Translations under genes and position numbers: made by a program
Assembly (NCBI RefSeq): GCF_033705735.1
Contig: NZ_CP131130.1
Span: forward strand, 1,181,001 to 1,245,000
DNA from: Shinella zoogloeoides
GTDB taxonomy: Bacteria; Pseudomonadota; Alphaproteobacteria; Rhizobiales; Rhizobiaceae
Length of the DNA stretch: 64,000 nt
Direction of reading: 5' to 3'
Notes under the pieces: model-generated
What the model was told of the DNA's origin: nothing
Database searches by the model: none
What the model saw: only the letters and a program-made list of their open reading frames with translations
In this document: piece after piece, positions 1-64,000 of the stretch
Position numbering within the stretch: position 1 is the stretch's first letter
Layout of the letters: each line of letters begins with the position of its first letter

Positions 1-597
1 GGCCGCGTCGAAGCGGGTGACGGCGATGGCCGGAAAGAGGGATGCCAGGAGGTCGGCGCGAGTGTCGGCCAGCTCGTTCAGCATGAGCGCGCCGCCGGTA
101 ATCTCCGCCAAGGCGGCAAGGAGTCCCGTGCCGGCAGAGGGCTCCAGCACGCGATCAGCAGGCGTGATCGCCGCAGCGGTTAGCGCGGCGACGCCGAGAG
201 GAAGCGGCGTCGAGAACTGCTGGAATGACTGGCTCTCCTCCGATCGCCGTGTGTGGGTGGGAAGAAGGGTGGCGATCTTCGCCAGCATCGGCAGCGCGGC
301 GGCCGGAGAGCCGGCTTTGCGGAAAAGCGCATTGCCGTACTTGCGGAGGAAGAGGACCGTCGCGACCTCGCAGGCCTCGTAGGCTGACTTCCAGTCCCAG
401 GCGCCCGTGGTATCGGAGGCACCGAACGCCGCTTCCATGGCGGCGCGCAGGATCTGCGCATCGACGCGCTGACCGCGTTCGAGATGGGGAAGCAAGAGCT
501 GTGCGGCTCGGAAAATAGCAGCAGAAGGATCAGGGAGACCGCTGAGGGGAAGCGGCGCTGCCAGCGGAGCTGCCGCTGATGCAGGGATCATCGTCAT
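1..597 (-). CDS. N-terminal part of a methyltransferase / strawberry-notch-like helicase (partial)
   Basis: The frame is open from an ATG at 597 to the left edge, so only the first 199 codons are present. Residues about 140-160 carry VLEPSAGTGLLAALA, a class I SAM-dependent methyltransferase motif I. It is preceded by FSTPLPLGVAALTAAA, which resembles the segment before the SAM-binding site in the large fused methyltransferase/DEAD-helicase proteins (strawberry notch-like, about 1,400 residues) of alphaproteobacterial mobile elements. The helicase half would lie outside the window, so the full assignment is inference. A GAGG sits 8 nt before the ATG, and the upstream leader contains a hairpin related to those before the ParB and DUF932 genes. 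Role: probably DNA modification or remodelling for the element. Confidence 0.75.
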   Translation of the reverse strand, partial: MTMIPASAAAPLAAPLPLSGLPDPSAAIFRAAQLLLPHLERGQRVDAQILRAAMEAAFGASDTTGAWDWKSAYEACEVATVLFLRKYGNALFRKAGSPAAALPMLAKIATLLPTHTRRSEESQSFQQFSTPLPLGVAALTAAAITPADRVLEPSAGTGLLAALAEITGGALMLNELADTRADLLASLFPAIAVTRFDAA

Positions 598-621
598 GGG
601 AAGAACCTCGGAGAGCGGATT

Positions 622-672
622 GGGACGAACCGGCGGCGCTCTCTCTCGACCGGACCGGCTCGAACCCGTCCC
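622..672 (-). promoter_or_regulatory. Leader hairpin before the helicase gene (divergent copy)
   Basis: On the minus strand GGGACG (672-667) pairs with CGTCCC (627-622). The loop contains a GAGAGAGAG purine run, as in the ParB leader. A GAGAGTGAGAG-like stretch lies just upstream at 679-690. It resembles the leaders at 4334-4380 and 5703-5748 but is less conserved and lies farther from its start codon. Confidence 0.4.
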
Positions 673-837
673 GGCCAACCTCTCACTCTGGCGCGCGGTA
701 TGACCGCCTGACCGCGCGGCCTTCCGAGGTGGGCCGTGCGGCGCTACACTCCTCCATCCAGCACATGGCGAAACTCGGCCCCGGCGATCGGGGACGCATG
801 TCCGCCCGACCGAGCGAGGCCCCGAAGGGAGACGGTG

Positions 838-1197
838 ATGAAGGGAAGTGTGATCGGCATGGTGGCCGGAGGATGCCTCGTAGTGGGCTTTGGCGCAGGC
901 TTCGCGCTCCGCCCGGTGATCACGCCCGGCGGCGCATCAGCCGCCGCTGTCGCTGGTGTCGCACAGCCGACCGAGGACGAGGCCATCGCGGCCGTCCGTC
1001 GCCATCGCCTTTTCACGGGGACGTCGCTGGCCAATGCGACGCTCAAGCTCGGGGAATGTTCGCCGGGCGGTGTTGGTCCTGGCGTGACGTGCATGACGCA
1101 GCTCACGATGGATTCCACGCGGGCGAACGCTACGCCGCAGAACCGGCCAGTCGGCTTCGCGCGCGTCAACGGGCAATGGGAAGTGGCTGTCTGGTAG
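838..1197 (+). CDS. Small conserved exported or membrane-anchored protein
   Basis: A 119-residue protein. Residues 5-25 form one hydrophobic segment rich in Gly, Val and Ala, like a signal anchor or uncleaved signal peptide. The rest is soluble, with two cysteines (GECSPGG and VTCMTQ) that could form a disulfide in the periplasm. The ATG at 838 is preceded by a GGGAG about 8 nt upstream; a GTG at 835 is an alternative start. No family is recognised beyond a general likeness to small periplasmic proteins of rhizobial and sphingomonad mobile elements. It is transcribed towards the minus-strand genes that follow. Confidence 0.6.
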   Translation: MKGSVIGMVAGGCLVVGFGAGFALRPVITPGGASAAAVAGVAQPTEDEAIAAVRRHRLFTGTSLANATLKLGECSPGGVGPGVTCMTQLTMDSTRANATPQNRPVGFARVNGQWEVAVW

Positions 1198-1200
1198 AAT

Positions 1201-1434
1201 TCAGGCAGCTATTTCGCCGCCCGTATTGGGCGGAAGGTAGGCGTCGTAGGGATTGCCATCAGCCAGATGGCCGAACGGCGTGAACATATAGTCGCCACCG
1301 TCACGGCCGACCGCACAGATGACATAGCGCGGCTCGCCGGTCGCGGCGTCCGTGCATTCCATCAACGCCAGATCGCCACTTTCCGCGGCGCGCAGCAGGG
1401 TTTGGAAATTGGCGCGCGCATGGTCGGGGATCAT
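1201..1434 (-). CDS. DUF6117-like small conserved protein
   Basis: A 77-residue protein beginning MIPDHARANFQTLLRAA. The central block GEPRYVICAVGRDGGDY and the following TPFGHLADGNPYDAY match what I recall of the DUF6117 family, common beside ParB and DUF932 genes on alphaproteobacterial plasmids and integrative elements. Its ATG overlaps the stop of the upstream gene (1431-1832) in an ATGA arrangement, so the two are translationally coupled. No catalytic motif or membrane segment is visible and the function is unknown. Confidence 0.7.
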   Translation of the reverse strand: MIPDHARANFQTLLRAAESGDLALMECTDAATGEPRYVICAVGRDGGDYMFTPFGHLADGNPYDAYLPPNTGGEIAA

Positions 1435-1832
1435 CGCGCATCTCCTTCGGCGAGCCAGCGGCCGGTGCTGATCCACTCGATCGTGCGGCCGGTGGAGAGA
1501 TCGAGCAGATGGGCGCCGCCGGAGAAACCGTCGACGACAGGTTCCGAGGCGACGCCGGCCCACTGAAAGCCCCAGGTGCCGGTGAGCCCGAACGTCTCCG
1601 CGCAGCGGGTGACGAAGGTGATCAGCAATTGCGGATCGGCGGTTCCGGGGTCGCGAAGCCAGAGGCGCGTCGCGCCGTGCTTGGGTGTCAGGGAGAGCAG
1701 GAACGGCTCGGCGGGCGGGTCCTCGCGACCGTTCTCGGCCATCAGCGCGATGTAGAGGTCGAAGGCCCGCGCGACATTGGCGACCGAGCCGACGTCGAGC
1801 AGGCAGGAGAAGCGGGTGAGAAAATCGGGCAT
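1431..1832 (-). CDS. Conserved hypothetical protein of the island
   Basis: A 133-residue soluble protein with no recognised domain. The start is well supported: AGGAG lies 6 nt before the ATG at 1832. It is rich in aromatic and acidic residues and has no signal peptide. Its stop overlaps the start of the DUF6117-like gene by 4 bases, giving a two-gene operon. A terminator hairpin just upstream (1848-1876) separates it from the next gene. Function unknown. Confidence 0.6.
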   Translation of the reverse strand: MPDFLTRFSCLLDVGSVANVARAFDLYIALMAENGREDPPAEPFLLSLTPKHGATRLWLRDPGTADPQLLITFVTRCAETFGLTGTWGFQWAGVASEPVVDGFSGGAHLLDLSTGRTIEWISTGRWLAEGDAR

Positions 1833-1847
1833 GTCGGGCTCCTGAAA

Positions 1848-1876
1848 CGAAAAGAGCCCGGCGCTGGGCCGGGCTC
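1848..1876 (-). terminator. Intrinsic terminator after the gene at 1905-2126
   Basis: GAGCCCGGC (1854-1862) pairs with GCCGGGCTC (1868-1876) around a 5-nt loop. On the minus strand it is followed by TTTTCG. Confidence 0.7.
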
Positions 1877-1904
1877 GGATGGGTCGGGATGGTGGTTGGA
1901 AGGG

Positions 1905-2126
1905 TCAGTAGCCGAACTGCCAGGACGGCCAGGATTGGCCGTCATCGGTGGCCGCCACGGCTTGAGCCAGGTACTCGGGATTGCCCTCGACCACGGTGGG
2001 GTCGCGGACAGGCGTCTCGTCGATGACGGTCACTCGGACAACGAGGTCATCCTCGACCTCGACATGGACCGGCACGAGGTACTGGAAGACGACGTGCCGG
2101 GTTGGCGTAGGGCTGGATTGCGCCAT
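1905..2126 (-). CDS. Small conserved hypothetical protein
   Basis: A 73-residue acidic protein beginning MAQSSPTPTRHVVFQYLVPV. It contains a hydrophilic central strand-rich stretch (VHVEVEDDLVVRVTVIDE) and ends WPSWQFGY. The minus strand upstream has AGGACC and CTTCCTCC-type sequence but no strong Shine-Dalgarno. It lies 59 bases after the ParB gene on the same strand and is probably part of the same island transcript, ended by the hairpin at 1848-1876. No family is recognised. Confidence 0.55.
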   Translation of the reverse strand: MAQSSPTPTRHVVFQYLVPVHVEVEDDLVVRVTVIDETPVRDPTVVEGNPEYLAQAVAATDDGQSWPSWQFGY

Positions 2127-2185
2127 GCGGAAGGTCCTTCAATTGGAGGAAGGTGCGGAGCGGCCGAAACCGCCCCGCGAGCCCA

Positions 2186-4321
2186 TCATTCGGCGGCGAC
2201 AAGGTGACGTTCGTCGTCGTCGCCGTTGGCCGGCGTTTCCGGATCTTCGTCAGTGCTCAGGAAGTCGGGCAGCTCGGCCGCCTCGGCTTCCCCGCCGCTC
2301 TGAGCGTCCGATGCAGGATCGGCTGCGAGATCAGCGAGTCGAAGCGGTTCGGGCAGCCAGCCGGTGTCGACCAACAGCCGCTCGGCCTCCTTGGCCATGT
2401 CGCCCTTCTTCAGATGATCGATAAGCTGCGCTGACGCGTCGCCCTTGGCTTCACGCACCGCTTCGAGAATGCGCGGCTTGGTCACCCGGCTGAGATAGTT
2501 GTCGACGGTCGGGCGCCATCCCGCTTCCGCCATGTCGAGACCGACAGCGCGTGCGATCCGACCGGCCTGCTTCAGCCGGCGCTCCAACCCGTGCTGAGAG
2601 ATGCCGGAGCCGCCGTAGCGGTCGACCTTCTCGGAGAGGGCATTGACGCCGTAAGAGACGCAATGCGCCAGCAGGGCCGTCCGGCTGGCGTCGTCAAGAT
2701 CGACCAGCCAGTTCCACAAGGCATCCTCATCCTGCGGGATGTCGGCCTCCCAGCCTTCCTGCCGTTCCGCCACCGACTTGGCGGACGTGCTGTCCTTCAG
2801 GTCGGCGGCCTGGACAGAGAAGAAGACGTGACGGACCGAGATCTCCAGGCACCCGCCGGAAGACGAGGTGCGGTGGAAGGTGTCGAGCACCAGCTTGTGC
2901 AGCAGCGCCGTGATGGCGACGTGCGGGTTGCCTGCCAGCGCATCCCGCAGCGCGAGGGTGCGGTGGGCCGTCAGCTCACTGACCAGGCGTTCGGGCAACG
3001 GCTTGACGACGTCGTCCTCCTCGTCCTCCGGTTCGGGCTGGCCGCCGATGGTGATGACCGCCCGCATCGGCTGCGCGTTCGGTGCGGGGCCTTCGGTTTC
3101 GCCGTCGCCGTTGGTCTCACGCTCGATGGGCGCCTCGTCCTCGGGACGGACATAGCCGCGCTCGACGGTCAGTCGGCCCGAGCTGTCGATGCTGACAAAG
3201 GCGCCAGCGCGCGCGATCTCGGCCGGATCGTAGAGGGTCGGCCGGTTCTGGAAGGCGGCGATCGCCGTCTCGATCTCCTCGAGCCGCAGATCGACCGCCT
3301 CCGGCAGGTCCTCGCCATCGTCATGCTCGGCGTAGAGCCGGTCCAGTTCCTCGGTCAGGGCCTCGTATGCGGCCTGTTCGTCGGCGGAGAGTTCGGAGCG
3401 TTCGCCCGCGATCCGGCGCAAACCGGTGGTGTGGCCGTAGGGGAAGTCCAGCGCGGCATCGATCCAGCGCCAGCCCTCAGCCGCGAGTTCCTCGGCAGCG
3501 GCGCCGATCTTCGCGGTGGCGAGGGTGTCGAGCAACGCCGGATCCTGCAGCCATCCGCCGTCGTCGGCCTGGAACAGGTCGCGCAGCGTTGCGCCGCCCG
3601 CTGCCTCATAGGCCTCGATCCCGACGAATTGCGCACGACGATCAGAGGCGCGCACCGCGCCCTCGGTCAGCATGCGCCGGATCTCATAGGGCTGGCGGCT
3701 GTAGGATCGCTGGATGGTCTCCCACACCTCCATCTGCCGGGCATGGTCATGCGACACCGTGAAGGCCATGAGCTGGTCAAGTGCGATGCCGTCCTCGGCA
3801 TAGACGTCAAGCAGCGCCGGAGCGACCGAGGCGAGCCGCAGTCGCTGACGGACCACGGCCGGGGTGACGTAGAAGCGGGCGGCGATATCCTCCTCGCCCA
3901 TGCCGCGCCCGATCAGCGCCTGGAAGGCCTTGAACTGATCGAGCGGATGGAGCGCCTCGCGGTGGACGTTCTCGGCAAGGCTGTCTTCCTCAGCCGGGAT
4001 CGCGGAGGCCGCGTCGCGGACGTTGCAGGGGACCGGTGCGGTCTTTGCGAGACGCTTGGCCTTGACCAGCAGTTCGAGCGCCCGGAATCGGCGACCGCCC
4101 GCTGGGACCTCGAAGATGCCGGTTTCCACACCCTCGCCGTCGAGCACAGGGCGGACGTTGAGGTTTTGAAGAAGACCACGGTGGCCGATATCCTCGGCCA
4201 GTTCGGAGATCGAGACGCCGGCCTTGGTCTTGCGGACGTTGGCCTGGCTCAGGATGAGCTTGTTGAAGGGGATGTCGCGACGCTCGCCAAGGGACGCGAT
4301 CTTCTGAACGGCGGTTGCCAT
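2186..4321 (-). CDS. ParB/RepB/Spo0J-family protein of a mobile element
   Basis: A 711-residue protein. Residues about 15-125 form the ParB N-terminal fold, with GGRRFRALELL near residue 76 and the arginine-rich ENVHREALHP motif near 116-126. A helix-turn-helix follows at about 143-166 (EEDIAARFYVTPAVVRQRL). The long C-terminal part, about 540 residues, is acidic and not recognised. It is far longer than chromosomal ParB (about 300 residues), and no ParA gene is visible beside it. A role in transfer, regulation or plasmid-like maintenance is therefore more likely than chromosome partition. The start at 4321 is chosen because GGAG lies exactly 9 nt upstream, next to a conserved leader hairpin. 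Confidence 0.85.
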   Translation of the reverse strand: MATAVQKIASLGERRDIPFNKLILSQANVRKTKAGVSISELAEDIGHRGLLQNLNVRPVLDGEGVETGIFEVPAGGRRFRALELLVKAKRLAKTAPVPCNVRDAASAIPAEEDSLAENVHREALHPLDQFKAFQALIGRGMGEEDIAARFYVTPAVVRQRLRLASVAPALLDVYAEDGIALDQLMAFTVSHDHARQMEVWETIQRSYSRQPYEIRRMLTEGAVRASDRRAQFVGIEAYEAAGGATLRDLFQADDGGWLQDPALLDTLATAKIGAAAEELAAEGWRWIDAALDFPYGHTTGLRRIAGERSELSADEQAAYEALTEELDRLYAEHDDGEDLPEAVDLRLEEIETAIAAFQNRPTLYDPAEIARAGAFVSIDSSGRLTVERGYVRPEDEAPIERETNGDGETEGPAPNAQPMRAVITIGGQPEPEDEEDDVVKPLPERLVSELTAHRTLALRDALAGNPHVAITALLHKLVLDTFHRTSSSGGCLEISVRHVFFSVQAADLKDSTSAKSVAERQEGWEADIPQDEDALWNWLVDLDDASRTALLAHCVSYGVNALSEKVDRYGGSGISQHGLERRLKQAGRIARAVGLDMAEAGWRPTVDNYLSRVTKPRILEAVREAKGDASAQLIDHLKKGDMAKEAERLLVDTGWLPEPLRLADLAADPASDAQSGGEAEAAELPDFLSTDEDPETPANGDDDERHLVAAE

Positions 4322-4333
4322 GTCGGGATACTC

Positions 4334-4380
4334 CACGACGGGCGGCCGAAAGACTCTCTCTCAGCCTCCAACCCGTCACG
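4334..4380 (-). promoter_or_regulatory. Conserved hairpin leader of the ParB-like gene
   Basis: On the minus strand CGTGACGGG (4380-4372) pairs with CCCGTCGTG (4342-4334), a 9-bp stem including G-U pairs. It encloses a purine-rich loop with GAGAGAGAG. The 3' arm runs directly into the GGAG ribosome-binding site (4334-4331). The DUF932 gene has the same arrangement, with the identical 5' arm CGTGACGGGTTG and the same 9-nt spacing from GGAG to ATG. Confidence 0.6.
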
Positions 4381-4496
4381 AAGCGAAGCGCCGCCCTCTT
4401 CCTCTAAAGGGGGCAGCGCCACGGACCGGCAAACCGGAAAGAGACGGAAGCGCAAAGCCGGAGACACGGAAAACCGCATCCCCGACTTCGCGGAAA

Positions 4497-5690
4497 TCAG
4501 GCCGCTCGATCGAGCAGCTTCTTGGCCTTGCCTTCCATGTCGAGGCGGGCGTCCTGATGCGGCTTGTCGCGCGCGACGGCAGTGATGCCCTGCACGAAAT
4601 CGAAGATGCTCTCGGGCGGACGGCCTTCCTCTGCCAGGACTGTGTCGATGATCGTGCCGGTCTCGGCCTTGGAGAAGCCGCGTCGGCGCAGGAAGTCGGT
4701 GCGGTCTTCGTCCGTCCTGGCGACGATCCGCTCGCGGGCGGCCTTGATGCCATTGACGAAAGGCAGGGGTGAGGAATTGGCGAAGTTCGCCAGCGCTGGC
4801 GCCGCCTCATGGGCGAAACGGTTGGCTGCATATTTGCTGTGGCGGATGCTGATCTCCTCGAAGTCCTCCACGCCCCACAAATTCCGATTCTGGCAGACCG
4901 CGCGGAGATAGAAGCTCGCCATGCCGAGCGTCTTGGCGCCGACCTCGGAGTTCCAGCAGTAGAAACCCCGGAAGTAGAAATCCGGCGAGCCGTCTGGCAG
5001 GCGCCCGGCCTCGATCGGATTCAAGTCGTCGACCAGGAACAGGAAGACGTCGCGGTCGGAGGCATAGAGCGTCGTCGTATCCTTGGTGATGTCCACGCGC
5101 GGATTGTAGATGCCGGTCGACCAGTCGAGCACGCCCGGCACTTTCCAGCGGGTGTCGCCCGTGCCGTTGCCGGCGATGCGCTGCACGGCCTCGACCAGCT
5201 CGTGGTCGAAGATGCGCCCATAATCCGGCCCGGTGACGGCGCGCAGCTCGACCCGGCCGTTGTCGGTTTCGAGTGTCTTGATCTGCTCGGCCCGATTGGA
5301 GGTGAGGCCATACTGCAGGTTGATGGCGGCAAGTGCGGCAGGGAGCTGTCGCAAATAGGCGGCGGGCGCACCGACTAGGCTGGCGAGCTGGCCGAAGGAC
5401 CAGTGTGTAGGCGCGATTGCCGCATCGGTGCCCGGCAGGATCAGCGCCAGCCGCTCTGAATCGTTGCGGTTCGCCTCGACGTGGATGAGCGCGCTCTCCA
5501 CCACCCGCGTCCGGCTGCGTTCGGTACGGTCGCGAACCGTATGGGCCAGCTCCGACAGGGAGAGGTAGCGCTCGTCGGCCGGACGCGAGAACCACTCCGA
5601 CGAGACGCGGCCGATCCGCTCCCCCCGGCTGACATCGACCTTGTAACCGCCGTTCGAGTCGCGGCGAGCGTCGAGGACCTGCATGTTCAT
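4497..5690 (-). CDS. DUF932 domain-containing protein (plasmid/phage type)
   Basis: A 397-residue protein of the DUF932 family, widespread on plasmids, phages and integrative elements; its biochemical function is not established. Recognisable features are THWSFGQLASLVGAPAAYLR (about residues 85-105), GPDYGRIFDHELVEAV (about 150) and the central DRDVFLFLVDDLNPIE block. The GTG and ATG choices upstream are rejected in favour of the ATG at 5690 (MNMQVLDARRDS), which has GGAG 9 nt upstream and the same leader hairpin as the ParB gene. It lies between ParB and the SRAP gene on the same strand, with about 175 bases to the ParB start. Confidence 0.85.
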   Translation of the reverse strand: MNMQVLDARRDSNGGYKVDVSRGERIGRVSSEWFSRPADERYLSLSELAHTVRDRTERSRTRVVESALIHVEANRNDSERLALILPGTDAAIAPTHWSFGQLASLVGAPAAYLRQLPAALAAINLQYGLTSNRAEQIKTLETDNGRVELRAVTGPDYGRIFDHELVEAVQRIAGNGTGDTRWKVPGVLDWSTGIYNPRVDITKDTTTLYASDRDVFLFLVDDLNPIEAGRLPDGSPDFYFRGFYCWNSEVGAKTLGMASFYLRAVCQNRNLWGVEDFEEISIRHSKYAANRFAHEAAPALANFANSSPLPFVNGIKAARERIVARTDEDRTDFLRRRGFSKAETGTIIDTVLAEEGRPPESIFDFVQGITAVARDKPHQDARLDMEGKAKKLLDRAA

Positions 5691-5702
5691 GGGATCAATC
5701 TC

Positions 5703-5748
5703 CATGACGGGCGTCGGAGACCTCTTCTCCAACCTTCAACCCGTCACG
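5703..5748 (-). promoter_or_regulatory. Conserved hairpin leader of the DUF932 gene
   Basis: On the minus strand CGTGACGGG (5748-5740) pairs with CCCGTCATG (5711-5703) over 9 bp. The loop contains GGAGAAGAGG. The GGAG ribosome-binding site (5703-5700) overlaps the base of the stem. Compared with the ParB leader, the stem differs only by a compatible change (U-A here, U-G there), and GAGAGTGAGAGAG lies just upstream at 5761-5776. Confidence 0.6.
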
Positions 5749-5880
5749 GAAAACCGGTCCACTCTCTCACTCTCAGCGGGGCGTTGCGGGGCAGCCGCCC
5801 CGCAGAAGGGGTCGGCCGAGACCGAGGGCTCGGACGCAGGGGAAGGCTTTCCCCTTCGGCCGCTTCGAAAAGCTGATCGT

Positions 5881-6387
5881 TCAGATTGCAAAGGTGGCTT
5901 GCGCCGATTTTTCCCGCAGCCGCGAAACGGCGAAAGCCCCTGCCGGCAGCGGCTTCAGCAAGTCCTCTTCGCGCGTGGTGAGATCGAGCCAGGCCAAGCG
6001 CTGATCGCGTCGTAGGACGGCCATCTGCCGATCATGATAGGGCGCGACATCGTCGTTCGCCGTGGTCGTCAGGATCGCATAGGCCTCCGGCCAATCCTGC
6101 GTCACCGGCCGCCAGATGCCCGCGAAATAGAACCAGTCGCCACTCGTCAGCGAGAAACTGTAGTGCTTATCCCGGCTGCGATGGCGGAATTCGGACGCAG
6201 GGATGAGGCAGCGATGGCTCGGGAAAGTCCGACCCTCCGCCCGGGTGACGGTGAACGGCCGCCCGCCATTCTCGCGGGGCTGAAGTCCCCACGGCAGCTC
6301 CACCATCTCAACATCGCCGCCGTTGCGCCTTATGATTACCCGGCGTTCGCTGAGGGATGCTTCGGAATCGAATACCGTCGCGCTCAT
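5881..6387 (-). CDS. SRAP (SOS response-associated peptidase)-like protein lacking the N-terminal Cys
   Basis: A 168-residue member of the SRAP/HMCES/YedK family, which in its canonical form shields abasic sites in single-stranded DNA through a covalent link to Cys2. The family core is visible: a PWGLQPRENGGRP segment, HRCLIPASEFRHRS with the usual Glu, FYFAGIWRP and APYHDRQMAVL with the usual His. The protein starts MSATVFDSEASL, so the catalytic Cys2 is absent. It is transcribed divergently from a canonical SRAP gene (6447-7037) and shares a LexA box at 6395-6409. It may be a regulatory or non-crosslinking paralogue; that is inference. Confidence 0.8.
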   Translation of the reverse strand: MSATVFDSEASLSERRVIIRRNGGDVEMVELPWGLQPRENGGRPFTVTRAEGRTFPSHRCLIPASEFRHRSRDKHYSFSLTSGDWFYFAGIWRPVTQDWPEAYAILTTTANDDVAPYHDRQMAVLRRDQRLAWLDLTTREEDLLKPLPAGAFAVSRLREKSAQATFAI

Positions 6388-6394
6388 GATCTGT

Positions 6395-6409
6395 GAACAT
6401 AGCCAGAAC
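6395..6409. promoter_or_regulatory. LexA (SOS) box between the two SRAP genes
   Basis: GAAC-N7-GAAC, the complement of the alphaproteobacterial LexA operator GTTC-N7-GTTC, with both half-sites perfect. It lies 8 bases from the start of the minus-strand SRAP gene and 38 bases before the plus-strand one, placed to repress both. Confidence 0.8.
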
Positions 6410-6446
6410 ACAGCGGCCGGACAAGAGCGGTCGAAGCGGAGGACAC

Positions 6447-7037
6447 ATGTGCAATGACTACCGACTTATGGTGGACGTGGCGTCGATCGTTGAGGACTTC
6501 GCCGACCTCAAGATCAAGATCCGCTTCGGCGAAGGCACGCCGAACATTGAAGCGCGCGAGGACATCAAGATCACCGACATGGGTCCGATCGTCCGAACGG
6601 TCGAGGGCGTTCGCGGCGACGGCGACATGCTGCAGCGGCGATGGAGCTGGCCAGGCCAGAACAAGCGCCCGGTCTACAATTTCCGCTCCGATGGCCGCGA
6701 ATTCACCTCGAACCGCTGCCTGATCGTGGCTGATGGCTTCTACGAGTTCACGGACCCCGCCGAGAAGGGAAAGAAGCGGAAGGACAAGTGGCTGTTCACC
6801 AAGCGCGGCCAGCCGATCATCTGCATCGCCGGCATCTGGCGCGCCACGAAGGATGTCGGCGAGGCCTTCACCATGCTCACGATGGAGCCCGGACCCGACA
6901 TCGCGCCCTACCATGATCGGCAGATCGTCATCCTCGAACGCGACGCCTGGGCCGATTGGCTTGACCCCTCGGTTCCGGCTCAATCACTGATCCGTCCGTT
7001 GGCGGCCGGCACGCTGCAAGTGGAGCAGGTTGGATGA
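6447..7037 (+). CDS. SRAP-family protein (abasic-site protein, HMCES/YedK-like)
   Basis: A 196-residue SRAP protein. The start at 6447 gives MCNDYRL, placing the catalytic Cys at position 2 as in the family, and GGAGGA lies just upstream. The Glu in VADGFYEFTDP and the His in APYHDRQIVIL are both present. Known members form a thiazolidine link to abasic sites in single-stranded DNA and so protect replication forks. It ends 6 bases from the convergent end of dnaE2. With its LexA box and the imu operon it forms a damage-response block on the island. Confidence 0.88.
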   Translation: MCNDYRLMVDVASIVEDFADLKIKIRFGEGTPNIEAREDIKITDMGPIVRTVEGVRGDGDMLQRRWSWPGQNKRPVYNFRSDGREFTSNRCLIVADGFYEFTDPAEKGKKRKDKWLFTKRGQPIICIAGIWRATKDVGEAFTMLTMEPGPDIAPYHDRQIVILERDAWADWLDPSVPAQSLIRPLAAGTLQVEQVG

Positions 7038-7043
7038 CGCGTT

Positions 7044-10000
7044 CTACCGGAAATCCCGTGTCTTCACTTTGATCGAGTCGATGTGGAGGTCGGGAATGTA
7101 GATGTCGCGCGTGCGCAGGCCCTTTGGCGCCAGTCCACGCGGATCGGGCGTCGGCGAGCCGTGATGGAATTCATCGCCGCGTCCGTGCGGCAGCGGAAAG
7201 GCCGCATCCCGATCACCGACGCTGGCCAGGTCGGCCGAGAGATCGGTGAGGCGCTGTGCGACCAGATGCACGACTTCGCCCTCGCGCTGGATGCGTCCGC
7301 GCACGGCGAACATTCCGGCCGACAGGATGATACGGCGGTTCTTCTCGAAGACCTGCGGCCAGACGACGAGGTTGGCGATGCCGGTTTCGTCTTCGAGGGT
7401 TATGAACATCACGCCCTTCGCGCTGCCGGGCCGCTGCCGGACCAGCACGATGCCGGCGGCCTCCAGCCAACGGCCGTCGCGGGCATCCATCGCCTGCTGA
7501 CAGGTGAAGATTCGCCGTCGGCGCAGATCGTCGCGCAGGAAGGCGACCGGGTGGCTGCGCAGCGACAGCCCGATATGGCCGTAGTCCTCCACCACCTCCG
7601 AGCCTGCCGTCATGGGCCGAAGGCTGACGGCGGCCTCACTGATCTCGGGCACGAACTGCTGTTCATGGGCGGTGGCGGCCGCGAAGAGGGGCAAGGGTTC
7701 ATCGCGTAGCGCTTTTATTGCCCAGAGCGCCTCACGCCGCGCCATGCTGAGTGACGGGCGGAAGCCGTCGCCCTCGGCGATCTGCACCAGGGCGGCGACC
7801 GGCACGCCGGCGCGGCGCCATAGATCGTCGATCGAGGCAAAGGGCGTATCAGCCCGCGCGCTGACGATGGCGGCGGCGTTGGCGTTCGCCAGCCCCTTGA
7901 CCATGCGCAGGCCGAGACGGACCGCGAAGCGGCCATCGTCGCCGGTCGGCTCCAAGGTGCAGTCCCAGCGCGAGGCGTTGATGCAGACCGGCCGGACCTC
8001 GACGTGATGGTCCTGGGCGTCGCGCACGATTTGAGCGGGGGCATAGAAGCCCATCGGCTGGGAATTGAGCAGCGCCGCGCAGAAGATGTCGGGGTGCCAG
8101 CATTTGAGCCACGCCGAGGCGTAGGCGATTAGCGCAAAAGAGGCTGCGTGGCTTTCCGGAAACCCGTAACTGCCGAAGCCTTCGAGCTGCTTGAAGGTGT
8201 GTTCGGCGAACTCCGGTTCATAGCCGTTGTCGACCATGCCGTTGATGAGCTTGTCCCGGAAGTGGGAGACGCCGCCGGTGAACTTGAAGGTCGCCATCGA
8301 CTTGCGCAGCATGTCGGCCTCGCCGGGCGTGAAGCCGGCGCATTCGATCGCGACGCGCATCGCCTGTTCCTGAAACAGCGGGACGCCGAGCGTCTTGCCG
8401 AGCACCCTCTCCAGTTCGGGCTTGGGATAGTGGACCGGCTCCAGCCCCTCGCGGCGGCGCAGATAGGGATGCACCATGTCGCCCTGGATTGGGCCGGGCC
8501 GGACGATGGCGACCTGTACGACGAGATCGTAAAAGGTCCGCGGCCTGAGGCGCGGCAACATCGACATCTGCGCGCGGGACTCGATCTGGAAGGTGCCGAG
8601 GGTGTCCGCCTTCCTGATCATCGCATAGGTGCGCGGGTCCTCAGCCGGGATGGTCGCAAGATCGAGTTGGACCCCCTTGTGGTCGGCCAGGAGGTCGAGG
8701 CCGCGCTTCATGCAGGTCAGCATGCCCAAGGCCAAGACGTCGACCTTCATGAATTTCAGCGCATCGATGTCGTCCTTGTCCCACTCGATAACCTGGCGAT
8801 CGACCATGGCGGCGGGTTCGATCGGCACCAGCTCATCGAGCCGGTCATGGGTCAGCACGAAGCCGCCGGGATGCTGGGAGAGATGGCGTGGCGCGCCCAT
8901 GAGCTGGCGGGCGAGATCGAGAGCGAGGCGAAGCCGGCGATCGCCGAGGTTGAGGTTCAGCTCTTCGACCTGCTTGGGCTCGACGCCTTCCTCCGACCAG
9001 CCCCAGACCTGCGAGGACAGGGTCTTGATCAGGTCCTCGGTGAGGCCGAGCGCCTTGCCGACGTCACGCAGCGCGCCCTTTGAGCGGTAGCGGATGACGG
9101 TCGAGCAGAGCGCGGCATGGTCGCGGCCATAGGTCTCGAAGACCCACTGCATAACGATCTCGCGCCGCTCATGTTCGAAGTCGACGTCGATGTCGGGCGG
9201 TTCGCGCCGCTCCTCGCTGACAAAGCGCTCGAACAGGAGGTCGTTACGGCCGGGATCGATCGAGGTGATGCCGAGCACATAGCAGACGGCCGAATTCGCG
9301 GCCGAGCCGCGGCCCTGGCACAGGATGTCCTTGGAGCGCGCGAACCGCACGATGCTGTTCACCGTCAGGAAATAAGGGGCGTATTGCAGCTTCTCGATAA
9401 GCCTCAGCTCGTGCTCGAGCGCGGCGCGGACGCTGTCCGGCAGGCCCTCGGGGTAGCGTTCTGCGGCACCTTCCCAGGTCAGCTTGGCCAGCGTCTCTTG
9501 TGGCGTCAGCGCCGGGTCGTCGCGTTCCTCGGGGTATTGGTAGGCCAGCTCGTCGAGCGAGAAGCGGCAACGCTCCGCGATCTGCAACGTGCGGGCCAGG
9601 GCCTCGGGATAGCGGCCGAACAGCCGGTGCATCTCCTCCGGCGGTTTGAGGTAGCGATCGGCGTGCCGCTCACGCCGTTCGCCCAGCGCATCGATGGTGA
9701 CGTTGTGACGGATACAGGTGACGACGTCCTGAAGGATGCGGCGGTCGGGCGCGTGGAACAGCACGTCGTTGGTGACGATGGTCGGCACCCGCATCCGGGT
9801 CGCGAGGTTGGACAGTTCGTGCAGACGGAGCTGGTCGTTCGGCCGGCGGCGCAGCGACAGTGCCATATAGGCGCGGTCGCCAAAGGCCTCGCGCAACCGC
9901 CGCAGGCGCAGGCCGCATCCGTCGTCGGCGTGGTCCGGCAAGAGAACGGCAAGTAGGCCCTCGCGATAGGCGACGAGATCAGCCCATTCGAGATGACATT

Positions 10001-10316
10001 TCGCCTTGCCGCCGCGCTTCTTGCCGAGCGACAGCAGACGGCAGAGCCGCGAATAGGCTGGTCGGTCGGTCGGATAGACCAGCACCGACATGCCGTCGGC
10101 GAGGTCGAGACGGCAGCCGACGACGAGGCGTACGCCCGTCGTCTTTGCCGCCTCATGGGCGCGGACGATGCCGGCCAGCGAGTTGCGGTCGACGATGGCC
10201 AGCGCCTCGATGCCGAGCAGGGCTGCGGTGGCGAACAGCTCGTCGCAGCCGCTCGCGCCCCGCAGGAAGCTGAAATGGGAGGTGACCTGGAGTTCGGCAT
10301 AGCGGGGGCCGATCAT
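7044..10316 (-). CDS. dnaE2: Error-prone DNA polymerase III alpha subunit DnaE2 (ImuC)
   Basis: A 1,090-residue C-family polymerase, the length typical of DnaE2 rather than replicative DnaE1. The N-terminal PHP domain begins with [15 protein letters not shown]. The catalytic carboxylate motif [12 protein letters not shown] is at about residues 374-385, the helix-hairpin region [18 protein letters not shown] follows, and an OB-fold ([19 protein letters not shown]) is near the C-terminus. Its ATG overlaps the stop of imuB by 4 bases. With ImuA and ImuB it performs translesion synthesis and damage-induced mutagenesis. The operon is controlled from the LexA box at 12541-12555. Confidence 0.95.
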
Positions 10317-11836
10317 CCGAACACCCCATGCAGGAACCAGCGGTGCGATCCAGTGGCCGCATCCTCACCATCGCCGGCGCGGTAGATCCAGTAGCGTTCG
10401 CCGGCGTCATCCTCGATCCGGAAATAGTCCCGCACGGCGACCAGTTCGGCGTCGCGCTTCCACCATTCTCCGAACAAGCGCTCGGGGCCGTCGGCGCGCT
10501 TCACGCGTCGCCGGACACCGCGCCAGGTGAAGGACACCGGAGGATGATCGGGCAGCAGCGCGACGGTCTCGATCAATTCGGGACGATCGAGCAGACGCGG
10601 CGGTCGCGGCCAGTCGCCGGACCATGTCGCCCCGGTCTCGGGCGACATGGCGGGCACGCGACAGACGGAGCGCTCGGGGACGTCGCTGGCGACCGGCGCG
10701 GCGCGATAGATGCGACTGCCGCCAACCCGGTTGGCGAGCGTATCGACGAGATCGGAGACGTCCGGCACGGTGTCGTCGATAAGGGAGGTGATGGTCTGCT
10801 TGCCGTCGATCGGTTCGGCGATTGTCGCTGTGAGCGTCAGGATTTCGATACCGAAGCCGGGTTCGATGGTCTCGATCTTGTCGCACAGAAGCCGGGTCAG
10901 GCGCTTGACGTCGCGCACCGGCAAGGCCGTGCCGACGCGGACCGCCTGCATGATGTTGTCGACGCGATGGCAGAGCAGGTCGAGGCGCCGCGCGCCGAGG
11001 CCGCGTTCTTCGAGCGCCGCGCAGAGCTGGACCACCAGCTTGCCGATATAGCGGGCGATGGTCTCGGCCGCGCCGATCGGTTCAGGAAAGCTACGGCGGA
11101 CCTCGATCAGGTCGTCCGGCCGGATCGGGTCGATGAGTTCGGGCGCGAGGCCGAGCGCCTGGTCGATCCGGCGGCCTAGCTCGGGTCCGAAGCGAAGCGT
11201 GAGCGGGGCGCGCGGCTGCGCGACTAGATCGCCAATGCGGTCGAAGCCCAGCGTCCGCAGATTGTGGACCAGGGCCGGCGGCAGCCGGAGCGCCTTGATC
11301 GGCAGCGGCGCGATCGCGGCTTCGACGGCTCTCGGCGGGGAGATCAGGGGCGACCGGCCGGCGTATCGCGCGAGGGCGTGCGCCGCGCCCCAGGTGTCGG
11401 CGACGGCGGCGCGGGCGACGATCCCCGAGCCCGCCAGGCGGTCGACCATGCCCGACAGCATGGCGTGTTCGCCGCCGTGCAGATGATCGGCGCCGGTCGT
11501 GTCGATGACGATGCCGTCAGGCAGGCAGGCGGCGACGATCGGGGCGTAGCGTTGCAGGACCCAGAGCGCGAGGCGGTCGAGTGCCTCGGCGTCGGCCGTG
11601 GGAGCGGCGTCCTGAACGAGGAGGCCCGGGACGAGGACCTGGGCCCTGGTCGCCGGCATCCCCACGCGCAGGCCGGCGGACTGGGCCGCGGCATCCGCCG
11701 CGACCACCACCCGCCTTCTCCCGTCATGGCCGATCAGGACGAGCGGCGCCTCAGCCGGAGGCGCCGCGTCGCCGGCCGTCCTGCGCACGCGATCTGTTGA
11801 CCATGTGGGCAGGAAGAGCGAGACGACCCGTGTCAT
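10313..11836 (-). CDS. imuB: ImuB, Y-family polymerase-like protein of the mutagenesis cassette
   Basis: A 507-residue Y-family-like protein starting [16 protein letters not shown]. In known systems ImuB lacks polymerase activity and links DnaE2 and ImuA to the beta clamp. The palm-like segment [15 protein letters not shown] and the following HhH region ([20 protein letters not shown]) are clear. The C-terminal part from about residue 330 fits the variable interaction region. The ATG at 11836 lies inside the end of imuA, giving an 86-base overlap. Its stop overlaps the dnaE2 start, so all three genes are translationally coupled. Confidence 0.92.
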
Positions 11837-12503
11837 CGCACGCCTCCAATTCGAAATCAGCACTCTCGCCCGCGCGAGCGCGGATCAGCTCGACAAGCCA
11901 GCGGTGTCGGCCGACTCCCGGAACGGGCAAAGTGGGTGAAGGCAGGGCCGAGACCCGCCAGCGGGTCATGGCGGCGGTTGGCTGGCCGAAGTCCGTGGCC
12001 TCCGTTTGTCGCCGCCAGCGGCGTAGCGCCAGGCCGATTGCACCGGTGCCCTCGGCGGCGAGTTGAAGGCGACGCGAGGCGGTCATCGACAGGCGGCCGA
12101 TTTCTGCGACGACGGCGCCGAGTCCGCCATGACGCAGGCCTTCCTCGACACAGGCCAGGACGGTCTTGTCGTCCCCGGCCTCAACATAGATCACGCGATC
12201 TGGCGGGAGACCGGCTTGGGCCAACGCCGGTGCGAAGAGGTCGGGACGGGTGATGCACCACAGCACCTTGCCCTTGGTGCGCGCAGCAATCCCGGCGGCA
12301 AAGAGCGCGGCGGCGGCACCGTCGATCGCGCCGTTACCGCCGCCCGCGATCTCGTGCAGCGCGCCGAGCGCCAGGCCTTCGCCGGGGAGTCGTGAATCCA
12401 CCTCGGCAATTCCAAAGGGAAGCACCGATTTGACGCGCCGGCTTTTGCCTTCGATCTTCTCGATCTGCGCGCGCAAGGATTCTATGGCGGGCTCGGGCCG
12501 CAA
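11751..12503 (-). CDS. imuA: ImuA, RecA-fold accessory protein of the mutagenesis cassette
   Basis: About 250 residues. ESLRAQIEKIEG at the N-terminus is followed by LPFGIAEVDSRLPGEGLALGALHEI, a RecA/SulA-like core typical of ImuA. The C-terminus overlaps imuB. The start is uncertain because there is no ATG in frame. A TTG at 12536 would lie only 4 bases after the LexA box, leaving no room for a leader. A TTG at 12503 has AGGAA about 5 nt upstream and is preferred. ImuA supports the ImuB-DnaE2 mutasome in SOS mutagenesis. Confidence 0.85.
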   Translation of the reverse strand: MRPEPAIESLRAQIEKIEGKSRRVKSVLPFGIAEVDSRLPGEGLALGALHEIAGGGNGAIDGAAAALFAAGIAARTKGKVLWCITRPDLFAPALAQAGLPPDRVIYVEAGDDKTVLACVEEGLRHGGLGAVVAEIGRLSMTASRRLQLAAEGTGAIGLALRRWRRQTEATDFGQPTAAMTRWRVSALPSPTLPVPGVGRHRWLVELIRARAGESADFELEACDDTGRLALPAHMVNRSRAQDGRRRGASG

Positions 12504-12540
12504 GTTCGTTCCTGACCTCCAAGGGCGGGTTGACAAGCAT

Positions 12541-12555
12541 GTTCGCTATTTGTTC
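12541..12555. promoter_or_regulatory. LexA (SOS) box upstream of imuA-imuB-dnaE2
   Basis: GTTCGCTATTTGTTC is a perfect GTTC-N7-GTTC alphaproteobacterial LexA operator. On the minus strand a TTGACT at 12578-12573 could be the -35 element, placing the LexA box across the expected -10/+1 region, a common layout for LexA repression. Confidence 0.85.
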
Positions 12556-12622
12556 TACTTTTCGATTGGAAGAGTCAAGGTGGTCGCGGATTCGATCACG
12601 TTTCCGATCACGGGTGAGGGAG

Positions 12623-13216
12623 CTATCCCAGACCGACCTTATATCGGGCAAACAGTTCGCCGAGACGGTCGCGGTTTGATAGTATGGGCGTGGAAGCGAT
12701 CACAGCCAGACGGTCGTGCGCCCGCTCGAACAGCGCGACGCAGAGTTCCCCGTTGTCGTGGTTGGAGCGGTAAACGACGCCATCGGCGCCAGCCGAATGA
12801 TCATGGATGGCGCGCGACCACTCCTGCGCAACCGAGTGCGGACCGCTGGTTACAATGCCTGTAGCACCGATGCGAGCCAAGCCAGGGCCGTGAACCGAGA
12901 CGAGCCGCAAAGGCGATGTGACCTCGATCTCGCAGAATGATCGGGCCTCAAGAAAGCTTAGTGCAACGAAACGGGCGCCGATAGAGCGAAGGCACGTTTC
13001 GGCGAACGCGCCTTCAATCGTTTGTGAGAGGTAGGAGACGCCATACTGGCGTGTCGGATCATCAAAGCGGTTGCCGCCAGAGGACCCGAAAAAGATCGGG
13101 CTAAGTTCCGTGCGATGGATGCGGACCAGCCGAGCGCCTTTATCGATGATCTCTATGGGCAGATCGCGGGCGGCGAAATCGGCGGGCGGCAGCGGTCTCG
13201 GATCAGGCGGCGCCAT
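12623..13216 (-). CDS. RES-domain toxin (NAD+ phosphorylase type)
   Basis: A 197-residue RES-family protein. The family's conserved Arg, Glu and Ser residues can be placed in LVRIHRTELSPIFFG, GAFAETCLRS and AQEWSRAIHDH. Characterised RES toxins degrade NAD+ and are neutralised by an Xre-type antitoxin encoded next to them. The ATG at 13216 lies inside the antitoxin gene, with a 14-base overlap, so production is coupled to the antitoxin. It ends about 70 bases before the LexA box of imuA. Confidence 0.85.
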   Translation of the reverse strand: MAPPDPRPLPPADFAARDLPIEIIDKGARLVRIHRTELSPIFFGSSGGNRFDDPTRQYGVSYLSQTIEGAFAETCLRSIGARFVALSFLEARSFCEIEVTSPLRLVSVHGPGLARIGATGIVTSGPHSVAQEWSRAIHDHSAGADGVVYRSNHDNGELCVALFERAHDRLAVIASTPILSNRDRLGELFARYKVGLG

Positions 13217-13892
13217 GTTCGCCGTAAGCCGCTGCCGCCCTGACAACCTCATCTGTCTGACCTTTGCGGAGCAGATCGATCGGTCGCTGGCCTTCGAGCC
13301 TGGCGTCGCCAGTCAGCATGAAGTTGACTCGCATCCAGGCATCTTCGACGGTGAAGGCGTCCAGCACGTCGCGGATGCCCCGCAATAGCCCATTCTTGCC
13401 GATCTGAAACGCGGGGTAGACATAGCCGTCGCCTACATCGAGCCAGAACACTTGGCTGCGCTCGCGTTTACGGCCGAGACCCTGCGGCGTGATGCCAAGG
13501 TGCTCAGCGAGCTGCTGCGCGGAAAGAACACCGCCTTCGGCTTTGAGCATTTCCCGCTTCATTTCGGAGCCGCGCAATAGCGCTTCGGTCAATGGGTCGG
13601 GCCGATCGGGCAGAATCTCGGCGCCGATGGCTGCCGCCTCGTGAAGTGAGCTGAAGAGAACGTCAGTGTCCGTTGACGCGCCGACCGCCGCCAGGAGCCG
13701 ATCACGCGGCATGCGCTCGGCGATGCGCGCGAGGGCCCTGCCGCTACGCAGCACGAAAGCCGCTACGAGATCCTCGCTTGATCCGGGTTCGGGGCGCCGG
13801 ACACGCGTCGACGCGGCAGAGGTTGGTTCGCCGGTGAAGTTCGTTGCGCGGCTGCGACGACGCTGAGTACCGGCTGAAGCGGGAGGCGTCAT
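13203..13892 (-). CDS. Xre/MbcA/ParS-type antitoxin of the RES toxin
   Basis: A 229-residue protein. The central segment LSAQQLAEHLGITPQGLGRKRE (about residues 123-144) is a helix-turn-helix, and the C-terminal PIDLLRKGQTDEVVRAAAAYGE is the DUF2384/MbcA-ParS toxin-binding signature. It is longer than many antitoxins because of a basic, low-complexity N-terminus. It lies directly upstream of the RES gene and overlaps it, as in known pairs. The AT-rich promoter region upstream (about 13920-13960, with TATATATAG) is where autorepression would act. Confidence 0.82.
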   Translation of the reverse strand: MTPPASAGTQRRRSRATNFTGEPTSAASTRVRRPEPGSSEDLVAAFVLRSGRALARIAERMPRDRLLAAVGASTDTDVLFSSLHEAAAIGAEILPDRPDPLTEALLRGSEMKREMLKAEGGVLSAQQLAEHLGITPQGLGRKRERSQVFWLDVGDGYVYPAFQIGKNGLLRGIRDVLDAFTVEDAWMRVNFMLTGDARLEGQRPIDLLRKGQTDEVVRAAAAYGEHGAA

Positions 13893-14139
13893 GAGATGAG
13901 ATCCCTTGAGAATGTTCAATTGTCCTGCTATATATAGCTCATGAAAATGGAAACTTCAATCACCCGCGCAGACCGAAGCCAAACGTCGCCGATTCTTGGA
14001 ATTTGCACTATTCCAGAGCCCGAAAACGACGGCAGGCGTAACCGCATGGCGTCCGGAGTATCCAAATTCCCGATGCAAAGAATGCCAGTAAATCATTGAT
14101 ATCAGTGAAGTTTAGATAGGAGTATGCGATTATGCGCTT

Positions 14140-14400
14140 ATGTCAAACGAAAGAGAACATCTGGCATCGGCCATCATCGTCAGTCTCCACGACTACTATC
14201 CTGTTGGTTCTGACGACGTCGAGCCCAGGAAGCGGCGCCGTTCGTCGGCCGCCGCTGTTCGCCGCCCGCGCGCTCTGGAGCGGAATACGAAAGTCACCCA
14301 CGACTGGACCGCAGGGATGCAGGTCACGGAGGCCGAACTGGATGTGTTCGAAGCGCATTTCGGCCCGTTCCTTGATGAGCTGCTGGGGCCGCAAGACTGA
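14140..14400 (+). CDS. Small hypothetical protein upstream of the recombinase
   Basis: An 86-residue basic protein, MSNEREHLASAIIVSLHDYY, with an Arg/Lys cluster (EPRKRRRSS) in the middle and an acidic C-terminus (EAHFGPFLDELLGPQD). It lies 21 bases before the serine recombinase on the same strand, so it is probably in one transcript with it. Its position and charge would suit a directionality factor or regulator, but no excisionase family is recognised. Confidence 0.5.
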   Translation: MSNEREHLASAIIVSLHDYYPVGSDDVEPRKRRRSSAAAVRRPRALERNTKVTHDWTAGMQVTEAELDVFEAHFGPFLDELLGPQD

Positions 14401-14421
14401 AATCTTGAACGGAGGATTGTC

Positions 14422-16098
14422 ATGAACGCCAACGCGACACCTGCCTTGGCGTCGACAGGACGCGCCGCCTTGTATCTGAGGGTTTCGACGGGGCGGCAGG
14501 CCGAGAATGACCTTTCGATCCCGGACCAGCGCCGGCAGCTTCAGTCGTATTGTCAGGCGAAGGGTCTGGCTGTCGCGGCGGAGTTCGTGGAGCCGGGGGC
14601 CTCCGCCACCGACGACCGCCGTCCCGAGTTCCAAAAGATGATGGACGCAGCCACGCAAAAGCCGGCGCTGTTCGATACGATCATCGTCCACTCCTTCTCC
14701 CGCTTTTTTCGCGATCAGTTCCAACTGGAATTCTATTTCCGCCGTTTGGCGAAGAACGGTGTCCGCCTCGTTTCGATCACGCAGGATCTCGGCGACGATC
14801 CGATGAGCGTGATGATGCGCCAGATCATGGCGCTCTTTGACGAATATCAGTCGAAAGAGAACGCGAAGCATACGCTGCGGGCGATGCGTGAGAATGCGCG
14901 GCAAGGCTTTTGGAACGGCTCACGTCCTCCGTTCGGATATCGTATTGTCTCCGCGGAACAGAGAGGCATCAGGGTCAAGAAGCGCATCGAGCCCGATCCC
15001 ATGCAGTTGGAGACGGTGCGGCTCATGTTCCGGCTGGCGCGCCTCGGGGGAGAAGACGGACCCATGGGGTCCCGGCAGATTGCGGACTATCTCAACATTC
15101 GAGGGATACGCACCCAGACGGGAGGCCGCTGGGGTGTTGGCGCAGTTCACCAGATCCTGACGCGCGAGACCTACATCGGTCGGCACCGCTTCAATGTATC
15201 CGGAAAGCGTCGGGGAGAGCGCAAGTCGGAGGACGAGATCGTCGATGTCGAGGTCGATCCGATCATCGATGCCGACGAATTTGCCGAAGTTCAGGCGATC
15301 ATGCGGTCTCGCAGCCCCCAACTGAAGGCTCCGCGCTTTGTAGCGGCCGGCACGCTCCTGGGCGGCGTTTGCTATTGCGCCGACTGCGGTGGAGCGATGA
15401 CACTGCGGACGTCAGGCAAGGGGAATCAATACCGCTACTACACGTGCTGCACGACCGCCCGACAGGGGAAGACGGGCTGCAAGGGCCGAACCATCCCGAT
15501 GGACGTCCTAGATGACAAAGTTGTGGGCTGCCTGGAGGAGTTGCTTCTTGAAAAGGGGCACCTCGAAGAGCTGCTCGCTGGCGTGCTGGAGCGTCGGGAG
15601 GCGCACGCCGACAATCTCAAGGATCGAATCGTCGCCCTTCGTAAGCAGGCTGCGGACGCTGAGGCCAAGCTGACCCGTCTATACGAGGCCATCGAGAACG
15701 GACTCGCGGAACTGGATGATTCCAACCTCAAGGGACGAATCGCGGAATTGAAGCGGATGCGAGACTCGGCGCGCGCCGACGCCGACCGGGCTGAGGATCG
15801 CGGCGAAGGAAAGACGAACCAGATCACACCTGAGCTATTGGAAGCCTTCGCAAGCGAGGCCCGGCGTCAGATCAGGACGAAAGATGGGAGCTTCCGACGG
15901 CACCACGTTCAGACGCTTGTCCAGCGTGTCGAGGTCGGAGCTGACGAAATAAGGATCAAAGGCTCGAAACCCACGCTCCTCCAGACGCTCGTAGCGTCTG
16001 GAGGAAACCGTAGAGTGGAAACTGCGGGAATCGGCTTTCGCAGTTTCAATCCGAAATGGCTCCCCGGGCCGGATTCGAACCGGCGACCTGTCGATTAA
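14422..16098 (+). CDS. Large serine recombinase (site-specific integrase of the island)
   Basis: A 558-residue large serine recombinase. The resolvase domain has LYLRVSTGRQ with the nucleophile at Ser22, and an HSFSRFFRDQ segment near residue 90. A recombinase DNA-binding domain spans about 165-290. A zinc ribbon follows (CYCADCGG near 314, with later CC and C ligands), then a coiled coil at about 370-450. AGGA lies 8 nt before the ATG. The last 13 residues (546-558) are encoded by the tRNA-Asn gene read on the opposite strand, and the TAA stop overlaps its anticodon. This places the gene at one end of the element. Confidence 0.92.
   Translation: MNANATPALASTGRAALYLRVSTGRQAENDLSIPDQRRQLQSYCQAKGLAVAAEFVEPGASATDDRRPEFQKMMDAATQKPALFDTIIVHSFSRFFRDQFQLEFYFRRLAKNGVRLVSITQDLGDDPMSVMMRQIMALFDEYQSKENAKHTLRAMRENARQGFWNGSRPPFGYRIVSAEQRGIRVKKRIEPDPMQLETVRLMFRLARLGGEDGPMGSRQIADYLNIRGIRTQTGGRWGVGAVHQILTRETYIGRHRFNVSGKRRGERKSEDEIVDVEVDPIIDADEFAEVQAIMRSRSPQLKAPRFVAAGTLLGGVCYCADCGGAMTLRTSGKGNQYRYYTCCTTARQGKTGCKGRTIPMDVLDDKVVGCLEELLLEKGHLEELLAGVLERREAHADNLKDRIVALRKQAADAEAKLTRLYEAIENGLAELDDSNLKGRIAELKRMRDSARADADRAEDRGEGKTNQITPELLEAFASEARRQIRTKDGSFRRHHVQTLVQRVEVGADEIRIKGSKPTLLQTLVASGGNRRVETAGIGFRSFNPKWLPGPDSNRRPVD
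15978..16004. repeat. Perfect inverted repeat in the 3' end of the recombinase gene
   Basis: CCTCCAGACGCT (15978-15989) and AGCGTCTGGAGG (15993-16004) form a 12-bp inverted repeat around 3 bases. A second one, GAAACTGCG/CGCAGTTTC, spans 16018-16047. Both lie within 80 bases of the tRNA-Asn junction. They could be recombinase sites or a terminator for the tRNA transcript. Confidence 0.6.
16057..16098. other. Probable island attachment site within the tRNA-Asn 3' half
   Basis: Island genes stop here and ordinary chromosomal genes begin on the other side. The tRNA 3' half from CCA to the anticodon is shared with the recombinase reading frame. The other attachment end is outside the window, so the core sequence cannot be delimited. 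Confidence 0.5.
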
Positions 16099-16131
16099 CA
16101 GTCGAATGCTCTACCGCTGAGCTACCAGGGA
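16057..16131 (-). tRNA. tRNA-Asn (GTT)
   Basis: A 75-base cloverleaf with CCA encoded (TGG at 16057-16059 on the plus strand). The acceptor stem TCCCTGG pairs with CCGGGGA, the anticodon loop is CTGTTAA and the T-loop is GGTTCGAATCC. The 3' end faces the island, as expected for an integration site. A likely promoter is CTTGGC (16187-16182), 18 bases, then TATTAC (16163-16158). Confidence 0.95.
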
Positions 16132-16295
16132 TCATCCGCTCGCTGCGGAGTGAGCGCGTAATACAAATGCCTGATCGATTTGCCAAGCGCTTTTTGACAA
16201 AAAAATGCATCGGGCTTGATTGATTGTGGAGAAGTCTCCAACTGGGAAGAGGAAGAGCCCTGGAAAACCGGGCTTTGCAGCGAAACGGGCAGGGA

Positions 16296-16580
16296 ATGGC
16301 GGCAAAGAAAACCAAGACGCATTTCGGGATAGACCCGCGCACCCGGGAGATCGTGGTCGGCGCCTTCCGCATGAAACTGCCGGAATCGCGCTGGCTGCGC
16401 ACCACGATCGGCGTCCTTCTCGTCTGTGGCGGCCTGCTCGGCTTCCTGCCGGTGCTCGGTTTCTGGATGGTTCCGCTCGGCCTGCTGGTGCTTTCGCACG
16501 ATTCCCATTTCGTGCGCCGCCAGCGCCGCCGTCTTGCCGTGTGGTGGGCAAGCCGCAAGGCGCGGCGCAATACGCGCTGA
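16296..16580 (+). CDS. Small two-helix membrane protein
   Basis: A 94-residue protein with hydrophobic segments at about residues 32-48 (TIGVLLVCGGLLGFLPV) and 50-63 (GFWMVPLGLLVLSH), and a very basic C-terminus (RRQRRRLAVWWASRKARR) that would stay in the cytoplasm. The pattern resembles small PGPGW-type membrane proteins, but the exact PGPGW motif is not present. The start MAAKKTK at 16296 is chosen because the upstream part of the frame is unlikely coding. It is the first chromosomal gene after the tRNA. Function unknown. Confidence 0.6.
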   Translation: MAAKKTKTHFGIDPRTREIVVGAFRMKLPESRWLRTTIGVLLVCGGLLGFLPVLGFWMVPLGLLVLSHDSHFVRRQRRRLAVWWASRKARRNTR

Positions 16581-16646
16581 ACGCCGTTGCCTCCGGCCGG
16601 CGGACCTGCTCTAACCCGTTGAATATCTGCGGGTGAGGGGAATTGC

Positions 16647-17123
16647 ATGGAATTGCTTTTGAAGGGTGTCGCGATCGGGATCGGCGCGACCGTGCTGATG
16701 GACGTCTGGGCTGTCGTCCTGTGGAAGGTTTTCCGCCAGGGGCGGCCGAACTGGGCGCCGGTCGGCCGATGGTTCTGGCATCTGAAGGACGGAACCGTCT
16801 TTCATGACGATATCGGCAGGGCCGAGCCTTATGCCGCCGAACTGGCGCTCGGCTGGATCGGCCACTATGCCGTCGGCATTCTCTATGGGGTCATTCTGGC
16901 TTTGGTCATGGGGGCAGGCTGGTTCGCGGCGCCCACTTTCCTGCCGGCATGGATTCTCGGCATCGTCACCGTCGGTGCCGGCTGGTTCCTGCTGCAGCCC
17001 GGCCTCGGCATTGGCGTCGCCGCCTCGAAACTGCCGAACGCCAATACGGTGCGGGCGCTCAATCTCGTCGCGCACACGGTCTTCGCCCTTGGGCTTTACG
17101 GCACGGCGTTGCTTCTTCGCTGA
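16647..17123 (+). CDS. DUF2938-family membrane protein
   Basis: A 158-residue protein with about four membrane segments (residues 5-25, 70-90, 95-118 and 135-155). The LMDVWAVVLWKV start, the GRWFWHLKDG loop and the GWIGHYAVGILYG segment match the DUF2938 family of uncharacterised bacterial membrane proteins. GAGGGGAA lies just before the ATG. A shared hairpin terminator separates it from the convergent RcnB-like gene. Confidence 0.8.
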   Translation: MELLLKGVAIGIGATVLMDVWAVVLWKVFRQGRPNWAPVGRWFWHLKDGTVFHDDIGRAEPYAAELALGWIGHYAVGILYGVILALVMGAGWFAAPTFLPAWILGIVTVGAGWFLLQPGLGIGVAASKLPNANTVRALNLVAHTVFALGLYGTALLLR

Positions 17124-17139
17124 TCGCTGGGCAAGGAAA

Positions 17140-17176
17140 AACGCCACCGCGGCGAAGGCTGCGGTGGCGTTTTGTT
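17140..17176. terminator. Bidirectional terminator
   Basis: ACGCCACCGC (17141-17150) pairs with GCGGTGGCGT (17161-17170). An A-run precedes it and a T-run follows it, so it serves both convergent genes. Confidence 0.85.
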
Positions 17177-17178
17177 TC

Positions 17179-17505
17179 TTAACGGGCGGCTGCGACGCCG
17201 AGGATGAGGCCGGTGGCGACGCTCATCAGGAGGTAGCTGTTGTCCACCTTCACCCACTGCTGGCCGCGGGCGGGCTTGCGCAGGCCGTAGCGGTGGTAGT
17301 CACGAACCGGCGGACGGCGCTTCCAGTCGGAATAACGTTCGCCCTTACGCCAGTTGTGGCGCTTCTTGTACTGCTGCTTCTTGTCCCAGGAGGAGGAGTA
17401 GCCGGGCTTGCGGTCGTGCCCGCCATACTGCTGGGCCTGCGCCATCGGCGCGGCGGCAAAGGAAAGGGCGACGGCGGCGAGAAGGGTGCGGGTGAAGATT
17501 TTCAT
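17179..17505 (-). CDS. RcnB-family periplasmic protein
   Basis: A 108-residue protein starting MKIFTRTLLAAVALSFAAAP, with a signal peptide cut after about residue 24 (AQA). The mature part is rich in Lys, Arg, Tyr and Trp, with RKGERYSDWKRR, VRDYHRYGLRKPARGQQWV and a final hydrophobic strand, the RcnB-like pattern. In E. coli RcnB affects nickel and cobalt homeostasis; most rhizobial homologues are uncharacterised. The upstream frame to 17616 is rejected because it would bury the signal peptide. Confidence 0.78.
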   Translation of the reverse strand: MKIFTRTLLAAVALSFAAAPMAQAQQYGGHDRKPGYSSSWDKKQQYKKRHNWRKGERYSDWKRRPPVRDYHRYGLRKPARGQQWVKVDNSYLLMSVATGLILGVAAAR

Positions 17506-17637
17506 CGTTGGGCTCCTTGTTGTCGGTGAGAGGACCCTATTGCCGGACCGATGAACGAAAACTGAATGAAAGATTACAATGCTGTAATGAAAACAGCCCC
17601 TTAACGCCTGTGGCAATTTGAAGGCAGGCCCGCTGCC

Positions 17638-18075
17638 TCACGCGGATGCGCGCGGCAGCGGAGCGGTTTCGATGGGGAAGGCCCGGTCGTAGGCGATGTT
17701 GAAGACGAAGGCATAGACCAGGTAGAAGGCAACGACCGATATATCGAGCAGCAGCGCCGTGAGGAGACTGATGCCGAGATACCACGCGATGAACGGGATG
17801 AGGATGACGATCAGCCCCGCCTCGAAGAGCCCCGTGTGAAGCACGCGGATCGCCATCGTCTTCTGCACGCTGCCGCGAAGGCGCAGCATGGTCCTGTCGA
17901 ACGCCAGGTTGAAGACGAAGTTCCAGATGGTCGCCGCCGTGGCGGAGACGATCCCGATCACGCCCATATGGCTCATCGGCTGGTCGAACAGCAGAGCGGC
18001 GCCCGGCGTGAAGATCGCAAGGCCGATGAGTTCGAACAAGACCGCGTGACGGACCCGGTCGCTGAAGCTGCGCAT
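17638..18075 (-). CDS. PACE-family efflux transporter (AceI-like)
   Basis: A 145-residue inner-membrane protein made of two tandem two-helix repeats. The repeat starts are RVRHAVLFELIGLAIFTPGA and KTMAIRVLHTGLFEAGLIVI, each with a Glu in the first helix as in the PACE (BTP) domain. Segment ends WNFVFNLAFDR and VYAFVFNIAYDR are diagnostic. Characterised members export biocides such as chlorhexidine by proton antiport. The gene is divergent from a LysR regulator 83 bases away, the usual PACE arrangement. Confidence 0.9.
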   Translation of the reverse strand: MRSFSDRVRHAVLFELIGLAIFTPGAALLFDQPMSHMGVIGIVSATAATIWNFVFNLAFDRTMLRLRGSVQKTMAIRVLHTGLFEAGLIVILIPFIAWYLGISLLTALLLDISVVAFYLVYAFVFNIAYDRAFPIETAPLPRASA

Positions 18076-18158
18076 TTCATGTCCTCGTTCGTTGTTGCGC
18101 TTACTTCTATCTGATATTCGTGGATGGAAAAGTTAGATACCATCTGGAATACGGATAG

Positions 18159-19091
18159 ATGACCGTCTCACTCGACCAGCTCGACGCCTTCGTCGCCGCC
18201 GCCGAACAGGGTTCGTTCTCCGCCGCCGCCCGGCATTTGCGCAAGGCGCAGTCGGCGGTGAGCCTGCTGGTCTCCTCGCTGGAGGACGATATCGGCGTAA
18301 AACTCTTCAGCCGCGCCACGCGCAATCCGACGCTCACGGAGGCGGGCAGGCGCCTGCTCCCCGAGGCAAGGCTCATCCTCGACCGCCGCGAGCACCTGAT
18401 CGGCGTGGCGCGCAGCTTCGAGGAGCATGTCGAAACGCGCCTGGCCGTGGCGGTCGACGAATTCTATCCCGAGCCGGCCATCGGCGCGCTTTTTGCCGCC
18501 TTCGCGCGGCGCTTTCCCCATGTCGAACTCGAATTGCTCTTTCCCTCCACCCGGGATGTCGCCGGGCTCGTTCTGGAGGGCAAGGTCGATCTCGGCGTGA
18601 TGTGGCGGGAAGACGACCTGCCGCCGACGCTCGGCTTCCACACCATCGGCTGGGTACCGCTTCTTCTCGTCTGCGGCCGCAACCACCCGCTGGCGGATGG
18701 CGCCGTGACCTGGGAGGAGCTTCGCCGCCACCGCCAGATCATGGTGGCCAAACGCAGCGACGGCGCGGAAACCCATCGGCTGCGCGTTGCCGCGGAAGTC
18801 TGGTGGGTCGAGAGCCATTGGGTGATCCTGCAGATCCTGCACAGGGGGATCGGCTGGGCGCTGATCCCCGCGCATATTCTCGGCAATTCGCCGCTCGCCA
18901 CGGAACTCGCGACGCCGCCGCTCCAGTTCGACGAAGGGGCGCATCCGGTTGCGCTCGAACTCATCTGGAACAAGCAGCGCCCCGCGGGGCCCGCGGCCAA
19001 ATGGCTGCGCGAGCAGTTCGCGGCGCTCGAAATCCGAATCGACGATGGCGAGGGGGTCTCGAAAGGCCCCGATATCTTCACCGTCCTGTGA
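18159..19091 (+). CDS. LysR-family regulator, probably of the PACE pump
   Basis: A 310-residue LysR-type regulator. The N-terminal winged helix-turn-helix is FVAAAEQGSFSAAARHLRKAQSAVS (about residues 10-35), followed by the linker helix and a substrate-binding domain from about residue 90. The 83-base shared intergenic region contains TATCT and AGATA half-sites about 20 bases apart that could be its binding site. Divergent placement suggests it controls the neighbouring pump; the inducer is unknown. Confidence 0.85.
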   Translation: MTVSLDQLDAFVAAAEQGSFSAAARHLRKAQSAVSLLVSSLEDDIGVKLFSRATRNPTLTEAGRRLLPEARLILDRREHLIGVARSFEEHVETRLAVAVDEFYPEPAIGALFAAFARRFPHVELELLFPSTRDVAGLVLEGKVDLGVMWREDDLPPTLGFHTIGWVPLLLVCGRNHPLADGAVTWEELRRHRQIMVAKRSDGAETHRLRVAAEVWWVESHWVILQILHRGIGWALIPAHILGNSPLATELATPPLQFDEGAHPVALELIWNKQRPAGPAAKWLREQFAALEIRIDDGEGVSKGPDIFTVL

Positions 19092-19198
19092 CCGTTCTGG
19101 CGCGGTCGGTCACGAAACGTTAGCCATAAGGTCAGTGTTTTAGGAACCGTTGAAATTCTCGCGAATTCCATCCCTGCAAGAGCGGAGGCGTGAGGAAG

Positions 19199-19453
19199 AT
19201 GAGTCAGCGTTTCGACGAACTCTATATCCGGCGATGCGAGCACCAGCAGATCATCGCCTTCTACAAGAAGCTTGTCGTGCAGATGTACCGCAAGCTGAAG
19301 GAGATGCAGGCGGGAAACGAAGCCGCGAGCGGGGTCGACATCCCGGCCGTCGGTTCGGCACCGCCGAGCACTTTTGCCGCCGGGCAGGCGCCCAATGTGG
19401 TCCGCGTGGATTTTCACCGGCGCGCAAAGGCGGCGCCGGGCCTGAAGGGCTGA
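19199..19453 (+). CDS. Small hypothetical protein with N-terminal helix
   Basis: An 84-residue soluble protein, MSQRFDELYIRRCEHQQIIA. The first 40 residues form a charged amphipathic helix (FYKKLVVQMYRKLKEMQAG), possibly a coiled coil, and the remainder is low-complexity. The ATG at 19199 is preferred over a GTG at 19190 because GGAGG lies 10 nt before the ATG. No family is recognised and no close operon partner is seen. Confidence 0.5.
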   Translation: MSQRFDELYIRRCEHQQIIAFYKKLVVQMYRKLKEMQAGNEAASGVDIPAVGSAPPSTFAAGQAPNVVRVDFHRRAKAAPGLKG

Positions 19454-19616
19454 ACGGCAGGACATGAGGAGGAGGGCGGGCGTATCCCCGGCCGCCGCAG
19501 GAAGCCGGCTTGCGTCCTGCCTGACCGACCGGATACTCTGAAGCTGCGCCGCCGCCGCCCGTCAGTGGGCAGGGCCAGCGCGCTTGAATGAATTGTCGAA
19601 AGGGCATCGAATATCC

Positions 19617-19931
19617 ATGAATACCAGCGAACCCGACACGTTGAGCGGAACGTATTTCACCGCTGACAATCCGGATGGCAGTTATGGCAGCGGTCAGGTG
19701 GTTCGGCTGGCCGCACCGGGCGTCTATCTTGTCCGCTACGAGGGGACGGAAGTGACGCTGCCCCTCGAACTCGTTTCCCTCGACGAGATGCTGGAAGCCA
19801 CGAGCGAGGGCTTCAAGGTGTGGCGCTTCTTCGACACGATCGAGGACAGGGAAAAATGGATGGAATGGCTCGACGCCCCCTCCAAGCCGCGCGTCATCTC
19901 TCTCGTCCGGCCGACGAACGAGCCGGAATAG
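19617..19931 (+). CDS. Hypothetical protein
   Basis: A 104-residue acidic soluble protein starting MNTSEPDTLSGTYFTADNPD. A beta-rich first half (GQVVRLAAPGVYLVRYEGTEVTLPLELV) is followed by a helical tail (SEGFKVWRFFDTIEDREKWMEWL). An AGGG about 13 nt before the ATG is a weak ribosome-binding site. No motif or family is recognised. Confidence 0.5.
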   Translation: MNTSEPDTLSGTYFTADNPDGSYGSGQVVRLAAPGVYLVRYEGTEVTLPLELVSLDEMLEATSEGFKVWRFFDTIEDREKWMEWLDAPSKPRVISLVRPTNEPE

Positions 19932-20022
19932 GCGGTCGAAGCCGCGCCGGCATTTTGCCGCCAGCTTTCCCGGACTGTCTTCCGCTTCAAGCCTGCCGAA
20001 TATGAACGAAACCATTCCCCAT

Positions 20023-20051
20023 TTCCCTTCTCCCCGGCAGGGAGAAGGGAA
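20023..20051. repeat. REP-like inverted repeat
   Basis: TTCCCTTCTCCC (20023-20034) and GGGAGAAGGGAA (20040-20051) form a 12-bp hairpin in the gap after 19931. Such CCCTTCTCCC palindromes are common in rhizobial intergenic DNA. It has no following T-run, so a repeat element is more likely than a terminator. Confidence 0.6.
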
Positions 20052-20207
20052 GGGTGATCACGTCGAACTGCGTATCTGCAAGCCCTGTCGAGACATGGGC
20101 CCTCGACACAACGCACGGTTCGAATATTAGTAATCTATCAAATGATAAGGATTCGGTGTAATATCCTGCGCACGCCGATGGGGCGCTGTTCGAGCCGGGG
20201 GATCGTC

Positions 20208-20612
20208 ATGCCGCAGCTTTCTCGCTTATTCTTCAAGACAGCCATCGTCTTTCTGATCGTGGGCATCGCCATGGGCCTGCAGATGGCGATCTCCGGCAAT
20301 CACAATGTCATTGCCGCCCACACCCACGCAAACCTTCTCGGCTGGGTGACGATGGCCCTGTTCGGCACCTATTATGCCTTCAATCCGGCCAAGGCCGAGA
20401 CGCGTTTCGCGCATCTGCAGTATCTGATCTACACGGCCGGCATAGCTGTGCTCGCGCCTTCGCTCTACGTCCTCTATCTCGGCTACGACGCGGCCGAGCC
20501 GGTGGCGGCGGTCAGTTCGCTGGTGGTCTTCGTCGGCGTGCTGATGTTCGCGGCGGTGGTCTATGGCAAGGAGCCGAAGTCGACCGTTCTCCCCAAGCGA
20601 ACGCTTGCCTGA
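20208..20612 (+). CDS. Four-helix membrane protein, oxidase subunit I-like
   Basis: A 134-residue protein with four hydrophobic segments (residues about 9-29, 38-57, 74-93 and 100-122). The second contains AHTHANLLGWV; a His pair before NLLGW recalls the helix-II heme-ligand region of heme-copper oxidase subunit I, but the protein is about a quarter of that size. It may bind heme or be a structural relative only. The start MPQLSRL follows GGGGGATC at about the right distance. Confidence 0.55.
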   Translation: MPQLSRLFFKTAIVFLIVGIAMGLQMAISGNHNVIAAHTHANLLGWVTMALFGTYYAFNPAKAETRFAHLQYLIYTAGIAVLAPSLYVLYLGYDAAEPVAAVSSLVVFVGVLMFAAVVYGKEPKSTVLPKRTLA

Positions 20613-20699
20613 TTTTTTGAGGGATTGCCGGGCGTGGAGTGCCTGCTCACGAAAATCGAAAGTCGATTCAATCGCTTGAGCGTCGATTTGAAGAGAGAG

Positions 20700-20773
20700 T
20701 GGAGGCCTCGCCCGGAATCGAACCGGGGTGCAAGGATTTGCAGTCCTCTGCGTAACCACTCCGCCACGAGGCC
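20700..20773 (-). tRNA. tRNA-Cys (GCA)
   Basis: A 74-base cloverleaf. Acceptor GGCCTCG pairs with CGAGGCC, the anticodon loop is CTGCAAA with GCA, the T-loop is GGTTCGATTCC, and CCA is encoded. Confidence 0.95.
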
Positions 20774-20906
20774 GTCCGTTTGCTATAAAGCGAGTGGTGC
20801 CGGGCGTTTAGAACGAATTTAGACAGGGTGCAAGAGGCATTCATGCCGAATGCCAAGCTTTTTTTGGAAGCGGCGGAAGGCGCGCCGGAAAGCACGCCGT
20901 TCCGGG

Positions 20907-21335
20907 TCATTGCGCCGATGCGCCTTCGAGGCCGACAAGGGCGATCTTGGCATAGCCGGCGCCGCGCAAGAGGTTCATCACGTCCATGACGCTGCCGTAG
21001 TCGACGGCCTTGTCGGCGCGCAGCAGGATGCGCGCATCCTTGTTGCCTTCCGTCACGGCGTCGATCTCAGGGCCGAAATTGTCGCGCGCGATCTCGCCGT
21101 TGCCGATGGAGACCGTGAGGTCCTTCTTCAGCGTCATGAAGACCGGCTTGTCCTCGCGCGGCGTCGGCTGGGCGACGGAGGAAGGCAGGTCGACATTGAT
21201 GTCGACGGTGGCGAGCGGGGCGGCCACCATGAAGATGATGAGCAGTACCAGCATGACGTCGATGAATGGCGTCACGTTGATTTCGCTGTTCTCCTCGAGG
21301 TCGTCGCCGCCGCCTTCCCTGATCTTGCTGGCCAT
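20907..21335 (-). CDS. exbD: TonB-system proton-channel subunit ExbD
   Basis: A 142-residue ExbD/TolR protein. The single membrane helix [20 protein letters not shown] (about residues 19-38) includes the conserved Asp used for proton passage. A periplasmic domain ends with [20 protein letters not shown]. It lies 4 bases after exbB on the same strand. With ExbB and TonB it powers uptake of iron complexes and other substrates across the outer membrane. ExbD rather than TolR is chosen because no tol genes are adjacent. Confidence 0.9.
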
Positions 21336-21339
21336 GGCG

Positions 21340-22374
<1,035 letters not shown>

Positions 22375-22485
22375 GTCTCAATTCAAGCGAAGCCCGCTCC
22401 GGGAATCGGGCGGACGCGGCCGGTGAAGGCCGCTAAAACCTGAGTGCTCAATACGACATTATGCGTATGACAGGCAATAATATGT

Positions 22486-22500
22486 TGAGTAATTTATTCA
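22486..22500 (-). promoter_or_regulatory. Candidate iron-responsive operator (RirA/IRO) upstream of exbBD
   Basis: TGAGTAATTTATTCA fits TGA-N9-TCA, the iron-responsive operator described for RirA in rhizobia. It lies in an AT-rich stretch before exbB, an iron-regulated gene in relatives. A short degenerate motif like this can occur by chance. Confidence 0.45.
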
Positions 22501-22655
22501 TGATAAGGTCAGATTGGCGAAGGGTGCTGTTTTTGCGCCGAGCGGCCCGCTGCCTATGGACACCCGCCCCGAAACCGCACTATGAGAATTGCAACGCATC
22601 CGGCGCGGGCCGGGCCTTTGCGCCGGTCTTCGCCGTTCATTCTTAAGGGCCAGAG

Positions 22656-23309
22656 ATGATTGACTACAATGCAGCGCGCACGAAGATGGTGGACAACCAG
22701 ATCCGTACGACGGATGTGACGTCGCACGAGGTGCTCGACGCCTTCCTCACCGTGCCGCGGGAAGAGTTCGTGCCGGCGGCGGCAAGGCCGCTCGCCTATA
22801 TCGACAACGACATCCAGCTTGCGCCCGGCCGTTATCTCATGGAGCCGTCGCCGCTCGCAAAGCTGATCCAGCTTGCCGATATCGCGGCGGCCGACGTCGT
22901 GCTGGAAGTCGGCTGCGGCACCGGCTACGCCTCGGCCGTCCTCTCCAGGCTCGGCAGCTCCGTCGTCGCGCTGGAAAGCGATGCGGCCCTTGCCGCGACG
23001 GCAACCGAAACGCTAGCCCGCCTCGGCTTCGACAATGTCGCGGTGGTGACTGGCGACCTGGAAGCCGGCTATGCGCCGGAAGCGCCCTATGACGTGATCT
23101 TCGTGCACGGCGCCGTCGAATATGTCACAGAGCCGCTTTTCGCGCAGCTACGTGACGGCGGACGCCTCGTCGTCGTCGAGGGTTACGGCAACGCCTCGCA
23201 GGCACGCCTCTATATCAAGGAAAGCGGCCGGGTTGCCGAGCGCAACGTCTTCAACACCGCCGTCAAGCCGCTTCCCGGCTTCCGCAAGGCGAAGGAATTC
23301 GTCTTCTGA
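22656..23309 (+). CDS. Protein-L-isoaspartate O-methyltransferase family protein
   Basis: A 217-residue PCMT-family methyltransferase. SAM motif I is LEVGCGTGYASAV (about residues 79-91), and the PREEFVPAAARPLAYIDNDI segment is typical of the family. It differs from the second, more standard Pcm at 44443-45099. In related rhizobia this gene stands before tolC; here the PopZ gene follows instead. The ATG at 22656 is preceded by GGGCCAGAG, a modest ribosome-binding site. It is followed by a strong terminator. Confidence 0.82.
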   Translation: MIDYNAARTKMVDNQIRTTDVTSHEVLDAFLTVPREEFVPAAARPLAYIDNDIQLAPGRYLMEPSPLAKLIQLADIAAADVVLEVGCGTGYASAVLSRLGSSVVALESDAALAATATETLARLGFDNVAVVTGDLEAGYAPEAPYDVIFVHGAVEYVTEPLFAQLRDGGRLVVVEGYGNASQARLYIKESGRVAERNVFNTAVKPLPGFRKAKEFVF

Positions 23310-23337
23310 GCTTTCCCGAAAGGGACGGACATCGAAA

Positions 23338-23372
23338 GGCCCGCCGCTCGTCCGGCGGGCCTTTGTTTTTTT
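23338..23372 (+). terminator. Intrinsic terminator after the PCMT-family gene
   Basis: GGCCCGCCG (23338-23346) pairs with CGGCGGGCC (23353-23361), followed by TTTGTTTTTTT. Confidence 0.9.
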
Positions 23373-23534
23373 GCGGGGCCGGCCCGGGCCTTGGCAGGCC
23401 AAACAAATCTGTGCATCACTTATAACACTTGATTCGCAGCGATTTAGTTCGCCGCCGAACTCGCCTAGGGTCTTCGGCATGTCCGGCACGCCTCCTGCGG
23501 CAGGTCGCGGACGCCGCAGAGAACGGGGATAGAA

Positions 23535-24284
23535 ATGGCTCAGCCGAATGTAGCGCGTGAACCGTCCATGGATGAAATCCTGGCGTCCATCCGCAAGATC
23601 ATCGAGAACAACGAAGCGCAGCCGGACCTGGCCCACGATGCCGGCGAGGACGACGGCTTCGACATCACCACCGAGAGCCATTCGAGCCTGCTGGACAGCC
23701 CCGTCGTGGTCGACCGCTTCCATGCCGAGGAGCAGCATTCCGCCATCGTCCAGCCGATCCATCGGCCGGAGCAGGGCGCGCAGCCGGCCATGTCGCTGGC
23801 CGATGTCGCCGCGCGCGTGCGCGCCGCCTCCGAGCGCCATGTCGCCGCTAACCGAGAGACGGCCGAAACCTTGCCGATCGAGCCGGCCCCGGCCATCGCC
23901 CGCGAGCAGAATCCGCTGATGACCGCGCGCATGGCCGCGACGGCAAGCCATGATGCGCCCGCGCCGCAGCCTGCCGAGAAGATCGAACCGGTCGAGGAAC
24001 GCATCGAGGCCTTCGCCCCGGCGGTGGAGATCAACACCGAGGACGCAGCGCCCGGCCGGGATATCGCCGCGCTCGTCTCGCCGGCCGTCGGCGAGCGTGT
24101 CGCCCAGTCCTTCGGCGCGCTGGCGGAAGCCCTCGATGCCGGCCCGCGCCGTTCCTTCGATGAGATCGCCGAGGACATGCTGCGCCCGATGCTGCAGGAA
24201 TGGCTCGACGACAACCTGCCGACCCTCGTGGAGCGGCTGGTGCGCGAGGAGATCGAGCGGGTGGCGCGCGGCCCCCGCCGCTGA
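23535..24284 (+). CDS. popZ: PopZ family (DUF2497) polar organising protein
   Basis: A 249-residue acidic protein. The N-terminal helix EPSMDEILASIRKIIENNE (about residues 9-27) and the C-terminal RSFDEIAEDMLRPMLQEWLDDNLPTLVERLV (cited by its ends, about 210-240) are the two conserved PopZ regions. The middle is Pro/Glu/Ala-rich and disordered, as in the family. PopZ assembles at cell poles and anchors the chromosome origin; in Agrobacterium it acts at the growing pole. It lies upstream of valS as in other rhizobia. Confidence 0.85.
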   Translation: MAQPNVAREPSMDEILASIRKIIENNEAQPDLAHDAGEDDGFDITTESHSSLLDSPVVVDRFHAEEQHSAIVQPIHRPEQGAQPAMSLADVAARVRAASERHVAANRETAETLPIEPAPAIAREQNPLMTARMAATASHDAPAPQPAEKIEPVEERIEAFAPAVEINTEDAAPGRDIAALVSPAVGERVAQSFGALAEALDAGPRRSFDEIAEDMLRPMLQEWLDDNLPTLVERLVREEIERVARGPRR

Positions 24285-24318
24285 TCGCCGCCGCTTTTCT
24301 TCACCGAAAAGACGATTT

Positions 24319-24350
24319 GAGCCGCGCCGAACCCCCGGCGCGGCTTTTCT
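24319..24350 (+). terminator. Intrinsic terminator after popZ
   Basis: AGCCGCGCCG (24320-24329) pairs with CGGCGCGGCT (24336-24345), followed by TTTTCTTCT. Confidence 0.85.
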
Positions 24351-24423
24351 TCTGATATTGTTGACTTCATGCCGGCCATCCGGTTTACAAAACCCACCGA
24401 CAAACAGCAGGCCACGCACGAAA

Positions 24424-27351
24424 ATGCTTGAAAAGAACTATGATTCCGCAGCGGTCGAGCCGCGAATTGCCAAGATGTGGGAAGATGCGGATGCTTTCCG
24501 CGCCGGCGAGGGCGCAAAGCCCGGCGCCGAGACCTTCACCATCGTGATTCCGCCGCCGAACGTGACGGGCTCGCTGCATATGGGCCATGCCCTCAACAAC
24601 ACGCTGCAGGACATCATGGTCCGCTTCGAGCGCATGCGCGGCAAGGACGTGTTGTGGCAGCCGGGCATGGACCATGCCGGCATCGCGACCCAGATGGTCG
24701 TCGAGCGCAAGCTCGCCGCCGAGAAGCTTCCGGGCCGCCGCGAGATGGGCCGCGAGGCCTTCGTCGAGAAGGTCTGGGAGTGGAAGGCGGAATCGGGTGG
24801 CCTGATCTTCAACCAGCTGAAGCGCCTCGGCGCGTCCTGCGACTGGTCGCGCGAGCGCTTCACCATGGACGAGGGGCTTTCCGCCGCCGTCCTGGAAGTC
24901 TTCGTCTCGCTCTACAAGGAAGGCCTGATCTATCGCGGCAAGCGACTGGTCAACTGGGACCCGAAATTCGAGACGGCGATTTCCGACCTCGAGGTCGAGA
25001 ACCGGGAAGTCGACGGCCATATGTGGCACTTCAAGTATCCGCTGGCCGGCGGCGCCACCTATACCTATGTCGAGAAGGACGCCGACGGCAACGTCGTCTT
25101 CCAGGAAGAGCGCGACTACATTTCCATCGCCACCACCCGTCCCGAGACGATGCTGGGCGACGGCGCGGTCGCCGTCCATCCGTCCGACGAGCGCTATGCG
25201 CCCATCGTCGGCAAGCTCTGCGAGATTCCGGTCGGTCCGAAGGAGCATCGCCGTCTCATCCCGATCATCACCGACGAATATCCGGAGAAGGATTTCGGCT
25301 CCGGTGCGGTGAAGATCACCGGCGCGCACGACTTCAACGACTACCAGGTCGCCCGCCGCAACAATATCCCGCTCTACCGGCTGATGGACACGCAGGCTTC
25401 CATGCGCGCCGACGGCGAGCCCTACGCCGTCTACGCCGCCCAGGCGCTGGAGATCGCCAAGTCCGGCGACGTTCCGAGCGAGGCGGAAGTCGACGACATC
25501 AATCTCGTACCGGACGAATATCGCGGCCTCGACCGCTACGAGGCGCGTAAGCGCATCGTCGAGGCGATCAATGCCGAAGGCCTTGCCGTTACCGTCAAGG
25601 ACGCCGAGGGCAACGCCGTTCCCTATGTCGAGAACAAGAAGGTCATGCAGCCCTTCGGCGACCGCTCCGGCGTCGTCATCGAGCCGATGCTGACCGACCA
25701 GTGGTTCGCCGATGCCGCGACGCTGGCCAAGCCCGCCATCGCCTCCGTCCGCGAGGGCCGCACCAACTTCGTTCCGAAGAACTGGGAAAAGACCTATTTC
25801 GAGTGGATGGAGAACATCGAGCCCTGGTGCATCTCCCGCCAGCTCTGGTGGGGTCACCAGATTCCGGCCTGGTACGGCCCGGACGGCCAGGTCTTCGTCG
25901 AGAAGACCGAGGAAGAGGCGCTGCACGCCGCCATCCAGCACTACATCGCCCATGAAGGCCCGTGGAAGGCCTGGGTCGAGGAGAAGCTGGAGAATTTTGC
26001 GCCGGGCGAGATCCTGACGCGTGACGAGGACGTGCTCGACACCTGGTTCTCCTCCGCGCTCTGGCCGTTCTCGACGCTCGGCTGGCCGGAGCAGACGAAG
26101 GAACTGGAGAAATATTACCAGACCGACGTTCTCGTCACCGGCTTTGACATCATCTTCTTCTGGGTCGCCCGCATGATGATGATGGGCCTGCACTTCATGA
26201 AGGACGAGTTCGGCAACCCGGTCGAGCCGTTCCACACCGTCTATGTCCATGCGCTGGTGCGCGACAAGAACGGGCAGAAGATGTCGAAGTCCAAGGGCAA
26301 CGTCATCGACCCGCTCGAGCTGATCGACGAATATGGCGCGGACGCGCTGCGCTTCACGCTGGCGATCATGGCCGCACAGGGCCGCGACGTGAAGCTCGAC
26401 CCGGCGCGCATTGCCGGTTACCGCAACTTCGGCACCAAGCTGTGGAACGCCACGCGCTTTGCCGAGATGAACGGCGTGAAGACCGATCCGCATTTCGTGC
26501 CGGAAACGGCCTCGCTGACGATCAATCGCTGGATCCTGACGGAGCTCGCCCGCACGGCGCGCGACGTTACCGAGGCAATCGAGACCTACCGCTTCAACGA
26601 CGCGGCCGGCACGCTCTACCGCTTCATCTGGAACCAGTTCTGCGATTGGTATCTGGAACTGCTGAAGCCGGTCTTCAGTGGCGAGGACGAAGCGGCCAAG
26701 GCGGAATCGCAGGCTTGCGCGGCCTATGTGCTGGAGGAGACCTACAAGCTCCTGCACCCGTTCATGCCCTTCATGACGGAAGAGCTCTGGGCGCACACGG
26801 CGGGCGAGGGCGTAACGCGCGAAAGCATGATCTGCCATGCCGAATGGCCGGCGCCCGCCTATGCGGACGAGGCTGCAGCCGACGAGATCAACTGGCTGGT
26901 CGACCTCGTCTCCGGCATCCGCTCGGTCCGCGCCGAGATGAACGTGCCGCCGAGCGCGACGGCGCCGCTGGTCGTCGTCGGCGCAGGCGCGCTGACCAGG
27001 GCGCGGCTCGCCACGCATGACTCGGCCATCCGCCGTCTCGCCCGCGTGGAGGACATCCGCCTCGAGGACGCAGCGCCCAAGGGTGCGGCCCAGATCGTCG
27101 TCGGCGAGGCGACCGTCTGCCTGCCGCTCGGCAAACTGATCGACCTGGCCGCCGAAAAGGCCCGCCTGGAAAAGGCGATCGACAAGGCGAAGGCCGAAGC
27201 CGGCCGCATTCAGGGCAAGCTCTCGAACGAGAAGTTTGTCGCCAATGCCAAGCCCGAAGTGGTCGAGGCCGAGCGCGAGCGTTTCACCGAGTTGGAGCAG
27301 CAGCTTGCCAGCCTTTCCGTGGCTTTGACGCGTGTCAGCGAAGCAGGCTGA
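24424..27351 (+). CDS. valS: Valyl-tRNA synthetase
   Basis: A 975-residue class I synthetase that charges tRNA-Val in the cytoplasm. PPPNVTGSLHMGHALNNT (HIGH-type motif near residue 45) and KMSKSKGNVIDP (near residue 620) are both intact. A central editing domain, an anticodon-binding domain (NQFCDWYLELLKP) and a C-terminal coiled coil (about 905-975, AAEKARLEKAIDKAKAEAGR) are present. The frame stays open far upstream, but the real start is MLEKNYDSAAVEPR at 24424, after the popZ terminator. Confidence 0.98.
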   Translation: MLEKNYDSAAVEPRIAKMWEDADAFRAGEGAKPGAETFTIVIPPPNVTGSLHMGHALNNTLQDIMVRFERMRGKDVLWQPGMDHAGIATQMVVERKLAAEKLPGRREMGREAFVEKVWEWKAESGGLIFNQLKRLGASCDWSRERFTMDEGLSAAVLEVFVSLYKEGLIYRGKRLVNWDPKFETAISDLEVENREVDGHMWHFKYPLAGGATYTYVEKDADGNVVFQEERDYISIATTRPETMLGDGAVAVHPSDERYAPIVGKLCEIPVGPKEHRRLIPIITDEYPEKDFGSGAVKITGAHDFNDYQVARRNNIPLYRLMDTQASMRADGEPYAVYAAQALEIAKSGDVPSEAEVDDINLVPDEYRGLDRYEARKRIVEAINAEGLAVTVKDAEGNAVPYVENKKVMQPFGDRSGVVIEPMLTDQWFADAATLAKPAIASVREGRTNFVPKNWEKTYFEWMENIEPWCISRQLWWGHQIPAWYGPDGQVFVEKTEEEALHAAIQHYIAHEGPWKAWVEEKLENFAPGEILTRDEDVLDTWFSSALWPFSTLGWPEQTKELEKYYQTDVLVTGFDIIFFWVARMMMMGLHFMKDEFGNPVEPFHTVYVHALVRDKNGQKMSKSKGNVIDPLELIDEYGADALRFTLAIMAAQGRDVKLDPARIAGYRNFGTKLWNATRFAEMNGVKTDPHFVPETASLTINRWILTELARTARDVTEAIETYRFNDAAGTLYRFIWNQFCDWYLELLKPVFSGEDEAAKAESQACAAYVLEETYKLLHPFMPFMTEELWAHTAGEGVTRESMICHAEWPAPAYADEAAADEINWLVDLVSGIRSVRAEMNVPPSATAPLVVVGAGALTRARLATHDSAIRRLARVEDIRLEDAAPKGAAQIVVGEATVCLPLGKLIDLAAEKARLEKAIDKAKAEAGRIQGKLSNEKFVANAKPEVVEAERERFTELEQQLASLSVALTRVSEAG

Positions 27352-27380
27352 TTCTACAGCCCGTCGTTGCAAAAGCCTGA

Positions 27381-27413
27381 AAAACCGCGCCGTTCACACG
27401 GCGCGGTTTTTTC
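27381..27413 (+). terminator. Intrinsic terminator after valS
   Basis: AAAACCGCGCCG (27381-27392) pairs with CGGCGCGGTTTT (27399-27410) and is followed by TTCG. Confidence 0.88.
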
Positions 27414-27696
27414 GTTCAGGGGTCGCGGATGCAAATTCCCCGATGTGTCCGAAAAGTGACATGCTGAAGTAGCGTTGAAACGTTCATCTATATTTTAGCG
27501 ATTTTTAAATGATTCTTGGAACATTATTTCGAGGCCTCGAATTGCTGAGGGGCTTCAAAAAAATCTTACGTAATTTTGCGAGCGGCATATGAGAATCACA
27601 GGCAAAAACTGGGATTTGCCAAGCCCGCACTCCTCTTCGATAGTCAGCTGCGAAATGGCGGTGGAGAGGCCGTCAGGGACATTTGGGGGAGCATGG
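27414..27696. other. AT-rich intergenic region before the FadL-family gene
   Basis: This 283-base gap is distinctly AT-rich compared with its neighbours and must hold the promoter of the porin gene. It includes a CGAGGCCTCG palindrome (27531-27540). No operator of a known regulator could be recognised, and no coding sequence is supported. Confidence 0.5.
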
Positions 27697-28851
27697 ATGA
27701 TCGGTAAGATCTTCAAGAATGGAATTCTCGCCGCCGTGGCGCTCGCCGCGCTGGCAAGCACGGCCGAAGCCGGCGGCTACAGCCGCGGCGAGGCCGACAC
27801 CGACATCCTGTTCGAAAGCGGCGACTTCATCTTCCGCGCTGGCGCGACCTACGTTTCCCCGCGACGGACGTTCAAGACGACGGGCGGAACGACGAACCAT
27901 GACGGGGTCTATACGAACGACTATTGGATCCCGAGCGTTGCCGCCAAAATCGGGGTATCCGAGAATTTCGCTTGCGCATTGACCTATACGCAGCCGTTTG
28001 GTGTCGACGCGACTTACGGTGCCGACGTTCGTGCTGCTCAGATCACCGCGGGCAATAACCCCTACAGCGACAAGGGATTCGAGACGAACGAATATGGTGC
28101 CACCTGCGACGTCAAATTTGACGCCGGCGCAGGCAAACTCCATCTTCTCGGCGGCGTATTCGTGCAGGATTTCAGCTATACTGCGATGGTCGAAGCCGGA
28201 GGGGCGTTGCCTGCAGGGCGGTTCCATCTCGAAGACGACGCTGCCCTTGGCTATCGCATTGGCGCCGCATACGAAATAACTGAATATGCTTTGCGTGTCT
28301 CCTTGATGTACCGCTCAAAGGTTGACCATGAGGCTGATGAAGGTGATTTCAGCTTTGTTCATCCATTGGCAGGCCCTGTAGTTCTACCGGCCACGGGGTA
28401 CGGTACGCTTCCTCAGTCCTTGAAGCTCTCCGCCCAAACAGGCGTTGCGCCCGGCTGGCTCATTTACGGATCGGTCAAATGGACTGACTGGAGCGTACTT
28501 GATGCGCTCAACTATGACATCGGCGGGGCCTCGGACCAGGACGTCTATAACTGGAAGGACGGCTGGACACTTCAGGCCGGCGTCGCCCATGTTTTCAACG
28601 AGAAGCTGACCGGTACCGTCAATCTGACCTGGGACAGCGGCGTCAGCACTGGCGCTGACATCCATGGCGACACGGTCACGCTCGGTGCAGGCATCCTGGC
28701 CAAGGTCGGACCCGGTGACCTGCGCTTCGGCGGTGGTATCAGCCATATGTCGTCCGGCAGCCAGTCCATATTGAAGGGCGCTACCTTCGATGCCACCGGC
28801 GGCGGCGGCTGGGCCTATGGCGTGACGGGGTCTTACAAGATCTCGTTCTGA
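27697..28851 (+). CDS. OmpP1/FadL-family outer membrane transporter
   Basis: A 384-residue protein starting MIGKIFKNGILAAVALAALA, a signal peptide ending TAEA near residue 25. The mature protein is a series of beta strands, with terminal GGGWAYGVTGSYKISF ending in an aromatic residue as for outer-membrane barrels. GAGGLSQ-type FadL features are only loosely kept, but the overall length and C-terminal strand pattern fit the OmpP1/FadL family, which passes long-chain fatty acids or other hydrophobic compounds. GGGGGA precedes the ATG. Its place after valS matches other rhizobia. Confidence 0.8.
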   Translation: MIGKIFKNGILAAVALAALASTAEAGGYSRGEADTDILFESGDFIFRAGATYVSPRRTFKTTGGTTNHDGVYTNDYWIPSVAAKIGVSENFACALTYTQPFGVDATYGADVRAAQITAGNNPYSDKGFETNEYGATCDVKFDAGAGKLHLLGGVFVQDFSYTAMVEAGGALPAGRFHLEDDAALGYRIGAAYEITEYALRVSLMYRSKVDHEADEGDFSFVHPLAGPVVLPATGYGTLPQSLKLSAQTGVAPGWLIYGSVKWTDWSVLDALNYDIGGASDQDVYNWKDGWTLQAGVAHVFNEKLTGTVNLTWDSGVSTGADIHGDTVTLGAGILAKVGPGDLRFGGGISHMSSGSQSILKGATFDATGGGGWAYGVTGSYKISF

Positions 28852-28875
28852 ACCGACGGTTTTCGATCCGGAATC

Positions 28876-28906
28876 GGGCTCGGCGTCATAGCCGGGCCCT
28901 TTTTCT
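28876..28906 (+). terminator. Intrinsic terminator after the FadL-family gene
   Basis: GGGCTCGGC (28876-28884) pairs with GCCGGGCCC (28891-28899), one G-U pair included, followed by TTTTTCTT. Confidence 0.8.
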
Positions 28907-29212
28907 TGGTTAATGTTCCGTTGCTGCCGGTCACCTCTCATGGGGAAACCGTAGCGACCTCTGAAAATATGTGACGGAATCGCAACACATTTTTTTCCAG
29001 AGTTTGCTACACCCATGGGCAAGCGACGAAATGTCCATTTCCCGCCACAAACGGGGCGCAGCGATAGGGGCATGTAGACGCGTGGAACCGCGCCAAGGGA
29101 AACCATGAGCCAGCCGATGTCATTGTCGCCGGAACTGCCGGAAACCCGCACGAGACCCGTGCATTTCCGGTTCGGTACGGACAGGAAGGCAAGGCGCGGA
29201 ATTGTTGAAGTG
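28907..29212. other. Intergenic region upstream of exoR
   Basis: A 306-base stretch between the porin terminator and exoR. It contains an AT-rich part (28960-29005, with a run of seven T) that may hold the promoter. I recognise no defined operator and no convincing small gene. Confidence 0.4.
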
Positions 29213-30016
29213 ATGCCCAAGTCCGAGTTGTTGCCGATGAAAGTACTGGTAATGGGCCTTTGCCTCTCGCTGTCCTCCTGGATGGCGCCCCAGGCCCTCG
29301 CATTCGATCCCCAGGCCGGCGTCAGCAAGGAAAGCGGTCCCTTCGACCTCTTCAAGTTCGGTTTCTTCTCCTACAAGGAAGGGCGCAAGAGCGACGCCGT
29401 CGAGGCCTACCGCTACGCGGCGGAAAAGGGCCATACCGGTTCGCGCTGGGCGCTCGCCAACATGTATGCCGACGGCGACGGCGTGCCGGAGAACGACCTC
29501 GAAGCCTTCAAGATCTACAGCGAGATCGCCCAGGCCGGCGTCGAGCCGGGCTCGGAAGACACCGGCTACTTCGCCAATGCATTGATCGCGCTCGCCAGCT
29601 ATTACCGCCGCGGCATTCCCGACAGTCCTGTCAAGATCGACCTCTCGCAGGCGCGCCAGCTCTATTTCCAGGCGGCTTCCGCCTTCGGCATTCCGGAAGC
29701 GCAGTTCCAGCTCGGCCGCATGATGCTGACGGGCGAGGGCGGTTCGGTCAGCGTCCATCAGGCCAAGAAATGGCTGAACCGCGCTCGCAACAACGGCCAT
29801 GCCGGCGCCATGGGCCTCTTCGGCAACATCATCTTCCAGGAAGGCGATACCGCCCGCGGCCTTGCCATGATGACCGCGGCCCTCGACCATTGTCTGCCCA
29901 AGGACTGTGCCTGGCTGCAGGCCAATCAGGAAGAGGCCTTCTCCGTCGCAAGCGAGGAGGACCGCCGCAAAGGCGTCGCGCTCGCGCAGAGCATCCGCTT
30001 CAATCCCAACGAATAA
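29213..30016 (+). CDS. exoR: ExoR, periplasmic Sel1-repeat inhibitor of ExoS-ChvI
   Basis: A 267-residue protein, the same size as ExoR of Sinorhizobium. After a signal peptide (hydrophobic core VLVMGLCLSLSSW, cut near ALA) the mature protein starts FDPQAGVSKESGPFDLFKFG, closely like known ExoR. Sel1 repeats follow (AVEAYRYAAEKGHTGSRWAL, ARQLYFQAASAFGIPEAQFQL, AKKWLNRARNNGHAGAMGLF). In rhizobia periplasmic ExoR holds the ExoS-ChvI system inactive, repressing succinoglycan and promoting motility; acid-triggered proteolysis releases it. The start is chosen at 29213; an ATG at 29237 is an alternative. Confidence 0.9.
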   Translation: MPKSELLPMKVLVMGLCLSLSSWMAPQALAFDPQAGVSKESGPFDLFKFGFFSYKEGRKSDAVEAYRYAAEKGHTGSRWALANMYADGDGVPENDLEAFKIYSEIAQAGVEPGSEDTGYFANALIALASYYRRGIPDSPVKIDLSQARQLYFQAASAFGIPEAQFQLGRMMLTGEGGSVSVHQAKKWLNRARNNGHAGAMGLFGNIIFQEGDTARGLAMMTAALDHCLPKDCAWLQANQEEAFSVASEEDRRKGVALAQSIRFNPNE

Positions 30017-30036
30017 GCGCGCCTCGCCGCGAAAAG

Positions 30037-30834
30037 CTACGCGGCAAAATCCAGCAGCGCCACGACCGGCACGTGGTCGGACGGCTTTTCCCAGTTGCGC
30101 ACATGCTTTTCGACAGCCGTCGAGATGAGGCGGTCCGAGGCTTCCGCCGACAGCATGAGATGATCGATGCGGATGCCGAAATTCTTCGGCCAGCATCCCC
30201 CCTGGTAATCCCAGAACGTATAGAGCGGCACGCCGTCGGACGTGGCGCGCACCGCATCGGTGAGGCCGAGGTTTTCGAGGCGCCGGAAGGCTTGCCGGGT
30301 CGGGGGCAGGTAGAGGGCGTCCCGCTCCCAGACCTTGACGTCCCAGCAATCGTGCGGCTCGGGGATGACATTGTAGTCGCCGGCGAGCACCAGCGGCTCC
30401 TCCAGCGCCAGCCGGTTCTCGGCAAAGGCGACGAGCCGGTCCATCCAGGCGAGCTTGTAGGGATATTTCACCGGATCGTCCGCCGGATTGCCGTTCGGCA
30501 GGTAGATCGAGCAGACGCGGATCGCGCCGCCCTCGACGGAGAACACGCCCTCGATGAAGCGCGCCTGTTCGTCGCCCTCGCCGCCGGGAAGGCCGCGGTT
30601 CACCTCGTCGGGGCGGATCTTCGAGAGGAGCGCGACGCCGTTGAAACCCTTCTGGCCATGCGTCTCGACGTGATAGCCGAGCGCTTCAATCTCGCTACGC
30701 GGAAAGCTCTCGTCGACGGTCTTGATTTCCTGCAGCGCGACGATGTCCGGGGCCGATTCCCTGAGCCAGGCGAGGAGGTTGTCGATGCGTGCCCGCACGC
30801 CGTTGATGTTCCAGGTGGCAATCTTGATCGGCAT
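30037..30834 (-). CDS. xthA: Exodeoxyribonuclease III
   Basis: A 265-residue exonuclease/endonuclease/phosphatase-family enzyme of base-excision repair that cuts at abasic sites and removes 3' blocks. Start MPIKIATWNINGVRARI is typical. Metal and catalytic residues are seen in LQEIKT, SIYLPNGN, LAGDYNVIPEPHD, RIDHLML and SDHVPV. It is convergent with exoR and ends 20 bases away. The start codon ATG is at 30834, 23 bases after the erpA gene end. Confidence 0.96.
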   Translation of the reverse strand: MPIKIATWNINGVRARIDNLLAWLRESAPDIVALQEIKTVDESFPRSEIEALGYHVETHGQKGFNGVALLSKIRPDEVNRGLPGGEGDEQARFIEGVFSVEGGAIRVCSIYLPNGNPADDPVKYPYKLAWMDRLVAFAENRLALEEPLVLAGDYNVIPEPHDCWDVKVWERDALYLPPTRQAFRRLENLGLTDAVRATSDGVPLYTFWDYQGGCWPKNFGIRIDHLMLSAEASDRLISTAVEKHVRNWEKPSDHVPVVALLDFAA

Positions 30835-30857
30835 GCGGGTTCCTGTCGGGTTTCTGT

Positions 30858-31190
30858 TTAGATCGAGAAACTGGTGCCGCAGCCGCAGCTTGCGACGGCG
30901 TTCGGGTTCTTGATCTGGAAGGACTGGCCGAGCAGGTTGTCGACAAAGTCGATCTCGGATCCGTCCATGTAGACGAGGGAGAGCTGGTCGATCAGCACTT
31001 TCGCATCGTCCTTTTCGAGCACCAGGTCGTCGTCCTGCTGGTCCTCGACAAGGTCGAACTTGTAGGAAAAGCCGGAGCAGCCGCCGCCCTCGACGGAAAC
31101 GCGCAGCGCCTGCTTTTCCGGCGACGAGCCGAGGATCGAGGCGATGCGCCGTGCCGCGGCGTCGGATAGGGTTACGAGCTTGTCGGTCAT
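30858..31190 (-). CDS. erpA: Iron-sulfur cluster insertion protein (A-type carrier)
   Basis: A 110-residue HesB/IscA-family protein. The three cluster-binding cysteines lie in VEGGGCSGFSYKF and ASCGCGTSF, with the family's usual spacing. It receives Fe-S clusters from the assembly machinery and delivers them to target proteins. It is upstream of xthA on the same strand and probably cotranscribed. Similarity to ErpA rather than IscA rests on genome context in rhizobia, so the exact name is moderate. Confidence 0.88.
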   Translation of the reverse strand: MTDKLVTLSDAAARRIASILGSSPEKQALRVSVEGGGCSGFSYKFDLVEDQQDDDLVLEKDDAKVLIDQLSLVYMDGSEIDFVDNLLGQSFQIKNPNAVASCGCGTSFSI

Positions 31191-31409
31191 GTCTGCCTCC
31201 TGCCGGGGTCAAGATCCGGAGAGAATCGCTTGTCTCACACGGCCGGCAAATGAGATGCCGAACGGTCCTGCTGTCACACGATGCCTGAAGCAAATCCCTG
31301 AAAAGACTTGTCTTTCAAGCACGGCTTGCAGCCGGACTTGCCGCTATGCACACTATAGGTATGAAGGCATTGAGGCCGCGTCAATGGGCGGCGTGAATGC
31401 AGGTGACGA

Positions 31410-32630
31410 ATGACGTTTGACAGATATGCGCTCGGTTTCGGCGCGGGACAGCGCGCCATCTACGCTTCCGACCCCTGGGCGACCCGCGGGCGGCTCTTTC
31501 CCGAGCCGGAAAGCCCGACGCGCTCGGATTTCCAGCGCGACCGCGACCGCATCGTCCACACCACCGCCTTCCGCCGCCTCAAGCACAAGACGCAGGTCTT
31601 CATCGCCGCCGACGGCGACCACTATCGCACCCGGCTGACCCACACGATCGAGGTCGCGCAGATCGCCCGCGCGCTGGCCCGCGCCCTGAAGCTCGACGAG
31701 GACCTCGCCGAAGGCGTCGCGCTGGTGCACGATTTCGGCCACACGCCCTTCGGCCATACCGGCGAGGATGCGCTGCACGAGGTGCTGGAACCCTTCGGCG
31801 GCTTCGACCACAATGCCCAGTCGCTGCGCATCGTCACCAAGCTGGAGCGCCGCTATGCCGATTTCGACGGCCTCAACCTCACCTGGGAAAGCCTCGAAGG
31901 CCTCGTCAAGCACAACGGCCCGCTGATCGGCCCGACGGGGGAGTGCACGCACGGCGACGACGTGCCGCGCCCGATCCTCGAATATTGCGCCGTGCACGAT
32001 CTGGAACTGTCCAGCTTCGCCAGTCTGGAGGCGCAGGTGGCGGCGATTGCCGACGACATCGCTTACAACACCCATGATATCGACGACGGCCTGCGCTCCG
32101 GCTATCTCGAATTCGAGATGCTGGAGGAGGTGCCGTTCCTCGCGCGGCTGATGAAGGAAGTGCACGACCGTTATCCGGGGCTGGAAGAGCCGCGCTTCAC
32201 CCACGAGATCATGCGCCGCCAGATCACCGCCATGGTGGAGGACGTCATCGGCTACGCCCAGCAGGCGATCCACGACGAGCGCCCGGAAAGCGCCGACGAC
32301 GTGCGCAAGGCCCATCGCTGCCTTGCGACCTTCTCCGAGGAAATGGCGGTGACGGACCGGCAGATCAAGAAACTGCTGTTCTCTCGCATCTACCGCCACC
32401 CGGAAGTGATGCGGGTGCGCGCCAACGCCGCCTCGATCCTGACGGACCTCTACCACGCCTATATGGACGACCCGCAACTCATGCAGGGGCATTATTGGGT
32501 GGACCGTATCGCGACCATGCCGGAATCGGCTCGTGCCCGTCATGTCGGCGATTATCTCGCCGGAATGACCGACAATTACGCGATAGACACGCATCGGCGG
32601 CTGTTTGACCATACCCCGGAATTGCGATAG
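31410..32630 (+). CDS. dgt: dGTPase-like deoxynucleotide triphosphohydrolase
   Basis: A 406-residue HD-domain enzyme that hydrolyses dGTP (or other dNTPs) to the nucleoside and triphosphate. HD-domain ligands are seen in [20 protein letters not shown] (His near residue 75) and [15 protein letters not shown] (His-Asp near 108). The size fits the type-2 dGTPase-like family. It is followed 69 bases later by argS, as in other rhizobia. The 219-base gap from erpA has a likely shared promoter region with nothing more identified. Confidence 0.94.
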
Positions 32631-32699
32631 TCACCCGCCCACCTGAACTTCTTCGCAGGCCTGGCCCCCGCAGGGCGCCGCTGCGCGTGGATGGACGAG

Positions 32700-34460
32700 A
32701 TGAACCTTTTTACTGATTTCGACAGCAGAATCAAAACCGTGCTCGAAGGTCTCGAGATCGTGCGCGAAAAGCGATCCGAGCTCGATTTCGGTCGAATCAG
32801 CGTCGAGCCGCCGCGCGACCAGAGCCATGGCGATGTCGCGACCAATGCGGCGATGGTTCTTGCCAAGCCGCTCGGCCTCAATCCGCGGGCGCTGGCCGAC
32901 CTCATCGTCGCCGAGCTGAAGAACGATCCCGAGGTCGCCGATGTCAGCGTGGCGGGCCCGGGCTTCATCAACGTCCGCCTTTCCGTTCCCTACTGGCAGA
33001 AGCTGCTTGCCGCTGTGATCGCGGCCGGCACGGATTACGGCCGCGGTTCGCTCGGCGCCGGCCGCAAGGTCAATGTCGAATATGTCTCGGCCAATCCCAC
33101 GGGGCCGATGCATGTCGGCCATTGCCGTGGCGCGGTGGTGGGCGATGCGCTTGCCAACCTGCTCGGCTTTGCCGGCTATGACGTCACCAAGGAATATTAC
33201 ATCAACGACGCCGGTTCGCAGATCGACGTGCTGGCGCGCTCGGCCTTCCTGCGGTACCGCGAGGCGCTGGGCGAGGCGATCGGCGAAATTCCGTCGGGCC
33301 TCTATCCGGGCGATTATCTGGTTCCCGTCGGTGAGGCGCTAGCTGCCGAGCACGGTACGTCGCTGCGCGCCATGCCCGAGCATCAGTGGATGCCGATCGT
33401 CAAGGAAAAGACCATCGCGATGATGATGGCGATGATCCGTGAGGACCTCGCAGCCCTCAACGTGCATCACGATGTCTTCTTCTCGGAGCGTTCGCTGCAT
33501 GCCGGAAACGGCGCGCCGATCCGCACCGCCATCAACGACCTGACCTTCAAGGGCCATGTCTACAAGGGCGTGCTGCCGCCGCCGAAGGGACAGCTTCCGG
33601 AAGACTGGGAAGACCGCGAGCAGACGCTCTTCCGCTCGACGGAAGTGGGTGACGATATCGACCGCCCGCTGATCAAGTCGGATGGTTCCTATACTTACTT
33701 CGCCGCCGACGTTGCCTACTTCAAGGACAAGTTCGACCGCGGCTTCGAAGAGATGATCTACGTGCTCGGCGCCGACCATGGCGGTTACGTCAAGCGTCTG
33801 GAGGCCGTCGCTCGCGCCGTCTCCGAAGGTAAGGCCAAGCTGACCGTGCTGCTGTGCCAGCTCGTCAAGCTCTACCGTAACGGCGAGCCCGTGAAGATGT
33901 CGAAGCGTTCGGGCGATTTCGTCACGCTGCGTGACGTGGTCGAGGAAGTCGGCCGCGATTCGGTGCGCTTCATGATGCTCTACCGCAAGAACAGCGAGCC
34001 GCTCGACTTCGACTTCGCCAAGGTGACGGAGCAGTCCAAGGACAATCCGGTCTTCTATGTGCAGTATGCCCATGCTCGTTGCATGTCGGTGTTCCGGCAG
34101 GCCGCCGAAGCCTTCCCGGGCCTCGATATAGCCTCGCTCGATCTGGCCGGCGCGATCGCCGGAAACATCTCGGATTCCAGTGAGTTGCAGCTTCTCGCCA
34201 AGCTGGCGGAATATCCCCGCGTGGTCGAAGGCGCAGCACTCGCGCAGGAGCCTCATCGCATCGCGTTTTATCTCTATGATCTTGCCAGCGCGTTCCATGC
34301 GCACTGGAACAAAGGTAAGGAACAGCCGGAATTACGGTTTGTTAACGATAAAAATAGAGAATTGAGTATCGCCAGACTTGGGCTGGTGCACGCTGTCGCG
34401 TCTGTTCTTAAGTCGGGCCTGTCCATTACAGGCACCGCAGCACCGGATGAAATGCGATAA
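32700..34460 (+). CDS. argS: Arginyl-tRNA synthetase
   Basis: A 586-residue class I synthetase. [20 protein letters not shown] (HIGH-type, near residue 130) and [16 protein letters not shown] (near 400) are intact. The N-terminal Add1 domain (residues about 1-110) and C-terminal DALR anticodon domain (about 460-586, ending GTAAPDEMR) complete the fold. The start MNLFTDF at 32700 is preferred over an ATG three codons upstream. Confidence 0.97.
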
Positions 34461-34523
34461 CGTCACCATTTGCCCACAATAAGCTGGCAAACGCGTCTTT
34501 GTAGCTTGTGAGTGGGAAGCAGT

Positions 34524-37500
34524 ATGGCAGACAAGAACTTCGCGCGAAGCGGAACCGCTGACACGGATCTCTTGGCAGAAGATGATCCGTTGAGCGAGCT
34601 TGCCCGCCTCGTCAACTTCGAGCCGCATCCTGTGCAGGGTGTCAGCAAAACCTTCCCCGACGCCGCCCAGGCGGCGCCGCGGCATGAAAATCCCGTCCTC
34701 GCCCTTGAGGACGAGCTTCTGCGCGCCTTCGAGCAATATGACGCGCCGACGCCCGTCGCCGATCCCGTTCCCGCCGCCCAGCCGCTGGCGCGCCATGTCG
34801 AGCCCGTGTTCGAAGAGCCGGCCCCCGCCATGGAAGACCGCGCCTCGTTCATCGACGAGGTGCCGAGCCGGGACTTCGCCGTCAGCGAGCCCTATCATCG
34901 CGAACCGGCCTTCGACAGACCCGTCGAGCCGTCCTTCGCGGAAGAGCCCTATGCCGTCGAGCAGCCCGCCGAGCCGGAACCGCAGTTCGCCGAAGATCCG
35001 GCACTGTCTCTCGCCGATGAGCTGGAGACCTATGTCCACGAGGTTCCGACCGTCGAGGCCGAGGCGACGACCCATACCGCCCACGCCTTCGCCGACCGCT
35101 TCGAGCCGCGCTTCGAAGAGCCGGCCCGCCAGGAGCCTGCCTATCATGAGCCGGCCTACCACGAGCCGGCCGCCGAACCGCAGTTTTCCGAATTCTCTCC
35201 CGTCGAGGGTCGCCAGCCGGAATTCCTCGGCCTGCAGCCGCTGACGGCGGAGGAGGGCTCTGCCGGGCTCGATCTGGAGCGTGAGCTGGAACTGTCGATC
35301 GGCGACGGCTTTGCCGATGATCTCCCGAACGAGCCGGAGACCGCTTTCGTCGAGCCCCCGCCGGTCGCCGCGGAGGCGATCGCCGCCCATGTCGAGCCCG
35401 GCTTCGACAGCCGGATGCCGGTCGATCCCGTGGTCGAGCAGGCCGAGCCGTTCCATGCCGAGCCGGCGGCCTATGCCGGCGAGGAGCCGCATTTCGTCGC
35501 CGAAATGCCGTTCGAGACGCGTGAGGACCGCGCCCGCGCGGCGGCTGCGGCCGAGGCGCAATGGCAGGTCGATGACGTCGAGCCGGTTTTCCAGGCGCCC
35601 GCCTATCAGGTGGAATCCGTGGCGACATCCGGCAATTACGATGGTGACGCGCTGCTCGCCGAAATCGAGCGTTTCCCCATGCCGGAAGCCCGCTCGCCGC
35701 TGTCCGCGGAAACGGCCGCGGCCGGCGCCGCCGTTATCGCCGCTGCCGCCGCGCGCAGCAACTCGCCGGCGAATATTTCGGCCATTTTCGGCCGCGCCAC
35801 GCCGACCGTGCATCGCGATCCCGTCGCCGAGACGGTGGCGACACCCTTCGTCGAGCCTGTGAAGGCCCCGGTCCAGGCTGTCGAGACGCCCGTCTTCGAG
35901 GCACGCCGTGAGCCGGCCGCCGTCCCGACGCCGGTTGCCTCCGAGCCCGAACTCGATTTCGAGAACATGGAATTCGACCTCTCGGATATCGATCTCGATA
36001 TCTCCGATTTTTCGCTGGACGAGGAGCCGGTGAAGCCGGTGGCCAAGCCCGCCGAAGTGAAGGTAGAGGTTGCAAGGCCGGCACCGGTCGAGACGCCCGT
36101 CCGGCGCGAGCCCGTCGTCGCGGTGCCCGTCTCCACCTTCACCAAGCCGCAGCCGGTGACCGCCGAGCTGAGCGACGGCACGCTGCCCTTCGATCCGTCG
36201 ATGATCGCCGAGACCGACGAGGGCGTTTCCCCCGTCACCGAGCTCGACGTGCCGCAGCTTCCCGTCGTGGAGAAGGAAAAGCCGCCGGTCTTCCAGCCGG
36301 ACTACGATTTCGACATCGACGCGGAAATGGCGCAGCTCTTCAACGAGCCGGCCAAGACCCATGCTGAAGAGAACAAGGCGAGCGTCGCCGCCGCGACGGC
36401 CCAGCCGGCGACGCAGATCAACGACGTCGACGATTTCGAGCGCGCGCTGGAGGAAGACTTCCGCCGCTCGCTCAACCAGCCGGAGCGCATGGCGATCCCG
36501 GTCGATCCCGGCCAGGCGACGGCGCTCTATTCCGGCGACGGCTATGACGAGGAGACCGCCCGTCCGCGCCGCGGCATGCTGATCGCCGCCTCCATCGCCG
36601 GCCTTCTTCTGGTCGGCGGCGGCGCCGTCTACGCCTGGTCGGCCCTCACGGGCGGATCGGTCGGCGGCTCGGGCGAGCCGCGCGTCATCCTTGCCGACAA
36701 AGACCCGATCAAGGTCGTGCCCGAGGAAAGGGGCGGCAAGACCGTTCCCAACCAGGACAAGGCCGTCTACGACCGCGTTGCCGGCGATACGACGAGCCGG
36801 CCGCAGCAGGAACAGCTCGTCACCTCGACGGAAGAGCCGGTCGACGTCGTCCAGCGCACGCTGACGCCGGAAGCCCTGCCGATGGACGGCCCGGAGGACG
36901 GCACCGACACGGCGGCGGCCGATGATGAGAACCGCCTGCTGCCGGGCGTCGACGAGCCGGAAACGGCGAACGCCGAGACCGGCAACAAGCCGCTCGTCTC
37001 GCCGCGCAAGGTCAAGACCATGATCGTCAAGCCGGACGGCACGCTTGTCGCTCGCGAGGATACGGTCGCCGACACGGACCTCGACGCCAAGGCGACGGCC
37101 ACCACCGGCAGCGCCTCGGGCGAGGCCGCCGCATCGGCCAATGCGACGCTCGACGGAAACGCCTCGCTGCGCGCCGAGCAGGCCGCATCCGACTCCAAGC
37201 CACGCTCGGCGCTTGCCGAAGTCGCCAATGCACAGGTCGACGACACGGCGCCGGTGCGCACGGTCAAGACGACCACGGTCGGCGCGACGGACACGAACGC
37301 GACGGCCGGCAACACGCCGCTCCCCGAAACGCGCCCGGTCGACCAGCCGGTCAATGTCGTCGGCACCGTCACCGAGAACGGCAACGTCTCCGGTACGCAG
37401 ACCGCTTCGGCGACGCAGACCCAGCAGGCGGCCGTCGAACAGACCCAGGTCGCACCCGGCAGCTACGTCATCCAGATCGCTTCGCTTCCCTCCGAGGCCG

Positions 37501-37700
37501 AGGCACAGAAGACCTACAAGTCGCTGTCCTCGAAATTCGGCAGCGTTATCGGCGGCCGTGGCATGGACATCAAGAAGGCGGAGATCCCCAACAAGGGTAC
37601 CTTCTACCGCCTCCGCATTCCGGCCGGCTCGCGCGAAGACGCGAACGCCCTCTGCAGCCGCTACAAGAGCGCGGGCGGCAGCTGCCTCGTCACCCGCTGA
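34524..37700 (+). CDS. Large SPOR-domain membrane protein
   Basis: A 1,058-residue protein. The first ~680 residues are acidic and rich in Pro, Glu and Ala, with short repeats such as EPAYHEPAYHEPA and many EPxF/FxEP motifs; they are likely disordered and cytoplasmic. One membrane helix MLIAASIAGLLLVGGGAVYAW lies near 685-705. A Thr/Ala-rich periplasmic linker leads to a C-terminal SPOR domain (about 980-1058) starting GSYVIQIASLPSEAEAQKTY, which binds denuded peptidoglycan glycans at division sites. It lies between argS and nagZ, a cell-envelope context. Confidence 0.88.
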   Translation: MADKNFARSGTADTDLLAEDDPLSELARLVNFEPHPVQGVSKTFPDAAQAAPRHENPVLALEDELLRAFEQYDAPTPVADPVPAAQPLARHVEPVFEEPAPAMEDRASFIDEVPSRDFAVSEPYHREPAFDRPVEPSFAEEPYAVEQPAEPEPQFAEDPALSLADELETYVHEVPTVEAEATTHTAHAFADRFEPRFEEPARQEPAYHEPAYHEPAAEPQFSEFSPVEGRQPEFLGLQPLTAEEGSAGLDLERELELSIGDGFADDLPNEPETAFVEPPPVAAEAIAAHVEPGFDSRMPVDPVVEQAEPFHAEPAAYAGEEPHFVAEMPFETREDRARAAAAAEAQWQVDDVEPVFQAPAYQVESVATSGNYDGDALLAEIERFPMPEARSPLSAETAAAGAAVIAAAAARSNSPANISAIFGRATPTVHRDPVAETVATPFVEPVKAPVQAVETPVFEARREPAAVPTPVASEPELDFENMEFDLSDIDLDISDFSLDEEPVKPVAKPAEVKVEVARPAPVETPVRREPVVAVPVSTFTKPQPVTAELSDGTLPFDPSMIAETDEGVSPVTELDVPQLPVVEKEKPPVFQPDYDFDIDAEMAQLFNEPAKTHAEENKASVAAATAQPATQINDVDDFERALEEDFRRSLNQPERMAIPVDPGQATALYSGDGYDEETARPRRGMLIAASIAGLLLVGGGAVYAWSALTGGSVGGSGEPRVILADKDPIKVVPEERGGKTVPNQDKAVYDRVAGDTTSRPQQEQLVTSTEEPVDVVQRTLTPEALPMDGPEDGTDTAAADDENRLLPGVDEPETANAETGNKPLVSPRKVKTMIVKPDGTLVAREDTVADTDLDAKATATTGSASGEAAASANATLDGNASLRAEQAASDSKPRSALAEVANAQVDDTAPVRTVKTTTVGATDTNATAGNTPLPETRPVDQPVNVVGTVTENGNVSGTQTASATQTQQAAVEQTQVAPGSYVIQIASLPSEAEAQKTYKSLSSKFGSVIGGRGMDIKKAEIPNKGTFYRLRIPAGSREDANALCSRYKSAGGSCLVTR

Positions 37701-37803
37701 GGCGAGCTGATATCCTGAAGGGGCGCGGACATGGTTCGCGCCCCTTCGATTCCCGCGGGCGGTCGACGCCTGTCTCCTCCTCGAAAATTCCAAGATTGCG
37801 GAC

Positions 37804-38823
37804 ATGAGCGAATCGAAATCCTTCATTTCGGGCTGCAAGGGCCTGAGCCTCACCGCCGACGAAAAGGCCTTCTTCCGCAACGAGCGCCCCTGGGGCTTCA
37901 TCCTCTTCGGCCGCAATATCGGCGAGCCGGCGCAGGTGGCGGACCTGACGGCCGAGATGCGCGAGAGCATCGGCGGCGGAGCCGACATCCCGGTGCTCAT
38001 CGACCAGGAGGGCGGGCGCGTCCAGCGCATCAAGCCGCCGCACGTCCAGCAATATCCGAATGCCGCCGCACTCGGCGCCATCTACCGGGCCGACGAGGCG
38101 CGGGGCCTGCGCGCCGCCTGGCTGATGTCGCGTCTGCACGCCTTCGATCTCCTGCGCCTTGGCATCAATGTCGATTGCCTGCCGGTGCTCGACGTCACCG
38201 TGCCGGGCGTGCACGACGTCATCGGCAACCGCGCCTACGGGCAGGAGCCGGAGATCGTCTCGGCGATGGGCAAGGCGGCGGCGGAAGGCCTCAAGGCCGG
38301 CGGCCTGCTGCCGATCATGAAGCACATGCCGGGCCACGGCCGCACCATGGTCGATTCGCACCACGACCTGCCGGTCGTCCATGCGGGCTGCAAGGAACTG
38401 GAGGCCTGCGACTTCGTGCCCTTCCAGCGCATGAAGGACGAGCTGATGGCGATGTCGGCCCATATCGTCTTTACCGCCATCGATGGCGACAATCCGGCGA
38501 CCACTTCGGCAAAGGTGGTGGAGGAGATCATCCGCGGCCATATCGGCTTCGACGGCCTCCTGATGTCCGACGACGTCTCGATGAACGCCCTTCGCGGCGA
38601 TATTGCCGAAAGAAGCAGGGGAATCATCGCCGCCGGCCTCGACATGGTGTTGCATTGCCATGGCATCATGGACGAAATGGTTGCGGTGACCGAAAACGTT
38701 CCCGCCCTTGCCGGTGACAGCCTGCGGCGGGCGAATGCGGTACGCGCAGGCTTCCCGATGCCCGACGGGGCGGACGAACAGGCGCTGCGCGAGGAATTCA
38801 ACGCCATGATCGCGGTCGCCTGA
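37804..38823 (+). CDS. nagZ: Beta-N-acetylhexosaminidase
   Basis: A 339-residue family-3 glycosidase that removes N-acetylglucosamine from peptidoglycan fragments during cell-wall recycling. The signature KHMPGHGRTMVDSHHDL (about residues 172-188) includes the catalytic His-Asp dyad loop, and the nucleophile Asp is in LMSDDVSMNAL (about 254-264). No signal peptide is present, consistent with the cytoplasmic enzyme. The frame ends 39 bases before scpA. Confidence 0.95.
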   Translation: MSESKSFISGCKGLSLTADEKAFFRNERPWGFILFGRNIGEPAQVADLTAEMRESIGGGADIPVLIDQEGGRVQRIKPPHVQQYPNAAALGAIYRADEARGLRAAWLMSRLHAFDLLRLGINVDCLPVLDVTVPGVHDVIGNRAYGQEPEIVSAMGKAAAEGLKAGGLLPIMKHMPGHGRTMVDSHHDLPVVHAGCKELEACDFVPFQRMKDELMAMSAHIVFTAIDGDNPATTSAKVVEEIIRGHIGFDGLLMSDDVSMNALRGDIAERSRGIIAAGLDMVLHCHGIMDEMVAVTENVPALAGDSLRRANAVRAGFPMPDGADEQALREEFNAMIAVA

Positions 38824-38861
38824 CGGCCGCGGCAGGCCACGGGAAGCCCACGGGAGGCAGC

Positions 38862-39734
38862 GTGCAGGCAACGGGGTCGAAGCCGCCGAGAAAAGGTCGC
38901 GGTGCGGATGCGCCGATGGACGACCTTTGGCAGGACGACGCCGGGGGGCGGGGGCTTTCGGAGGAAAGCCTCGTCGTCGATCTCGCCGGCTTCGAAGGCC
39001 CGCTCGACCTCCTGCTCCATCTCGCCCGCACGCAGAAGGTGGACCTCACCCGCATTTCCGTGCTGGCGCTGGCCGAGCAATATCTCGTCTTCATCGACAA
39101 GGCGCGCAGGATCCGCATCGAGCTTGCCGCCGACTATCTCGTCATGGCTGCATGGCTGGCCTATCTGAAGTCCCGCCTGCTCATTCCCAGGCAGGCGAAG
39201 GACGAAGGGCCCTCGGGCGAGGAGATGGCGGCAAGCCTTGCCTTCCGCCTCAAGCGCCTCGAAGCCATGCGCGATACCGCGACCCGGCTCATCAACCGCA
39301 ATCGCCTCGGCCGCAACGTCTTCGCCCGCGGCATGCCGGAGCATATCCCGACCGGCCGGCGCTCGGCCTATGAGGCGACGCTCTACGATCTGCTCAATGC
39401 CTATGCGTCGCTGCGCCAGCGCCACGCCATCACTCAGGTCACCATCGAAAAGCGCGCCGTCTGGTCGCTCTCCGATGCGCGCGAGATTCTGTCGGTGCTG
39501 ATCGGCGGTTTCGATGACGACTGGACGGCGCTCGATCATTTCATGCTGCGCTACCTGACCGATCCGGCCGAGCGCACCACGGCCATCGCCAGCGCCTTTG
39601 CCGCGACGCTGGAGCTGGTGAGGGAAGGGCGCCTGGAGCTTCGCCAGGACGGCGTGTTCCAGCCGATCTATCTTCGCCGCGGCCCGAAAGCCGGCGAAGC
39701 CGAGGACGATGAAGGAGGCCCCGGGCGTGAGTGA
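38862..39734 (+). CDS. scpA: Segregation and condensation protein A
   Basis: A 290-residue kleisin that bridges the SMC dimer in chromosome condensation. DLAGFEGPLDLLLHLARTQKVDL (cited in part, about residues 40-62) is the diagnostic N-terminal block, and YLKSRLLIPRQ follows. A GTG start at 38862 has GGGAGG four bases upstream; an ATG at 38916 would remove the first 18 residues. It overlaps scpB by a few bases, so the two are coupled. Confidence 0.92.
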   Translation: MQATGSKPPRKGRGADAPMDDLWQDDAGGRGLSEESLVVDLAGFEGPLDLLLHLARTQKVDLTRISVLALAEQYLVFIDKARRIRIELAADYLVMAAWLAYLKSRLLIPRQAKDEGPSGEEMAASLAFRLKRLEAMRDTATRLINRNRLGRNVFARGMPEHIPTGRRSAYEATLYDLLNAYASLRQRHAITQVTIEKRAVWSLSDAREILSVLIGGFDDDWTALDHFMLRYLTDPAERTTAIASAFAATLELVREGRLELRQDGVFQPIYLRRGPKAGEAEDDEGGPGRE

Positions 39735-40440
39735 AGAGGAGAACGGCGCATCGCCGGAGGCCGAGGGCGGCACGATCGTCGATCCGCGCCGGCTGCACGA
39801 GGCGGCGAGGATCGCCGAGGCGCTGGTCTTCGCGTCCTCGAGCCCCGTGCCGGAGGCCTATATCGCCGACCGGCTGCCGGGCGGCGTGGACGTGCTGCAT
39901 GTCATGCGCGAATTGAAGACGCTCTATGCCGGGCGCGGCGTCAATCTCGTGGCGGTGGACGATGCCTGGGCCTTCCGCACCGCGCCGGATTTGTCTTTCG
40001 TCATCCGCACCGACGAGACGGAGGTGCGCAAATTGTCGCGTGCCGCGCTCGAGGTGCTGTCGATCATCGCCTATCACCAGCCGGTGACGCGCGCCGAGAT
40101 CGAGGATATTCGCGGCGTGCAGACCTCCAAGGGCACGCTGGACGTGCTGATGGAAGCGGGCTGGGTGCGTTTTCGCGGCCGCCGCCGCTCTCCGGGCCGC
40201 CCGGTGACCTTCGGCACGACGCGGGATTTTCTCGATCATTTCGGCCTGGAAGAGCTGCGCGACCTGCCGGGATTGGAGGAATTGAAGGGCGCGGGCCTGC
40301 TTTCCGGCCGCATTCCGTCGAATTTCCAGGTGCCGCTGCCACTCGGCGAGGACGAGTTGGCGGAGGACGAGGATCCGATCACCCAGCTCGACCTCGAGGA
40401 GCTCGGTCTCCTCGCACCGGGCGGGAAGGAAGAGGAATAG
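39727..40440 (+). CDS. scpB: Segregation and condensation protein B
   Basis: A 237-residue winged-helix protein that partners ScpA. LHEAARIAEALVFASSSPVPE and ALEVLSIIAYHQPVTRAEIE with GVQTSKGTLDVLMEAGWV are family hallmarks. The GTG at 39727 is chosen because AGGAGG lies 8 nt upstream; an ATG at 39709 would overlap scpA more and place the ribosome-binding site within the coding region. The C-terminus is acidic. Confidence 0.93.
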   Translation: MSEEENGASPEAEGGTIVDPRRLHEAARIAEALVFASSSPVPEAYIADRLPGGVDVLHVMRELKTLYAGRGVNLVAVDDAWAFRTAPDLSFVIRTDETEVRKLSRAALEVLSIIAYHQPVTRAEIEDIRGVQTSKGTLDVLMEAGWVRFRGRRRSPGRPVTFGTTRDFLDHFGLEELRDLPGLEELKGAGLLSGRIPSNFQVPLPLGEDELAEDEDPITQLDLEELGLLAPGGKEEE

Positions 40441-40592
40441 GCGGGGCGAAGGCGAGGACCCGCGTGCAGGAAAGAAATGCCGCCGGATTGCGCCACGTCA
40501 CGGTTTCGGCTAACCAGCGCGACATACTGGTATTTGAAAAAGACGGCTGAACGTCTTAAATCGGGGTTCAGGTTTCTAAGGGAGTTACGGGA

Positions 40593-40790
40593 ATGGGTTC
40601 TTTCAGCATCTGGCATTGGCTGATCGTTCTGGTGGTTGTGCTGCTGCTGTTCGGCCGCGGCAAGATTCCGGAACTCATGGGCGACGTCGCCAAGGGTATC
40701 AAGAATTTCAAGCAGGGCATGTCCGACGACGAAAAGGACAGCGCCGACCAGTCGAAGACGGTCGAGCACAAGGCTGACGAAGCCAAGTGA
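40593..40790 (+). CDS. tatA: Twin-arginine translocase subunit TatA
   Basis: A 65-residue protein. The N-terminal helix [18 protein letters not shown] is followed by [19 protein letters not shown], the standard TatA hinge and amphipathic helix, then a charged tail. It forms the protein-conducting assembly for folded Tat substrates. It is first of the tatABC operon, with 50 bases before tatB. Confidence 0.97.
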
Positions 40791-40840
40791 CCGGTATTCG
40801 GCTGCGGATGACGGTCTGCGGCTTCTAAGGACAATATCCT

Positions 40841-41473
40841 ATGCTTGATGTCGGCTGGACCGAGATACTCGTCATCGCCATCGTTCTGATCATCGTGGTG
40901 GGTCCGAAGGACCTGCCGCAGATGCTGCGGACGTTCGGCCGCATGGTGTCCAAGATGCGCGGCATGGCGAGCGATTTCCGCCAGCAGTTCGACGAGGCCT
41001 TGCGCGAGGCCGATCTCGACGATGTCAGGAAGACGATCGGCGAGGCGCAGAAGCTGAACCCGCTGAACTCCATCCGCGACGCGGTCAACCCGCTGCGGCA
41101 GATGGGCAACGAGATCAAGTCCGATCTCCAGAAGACGGTGAGCTCCTCCTCGACGTCGACACCGGCGTCCAGCCCGGCCGAAAGCATCTCCGATACGCCG
41201 GCCGCCGTGCCGTCAGAGGCGGGCAAGCCCGCCTCCGCCGAGCCGGTCGCGGCAGCCCCGCTGAAGACCGGCCCGACCGCCAGGACGGCAAAGAAGAAGC
41301 CCGCCGAGGCGGCCGTTAAGACGGCCAAGCCGCGCAAGGCGCCGGCCAAGGCCGAAGGCGAGGCGAAGCCCGCCGCCAAGGCTGACAGCAAGGCCGCGAC
41401 CGCCAAGGCTCTGGCCACGCGGAAAGCCGCTGCCAAGCCGAAGACGACGAAGACCAAGAAGGGCGACGCATGA
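40841..41473 (+). CDS. tatB: Twin-arginine translocase subunit TatB
   Basis: A 210-residue protein. The N-terminus MLDVGWTEILVIAIVLIIVV with GPKDLPQMLRTFGRMVSKM is typical TatB, forming the substrate receptor with TatC. The C-terminal 90 residues are Ala/Lys/Pro-rich repeats (AKAEGEAKPAAKADSKAA), an alphaproteobacterial extension. Its stop overlaps the tatC start by 4 bases. Confidence 0.96.
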   Translation: MLDVGWTEILVIAIVLIIVVGPKDLPQMLRTFGRMVSKMRGMASDFRQQFDEALREADLDDVRKTIGEAQKLNPLNSIRDAVNPLRQMGNEIKSDLQKTVSSSSTSTPASSPAESISDTPAAVPSEAGKPASAEPVAAAPLKTGPTARTAKKKPAEAAVKTAKPRKAPAKAEGEAKPAAKADSKAATAKALATRKAAAKPKTTKTKKGDA

Positions 41474-42300
41474 GCGGCGACATCGACGACAAGCCCCAGC
41501 CGCTCATCGAGCATCTGATCGAGCTTCGCCGCCGCCTGCTCTGGGCGGTCGGCGCGTTCTTCATCGCCTTCCTCGTCTGCTTCTATTTCGCCAAGCAGCT
41601 CTTCAACCTGCTCGTCCTGCCCTTCAAATGGGCGGTGGAATGGGCGGGGCTGACTCATCGCAATGTCGAGCTGATCTACACGGCGCCGCAGGAATTCTTC
41701 TTCACGCAGATCAAGGTCGCCATGTTCGGCGCGCTGGTCATCGCCTTTCCGGTGATCGCCCAGCAGATCTACAAGTTCGTCGCGCCCGGCCTCTACAAGA
41801 ACGAGCGGGCGGCCTTCCTGCCGTTCCTGATCGCTTCGCCCATCCTCTTCCTCATCGGCGCGGCGCTCGTCTATTTCTTCTTCACGCCCATGGTCATGTG
41901 GTTCTTCCTCGCCATGGAGCAGGGCGGTGGCGAGGGGCAGGTCTCGATCCAGCTCCTTCCGAAGGTTTCCGAATATCTCGGCCTGATCATGTCGCTGATC
42001 TTCGCCTTCGGCCTCGTCTTCCAGCTGCCGGTCATCTCGTCGCTTCTGGTGCGCGCGGGCTTCATCGATACGCAGGCGCTGGTCAGCAAGCGCAAATACG
42101 CGATCGTCATCGCCTTCATCGTGGCCGCGGTGCTGACGCCGCCCGATCCGGTTTCCCAGATCGGTCTTGCGCTGCCGGCCATCCTTCTCTACGAGATTTC
42201 CATCTACACGGCCCGACTCATCGAACGGCAGCGGGCGCGCGCCTCGGAAGCGCAGAATGCGGAAAACGAGGTCGCTGCAACACCGGGCGAGGCCGACTGA
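41470..42300 (+). CDS. tatC: Twin-arginine translocase subunit TatC
   Basis: A 276-residue protein with six membrane helices. PLIEHLIELRRRLLWAVGAF is the conserved TatC N-terminus, with the signal-binding Glu near residue 14, and ETIYTAPQEFF-like LIYTAPQEFFFTQIKVAMFG follows. TatC recognises the twin-arginine signal peptide. The overlap with tatB indicates coupled translation. Confidence 0.97.
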   Translation: MSGDIDDKPQPLIEHLIELRRRLLWAVGAFFIAFLVCFYFAKQLFNLLVLPFKWAVEWAGLTHRNVELIYTAPQEFFFTQIKVAMFGALVIAFPVIAQQIYKFVAPGLYKNERAAFLPFLIASPILFLIGAALVYFFFTPMVMWFFLAMEQGGGEGQVSIQLLPKVSEYLGLIMSLIFAFGLVFQLPVISSLLVRAGFIDTQALVSKRKYAIVIAFIVAAVLTPPDPVSQIGLALPAILLYEISIYTARLIERQRARASEAQNAENEVAATPGEAD

Positions 42301-42378
42301 GGTCTCGCCTGCGGCGTTGCCGCAGGGTCGCTGCCGGGCGCCGTCGGGTTTCATCCACGGAAAAAGCCTGGAACGACG

Positions 42379-43662
42379 ATGCTTGATATCAAATGGATCC
42401 GCGACAATGCCGACGCTCTCGATGCCGCCTTGGCGAAGCGCGGCGCGAGCCCCCTTGCCAGAACGCTGATCGACCTCGACGAGAAGCGCCGCAGCGTCAT
42501 CCAGACGGCGCAGGACATGCAGTCGCGCCGCAACGCCGCCTCCAAGGAGATCGGCGCGGCGATGGCGAGCAAGAACGCCGAGCTTGCCGAAAAGCTGAAG
42601 GCGGAAGTCTCTGCCATCAAGGACCAGCTTCCCGCCGCCGAGGAGGAAGAGCGCCAGGTCACCGCCGAGCTCAACGACGCGCTTGCGCGCATTCCCAACA
42701 TCCCGCTCGACGACGTGCCGGTCGGCAGCGACGAGAAGGACAATGCCGAGACGCGCCGCTGGGGCGACAAGCCCGGCTGGAGCCACAAGCCCCTCGAACA
42801 TTACGAGATCGGCGAGGCGCTCGGCTGGATGGATTTCGAGGCGGCCGCCCGCATCGCCGGCTCGCGCTTCACCGTGCTCAAGGGCCAGCTCGCGCGCCTC
42901 GAGCGGGCGCTCGGCCAGTTCATGATCGACATGCACACGCAGGAGCACGGCTATACGGAAGTCCATGCGCCGCTCCTCGTGCGCGACGACGCCATGTTCG
43001 GCACCGGCCAGCTTCCGAAATTCTCCGAAGACCTCTTCCGCACCACGGACGGCCGCTGGCTGATCCCGACCGCGGAAGTCTCGCTCACCAATCTCGTGCG
43101 CGAGGAAATCCTCGATCAGGAGAAGCTGCCGCTGCGCTTCACTGCGCTGACGCCGTGCTTCCGCTCGGAAGCGGGTTCGGCCGGCCGCGACACGCGCGGC
43201 ATGCTGCGCCAGCACCAGTTCATGAAGTGCGAGATGGTCTCGATCACCGATGCGGACAGCTCGATCGACGAGCTGGAGCGCATGACGGCCTGCGCCGAAG
43301 AGGTGCTGAAGCGCCTCGGCCTGCATTACCGCGTCATGACGCTGTGTACCGGCGACATGGGCTTCGGCGCCCGCAAGACCTATGACCTCGAAGTCTGGCT
43401 GCCGGGACAGGACACGTTCCGCGAAATCTCGTCCTGCTCGGTCTGCGGCGATTTCCAGGCGCGCCGCATGAATGCCCGCTACCGCGGCAAGGACGAGAAG
43501 GCGACGCGCTTCGTCCATACGCTGAACGGTTCGGGCACGGCGGTCGGCCGCGCGCTGATCGCGGTGGTGGAAAATTACCTCAATGCCGACGGCTCGGTGA
43601 CTGTGCCGGAGGCCCTGCTGCCCTATATGGGCGGTCTCAGGAAGATCGAGAAGGCCGCCTGA
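42379..43662 (+). CDS. serS: Seryl-tRNA synthetase
   Basis: A 427-residue class II synthetase. The N-terminal coiled-coil arm (about residues 1-110) is followed by class II motif 1 ([18 protein letters not shown]), motif 2 ([18 protein letters not shown]) and motif 3 ([17 protein letters not shown]). It charges tRNA-Ser and tRNA-Sec. The start [10 protein letters not shown] is the usual one; surE follows after 13 bases. Confidence 0.97.
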
Positions 43663-43675
43663 GGCGGGAGACGGA

Positions 43676-44446
43676 ATGCGCATCCTTCTGACCAATGACG
43701 ATGGTATCCATGCCGAGGGCCTTGCGGTCCTCGAGCGCATCGCACGCGAGCTGACGGACGATGTCTGGGTCGTCGCGCCCGAGACCGACCAGAGCGGCCT
43801 TGCCCATTCGCTGACGCTCTCCGAGCCGCTGCGCCTGCGCAAGATCGACGACAAGCGCTACGCGTTGCGCGGCACGCCGACGGACTGCGTCATCATGGGC
43901 GTGCGCGAAGTGCTCGACGAGAAGCCCGACCTCGTGCTGTCCGGCGTCAATGCCGGCGCCAACATGGCCGACGACGTCACCTATTCCGGCACCATCGCCG
44001 GCGCCATCGAGGGCACGTTGCAGGGCATCAAGTCCATGGCGCTGAGCCAGGCCTACAACCATGCCGGCGGCCGCGTCGTGCCGTGGGAAGTGGCGGAAAG
44101 CTTCGCGCCCAACCTCATCCGCCAGCTGATGGATGTGGAGCTGCCGGACTGGACCTTCTTCAACCTCAACTTCCCCAACTGCGCCCCCAAGGAGCTGCAG
44201 GGCGTCGAGGTGACCAGCCAGGGCAAGCTCGATTTCGGCCTGACGATCGACGAGCGCGCCGACGGCCGGGGCTTTCCCTATTACTGGCTGCGCTTCGGCG
44301 AGCGGAAGGGCGATTTCCGTGCCGGCACGGACATTCATGCGCTGAAGAACCACAAGATCTCGGTGACGCCGCTGAAACTCGACCTCACGGACTATACCGT
44401 GCTGGATCGCGTGAAGCGCGCGCTCGGCGGAAAGGGCGACGATTGA
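43676..44446 (+). CDS. surE: 5'/3'-nucleotidase SurE
   Basis: A 256-residue metal-dependent phosphatase acting on nucleoside monophosphates. [16 protein letters not shown] at the start and [18 protein letters not shown] (about residues 87-104) carry the conserved acidic and Asn metal ligands. It is paired with pcm, as in many bacteria where the two support stationary-phase survival. The stop overlaps the pcm start. Confidence 0.96.
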
Positions 44447-45099
44447 ACACGGGGCGGGTGATCGAGAAGGAGGGTTTTGCCGCGCTGGCCCTGCGTCTGC
44501 GCGGTGAGGGCATCAACAATCTCGACCTCCTGACGGCCGTCGAACAGACGCCGCGCACGCTTTTCGTTCCGCCGCAATTCGCGGGCGAGGCCTATTCGAG
44601 CCGCCTCCTGCCGCTCGATTGCGGCTCCTTCATCGAAGGCATCGACCTTGCGGTCCGCCTGCTCCATCTCCTGAACCTCAAGGCCGGCCAGCGTGTGCTG
44701 GAACTCGGCACCGGCAGCGGCTTCACCGCCGCCGTCATGGGGCGCCTGACGGAACGCGTGCTGACCATCGACCGCTACCGCACGCTCGTCACCAATGCGC
44801 AGCAGTCCATCGAAAAGGCCGGCGTGCGCAATGTCATCGTGCGCCAGGCCGACGGCAGCAACGGCATGCCGGGCGAGGGGACCTTCGATCGCATCCTCGT
44901 CACCGCCGCCTTTCCCGCCCTGCCGCGCTTCTTCGCCGAACAGCTCGTCTCCGGCGGCATGCTGATCGCGCCCGTCATGGTCAGCGATACCGAGTGCCGC
45001 ATGCTCAAGCTGGTCAAGACTGGCAGCCGCTTCGACCGAGAAGACCTCTTCGCGGTGCCCTATCTGCCCATCGTCCCGCAGATGGCGCGGGCGCTCTAA
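44443..45099 (+). CDS. pcm: Protein-L-isoaspartate O-methyltransferase
   Basis: A 218-residue methyltransferase that repairs isoaspartyl damage in proteins using SAM. SAM motif I is [14 protein letters not shown] (about residues 85-98), and the family segment [17 protein letters not shown] lies upstream. The start is a TTG at 44443 overlapping the surE TGA (TTGA), with GGAAAGG upstream; a GTG at 44458 is an alternative. This is the second PCMT-family gene in the window. The SurE-Pcm pairing suggests it is the main repair enzyme. Confidence 0.9.
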
Positions 45100-45359
45100 G
45101 CCCCTTTTTCCAGCCCATTATCCAAGCCCGGCAGGCCTTTGCCCGCTGAGTCCCGCGCCGTTTTTGCCGAAATTCCGGCGGGAGAGCGCCATGGTGCGTC
45201 TGCGTTGTCGGGAATCCCGCCGAAAATTCAGTGCGTTAACCTTTCGTTAAGAAACGCAAGCTTCGCGCAAGCTTCGGGGCGTAGCCCGGAAACGAAGCAG
45301 AAGGTTCCACGCAGAACGCCGGTTTCCCAGTTGGTTCGGCCGTTCCAATGGAGAGGGAA

Positions 45360-45985
45360 ATGTACGTCTCGAACAGGATCGCCAGCGGCTCGACCGGCGA
45401 CAGCCTCGCATATCTTGCGACGAAGGCTGCCGGGAATGCCGTCGAGGAGAATGCCGAGGCCGCCTCCACCGCGCAGCTTGCGGGCGGCAGCTACGACCCG
45501 TCCGCCCAGTCGGCCTGTCGGTCGATGCGCTGCTGGTGCTGAGCGTCGCCAAGGAAGAGGCGACTTACAGTCAGCCCGCCCTTACCGAGGCCGAGCGCGA
45601 CAACCTCGACACGACGGACCTCGAAAAGCGCGAATACGCCGCCTACGGCCATTTCCTCGACGAGGGCGACCGCAAGGCCTATTACCGCGCCTATATCGAA
45701 TATTTCGACAGCATGCCGTCGCAGGACCAGCGAAGCCCCCGCTATGCCGGCACCCGCGAGCCCGCGGTCTCGGCCCTGCGCGCCATCGCCTATAACGAGA
45801 GCGCGCTCGACATGACCGCGCCGGACGCCGCGCTGAAGAATGTCGGGGAGGGCGCGGAGCCCGATATTCGCCGGGCGACGCCCATCGCGTCGATCTTCCA
45901 TCCGAGCCAGGGCGACTTCGAGAATGCCGCGCGGATCGTCGGCCGCATCTCGCGCGCCGACAGCATGTACGCGACCGGTTTCTGA
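45360..45985 (+). pseudogene. Small conserved gene split by a frameshift
   Basis: The frame starting MYVSNRIASGSTGDSLAYLA at 45360, with GGAGAGGG just upstream, stops at 45542. From about 45507 another frame continues as GLSVDALLVLSVAKEEATYS and runs to a stop at 45983-45985, ending SRADSMYATGF. Joined, they give one protein of about 208 residues, so a one-base deletion near 45505-45512 (or a two-base gain) is likely. The rest of the frame keeps the neighbours' codon use. The function of the intact protein is unknown; it lies between pcm and the NlpD-like gene. A sequencing error cannot be excluded. Confidence 0.6.
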
Positions 45986-46137
45986 ACGGAACGACCGCGC
46001 TTTTGCCATGGTGCGCCGGCACCATGGTTATCAATTCACCAAAAACCCGTTGCGACTGCTCCGGCTTTAACCGGGCAGTAACTCTAACGCGCTTTAATCG
46101 GTCTACATCAAAGTAGCGTACCGATTGGGTTAGTCTC

Positions 46138-47697
46138 ATGCGTAAGAGTGTATCGCCGAGTTTTGGTAGGACCGCGACCCGCCTGATGGCGGCGGCCCTG
46201 CTGGCAAGCGTCGCGACCGGGTGCAGCTCGGACGCAAGCCGCTTCGGCGGCCTCTTCTCCAGCTCCGGTCAGGATAACATGACCACGAGCTCGGTTCCGC
46301 GCCGCACGCTGTTCGGCGGCGGTGGCGATAATCCCGTTCCGCGCGGCGATATCGGCAACGGCGGCCAGCAATATGCCTCCGGCGGCCAGATGGGCTCGCG
46401 GGGCGAGGCGCTGAACCAGCCGTTCCCCGACCAGGGCAACATCTCCTACGATCCGATCAATACGGCCACGACCAGCGGCTCCGGCACGCGTTACGCCACG
46501 ACGCCGATGAGCGTGCAGCGCGGCGAGCTGACCGATCCGACCGCCGGCCGTTCGGCCGAACGTCAGGCCTCTCTCGGCCAGGACCTGCCGCGCGCCAAGG
46601 CAAAGCCCGTCGATACGCTCACCACGGCGACGACGAAGGGCAAGAGCAACTGGTCGACGAACAATGCGCCGGTCGTCATGCTGCGCCAGGGCGAGAGCGT
46701 GAAGACGCTCGCCAACCGCTACGGCGTGCCGGAAAAGGAAATCCTCGCCGCCAACGGCCTGAAGCGCGCCTCCGACGCCGAGCCCGGCCAGCGGATCGTC
46801 ATCCCGACCTTCAACACGACGGCAAGCGTTGCCAAGGCTTCGACCGACAGCACGCTCAAGGTCGACAACAGGCTGCCGTCGCCCGAGCGCAAGAACGGCG
46901 AGAATGTCGCGATCCTGCCGGGCACCACCACCCGTGACAAGGTGAAGTCGGAAAGCGGCCAGACCAATTCCAACCGCGCCGATGCCACTGAGGGCAACGG
47001 CAAGGGCGGCTACGAGGTCCAGCCGGGCGATTCGCTCGCCAAGATCGCGCGCAGCAACGGCGTCTCCGTAGAGGCGCTGAAGAAGGCGAACGGCATGCAG
47101 ACCGCCTCCATCCGCATCGGCCAGAAGCTGGTCATTCCGGCCGGTGGCACTGCCGCGGAAACCGTGACGGACAAGACCGTGACCGCATCGGTTCCGGTCG
47201 CCAAGAAGATCGAGGCGGCCGAGAAGAAGCCGGAAGCCTACAAGGCGCCGGTGAAGACGGTTTCGGTCACCGAGGCGACGGAGAAGTCCGACGTGACGGA
47301 TGCCGCGCCCGAATCGACCGGCATCGGCAAGTATCGCTGGCCGGTGCGCGGCGCGGTCATCGCCGGCTACGGCGCCAATGTCGACGGCAACCGCAATGAT
47401 GGCATCGACATCTCCGTTCCGGAAGGCACGCCCATCAAGGCCGCCGAAAACGGCGTGGTCATCTATGCCGGCAGCAGCCTGAAGGAACTCGGCAACGCGG
47501 TCCTCGTGCGCCACGACGACGGCACGGTCACGGTCTACGGCCATGCCGGCGACCTGAACGTTCAGCGCGGCCAGAAGATCCAGCGCGGCCAGACGGTCGC
47601 CACCTCCGGCATGAGCGGCAACGCCACCCGACCGAAGGTTCATTTCGAGGTGCGCAAGAACGCCACCCCGGTCAACCCGATGACCTTCCTGGAATAG
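46138..47697 (+). CDS. NlpD-like lipoprotein with two LysM and a degenerate M23 domain
   Basis: A 519-residue lipoprotein; the lipobox LLASVATGC puts the modified Cys near residue 29. LysM domains are at about 180-226 (VMLRQGESVKTLANRYGV) and 296-340 (YEVQPGDSLAKIARSNGV). The C-terminal M23/LytM domain (about 400-519) contains NDGIDISVPEGTPIKAAENG, in which the first metal-binding His is Asn, as in E. coli NlpD. It is probably an amidase activator for cell separation rather than a peptidase. Confidence 0.88.
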   Translation: MRKSVSPSFGRTATRLMAAALLASVATGCSSDASRFGGLFSSSGQDNMTTSSVPRRTLFGGGGDNPVPRGDIGNGGQQYASGGQMGSRGEALNQPFPDQGNISYDPINTATTSGSGTRYATTPMSVQRGELTDPTAGRSAERQASLGQDLPRAKAKPVDTLTTATTKGKSNWSTNNAPVVMLRQGESVKTLANRYGVPEKEILAANGLKRASDAEPGQRIVIPTFNTTASVAKASTDSTLKVDNRLPSPERKNGENVAILPGTTTRDKVKSESGQTNSNRADATEGNGKGGYEVQPGDSLAKIARSNGVSVEALKKANGMQTASIRIGQKLVIPAGGTAAETVTDKTVTASVPVAKKIEAAEKKPEAYKAPVKTVSVTEATEKSDVTDAAPESTGIGKYRWPVRGAVIAGYGANVDGNRNDGIDISVPEGTPIKAAENGVVIYAGSSLKELGNAVLVRHDDGTVTVYGHAGDLNVQRGQKIQRGQTVATSGMSGNATRPKVHFEVRKNATPVNPMTFLE

Positions 47698-47724
47698 TCC
47701 GTTCCGGATCACAAAAAAGGATGC

Positions 47725-47750
47725 AAAGGCCCGGCTTGCCGGGCCTTTCC
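47725..47750. terminator. Bidirectional terminator
   Basis: AAAGGCCCGGC (47725-47735) and GCCGGGCCTTT (47738-47748) form an 11-bp stem between the convergent NlpD-like and DUF815 genes. Confidence 0.85.
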
Positions 47751-47760
47751 TGTTTCCGGC

Positions 47761-48630
47761 CTACTTGGTGAGCGACTTGCCGAGGCGGCCGGCGACGTCC
47801 TGGACATATTGCCAGGCGACACGGCCGGAGCGCGAGCCGCGCGTGGTCGCCCATTCGAGCGCCTCGGCGTGGAGCTGCTCCTTCGGCAGGTCGAGCTCGA
47901 AATGGCCGGCATAGCCGTCGATCATCTCGATATATTCGGCCTGGCTGCACTTGTAGAAGCCGAGCCACAGGCCGAATCGGTCGGAGAGCGAGACTTTCTC
48001 CTCCACGGCCTCTGAGGGATTGATCGCGGTCGACTGCTCGTTCTCGATCATGTTGCGGGGCAGGAGGTGCCGCCGGTTCGAGGTCGCATAGAGCAGCACG
48101 TTGTCCGGCCGGCCTTCCACGCCGCCGTCGAGCGCCGCCTTCAGCGACTTGTAGGACGTGTCGTCATGGTCGAACGACAGGTCGTCGCAGAAGATGATGA
48201 CGGGGAAGGGCGTTTCCTTCAGCACCTCGAGCAGTGTCGGCAGCGTGGCGATGTCCTCGCGGTGCACCTCGATCAGCTTCAGGCCGCTGCCCGTTTCCTG
48301 CGCGGCGAGCGCATGCACGGATTTCACCAGCGACGACTTGCCCATGCCGCGCGCGCCCCAGAGCAGCACGTTGTTGGCCGGCAGGCCGCGCGCGAAGCGC
48401 ACCGTGTTGTCCACCAGGATGTCGCGCACATGGTCGACACCGCGGATGAGATCGATGTCGATGCGGTTCGGCCGTTTGACCGGCTGCGCGTGAAGGCGGG
48501 CGGGCGCCCAGACGAAGACGTCGGCGGCATTCCAGTCGTTGACGACCGGGGCGGGGCCGGCGAGGCGTTCCAGTGCGGCGTTGATGCGGCCCATTTCGGC
48601 CAGCAGCAGCTTGACGTGATCTTCCTGCAA
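47761..48630 (-). CDS. DUF815-family AAA-type ATPase
   Basis: A 289-residue ATP-binding protein. Walker A is LLWGARGMGKSSLVKSVHAL (about residues 88-107) and Walker B is VIIFCDDLSFD (about 148-158); a sensor-like LLYATSNRRHLLP follows. The family is widespread but uncharacterised. The ATG at 48630 has GGAGAGAG upstream. It is convergent with the NlpD-like gene and divergent from yajC. Confidence 0.88.
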   Translation of the reverse strand: MQEDHVKLLLAEMGRINAALERLAGPAPVVNDWNAADVFVWAPARLHAQPVKRPNRIDIDLIRGVDHVRDILVDNTVRFARGLPANNVLLWGARGMGKSSLVKSVHALAAQETGSGLKLIEVHREDIATLPTLLEVLKETPFPVIIFCDDLSFDHDDTSYKSLKAALDGGVEGRPDNVLLYATSNRRHLLPRNMIENEQSTAINPSEAVEEKVSLSDRFGLWLGFYKCSQAEYIEMIDGYAGHFELDLPKEQLHAEALEWATTRGSRSGRVAWQYVQDVAGRLGKSLTK

Positions 48631-48813
48631 TGTCTCTCTCCTGATGGTTCATTGCCGGGTAGCATGCGCCGGCGGGGCGCGAAAAGGGGGAAAGTGCTTG
48701 AAAACCGAGAGCTTCCCGGTCTCGTGTGTTGCATTCAATGCCCGCTTGCCTATATTCCGGCAACCGAAATGGCCCCTCCGGCCGCGCAAAATCAAGATTT
48801 CAAGGAGTAGCTG

Positions 48814-49152
48814 ATGTTCATTACCGAGGCCTTCGCCCAGACGGCGGCACCCGGCGCGGCAGGGGGCGGTGCAGACATCCTCATGTCGATCCTGCCGTTC
48901 CTGCTGATCTTCGTGGTGATGTATTTCCTCATCATCCGTCCGCAGCGCGCATCCATGAAGCGTCGCGAAGAGCTCCTGAAGAACATCCGCCGCGGCGACC
49001 AGGTCGTCACCGGCGGCGGCATCGTCGGCAAGGTCACCAAGGTCGTCGACGACAGCGAGCTTGAAGTCGAAGTCGCCGAAGGCGTGCGCCTGCGTGTCGT
49101 GCGCAGCGGCATCAGCGAAGTTCGCGTCAAGGGCGAACCCGTCAAGGAATGA
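48814..49152 (+). CDS. yajC: Preprotein translocase subunit YajC
   Basis: A 112-residue protein with one membrane helix (residues about 24-43) and the hallmark FLIIRPQRASMKRREELLKN. It associates with SecDF. AAGGAG lies close before the ATG at 48814. secDF follows 91 bases later. Confidence 0.94.
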   Translation: MFITEAFAQTAAPGAAGGGADILMSILPFLLIFVVMYFLIIRPQRASMKRREELLKNIRRGDQVVTGGGIVGKVTKVVDDSELEVEVAEGVRLRVVRSGISEVRVKGEPVKE

Positions 49153-49243
49153 CTTGGCCTGCCGCGCGGCCGGGGATAACCTCGGCCTTGCGGCCCGACT
49201 GGTTTTCAGCCGGCACTGCCGCCGGACCTTAGTCGAGATCGCG

Positions 49244-51751
49244 ATGCAGCAATCCGCCCGCTGGAAGACCTTACTGCTCTGGCTCGTCCTCGTGGCGAGC
49301 CTTCTTGTCATCCTCCCCAGTGTGTTGCCGGCACGCATGGCGGCCGGGCTTCCCGGCTGGCTCACGGCCCACCGCCTGACGCCGGGCCTCGATCTCACCG
49401 GCGGCTCCCGCCTGGTGCTCGACGTTTCCCGCGAGGATATCGCCGCCGAGCGCCTGCGCACCGCCATCGAGACGGTCGGCAACGGGCTTCGCGCAGCCGG
49501 CATCCCCTATGGCGATCTCAACGGTGCGGACGACGCGGTCGACGTGACCGTGACGGCGCCGGACCGCGTGGATGCTGCGCGCCAGACCCTGACAGGCCTC
49601 GATCTCGGCACGCTCAGCGAGCCGGAGGCCGGCCATTTCCGCATCACGCAGTCCGTCTCCGTCATCGACGACGCGGTCGCCGCTGCCTCGCTCGGCGCGG
49701 TCGATGCCGTGCGCCGGCGGGTCGAAAGCCTTCACATTCCGTCGCTTCTCGTCACGCGCGGCGAGCGCGGTCGCATCGTCGTCTCGATGCCGGGGCTGAC
49801 CGATCCGCAGCGCGTGAAGGACATGCTGGCGACGGTTGGCCGGCTTTCCGCCCGCATCGTTGACGACAGCATGCCGGTCAACGACGCCATCGAGAACGGC
49901 CCGCCGGCCGGTTCCGAAGTGCTCTATTCCACCGGCGAGCCGCCGGTCGGCTATCTTCTGAAGCGGGATGATCTCTTCACGGCGGTAGACGTCGCATCCG
50001 CGCAGCCCGCCGCCAATGGCGAGCCCTTCGTCGAATTCGTCCTGAAGGCCGATGCGGCGGATCGCCTTGCCGCCTTCACCCGCGACAACAGCGGCCGCAC
50101 CATCGCCATCCTGCTCGACGGCCAGGTGATCTCCACCTCGCAGATTCAAGGCGCCATCAACGATGGCGTCGGGCGGCTTTCCGGCGACTTCGATGCCGAA
50201 GGGGCGGCCAATATCGCGCGCATCGTGGCGAGCGGCCCGCTGCCCGCCCAGTTGACCATCCTGGAGGAACGCTCGATCGAGCCCGCGCTCGGCACGACGT
50301 CCCTTGGCACCGTGGCGCTCGCGCTTGCCGTCGCCGTCGCCGCCGTCGTCGCCTTCATGACGTTCTTCTACGGCGTGCTCGGCGTCATCGCCTCGCTGTC
50401 GCTGTTCTTCAACGTCCTCGTGACTTTCGCGGTCCTCGCGCTGGTCGGGGCTCCCGTCTCGCTCTCCATGATCGCCGGCATCGTGCTGACCGTCGGCCTT
50501 GCGGTCGATGCGAGCGTGCTGATCTTCGAACGTATCCGCGAGGAAAGCACGCGCGGCCGGTCGCTGCGCGATGCGGTCACCGTCGGCTTCGGCCGCGCCC
50601 GCACGACGGTCCTCGACGCGTCGGCGACCATGCTGATCGCCGTCGCGGTGCTCTTCGTGCTGTCGGCGGCTCCCGTCCGGGCCTTCGCGCTTGCCGTCGG
50701 CGTCGGGCTGCTGGCGACGCTCTTCACGACCTTCACGCTGACCTATGGGCTGGTGCGGGCCTGGCTCGGCCGCAGCCATCCGACGCATCTGCCCAAGGGC
50801 GTGCGCAGCGGTCTCTTCGACCGGCTCAACCTGCGCTTCATGGCCGTGCGCAACGTGATCTTCCTGGGAACGGGAGCGGTCTCGCTGATCATTGCCGGCC
50901 TGCTGATCATGGACGAACTGCGCCTTGGCATCGATTTCACCGGCGGTGCGGCCGTCGAAATCCAGGCGAAGTCCGGCCCGGTCGATACGTTCGACATCTC
51001 CGCCCGGCTCACCGACGCGGGCGTCGCGGTGCAGAGCGTCGACACGCCCCTCGATCCCCGCCGCGCGCTCGTGCGCCTGACGTCGCAGGGCGAGGGCGAG
51101 AATGCCGAGCAGACCTCGGTCCTGGTCGCCCGCGGCGAGCTGGAGGACGATTACGACTTCCGCCGCGTCGAGGTGGTGGGGCCGGCGATTTCCGGCGAGC
51201 TGATCGACACTGCGACGCTCGGCTTCGTGGCGGGGCTCGTGGCGCTCGTCGCCTATATCTGGATCCGCTTCGAATGGCATTTTGCCATCGGCGCGGTGAT
51301 CGCGCTGGCGCATGACGTGTTCTTCACGCTCGGCTTCCTGGCGGTCGCCGATATCGAGTTCAACATCAGCGCCGTCGCCGCGCTCCTGACGGTCGCCGGC
51401 TATTCGCTGAACGACACGATGGTCGTCTACGACCGGATTCGCGAGAACCTCCGGCACTTCAAGCGCATGCCGCTGCCGCTCATCATCGACGATGCGATCA
51501 ACCGCACGCTGTCGCGGACGGTGCTGACCTCCGCGACGACGCTGATCGCGCTTGCCGCACTCGCCTTCTTCGGCGGCGAGGCGATACGCACTTTCGCGCT
51601 GACGCTGCTCTTCGGGGTGGCAATCGGCACCATTTCCTCTATCTACATTGCCGGACCGATCCTCATTCTGTTCCGCCTTCGGCCGGAGCGCTATCGCCCC
51701 GGCAAGGGTGGCGCCGGACCGGTCACGGAAGCGACGGGAGCCAATGGCTAA
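49244..51751 (+). CDS. secDF: Fused protein translocase subunit SecDF
   Basis: An 835-residue fusion of SecD and SecF, as found in many rhizobia. The SecD half starts with a membrane helix (residues about 8-28), the D1 motif GLDLTGGSRLVLDV (about 45-58) and a periplasmic P1 domain. The SecF half has GIDFTGGAAVEIQ (about 560-572). About twelve membrane segments in all use the proton gradient to help pull exported proteins. The ATG at 49244 (MQQSARWKTLLL) is preferred over the longer open frame upstream. Confidence 0.95.
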   Translation: MQQSARWKTLLLWLVLVASLLVILPSVLPARMAAGLPGWLTAHRLTPGLDLTGGSRLVLDVSREDIAAERLRTAIETVGNGLRAAGIPYGDLNGADDAVDVTVTAPDRVDAARQTLTGLDLGTLSEPEAGHFRITQSVSVIDDAVAAASLGAVDAVRRRVESLHIPSLLVTRGERGRIVVSMPGLTDPQRVKDMLATVGRLSARIVDDSMPVNDAIENGPPAGSEVLYSTGEPPVGYLLKRDDLFTAVDVASAQPAANGEPFVEFVLKADAADRLAAFTRDNSGRTIAILLDGQVISTSQIQGAINDGVGRLSGDFDAEGAANIARIVASGPLPAQLTILEERSIEPALGTTSLGTVALALAVAVAAVVAFMTFFYGVLGVIASLSLFFNVLVTFAVLALVGAPVSLSMIAGIVLTVGLAVDASVLIFERIREESTRGRSLRDAVTVGFGRARTTVLDASATMLIAVAVLFVLSAAPVRAFALAVGVGLLATLFTTFTLTYGLVRAWLGRSHPTHLPKGVRSGLFDRLNLRFMAVRNVIFLGTGAVSLIIAGLLIMDELRLGIDFTGGAAVEIQAKSGPVDTFDISARLTDAGVAVQSVDTPLDPRRALVRLTSQGEGENAEQTSVLVARGELEDDYDFRRVEVVGPAISGELIDTATLGFVAGLVALVAYIWIRFEWHFAIGAVIALAHDVFFTLGFLAVADIEFNISAVAALLTVAGYSLNDTMVVYDRIRENLRHFKRMPLPLIIDDAINRTLSRTVLTSATTLIALAALAFFGGEAIRTFALTLLFGVAIGTISSIYIAGPILILFRLRPERYRPGKGGAGPVTEATGANG

Positions 51752-52130
51752 GGGCATCGAAATCCGGGAGGCGCATTTCCCCGGACGTGCGCCGATCGAC
51801 GCATATGGCAATGGCGGTTTCCGCTTTGCCGACATGTCGCATCGTGGCTCCATCCTCTGCCTGCCCTCGGGCATCCACGGTTGGGACAAGACCGAAGAGA
51901 CGCCGCTGACGCTGGCCGATCTCGAGCGCGTGCTGGACGAGGCGGGCGAGATCGAGGTGCTGCTCGTCGGCACCGGCAAGGAAATCCGCCCGCTTTCCGC
52001 GGAAATCAAGGCGGCGTTGCGCGAGCGCCGGATCAGCTCCGACCCGATGAGCACCGGCGCGGCCGTGCGCACGTTCAACGTCATGCTGGCCGAGAGCCGG
52101 GCGGTCGCCGCCGCGCTCATCGCCGTGTGA
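51744..52130 (+). CDS. Mth938-like domain protein
   Basis: A 128-residue protein starting MAKGIEIREAHFPGRAPIDA. The GSILCLPSGIHGW, VLLVGTGKEIRPLS and MSTGAAVRTFNVMLAESRAVAAALIAV blocks match the Mth938-like family (also seen in NDUFAF3). Its start overlaps the end of secDF by 8 bases. In many alphaproteobacteria it stands between secDF and a squalene-synthase-like gene; both have eukaryotic relatives that aid complex I assembly, which hints at a shared role. Confidence 0.85.
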   Translation: MAKGIEIREAHFPGRAPIDAYGNGGFRFADMSHRGSILCLPSGIHGWDKTEETPLTLADLERVLDEAGEIEVLLVGTGKEIRPLSAEIKAALRERRISSDPMSTGAAVRTFNVMLAESRAVAAALIAV

Positions 52131-52150
52131 GCCGAAGGCGGTTTGCGGAC

Positions 52151-53005
52151 GTGACCGACAAGAAACAAGACGATTATGCCCATTGCCTGGCGGCGCTTCG
52201 CGACACCGATCGCGACCGCTACCTCGCCTGCCTGCTGGCTCCGCCGGAAAAGCGCGGAAGCCTTGCCGCGCTCTATGCTTTCAATGCCGAGATCGCGCGC
52301 GTGCGCGACGTGGTGCGCGAGGCACTGCCCGGCGAAATCCGCCTGCAATGGTGGCGCGATCTCCTGGAGGGCGGGGCCGATGGCGACGCCATGGCCAATC
52401 CGCTTGCCGCGGCGCTGGTGGCCTGCGTCAAGGAACACAGCCTGCCCGTCGCCGTGCTGACGGACATGATCGAAGCGCGCATCTTCGACCTCTACAACGA
52501 CCCGATGGAAAGCCGCGCCTCGCTGGAAGGCTATGCCGGCGAGACCGCGTCGGCGCTGATACAGCTCGCAAGCCTCATCCTCGATCCGCAGAACGCGCCG
52601 AAATCGGCGGAAGCAGCCGGCCATGCCGGCGTGGCGCAGACGATTGCCGGCACCCTGCTCATGCTGCCGATCCATCGCAGGCGCGGGCAGGTGTACCTGC
52701 CGGCCGATCTCCTGGCGGCGACCGGCCTGACGCCGGAGGCCCTCCTGGCCGGCAGCGACAAGGCCGCCGCCGCCCGCGCGGTGGAAGCCTTCGTCGGCCT
52801 TGGCCGCGATCATCTCGCCAAGGCCCGTGCGGCAAACGGCGTGTCGCCCGCCAATCGGCCGGCCTTTTTGCCGGTCGCGCTCGTTTCGCCTATACTGGCA
52901 GCGGCGGAAAAGGCAGGCGCCGCGGCGCTCGACCGTTCCCTCCAGCCGCCCCAGTGGCGCCGGCAATGGTGGATGTGGCGGGCTTTGCGCCGCGGCCCGT
53001 TCTGA
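52151..53005 (+). CDS. Squalene/phytoene synthase-like protein (NDUFAF6-like)
   Basis: About 284 residues of the squalene/phytoene synthase fold (LYAFNAEIARVRDVVRE, LQWWRDLLEGG, GYAGETASALIQLASLIL). The Asp-rich motifs needed for prenyl-diphosphate binding are absent where the family usually has them. A true terpene role is therefore unlikely, and a structural role like mitochondrial NDUFAF6 (complex I assembly) is more plausible. A GTG at 52151 is chosen as the start; a GTG at 52127 overlapping the Mth938 stop is possible. Confidence 0.75.
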   Translation: MTDKKQDDYAHCLAALRDTDRDRYLACLLAPPEKRGSLAALYAFNAEIARVRDVVREALPGEIRLQWWRDLLEGGADGDAMANPLAAALVACVKEHSLPVAVLTDMIEARIFDLYNDPMESRASLEGYAGETASALIQLASLILDPQNAPKSAEAAGHAGVAQTIAGTLLMLPIHRRRGQVYLPADLLAATGLTPEALLAGSDKAAAARAVEAFVGLGRDHLAKARAANGVSPANRPAFLPVALVSPILAAAEKAGAAALDRSLQPPQWRRQWWMWRALRRGPF

Positions 53006-53084
53006 ACGGCGCCTACGGACGCAAAACTGGCGCAAGCCTTGTAGGCTACAGCGGCGAAACGTTTTCCGTGGAGGAGTGGAGTCG

Positions 53085-53540
53085 ATGCTCTGGACCGTCA
53101 CCATCGTCTGCCTGCTGCTGGCGGGCCTGATCTTCCGTCAGCGTTTCCGCAAGCGCAACGAAGAGCCGGAAATGGCCGGGGAGAATGCTGGCCTCGCGAT
53201 CCTGGAATTCGGCCGCGCCTTTCCGGGCGAGGCGATCCGCGAAGTGATCACCACCGCCAACGGCCGCACGGTCTTCCTGAGGCTGCATGACGGCAAGGCG
53301 GGCTGCATGCACGCGCATGGCCACCACTATTCCTGCCACCTCATCGAGCCGGGCACCGTGCGCGTTGCCGGCGCCGGGCCGAAGCGCCTGACGATCGAGT
53401 TCGCCAACGCCGCCTTCGAGGGCGGCCTGTTCGAATTCCACGACGAGAAGCAGGCCGCCGAGGTCTCGCTCTGGATGCTCGGCAGCTTCATGCCGGGCAT
53501 CGCCGCGCAGGACAACCGGACGGCCGGACAGCCGACCTAG
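53085..53540 (+). CDS. Small membrane-anchored hypothetical protein
   Basis: A 151-residue protein. Residues 3-17 (WTVTIVCLLLAGLIF) are a membrane anchor, and the rest is a soluble domain with a His/Cys-rich patch (GKAGCMHAHGHHYSCHLIEPG) at about 75-95 that could bind a metal. GGAGG lies before the ATG at 53085. It is convergent with trmFO, 10 bases away. No family name is recognised. Confidence 0.6.
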   Translation: MLWTVTIVCLLLAGLIFRQRFRKRNEEPEMAGENAGLAILEFGRAFPGEAIREVITTANGRTVFLRLHDGKAGCMHAHGHHYSCHLIEPGTVRVAGAGPKRLTIEFANAAFEGGLFEFHDEKQAAEVSLWMLGSFMPGIAAQDNRTAGQPT

Positions 53541-53550
53541 TCTCTTCCAG

Positions 53551-54960
53551 TCAGCGCCCGAGCCAGCGGGCGCAGTCTTCCAGCGCCCGGGCCGCCGTCG
53601 CCTGCTTCTTGGCGAGCGCCTTGTCCTTGCCGCGGAAACGTTTCATGCCTTCCGGTCTCGTCACCGCTCCTGGTTCCAGCGGCGGGAACAGGCCGAAATT
53701 GACGTTCATCGGCTGGAAGGAGCGCTTGCCCGGCTCGTCGTCGGAGACGATGTGGCCGCCGGTGATATGGTTCAGCAGCGCGCCGAAGGCCGTCGTTTCC
53801 GGCGGCAGCGACGGCGTTTCGCCGCGGCGCTCGGCGGAGGCGAAGCGGCCGGCCAGAAGGCCGATGCTGGCGCTTTCCACATAGCCCTCGCAGCCGGTGA
53901 TCTGGCCGGCAAAGCGCAGGCCCGGCCGGCCCTTCAGCGCCAGCGAAGGATCGAGCAGCGTCGGCGAGTTGATGTAGGTGTTGCGGTGCAGGCCGCCGAG
54001 GCGGGCGAATTCCGCATTTTCCAGGCCCGGAATGAGGCGGAAGATCTCCGCCTGCGCGCCGTATTTCAGCTTCGTCTGGAAGCCGACCATGTTGTAGAGC
54101 GTGCCGAGCGCATTGTCCTGGCGCAATTGCACGACGGCATAGGCCTTGACGGTCGGGTTATGCGCATTGGTGAGACCCATGGGCTTCATCGGGCCGTGGC
54201 GCAGCGTCTCGCGGCCGCGCTCCGCCATCACCTCGATCGGCAGGCAGCCATCGAAATAGGGCGTGCCTTCCCATTCCTTGAAGCCGGTCGTGTCGCCGGC
54301 GATCAGCGCGTCGATGAAGGCATTGTACTGCGCCTCGTCCATCGGGCAGTTGATATAGTCTTTGCCCGTGCCGCCGGGGCCGACCTTGTCGTAGCGCGAC
54401 TGGTACCAGCAGATATCCATGTCGATGCTGTGCGTATGGATGATCGGCGCGATAGCGTCGAAGAAGGCGAGCGAATCGGCGCCGGTGCGCGCCTGGATGG
54501 CCTCGGCGAGCGAGGGCGCGGTGAGGGGGCCGGTGGCGATGATCGCCTGGTCCCAGTCCTCCGGCGGAAGGCCCGTCACTTCCTCGCGCGTGATGGTGAT
54601 CAGCGGGTGGCTTTCGAGCGCGGCCGTCACGGCGGCGGAAAAGCCCTCGCGGTCGACGGCAAGCGCCCCGCCGGCCGGCACCTGGTTGGCATCGGCCGAG
54701 CGCATGATCAGCGAGCCGGCAAGCCGCATCTCGGCATGCAGAACGCCGACTGCATTGCTGGTCGCATCGTCCGAGCGGAAGGAATTGGAGCAGACGAGTT
54801 CGGCAAGGCCGTCCGTCTTGTGGGCGTCCGTGCCGCGCACGCCGCGCATTTCATGCAGGATGACGGGAACGCCGGTTTCGGCGATCTGCCAGGCGGCTTC
54901 GGAGCCGGCAAGGCCGCCGCCGATGACATGGATGGGGCTAAAGGAAGAGGTCTTTGTCAT
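53551..54960 (-). CDS. trmFO: tRNA methyltransferase TrmFO (folate/FAD-dependent m5U54)
   Basis: A 469-residue flavoenzyme that methylates U54 of tRNA using methylene-tetrahydrofolate. The Rossmann start is [18 protein letters not shown] (about residues 10-27). The redox-active cysteine region is [16 protein letters not shown] (about 53-68), and [17 protein letters not shown] is near the C-terminus. The ATG at 54960 gives MTKTSSF; upstream codons are not family-like. Confidence 0.95.
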
Positions 54961-55035
54961 GGGCGGTTCGTTACCATGGCGGCCGGCGCATTCCAAGGAA
55001 AAGCGCCAGCCGCCTTTGGCATGAGCCCGGAATCA

Positions 55036-55060
55036 AAAACGGCACCATGCGGTGCCGTTT
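55036..55060 (-). terminator. Intrinsic terminator after the first DUF1127 gene
   Basis: AAACGGCACC and GGTGCCGTTT form a 10-bp stem with an ATGC loop. On the minus strand it lies 56 bases after the DUF1127 stop and is followed by TTTGATT. Confidence 0.82.
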
Positions 55061-55115
55061 GAAGCGTTCCTCGCGCGTCGCCGTTTCCGGCCGCAGCGGC
55101 GGAAACCAGCGATGC

Positions 55116-55259
55116 TTAGCGGAACGAACGCGAAGCGATGTCGCGGATGTCGTAGCGGGTCAGGCCGATGTCCGAGAGCGTGTGGTTCGACAGGTTGCCG
55201 AGTTCGTTCAGGGTGCGGCGGTAGGAAATCCAGTTCTTTGCAATGCGGATCGGGTTCAT
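55116..55259 (-). CDS. DUF1127 small protein (copy 1)
   Basis: A 47-residue basic protein translated by me from the minus strand: it starts MNPIRIAKNWISYRRTLNEL, continues GNLSNHTLSDIGLTRYDIRD and ends IASRSFR. LSDIGLTRYDI is the DUF1127 (YjiS-like) signature. In Rhodobacter a protein of this family (CcaF1) acts with CcsR sRNAs in RNA binding and stress response; in Agrobacterium small DUF1127 proteins affect phosphate and carbon metabolism. A likely promoter lies about 60-90 bases upstream. Confidence 0.88.
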   Translation of the reverse strand: MNPIRIAKNWISYRRTLNELGNLSNHTLSDIGLTRYDIRDIASRSFR

Positions 55260-55603
55260 GGTCTCTTCCTCGAAGTGTGGCCCGGGAGGTCTGTCTCACC
55301 GGTTCGTGACGCCTATATAGGCGACATCCCTGTCAATGTGCAGTGCAAAGAAAATGCAGCAGCTATGCATTTGTGCAATAAGACGGCCACGGAAGAGGCA
55401 TTTGCCGGACCTGCATGCGGAAGAGGCGAAAAGCGCGCCATTTCAGACAAATAGCAATTTCTGCGGCCGCGAGGCCGGGTCGCTTCTCTTGTCGCGAATG
55501 AGAAAAAGCGACATTGTGCAGCGCAAAAAGACGCGCAAAGCAAAACGCCCTCCGGCGGGAAGCCGAAGGGCGTTCGAAATGGGATCCAGATGGATCGGCC
55601 GGC
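55260..55603. other. Intergenic region between the two DUF1127 genes
   Basis: It holds the promoter of the first DUF1127 gene, the terminator of the second, and two copies of a TGTGCAGTGCAAA-type motif (55337-55349 and 55515-55527). On the minus strand the first copy is followed, after TGCACA and 17 bases, by TATATA at 55319-55314, a plausible promoter. No further coding sequence is supported. Confidence 0.5.
55544..55574 (-). terminator. Intrinsic terminator after the second DUF1127 gene
   Basis: AACGCCCT and AGGGCGTT pair, then a C-A mismatch and CGGC/GCCG, with a 5-nt loop. On the minus strand it is followed by TTTTGCTTTG. Confidence 0.75.
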
Positions 55604-55747
55604 TTAGTTGGCGGCCTTGCGTGCGATATACGGGATATCGCTGCGGCCGATGCCGAGGTCGCGGAGTTCACGGTCCGTCATGCGGCCGAGTTCGTTGACG
55701 GTCTGACGGTACTTGCGCCAGTTGTTGAAAGAGCGTGCCAGGTTCAT
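55604..55747 (-). CDS. DUF1127 small protein (copy 2)
   Basis: A 47-residue protein, MNLARSFNNWRKYRQTVNEL followed by GRMTDRELRDLGIGRSDIPY and IARKAAN. LRDLGIGRSDI is the family signature; it is clearly a paralogue of copy 1 (same length, similar NWxxYRxTxNELG start). GGGGTAAAG lies upstream of the ATG at 55747. It is about 230 bases downstream of the first sRNA on the same strand. Confidence 0.9.
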   Translation of the reverse strand: MNLARSFNNWRKYRQTVNELGRMTDRELRDLGIGRSDIPYIARKAAN

Positions 55748-55980
55748 GTCTTTACCCCTTTCTGGGCTTCCTGCTGGGCGGCCGCTCGTCCTTGGCGCCG
55801 CCCCGATCTGATGAAATGGAATATACGCTGCATTGCCGAAATGAACAGCGCTCGAATAGCACAGCACCTATGCGTTTCATGCATGTCAAGCGGAAATTTC
55901 GGCAAAATTCTGGCTAAATTCCGGGCTCGCGCCACAAAGGTAAACGAAGCTATGCGCTGAGCTGTGAGTGCAGTGCAAAA

Positions 55981-56105
55981 AGCAACGCCCGCCGGGGGAG
56001 GAGGTCCGGCGGGCGTTGCTGGTCTCGATTGGCAGCTTGGGAGGAGGAGAGGCCGCCAATCCTGTCGGGGACGTTGGGAGGAGGAGATCGTCGCCCGACC
56101 GATGA
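55981..56105 (-). ncRNA. Alpha-r14-type sRNA (NfeR1/CcsR/cuckoo-like), copy 1
   Basis: Read on the minus strand there are three hairpins. The first (56099-56064) pairs GTCGGG-CGTC with GACG-CCCGAC. The second (56061-56027) pairs GATTGGC with GCCAATC. The third (56020-55981) has a perfect 15-bp stem and ends in a T-run, so it is the terminator. Each loop shows CTCCTCCTCCC or CCTCCTCCC, an anti-Shine-Dalgarno sequence. Three such loops in about 120 nt define the alpha-r14 family of rhizobia (NfeR1 in Sinorhizobium), related in motif to CcsR/cuckoo RNAs. They are thought to pair with ribosome-binding sites of transport and metabolism mRNAs. Ends are approximate. Confidence 0.82.
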
Positions 56106-56280
56106 GGACTATATAGATCCGGCCATCGCGGCGCGGTAGGGCCCGGTTGGAATGGCACCCATGCGCGCGGCGCATGTATTGCGCAAGGATTGGGCAGATG
56201 CCTCGAACGTGCGGGCTGGCCCCAACGATTTTTCCGGAAAATGCCGCGGCTCCGGCCGCTCGCCATGCGCAGGGCGCAAA

Positions 56281-56405
56281 AATAACGCCCGCTGGGGGAG
56301 GAGATCCAGCGGGCGTCATAATAATGATTGGCAACTGGGAGGAGGAGTGTTGCCAATCGTATCGGAGGGACGCTGGGAGGAGGAGTGCGTCGCTCCGAAT
56401 TTCTG
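56281..56405 (-). ncRNA. Alpha-r14-type sRNA (NfeR1/CcsR/cuckoo-like), copy 2
   Basis: The same three-hairpin design as copy 1. Hairpin one is 56398-56362 (TCGGAG-GCGTC with GACGC-CTCCGA). Hairpin two is 56358-56326 (GATTGGCAAC with GTTGCCAATC). Hairpin three is 56316-56285 (11-bp stem), followed on the minus strand by TATTTTTG. All loops carry CTCCTCCTCCC or CTCCTCCC. Sequence outside the loops differs while pairing is kept, which supports a real structured RNA. It is 160 bases upstream of copy 1 on the same strand. Confidence 0.82.
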
Positions 56406-56420
56406 TCGACCTCCGTTTCC

Positions 56421-56807
56421 GGAGTATCGGGTCCGAGGCATCATGCCGGGCGTTCGACCAGTTCGCCCCCGTCCATCCGTCGCCTCGAAGGCGCCTGACT
56501 TTCGGTCTGGATCATCTCTGATCCGATGTCTGCACTATAGCTGCGATTCCCGATTTTGTGCAGTGCAATATGGGCATGGATGATATGCGCCAGCTGCATG
56601 TCGTCGGTCGCAAGCCGAAGGGCTTTCTGTTGCTAAATCTGCCATGGATTTCTTTATGTCCGGTTAACCGTGAAGGGCGGACTTCGCGTCGCAGGTGAAG
56701 ATCGCCGGTATTTCGGATTTTCACTGCGATTGCGAATTTCTGCCGGCCCTATATCGTTTCTCAGGCACAGGAATGGAAATTCGAAGAGCGAAGGGAACGG
56801 TGAGCGG
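56421..56807. other. Intergenic region upstream of the second sRNA and DUF2157 gene
   Basis: It holds promoters in both directions but no supported gene. A TGTGCAGTGCAA motif at 56557-56568 is followed on the minus strand, after TGCACA and 17 bases, by TATAGT (56539-56534), a plausible leftward promoter that would give the second sRNA a leader of about 120 bases or drive a longer transcript. Confidence 0.45.
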
Positions 56808-57911
56808 ATGTACAGGGGCAGGCTTGAGCGCGATCTCAAACACTGGACGGCGCAGGGCCTGATCGACGCCGCGACCGCCGGCAGCCTGCTTCGCGAATAC
56901 GATTCCCGCGAAAGCGCCTTCAGTCTCGGCCGCGTGCTGATGATCATCGCGGCCCTTCTCGTTTCCGCCGCCGTGCTTCTGCTCGTCGCCGCCAACTGGG
57001 AGGCGATTCCCCGCCTTGTCCGCCTCGTCGGCATCGTGGCGGTGATCTGGGGGGCCTATATTGCCGGCGGCCTCCTGATCCTTCGCGGGGCGGAGCGGTT
57101 CGCCGGGGCCTTCCTGATCCTTGGCACGCTCGCCTTCGGCGGCGCGATTGCGCTGGTCGGGCAGATGTATCACCTGTCCGGCGATGCGTTCCAGGCGGCG
57201 CTCGTCTGGTTCGCCGGCGCGGTGGTTACCGCCGTGCTTTTCCGCTCCGGCGCCGTCGCGGCCGTCGCCGGCTTCCTCGCCTTTGTCGTGGCGGGGGCCG
57301 ACTGGACGCAATCCTATAGTGTCGACGATACCGTGCTGCTCTGGCTGATGCCGCTGATGGCCGTGATCGTCATCCTGCTCGTGCGCTATACGGGCGCCGA
57401 CCGCGTCCGTCATCTTGCCTATCTGCTGCTCCTCGTCTGGCTCGCTTATCTCTATGGAGAGAACGAGACGCCGGCGGCCGCCATCGCGATTGCCGCTTTC
57501 GGCGCGGTCGCTTATCTCGCCGCCGCCTTGCCGCAGTCGCCGCTTCACGCGCTTGCCCGCAGCGCCGGCGCCGCGCCCGCCTTCTATGCCTATCTCGTGC
57601 TGCTGCTTGGCCTTCTCGCGCTGCATTCCGAATTCGACAGCGTGGAGCAGCGGCTTTTCGTCGGCATCGTCACGCTCGGCGCTGCCATTCTCGGTATCGC
57701 GCTCTCCGGCAAGGAGAACGGCGCGGTGCGCTATCTCGGCTATGTCGTCTTCGCCGCCGAGACACTGTATCTTGCATCCGAGACGATCGGTTCGATCATC
57801 GGCACGTCCGGATTCTTCCTTGTCGCGGGGGGCGTCGTCGCCCTCATCGCCTGGGCGGTGATCGCGCTGGAACGGCGCCTTTCCAATACCGGAACGAAGG
57901 CGGAGGCCTGA
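56808..57911 (+). CDS. DUF2157 membrane protein
   Basis: A 367-residue protein starting MYRGRLERDLKHWTAQGLID. The soluble N-terminal ~35 residues (LIDAATAGSLLREYDSRES) are the DUF2157 start. About ten membrane segments follow (for example VLMIIAALLVSAAVLLLVAA, near residues 45-64). The start is taken at 56808 after GAACGGTGAGCGG. It is followed by a GDYXXLXY gene 2 bases later, a pairing seen in many proteobacteria. Function unknown. Confidence 0.85.
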   Translation: MYRGRLERDLKHWTAQGLIDAATAGSLLREYDSRESAFSLGRVLMIIAALLVSAAVLLLVAANWEAIPRLVRLVGIVAVIWGAYIAGGLLILRGAERFAGAFLILGTLAFGGAIALVGQMYHLSGDAFQAALVWFAGAVVTAVLFRSGAVAAVAGFLAFVVAGADWTQSYSVDDTVLLWLMPLMAVIVILLVRYTGADRVRHLAYLLLLVWLAYLYGENETPAAAIAIAAFGAVAYLAAALPQSPLHALARSAGAAPAFYAYLVLLLGLLALHSEFDSVEQRLFVGIVTLGAAILGIALSGKENGAVRYLGYVVFAAETLYLASETIGSIIGTSGFFLVAGGVVALIAWAVIALERRLSNTGTKAEA

Positions 57912-57913
57912 CC

Positions 57914-58504
57914 ATGACCGAATCCCGCTTCTTCCGCCTCCCGCCGCTCGTTGCCGCCATCGTCGCCGCCGCGCTGCAGACGGCCGTCATCGGCTATGTG
58001 GTCGAGAGCCGCGCCTCCATCCTGCGCAACGGCGCGGATATCCGCCTGAAGACCATGCCGGTCGATCCGCGCGATCTTCTGCGCGGCGACTATGTGACGC
58101 TTTCCTATCCCATCTCGACCATCCCGAAATCGATCGTCACCGGCGCCGTTCCGCAAAGCGGCGCGCGCGTGCGTCTCGACGTCCGCGTCAGGCCCGGCGC
58201 CGACGGGCTCTGGACGGCGACGGAGGCGAGTTTCGCCGGCCTTGCTCCGCAGGAAGGCAGCGTCGTGCTGCGCACGCAGCCCTTCGAGATCTACTCGTCC
58301 GTCGACGGCGAGCTTCCCGATACGCTCTTCGTCCAGTACGGCATCGAGCGCTATTACGTGCCGGAGGGCGAGGGCAGGGCGCTGGAAAACGCCCGCAACG
58401 CCGAGGAGCTCGAGATCGAGGCGCGCGTCGCCAGGGACGGAACGCCGCAGATCGCCCGGCTGATCCTGAAGGGCGAGCCGGTCTACGAGGAGCCGCTCTA
58501 TTGA
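57914..58504 (+). CDS. GDYXXLXY-domain protein
   Basis: A 196-residue protein with one N-terminal membrane segment (residues 10-30) and the motif GDYVTLSYPIS (about 58-68) that names the family. The rest is predicted periplasmic. It starts right after the DUF2157 stop, so the two form an operon; they may act together in the envelope, but no function is established. Confidence 0.88.
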   Translation: MTESRFFRLPPLVAAIVAAALQTAVIGYVVESRASILRNGADIRLKTMPVDPRDLLRGDYVTLSYPISTIPKSIVTGAVPQSGARVRLDVRVRPGADGLWTATEASFAGLAPQEGSVVLRTQPFEIYSSVDGELPDTLFVQYGIERYYVPEGEGRALENARNAEELEIEARVARDGTPQIARLILKGEPVYEEPLY

Positions 58505-58641
58505 GGCGAGAAGGGCCGGGACAGCGGCTTTTCGGCCACATTTTTCCTTTGATCCGCGGAAAACGGGTGATATAGAGACGCCGCGCTCGGAAGGCGCCAC
58601 GGGAGCGGCCTTGCCCCCTGTGGCAAGACGGTTTCTGAGAC

Positions 58642-58726
<85 letters not shown>

Positions 58727-58903
58727 GAGCCACCAGACGTGGAAATGGAGGTTTCCGCGTCCTGTGGAGCATTAGAGCGCCATTTTGCTTGCCAAAAGGC
58801 CACCGAATTCAGTAAAGCCACTGCCGGCAAATGGACCGGCGGGGTGCTCGCCATAACCGGAAGGCCGGTTTGAGCACCGCCAACTCGAAATGAAGGTTTG
58901 AAC

Positions 58904-60379
58904 ATGCAGGTTATCGAAACGCTCGCTGAAGGGCTGAAGCGCGAAATCAAGGTCGTCATCCCGGCCAAGGACATGGAAGCTCAGATGAACGAGCGTCTTG
59001 AAGACGTGAAGGGCCGTGTCCGCATCAACGGCTTCCGTCCGGGCAAGGTACCGTTCGCACATCTCAAGAAGATGTACGGCAAGTCCGTCATGGCCGAGCT
59101 GGTCAACGAGATCGTCCGCGACCGTCCGTCCGCGATTCTCTCCGAGCGCGGCGAAAAGTCCGCCACGCAGCCGGAAGTCGCGATGACCGAGGACCAGGCC
59201 GAAGCGGAAAAGATCCTCAACGGCGAAGCCGATTTCGAGTTCACGCTGTCCTACGAAGTCATCCCGGCCATCGAGCTGAAGGATAATTCCGGTATCGCCG
59301 TCACGCGCGAAGTCGTCGACGTCGACGCCAAGGAAGTCGACGAGCAGATCCTCAAGATCGCTGAAAGCGCCCGTTCCTACGAGACGAAGAAGGGCAAGGC
59401 CGCCGACGGCGACCGCGTCACCATCGACTATCTCGGCAAGGTCGACGGCGTTGCCTTCGACGGCGGCAAGGACGAGGACGCCGAGCTCGTCCTCGGCTCC
59501 AACCGCTTCATCCCGGGCTTCGAAGAGCAGCTCGTCGGCCTGAAGGCTGGCGACGAGAAGGTCATCACCGTTACCTTCCCGGCTGACTACCCGGCCGCAA
59601 ACCTCGCCGGCAAGGAAGCCACCTTCGACATCAACGTCAAGGAAGTCGCTGCCGCCGCTGCCATCGAGATCAACGATGAGCTCGCTTCCAAGCTCGGCCT
59701 CGAATCGGCCGACAAGCTGCGCGAGATCGTCCGCGGCCAGATCGAAAGCCAGTACGGCTCGGTCACCCGCCAGAAGGTCAAGCGTCAGATCCTCGACCAG
59801 CTCGACGAGATGTACAAGTTCGACACGCCGGAACGCCTGGTCGATGCCGAGTTCGAGAACATCTGGCGCCAGATCAACACGGACCTCGCCCAGTCGGGCA
59901 AGACCTTCGCTGACGAGGACACGACGGAAGAAGCCGCTCGCGAGGAATATCGCAAGCTCGCCGAACGCCGCGTCCGCCTCGGCCTCGTCCTCTCGGAAAT
60001 CGGCGAGAAGGCTGGCGTCCAGGTCTCGGACGAAGAGATGCAGCAGTCGCTCTTCCAGCAGCTTCGCCAGTTCCCGGGCCAGGAAAAGCAGATCCTCGAA
60101 TACTTCCAGAAGACCCCCGGCGCCGCCGCTTCGCTGCGCGCCCCGATCTTCGAAGAGAAGGTCGTCGATCACCTGCTCGGCGAAATCAAGGTAACGGACA
60201 AGACCGTTTCCAAGGACGAGCTGATGGCTGACGACGAAGAGGGTTCCGAGAAGGAAGCCAAGAAGGCCGCGCCGAAGAAGAAGGCTGCCGCCAAGGCTGA
60301 AGCTGCGGAAGGCGAGGAAGCCGCTCCGAAGAAGAAGGCCCCGGCCAAGAAGAAGGCCGCCGAAGGCGACGCCGAGTAA
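58904..60379 (+). CDS. tig: Trigger factor
   Basis: A 491-residue ribosome-associated chaperone. The ribosome-binding signature [14 protein letters not shown] is near residue 45. An FKBP-type prolyl isomerase domain spans about 160-245 ([20 protein letters not shown]), and a helical C-terminal chaperone domain follows. A Lys/Ala-rich tail ([17 protein letters not shown]) of about 40 residues extends beyond the usual C-terminus, as in other rhizobia. The ATG at 58904 is preceded by GAAGG. Confidence 0.97.
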
Positions 60380-60403
60380 TCGGTTCCATCCCATCGCATA
60401 CGG

Positions 60404-60430
60404 AAAGGCCGCCCATCGGGCGGCCTTTTT
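60404..60430 (+). terminator. Intrinsic terminator after tig
   Basis: AAAGGCCGCCC (60404-60414) pairs with GGGCGGCCTTT around an ATC loop, followed by a T-run. Confidence 0.9.
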
Positions 60431-60454
60431 GCTTCGGGCAACATAAAATCCCGG

Positions 60455-61090
60455 TCAGCCCTTCGCCGCCTGGAGTTGGCGATGCATCTCCTCGTCGTCA
60501 AGGGTGGTTGCCTTGATATGGGCGGGGCGGTCCTTCAGGCGGTCCCAATAGGACCTGAATTCCGGGCGGTCTTCCAGTGAGCCGAATTGCAGGCCCCAGC
60601 TGATATGCGAGCCGACATAGACGTCGGCGGCCGTGAACGTGTCGCCGGCAATGTAGGGATGGCGGGTGACGGCGAAGGAGAGGGTGTCCAGCGCCGTCCC
60701 GTAGCTGCCGCAGCCGAGGGCGCGCTGGCGCTCCTGCGGCACCTCCATGCCGAAGGCCTTGAGCGAGACGGCCGTTTCGAGCGGCCCGGCCGCGAAGAAC
60801 AGCCAGCGGTAATAGTCGCCGCGCCGGTTCGTCGGTGGAGCGAGCCCGGCTTCCGGGAAGGCATCCGCCATATAGGCGCAGATCGCGGCGGCTTCCGTGA
60901 CGATCGTCTCGCCATGGCGGATGGCGGGCACCTTGCCCATCGGGTTGACCGCAAGATAGTCCGGCGCCTTGATCGAACCCTCGAAGGTCAGCCACTCGAC
61001 GCTATAGGGCACGCCGGCCTCCTCCAGCATCCAGCGGGCGATGCGCCCGCGCGACATGGGATTGCTGTAAAGTACCAGTTCCTCGGCCAT
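60455..61090 (-). CDS. Glutathione S-transferase family protein
   Basis: A 211-residue protein with an N-terminal thioredoxin fold (LVLYSNPMSRGRIARWMLEE, then NPMGKVPAIRHGETIVTEAA at about 49-68) and an all-helical C-terminal domain. The Ser/Arg after SNPMS is a plausible glutathione-activating position. It conjugates or reduces substrates with glutathione; the specific substrate is unknown. The ATG at 61090 is preceded by GGAGACT. It is convergent with tig. Confidence 0.88.
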   Translation of the reverse strand: MAEELVLYSNPMSRGRIARWMLEEAGVPYSVEWLTFEGSIKAPDYLAVNPMGKVPAIRHGETIVTEAAAICAYMADAFPEAGLAPPTNRRGDYYRWLFFAAGPLETAVSLKAFGMEVPQERQRALGCGSYGTALDTLSFAVTRHPYIAGDTFTAADVYVGSHISWGLQFGSLEDRPEFRSYWDRLKDRPAHIKATTLDDEEMHRQLQAAKG

Positions 61091-61160
61091 GATAGTCTCC
61101 TCTGCATGCGGTGTGCGGGAGAATAGGGCCGGAGGAGAGGCGTGCAAGTCTGGGCAAAGA

Positions 61161-61188
61161 AAAAGCCCGGCGCTGGGGCCGGGCTTTT
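61161..61188 (-). terminator. Intrinsic terminator after icd
   Basis: AAAAGCCCGG (61161-61170) pairs with CCGGGCTTTT (61179-61188). On the minus strand it follows icd and is continued by TTTCTTTG. Confidence 0.85.
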
Positions 61189-61202
61189 CTCTATCGGTTG
61201 GC

Positions 61203-62417
61203 TCAGGCGGCCATGGCTTTGCGGAGGTTCTCGTCGATCTTGTCGAGGAAGCCGGTGGTGGAGAGCCACGGCTGGTCGGGACCGATGAGGAGGGCGAGGT
61301 CCTTGGTCATGAAGCCGGCTTCGACCGTGTCGACGCAGACGCGTTCCAGCGTCTCGGAGAACCTGGCGAGCTCCGCATTGCCGTCGAGCTTGGCGCGGTG
61401 GGCGAGGCCACGGGTCCAGGCGAAGATCGAGGCGATGGAGTTGGTCGAGGTTTCCTCGCCTTTCTGGTGCTGGCGGTAGTGGCGCGTGACCGTGCCGTGC
61501 GCAGCTTCCGCCTCGACCGTCTTGCCGTCCGGCGTCATGAGGACCGAGGTCATCAGGCCGAGCGAGCCGAAGCCCTGGGCCACGATGTCGGACTGCACGT
61601 CGCCGTCGTAGTTCTTGCAGGCCCAGACATAGCCGCCGGACCACTTGAGCGCCGAGGCGACCATGTCGTCGATCAGGCGATGCTCGTACCAGAGCTTGGC
61701 TTCCTTGAACTTGTCGGCGAATTCGGCGTCGAAGACCTGCTGGAAGATATCCTTGAAGCGGCCGTCATAGACCTTGAGGATGGTGTTCTTGGTGGACAGA
61801 TACACCGGCACCTTGCGCTGCAGGCCGTAGTTGAACGACGCGCGGGCGAATTCGGTGATCGAATCGTCGAGGTTGTACATGCCCATGGCGACGCCGGCGG
61901 ACGGCGCGTCATAGACCTCGTATTCGATCTCCTTGCCGTCCTCGCCGATGAATTTCATCATCAGCTTGCCCTTGCCGGGGAACTTGAAGTCGGTGGCGCG
62001 GTACTGGTCGCCGAAGGCGTGGCGGCCGACGATGATCGGCTTGGTCCAGCCGGGAACGAGGCGCGGCACGTTCTTGCAGATGATCGGCTCGCGGAAGATG
62101 ACGCCGCCGAGGATGTTGCGGATCGTGCCGTTCGGCGACTTCCACATCTTCTTTAGCTTGAATTCCTCGACGCGGGCTTCGTCCGGCGTGATGGTGGCGC
62201 ACTTGACGCCGACGCCGTGCTTCTTGATGGCGTTGGCCGCGTCGATCGTCACCTGGTCGTCGGTGGCGTCGCGGTTCTCCATGCCGAGGTCGTAATATTC
62301 GAGGTCGATATCAAGGTAGGGGTGGATCAGCTTGTCCTTGATGAACTGCCAGATGATGCGCGTCATCTCGTCGCCGTCGAGCTCGACGACGGGATTGGCG
62401 ACCTTGATCTTTGCCAT
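61203..62417 (-). CDS. icd: NADP-dependent isocitrate dehydrogenase
   Basis: A 404-residue enzyme of the citric acid cycle, converting isocitrate to 2-oxoglutarate with NADPH. It starts [20 protein letters not shown], and [13 protein letters not shown] (substrate-binding Ser/Asn/Arg, about residues 93-105), [20 protein letters not shown] and [20 protein letters not shown] follow. These features mark the homodimeric eukaryote-like subfamily usual in alphaproteobacteria, not the E. coli type. The upstream open frame is not used. Confidence 0.97.
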
Positions 62418-62634
62418 GGGAACCTCGTGTTTTCTGAGGGGCTGGGCGCCCCGGATCGTGGACTTGAAAGAACCGCTTGGCCCTATAGCACTCGCGGCCG
62501 GGAAGGCAAAGCCGACCAATGGATGAGGCGGTTTATTTTCGCGGGCGGGCGGAATAAGTTTTGCCACGATTCCGTCTCAGGAAGGTCTGCCCGCGGTGGG
62601 CTGCCCGGGCCTTCCGCCACCAATGGAGAATGCG

Positions 62635-63210
62635 ATGTCGCGTTTCGGTCTGGCTGCGCTTGCCCTTCTGCTTCCCCTGTCCGCCGAGGCGGCCGATTTC
62701 AAGGCGCCGGTCGCCGAAATCATGTCCGCGGCGACCAGCAACTGGCAGGACACAGGAACGGACAACGACAATCCGGCACCCTATACGGATTATTTCAGCG
62801 AGGATTTCCTGACGCGCCTCTACAGCAAGGATTTCGTTGCGAAATACCGGGAAGCCGCGAAATACCCCGCCTATGAGGACGGCGGCTCGCCCTTCGACTA
62901 CGATCCGATCATCGGCGGGCAGGATGGCTGCGCCCTCAAGGATGTGGTGACGACCGAAGGCCAGCCGGCGAACGGCGCGGAAGACGTCACCGTCACCTTC
63001 GACAACAGCCATTGCTTCGGCGAGCGCGCCTCCGACTGGCAGCCGGAGAAGCTGGTCTTCAAGGTGGTCGAGGAGGATGGCCGGGCCGTCATCGACGATA
63101 TCGAGCGCACCAGCTTCGAGGAGGGCGCGTCGCTGAAGGAGGAATTGCAGCAGATCGCCGAGGAAGGACCGAACGGCGGGGCCGGCAGCGCCGCCGAAAA
63201 TCCGGACTGA
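62635..63210 (+). CDS. Periplasmic hypothetical protein
   Basis: A 191-residue protein starting MSRFGLAALALLLPLSAEAA, a signal peptide cut near residue 20. The mature domain has two cysteines (GGQDGCALKDV and DNSHCFGERA) that could form a disulfide and an acidic tail (EELQQIAEEGPNGGAG). GGAG lies 6 nt before the ATG at 62635. It resembles DUF3828-type small periplasmic proteins in layout, but the match is not certain. Confidence 0.65.
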   Translation: MSRFGLAALALLLPLSAEAADFKAPVAEIMSAATSNWQDTGTDNDNPAPYTDYFSEDFLTRLYSKDFVAKYREAAKYPAYEDGGSPFDYDPIIGGQDGCALKDVVTTEGQPANGAEDVTVTFDNSHCFGERASDWQPEKLVFKVVEEDGRAVIDDIERTSFEEGASLKEELQQIAEEGPNGGAGSAAENPD

Positions 63211-63266
63211 GCGCCGCGCGCACTTTCCATTTCGGGCGGCTTGTGTCAGTGAGACCCCGAATTTCT

Positions 63267-63369
63267 GGAGCATTTCCAGCAAAAGCGCGCAGCGGTTTTG
63301 CGTTTGGAAATGCGGCAAAACAAAAAGGTAGAGCGTTTTCGCGATTCTGAAAAAAAGCGAAAATGCTCT
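63267..63369. repeat. Rhizobial palindromic intergenic repeat (RIME-like)
   Basis: Two inverted-repeat units. GCATTTCCA and TGGAAATGC bracket about 63270-63312. AGAGCGTTTTCGC (63330-63342) and GCGAAAATGCTCT (63357-63369) form the second. I recall closely similar GAGCATTTCC...GAGCGTTTTCGCGATTC elements scattered in Rhizobiaceae genomes. It lies just before the next gene. Confidence 0.7.
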
Positions 63370-63383
63370 GGGGATATTTGGGC

Positions 63384-64000
63384 ATGGCAGGCACGAACAG
63401 CGAACGCACGCTGATCGCCGAAGGACCGGCGATCATCCTCGTTCATCCGCAACTGGGCGAGAACATCGGCATGGTGGCGCGCGCCATGGCGAATTTCGGG
63501 CTGGCGGAACTGCGCCTCGTCAACCCGCGCGACGGCTGGCCGAGCGAGAAGGCGATCTCCGCCGCCAGCAAGGCCGATCACGTCATCGAGGCCGCAAAGG
63601 TCTATCCCTCGCTGGAAGAGGCCGTCTCCGACCTCGAATTCGTCTATGCCACCACGGCGCGCGATCGCTACGGCTACAAGGAGGTCCGCTCCCCGGTCGT
63701 CGCCGCGGACGACCTGCGCACGCGCTTTCGGGCCGGGCAGAAGACCGGCATCCTCTTTGGCCGCGAGCGCACGGGCCTCACCAACGAGGAGATCGCGCTC
63801 GCCGACGAACTGGTGACCTTCCCGGTCAATCCTGCCTTCGCTTCGCTCAACCTCGCCCAGGCCGTGCTCCTCATGAGCTACGAGTGGATGAAGAGCGGCC
63901 TTGCCTCCGTCGAGGACACGCCCTTCGACGCGCTGCCGCAGCGCCCCGCCAAGAAGGAAGAACTGCAGGGCCTCTTCGATCACGTGGAAGAGACGCTGGA
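63384..64000 (+). CDS. TrmJ-like tRNA/rRNA 2'-O-methyltransferase (partial)
   Basis: The frame starts at 63384 (MAGTNSERTLIAEGPAIILV) and runs off the right edge after about 205 residues. SPOUT-family features are clear: ILVHPQLGENIGMVARAMAN (about 18-37), LFGRERTGLTNEEIALAD (about 123-140) and FPVNPAFASLNLAQAVLLMSYE (cited by its ends). TrmJ methylates the 2'-hydroxyl of residue 32 in some tRNAs; the exact substrate here is not certain. It follows the palindromic repeat, which may contribute its leader. Confidence 0.88.
   Translation, partial: MAGTNSERTLIAEGPAIILVHPQLGENIGMVARAMANFGLAELRLVNPRDGWPSEKAISAASKADHVIEAAKVYPSLEEAVSDLEFVYATTARDRYGYKEVRSPVVAADDLRTRFRAGQKTGILFGRERTGLTNEEIALADELVTFPVNPAFASLNLAQAVLLMSYEWMKSGLASVEDTPFDALPQRPAKKEELQGLFDHVEETL

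Follow-up and report, generated by a model that had tools for sequence, protein, structure and literature searches.

A conserved AGAG hairpin leader before unrelated genes of alphaproteobacterial mobile elements: a candidate translation switch

Unrelated genes on ICEs and conjugative plasmids of Alphaproteobacteria share a 5′ leader whose hairpin, in the commoner form, abuts, and is predicted to continue through, the Shine-Dalgarno (SD) sequence. We propose that these leaders, which we call AGAG leaders, form a single family of translation switches that act in cis on establishment genes and have a putative trans-acting reader, and we give this reading a probability of roughly 0.6. The analysis centers on a 64,000-nt stretch of Shinella zoogloeoides DNA (NZ_CP131130.1; hereafter, the window), in which a first-pass annotation had described nearly identical leaders on a ParB-like and a DUF932 gene. 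That observation is real, and larger than first reported.

Both leaders lie on the minus strand. In each of them, CGTGACGGGTTG, at 5748-5737 for the DUF932-like gene and at 4380-4369 for the ParB-like gene, is followed by CCCGTC-A/G-TG running into GGAG, and 9 nt separate GGAG from the ATG (spacers ATTGATCCC and TATCCCGAC). The first-pass annotation had these positions right, as it had the 9-bp stem that keeps pairing by U-A in one leader and U-G in the other. Its account of the extent of the leaders held for the two hairpins as placed and for the stem abutting GGAG; it had missed an inner 8-bp stem with an AGAGG or AGAGU loop, a AGAGNNAGAG box 14-16 nt upstream, the predicted continuation of the stem through GGAG, and a third, related leader at 595-691 on the minus strand. 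The leaders of the first two genes are here termed type 1 and the third type 2:

5764..5773, minus strand: purine box AGAGTGAGAG of the DUF932-like leader (type 1)
5749..5763, minus strand: linker of the DUF932-like leader; in the predicted fold, its UUUUC 3′ end closes the Shine-Dalgarno sequence by pairing with the GGAGAU stretch
5700..5748, minus strand: type-1 hairpin of the DUF932-like gene, with GGAG (5703-5700) at its end and the apical loop AGAGG at 5725-5721
4497..5690, minus strand: DUF932-like gene; its product, counted from the ATG at 5690, has 397 aa
4396..4405, minus strand: purine box AGAGGAAGAG of the ParB-like leader, inside an upstream hairpin of the predicted fold
4331..4380, minus strand: type-1 hairpin of the ParB-like gene, with GGAG (4334-4331) at its end and the loop region AGAGT at 4357-4353
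2186..4321, minus strand: ParB-like gene, 711 aa
595..691, minus strand: type-2 leader, with the box AGAGTGAGAG (680-689), a hairpin with the GAGAGAGAG loop region (639-647), a CUCUCC tract (610-615), GAGG (606-609) and the ATG (597-595)
1..597, minus strand: 5′ part of the strawberry-notch helicase/methylase gene, which continues past the left end of the window

The pattern GTGACGGGTT-N15-40-CCCGTC matched twice in the window and never in 100 dinucleotide shuffles, and a wider pattern (N10-40) had four exact copies genome-wide, compared with none for the reversed pattern. The genome contains seven matches to the covariance model R1 and four to the type-2 model R3. The DUF932-like hairpin scored 72.6 bits with R1 (E 2.7e-14) and 88.5 bits with model R2 (over 5700-5776), and the ParB-like hairpin 64.4 bits with R1 and 79.4 bits with R2 (over 4331-4408), both hairpins belonging to the training set of R1; the type-2 leader, which belongs to the training set of R3, scored 91.0 bits with that model (E 1.8e-16). 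Folding z-scores were -2.27 for the DUF932-like and -4.04 for the ParB-like leader, and the type-2 leader was no more stable than shuffles (+0.64). A terminator scan of 500-6100 gave four terminator-like sites, none of them at the hairpins. As for the proteins, the DUF932-like product matches PF06067 weakly, under the cut-off, and phrog_1362 at 1.1e-47, and the ParB-like product matches PF02195 with 23.0 bits, below the cut-off of 26.3, and phrog_7783 at 1.5e-77; PF13872 and PF13871 lie in the downstream part of the helicase/methylase gene (locus L287). Separately, we observed that the box of several ArdC and DUF932 leaders often has, on its 5′ side, a strong GC hairpin (TGCGGGG...CCCCGCA) and then ACGCCCC, for example at 5785-5804 of the window.

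The first-pass annotation had suggested a covariance search, and the models that we built find the leader family well beyond the two window sites. R1 was derived from alignment A1, which comprises 23 unique hairpins from loci of the S. zoogloeoides genome and its relatives; 5 of the 38 initial places, which on reading did not have the inner hairpin, were left out, as were places without a collected locus. At E 0.001, R1 had matches in 87 of 397 sampled genomes of the order. Of 159 matches, 150 entered alignment A2; they come from 99 of the 185 loci collected at that stage. R2, which represents box plus hairpin, was built from the 59 sequences of alignment A3 (65 rows had been selected, of which 6 were omitted; for the type-2 alignment A4, 2 of 54 were omitted) and matched in 29 of 385 genomes of the class and in 34 of 398 phylum-wide genomes, all 34 of them in the same class. 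R3 matched in 18 of 150 sampled genomes of the order. When named genomes were scanned with the exact pattern, at least 120 stretches matched; among the 80 matches listed, one was a Streptomyces record (L077, a chance match), a few had unspecific names, and the rest had alphaproteobacterial names, which presumably fall in the Rhizobiales, Rhodobacterales, Sphingomonadales, Caulobacterales, Acetobacterales and Rhodospirillales. Three viral contigs also carried the exact pattern, one of them (L183) without an R1 match.

The genes under the leaders are diverse. The type-1 sites number 248, or 247 once a chance site at 61230 of the window is discounted. They precede ParB-like (107), ArdC (73) and DUF932-like genes (40), a family of 182-aa proteins (16) and 12 others, the chance site being counted among these 12. 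Type-2 leaders precede strawberry-notch helicase/methylase genes and ArdB/KlcA genes. Two Pfam anti-restriction families are thus found under leaders, ArdC (PF08401) and, with type 2, ArdB/KlcA (PF03230); further leader genes encode PAPS reductase, DUF6878 and AlpA. The members of the 182-aa family that were tried (L114, L013, L031 and others) had no Pfam, NCBIfam or PHROG match, and we regard the family as a candidate establishment or anti-defence protein. Elsewhere in the S. zoogloeoides genome (C1:3489245; L189 1474-1600), a leader is followed by a 12-aa open frame, apparently the remnant of an ArdC gene.

A protein search for the ParB-like product gave 30 loci, and R2 matched directly upstream in all 25 that were at least 60% identical to the window protein. 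Among the five homologues at 45-52% identity no match was convincing, four giving nothing of note and one (L317) weak matches of 24.1 and 19.5 bits. The more distant homologues L249-L254 are plasmid genes, three of them divergent alphaproteobacterial, two enterobacterial and one betaproteobacterial, and their best E was 1.5. On an IncI plasmid of E. coli, the ParB homologue sits between ssb and psiB-psiA, a stretch of IncI plasmids that we take to be the leading region. The same strand carries, to the left of the window, the remainder of the helicase gene and genes for toprim, a YspA-like SLOG protein, two DUF736 proteins and a RovC-type regulator (PF10074, which we take to be the former DUF2285), together with a peptidase S26, a transglycosylase, a DUF3363 protein (relaxase domain just under the cut-off) and TraG. 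This setting is in keeping with an ICEMlSym-type backbone, as far as the excerpted text of PMC8627217 describes it. The leader genes point toward the relaxase gene at the window and in pLN1, pMHa and pMspAR07c. Beside the leader genes, at 5881-13919 of the window, we also observed two SRAP genes (one per strand) and genes for a DNA polymerase III alpha-type protein, an ImuB-like protein and a RES-domain protein. DUF736 genes of three other loci share another conserved upstream stretch (L192 36498-36607, L193 34724-34833, L256 35315-35424), which is AT-rich and has a small hairpin (CATCGGGAATGGTCCCGATG or similar) plus CCGAAGGAG.

We characterized the type-1 fold by covariation. Its layout is the purine box AGAGNNAGAG, a two-part covarying hairpin with an AGAG loop, and GGAG. 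Covariation appeared in 6 of the 8 inner pairs of A1, compared with 0 of the 9 outer pairs. The first-pass annotation had held that a lack of covariation in a wide alignment would speak against its proposal; in the 59 sequences of A3, both sides had changed in 12 of 17 pairs, 4 of these in the outer 9-bp stem. Moreover, 95.0% of the cells of A3 were paired; with the partner displaced by 1-3 columns, the share fell to 38-48%. Of 500 shuffles, a control that ignores relatedness, none was as high on any of the five measures. The 111 distinct rows fitted to R1 agree with A3 in an alignment that leans toward its model. The outer stem occurs in variants such as GTGGCGGG/CCCGCC, GTGACGGA/TCCGTC and GTGGCGAG/CTCGCC, indicating that pairing rather than sequence is kept. 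On the coding strand, 123 cells were G-U and 20 were A-C, an excess from which the fold appears to be selected in the coding-sense RNA. In 200 of 206 sites, the distance between the start codon and the first G of GGAG is 11-14 nt. Compensated secondary structure, as expected for a cis-regulatory mRNA leader, was found in type 1 and, with mixed slid controls, in type 2, and the leaders stand directly 5′ of the start codons of several unrelated genes. The comparison shows a conserved hairpin of the RNA strand and two GA-rich motifs, the upstream box and the apical loop, that stay constant while the stems drift. We also considered a switch within type 1, by pairing of the AGAG box with the 3′-side arm of the inner stem; it is not supported, because changes in that arm are matched by its partner in the stem, whereas the box does not change.

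The nucleotides 5′ of the type-1 stem are predicted to pair with GGAG and the spacer, so that the SD sequence is predicted to be mostly closed. In the predicted ensembles, the mean probability of GGAG being unpaired was 0.17 (247 sites), compared with 0.44 with composition-shuffled hairpins (first 120 sites). Pairing of one of the last three bases of GGAG to the ten nucleotides that precede the stem had a mean probability of 0.75, and in 194 of 247 MFE folds the linker paired with two or more of three SD bases. GCUU is predicted to pair with GAGU in the ParB-like window leader, as the UUUUC linker end is with the GGAGAU stretch in the DUF932-like one. Among 221 distinct sites, linker-spacer pairing was above shuffles at -4, -6 and -7 (0, 0 and 1 of 500 shuffles reached the observed value), with no excess at -5 or -8; the register slid by one paired equally at -4 (0.66 vs 0.67) and better at -7 (0.64 vs 0.59). 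For the ParB leaders alone, -4 and -6 exceeded all shuffles, and a same-direction slide by one was clearly lower there; for ArdC alone or DUF932 alone, no position was clearly above shuffles. The 182-aa family pairs poorly, with all three SD bases paired in only 2 of 16 folds. We conclude that the type-1 stem is predicted to continue through GGAG, leaving the SD sequence mostly paired, a model with which the partial covariation is consistent.

We then turned to the AGAG motifs. Of 247 type-1 sites, 233 have the box AGAGNNAGAG, and in the MFE folds of 149 of these 233 it is enclosed by an upstream helix of 4 bp or more. The distance from box to stem is 14-16 nt in 218 of 248 sites, a fixed geometry. 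Among the 247 folded hairpins, the apical loop with its closing pair reads GAGAGGC in 152 cases; in 32 it reads AGAGU. Weak R2 matches, of 13.3 to 21.3 bits, also lie directly 5′ of strawberry-notch helicase/methylase genes in six plasmids. These type-2 leaders have the same box and a GAGAG-containing loop in a different fold, mostly with a CUCUCC tract before the SD sequence. Box plus loop motif were present at 67 of 75 helicase/methylase gene starts among the collected loci, a count that excludes matches starting after query residue 60, and in 27 of 30 helicase/methylase loci picked by protein search alone. The combination of box, AGAGAG and an SD-started open reading frame occurred at 314 unique sites in the collected loci and at none in reversed sequence; 314 is not a frequency, because the loci were mostly selected for carrying leaders.

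In A4 (52 type-2 sequences), both sides had changed in 7 of 13 pairs, a value reached by 2 of 500 shuffles, and 93.2% of cells paired, compared with 45-59% with slid partners. Slides of +2 and +3 gave 7 and 6 double-changed pairs with 15 and 17 such cells (observed, 7 and 17), with far fewer cells paired than in the observed register. The type-2 fold is therefore less certain than that of type 1, since these slides give about as many double changes. Its SD sequence is only half paired (0.54). With R3, trained on type 2 only, the two type-1 leaders of the window came second, at 21.1 bits, and third, at 16.0 bits (next match, 13.9), and R2 ranked the window type-2 leader third (16.6 bits; next, unrelated match, 16.2); the cross-matches between the types are reciprocal and weak. 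The type-2 box can pair with the CUCUCC tract, a pairing that we leave undecided because box and tract are both near-invariant and the tract is missing in L139 and L194, where box and loop are kept. As a further observation, a 133-aa protein without a Pfam match is encoded at 1431-1832 of the window (minus strand), preceded by a terminator-like hairpin at 1876-1854; a 138-aa protein of locus L343, similar to it by eye, bears its own type-2 leader.

If the type-1 fold hides the ribosome-binding site, as predicted, unrelated genes, two anti-restriction kinds among them, may share one translational switch. The predicted closed SD sequence, the two AGAG motifs in two folds and the two anti-restriction families fit such a switch. 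The closed leader would keep translation low in the resident element; a putative trans-acting factor, more likely a protein that binds RNA than a CU-rich sRNA, would read the AGAG motifs, and its binding would shift the leader between the closed and the open state. The factor may either open the switch or hold it. One signal would then govern anti-restriction and other establishment proteins, most usefully in a burst when the element enters a new host; it is gene content that suggests this timing. The comparison supports the suggestion of the first-pass annotation that element genes may be under common post-transcriptional control.

The same features might instead constitute a translation or mRNA-stability element that acts constitutively, the hairpin and purine tracts guarding the 5′ region and helping ribosome loading (standby) without a dedicated regulator. 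This would account for the purine-rich motifs, for the strong hairpin beside the SD sequence and for a class-wide spread without a partner gene found. However, the SD sequence is predicted to be mostly paired rather than presented, and the sequences of loop and box are kept in two different folds; we consider a purely constitutive role rather unlikely.

A CU-rich sRNA of the host or the element could also kiss the AGAG loops and so open or close the leader. The loops are exposed (the best AGAG 4-mer has a mean probability of 0.91 of being unpaired; 241 sites), and the alphaproteobacterial ar14 sRNAs, a family with anti-SD loops, are at hand: two adjacent copies (RF02344) lie on the minus strand of the window at 55980-56103 and 56280-56403, with 93.5 and 124.8 bits. 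By contrast, a CTCTNNCTCT scan of nine element stretches for an antisense partner returned leader complements and scattered sites and no dedicated complement of the box, and we judge an sRNA reader to be quite improbable.

A DNA operator, which the first-pass annotation had itself raised as a counter-explanation, would have the inverted repeat and the AGAG direct repeat bound as duplex by a transcription factor. Inverted repeats and spaced direct repeats are typical operator shapes, and the FseA-binding sequence at the rdfS promoter is an inverted repeat, according to the excerpted text of PMC10359603. Nevertheless, the wobble asymmetry, the compensated drift of the stems and the fixed start-codon spacing described above make an operator very unlikely. 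It is pairing that is conserved in the hairpin, the AGAG box alone being a conserved sequence, and a simple scan of 500-6100 for sigma-70-like promoters, which covers that promoter type only, found 0 sites. A Frpo-type single-stranded DNA promoter, at work while the element enters as T-strand, would suit the gene class, shared with F/IncI genes to which we ascribe leading-region status, and the orientation of the genes toward the relaxase gene, but it is just as improbable, as the hairpin stops just before the start codon with no -35/-10 match in the sigma-70-like scan of 500-6100, the template strand would bear A-C mismatches where the coding strand has G-U, and the template strand, folded as DNA, is hardly more stable than shuffles (z -1.70 and -0.12, the first still forming the hairpin).

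As translation switches, the AGAG leaders would be without a named counterpart, in agreement with the first-pass annotation, which could match them to no RNA motif. An Rfam search of the whole window at curated cut-offs placed no family at a leader, and permissive Rfam scans of leader stretches and 16 loci gave, in the leader stretches, only sub-cut-off matches to unrelated families. We found no description of the leader in the literature searched or in Rfam, a comparison that lies outside the list of a 2017 study, which is said to contain 224 candidate RNAs. The radC RNA motif (RF01754) is found in Proteobacteria in the 5′ regions of genes for anti-restriction proteins, methylases and integrases and of radC and, as a structured element in a similar gene setting, is the nearest Rfam family in that respect. 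It reached at least 40 bits in 0 of 150 genomes and had no match at all in the S. zoogloeoides genome or in the leader stretches scanned; sub-cut-off matches of 26.9 and 26.3 bits (G055 and G113) lie away from the leaders listed for R1. The STAXI model, which is included in Rfam, had no match in the scans of the window, the leader stretches and the 16 loci. STAXI motifs (Weinberg et al. 2010), whose function is unknown, resemble the leaders in lying near ssb, anti-restriction and integrase genes; they are described, in the excerpted text, as repeated pseudoknots, often with UUCG loops, whereas the leaders have AGAG-loop hairpins (PMC2864571).

The closest functional parallel is EGeRS1 of the pLS20-family Bacillus plasmids, likewise a shared sequence before the ribosome-binding sites of several establishment genes. 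According to PMC8708921, EGeRS1 spans 420-750 bp with inverted repeats just before the ribosome-binding sites of establishment genes, including ardC; transient expression is presumed, and the mechanism is called unknown by its authors. The leaders described here, compared with EGeRS1 by description, are 77-100 nt long, have a predicted SD-closing fold and occur in Alphaproteobacteria. The Frpo/ssi elements are likewise shared hairpin elements on leading-region genes, but they are outlined as single-stranded DNA promoters with -35/-10 within the fold (PMC11541004, in part), whereas the leaders are RNA-sense folds reaching the SD sequence. FseA and RdfS of ICEMlSym act in the same general ICE setting and exert transcriptional control of rdfS/intS in the excerpted texts (PMC10359603, PMC11963761), with no hairpin leader described there (the word ‘hairpin’ occurs 0 times in the excerpt of PMC10359603).

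Resident silence and the post-transfer switch-on of establishment genes are open questions in many conjugative systems. We tentatively extend the translation-switch reading to a post-transcriptional establishment regulon, in which a two-loop AGAG code carried by at least two RNA folds would be recognized by a dedicated reader, and ribosome-binding sites closed in the resident element would open on entry; we lean against rather than toward this fuller version. If it is true, any gene with the AGAG code, including the DUF932-like, ParB-like and 182-aa families, would be a candidate anti-defence or establishment gene. Because a covariance model finds the RNA easily, the leader may be used as a flag for unrecognised genes of this kind. 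The AGAG leaders represent a compact, testable candidate switch in Alphaproteobacteria, one that would link unrelated genes, two families of which are known anti-restriction families.
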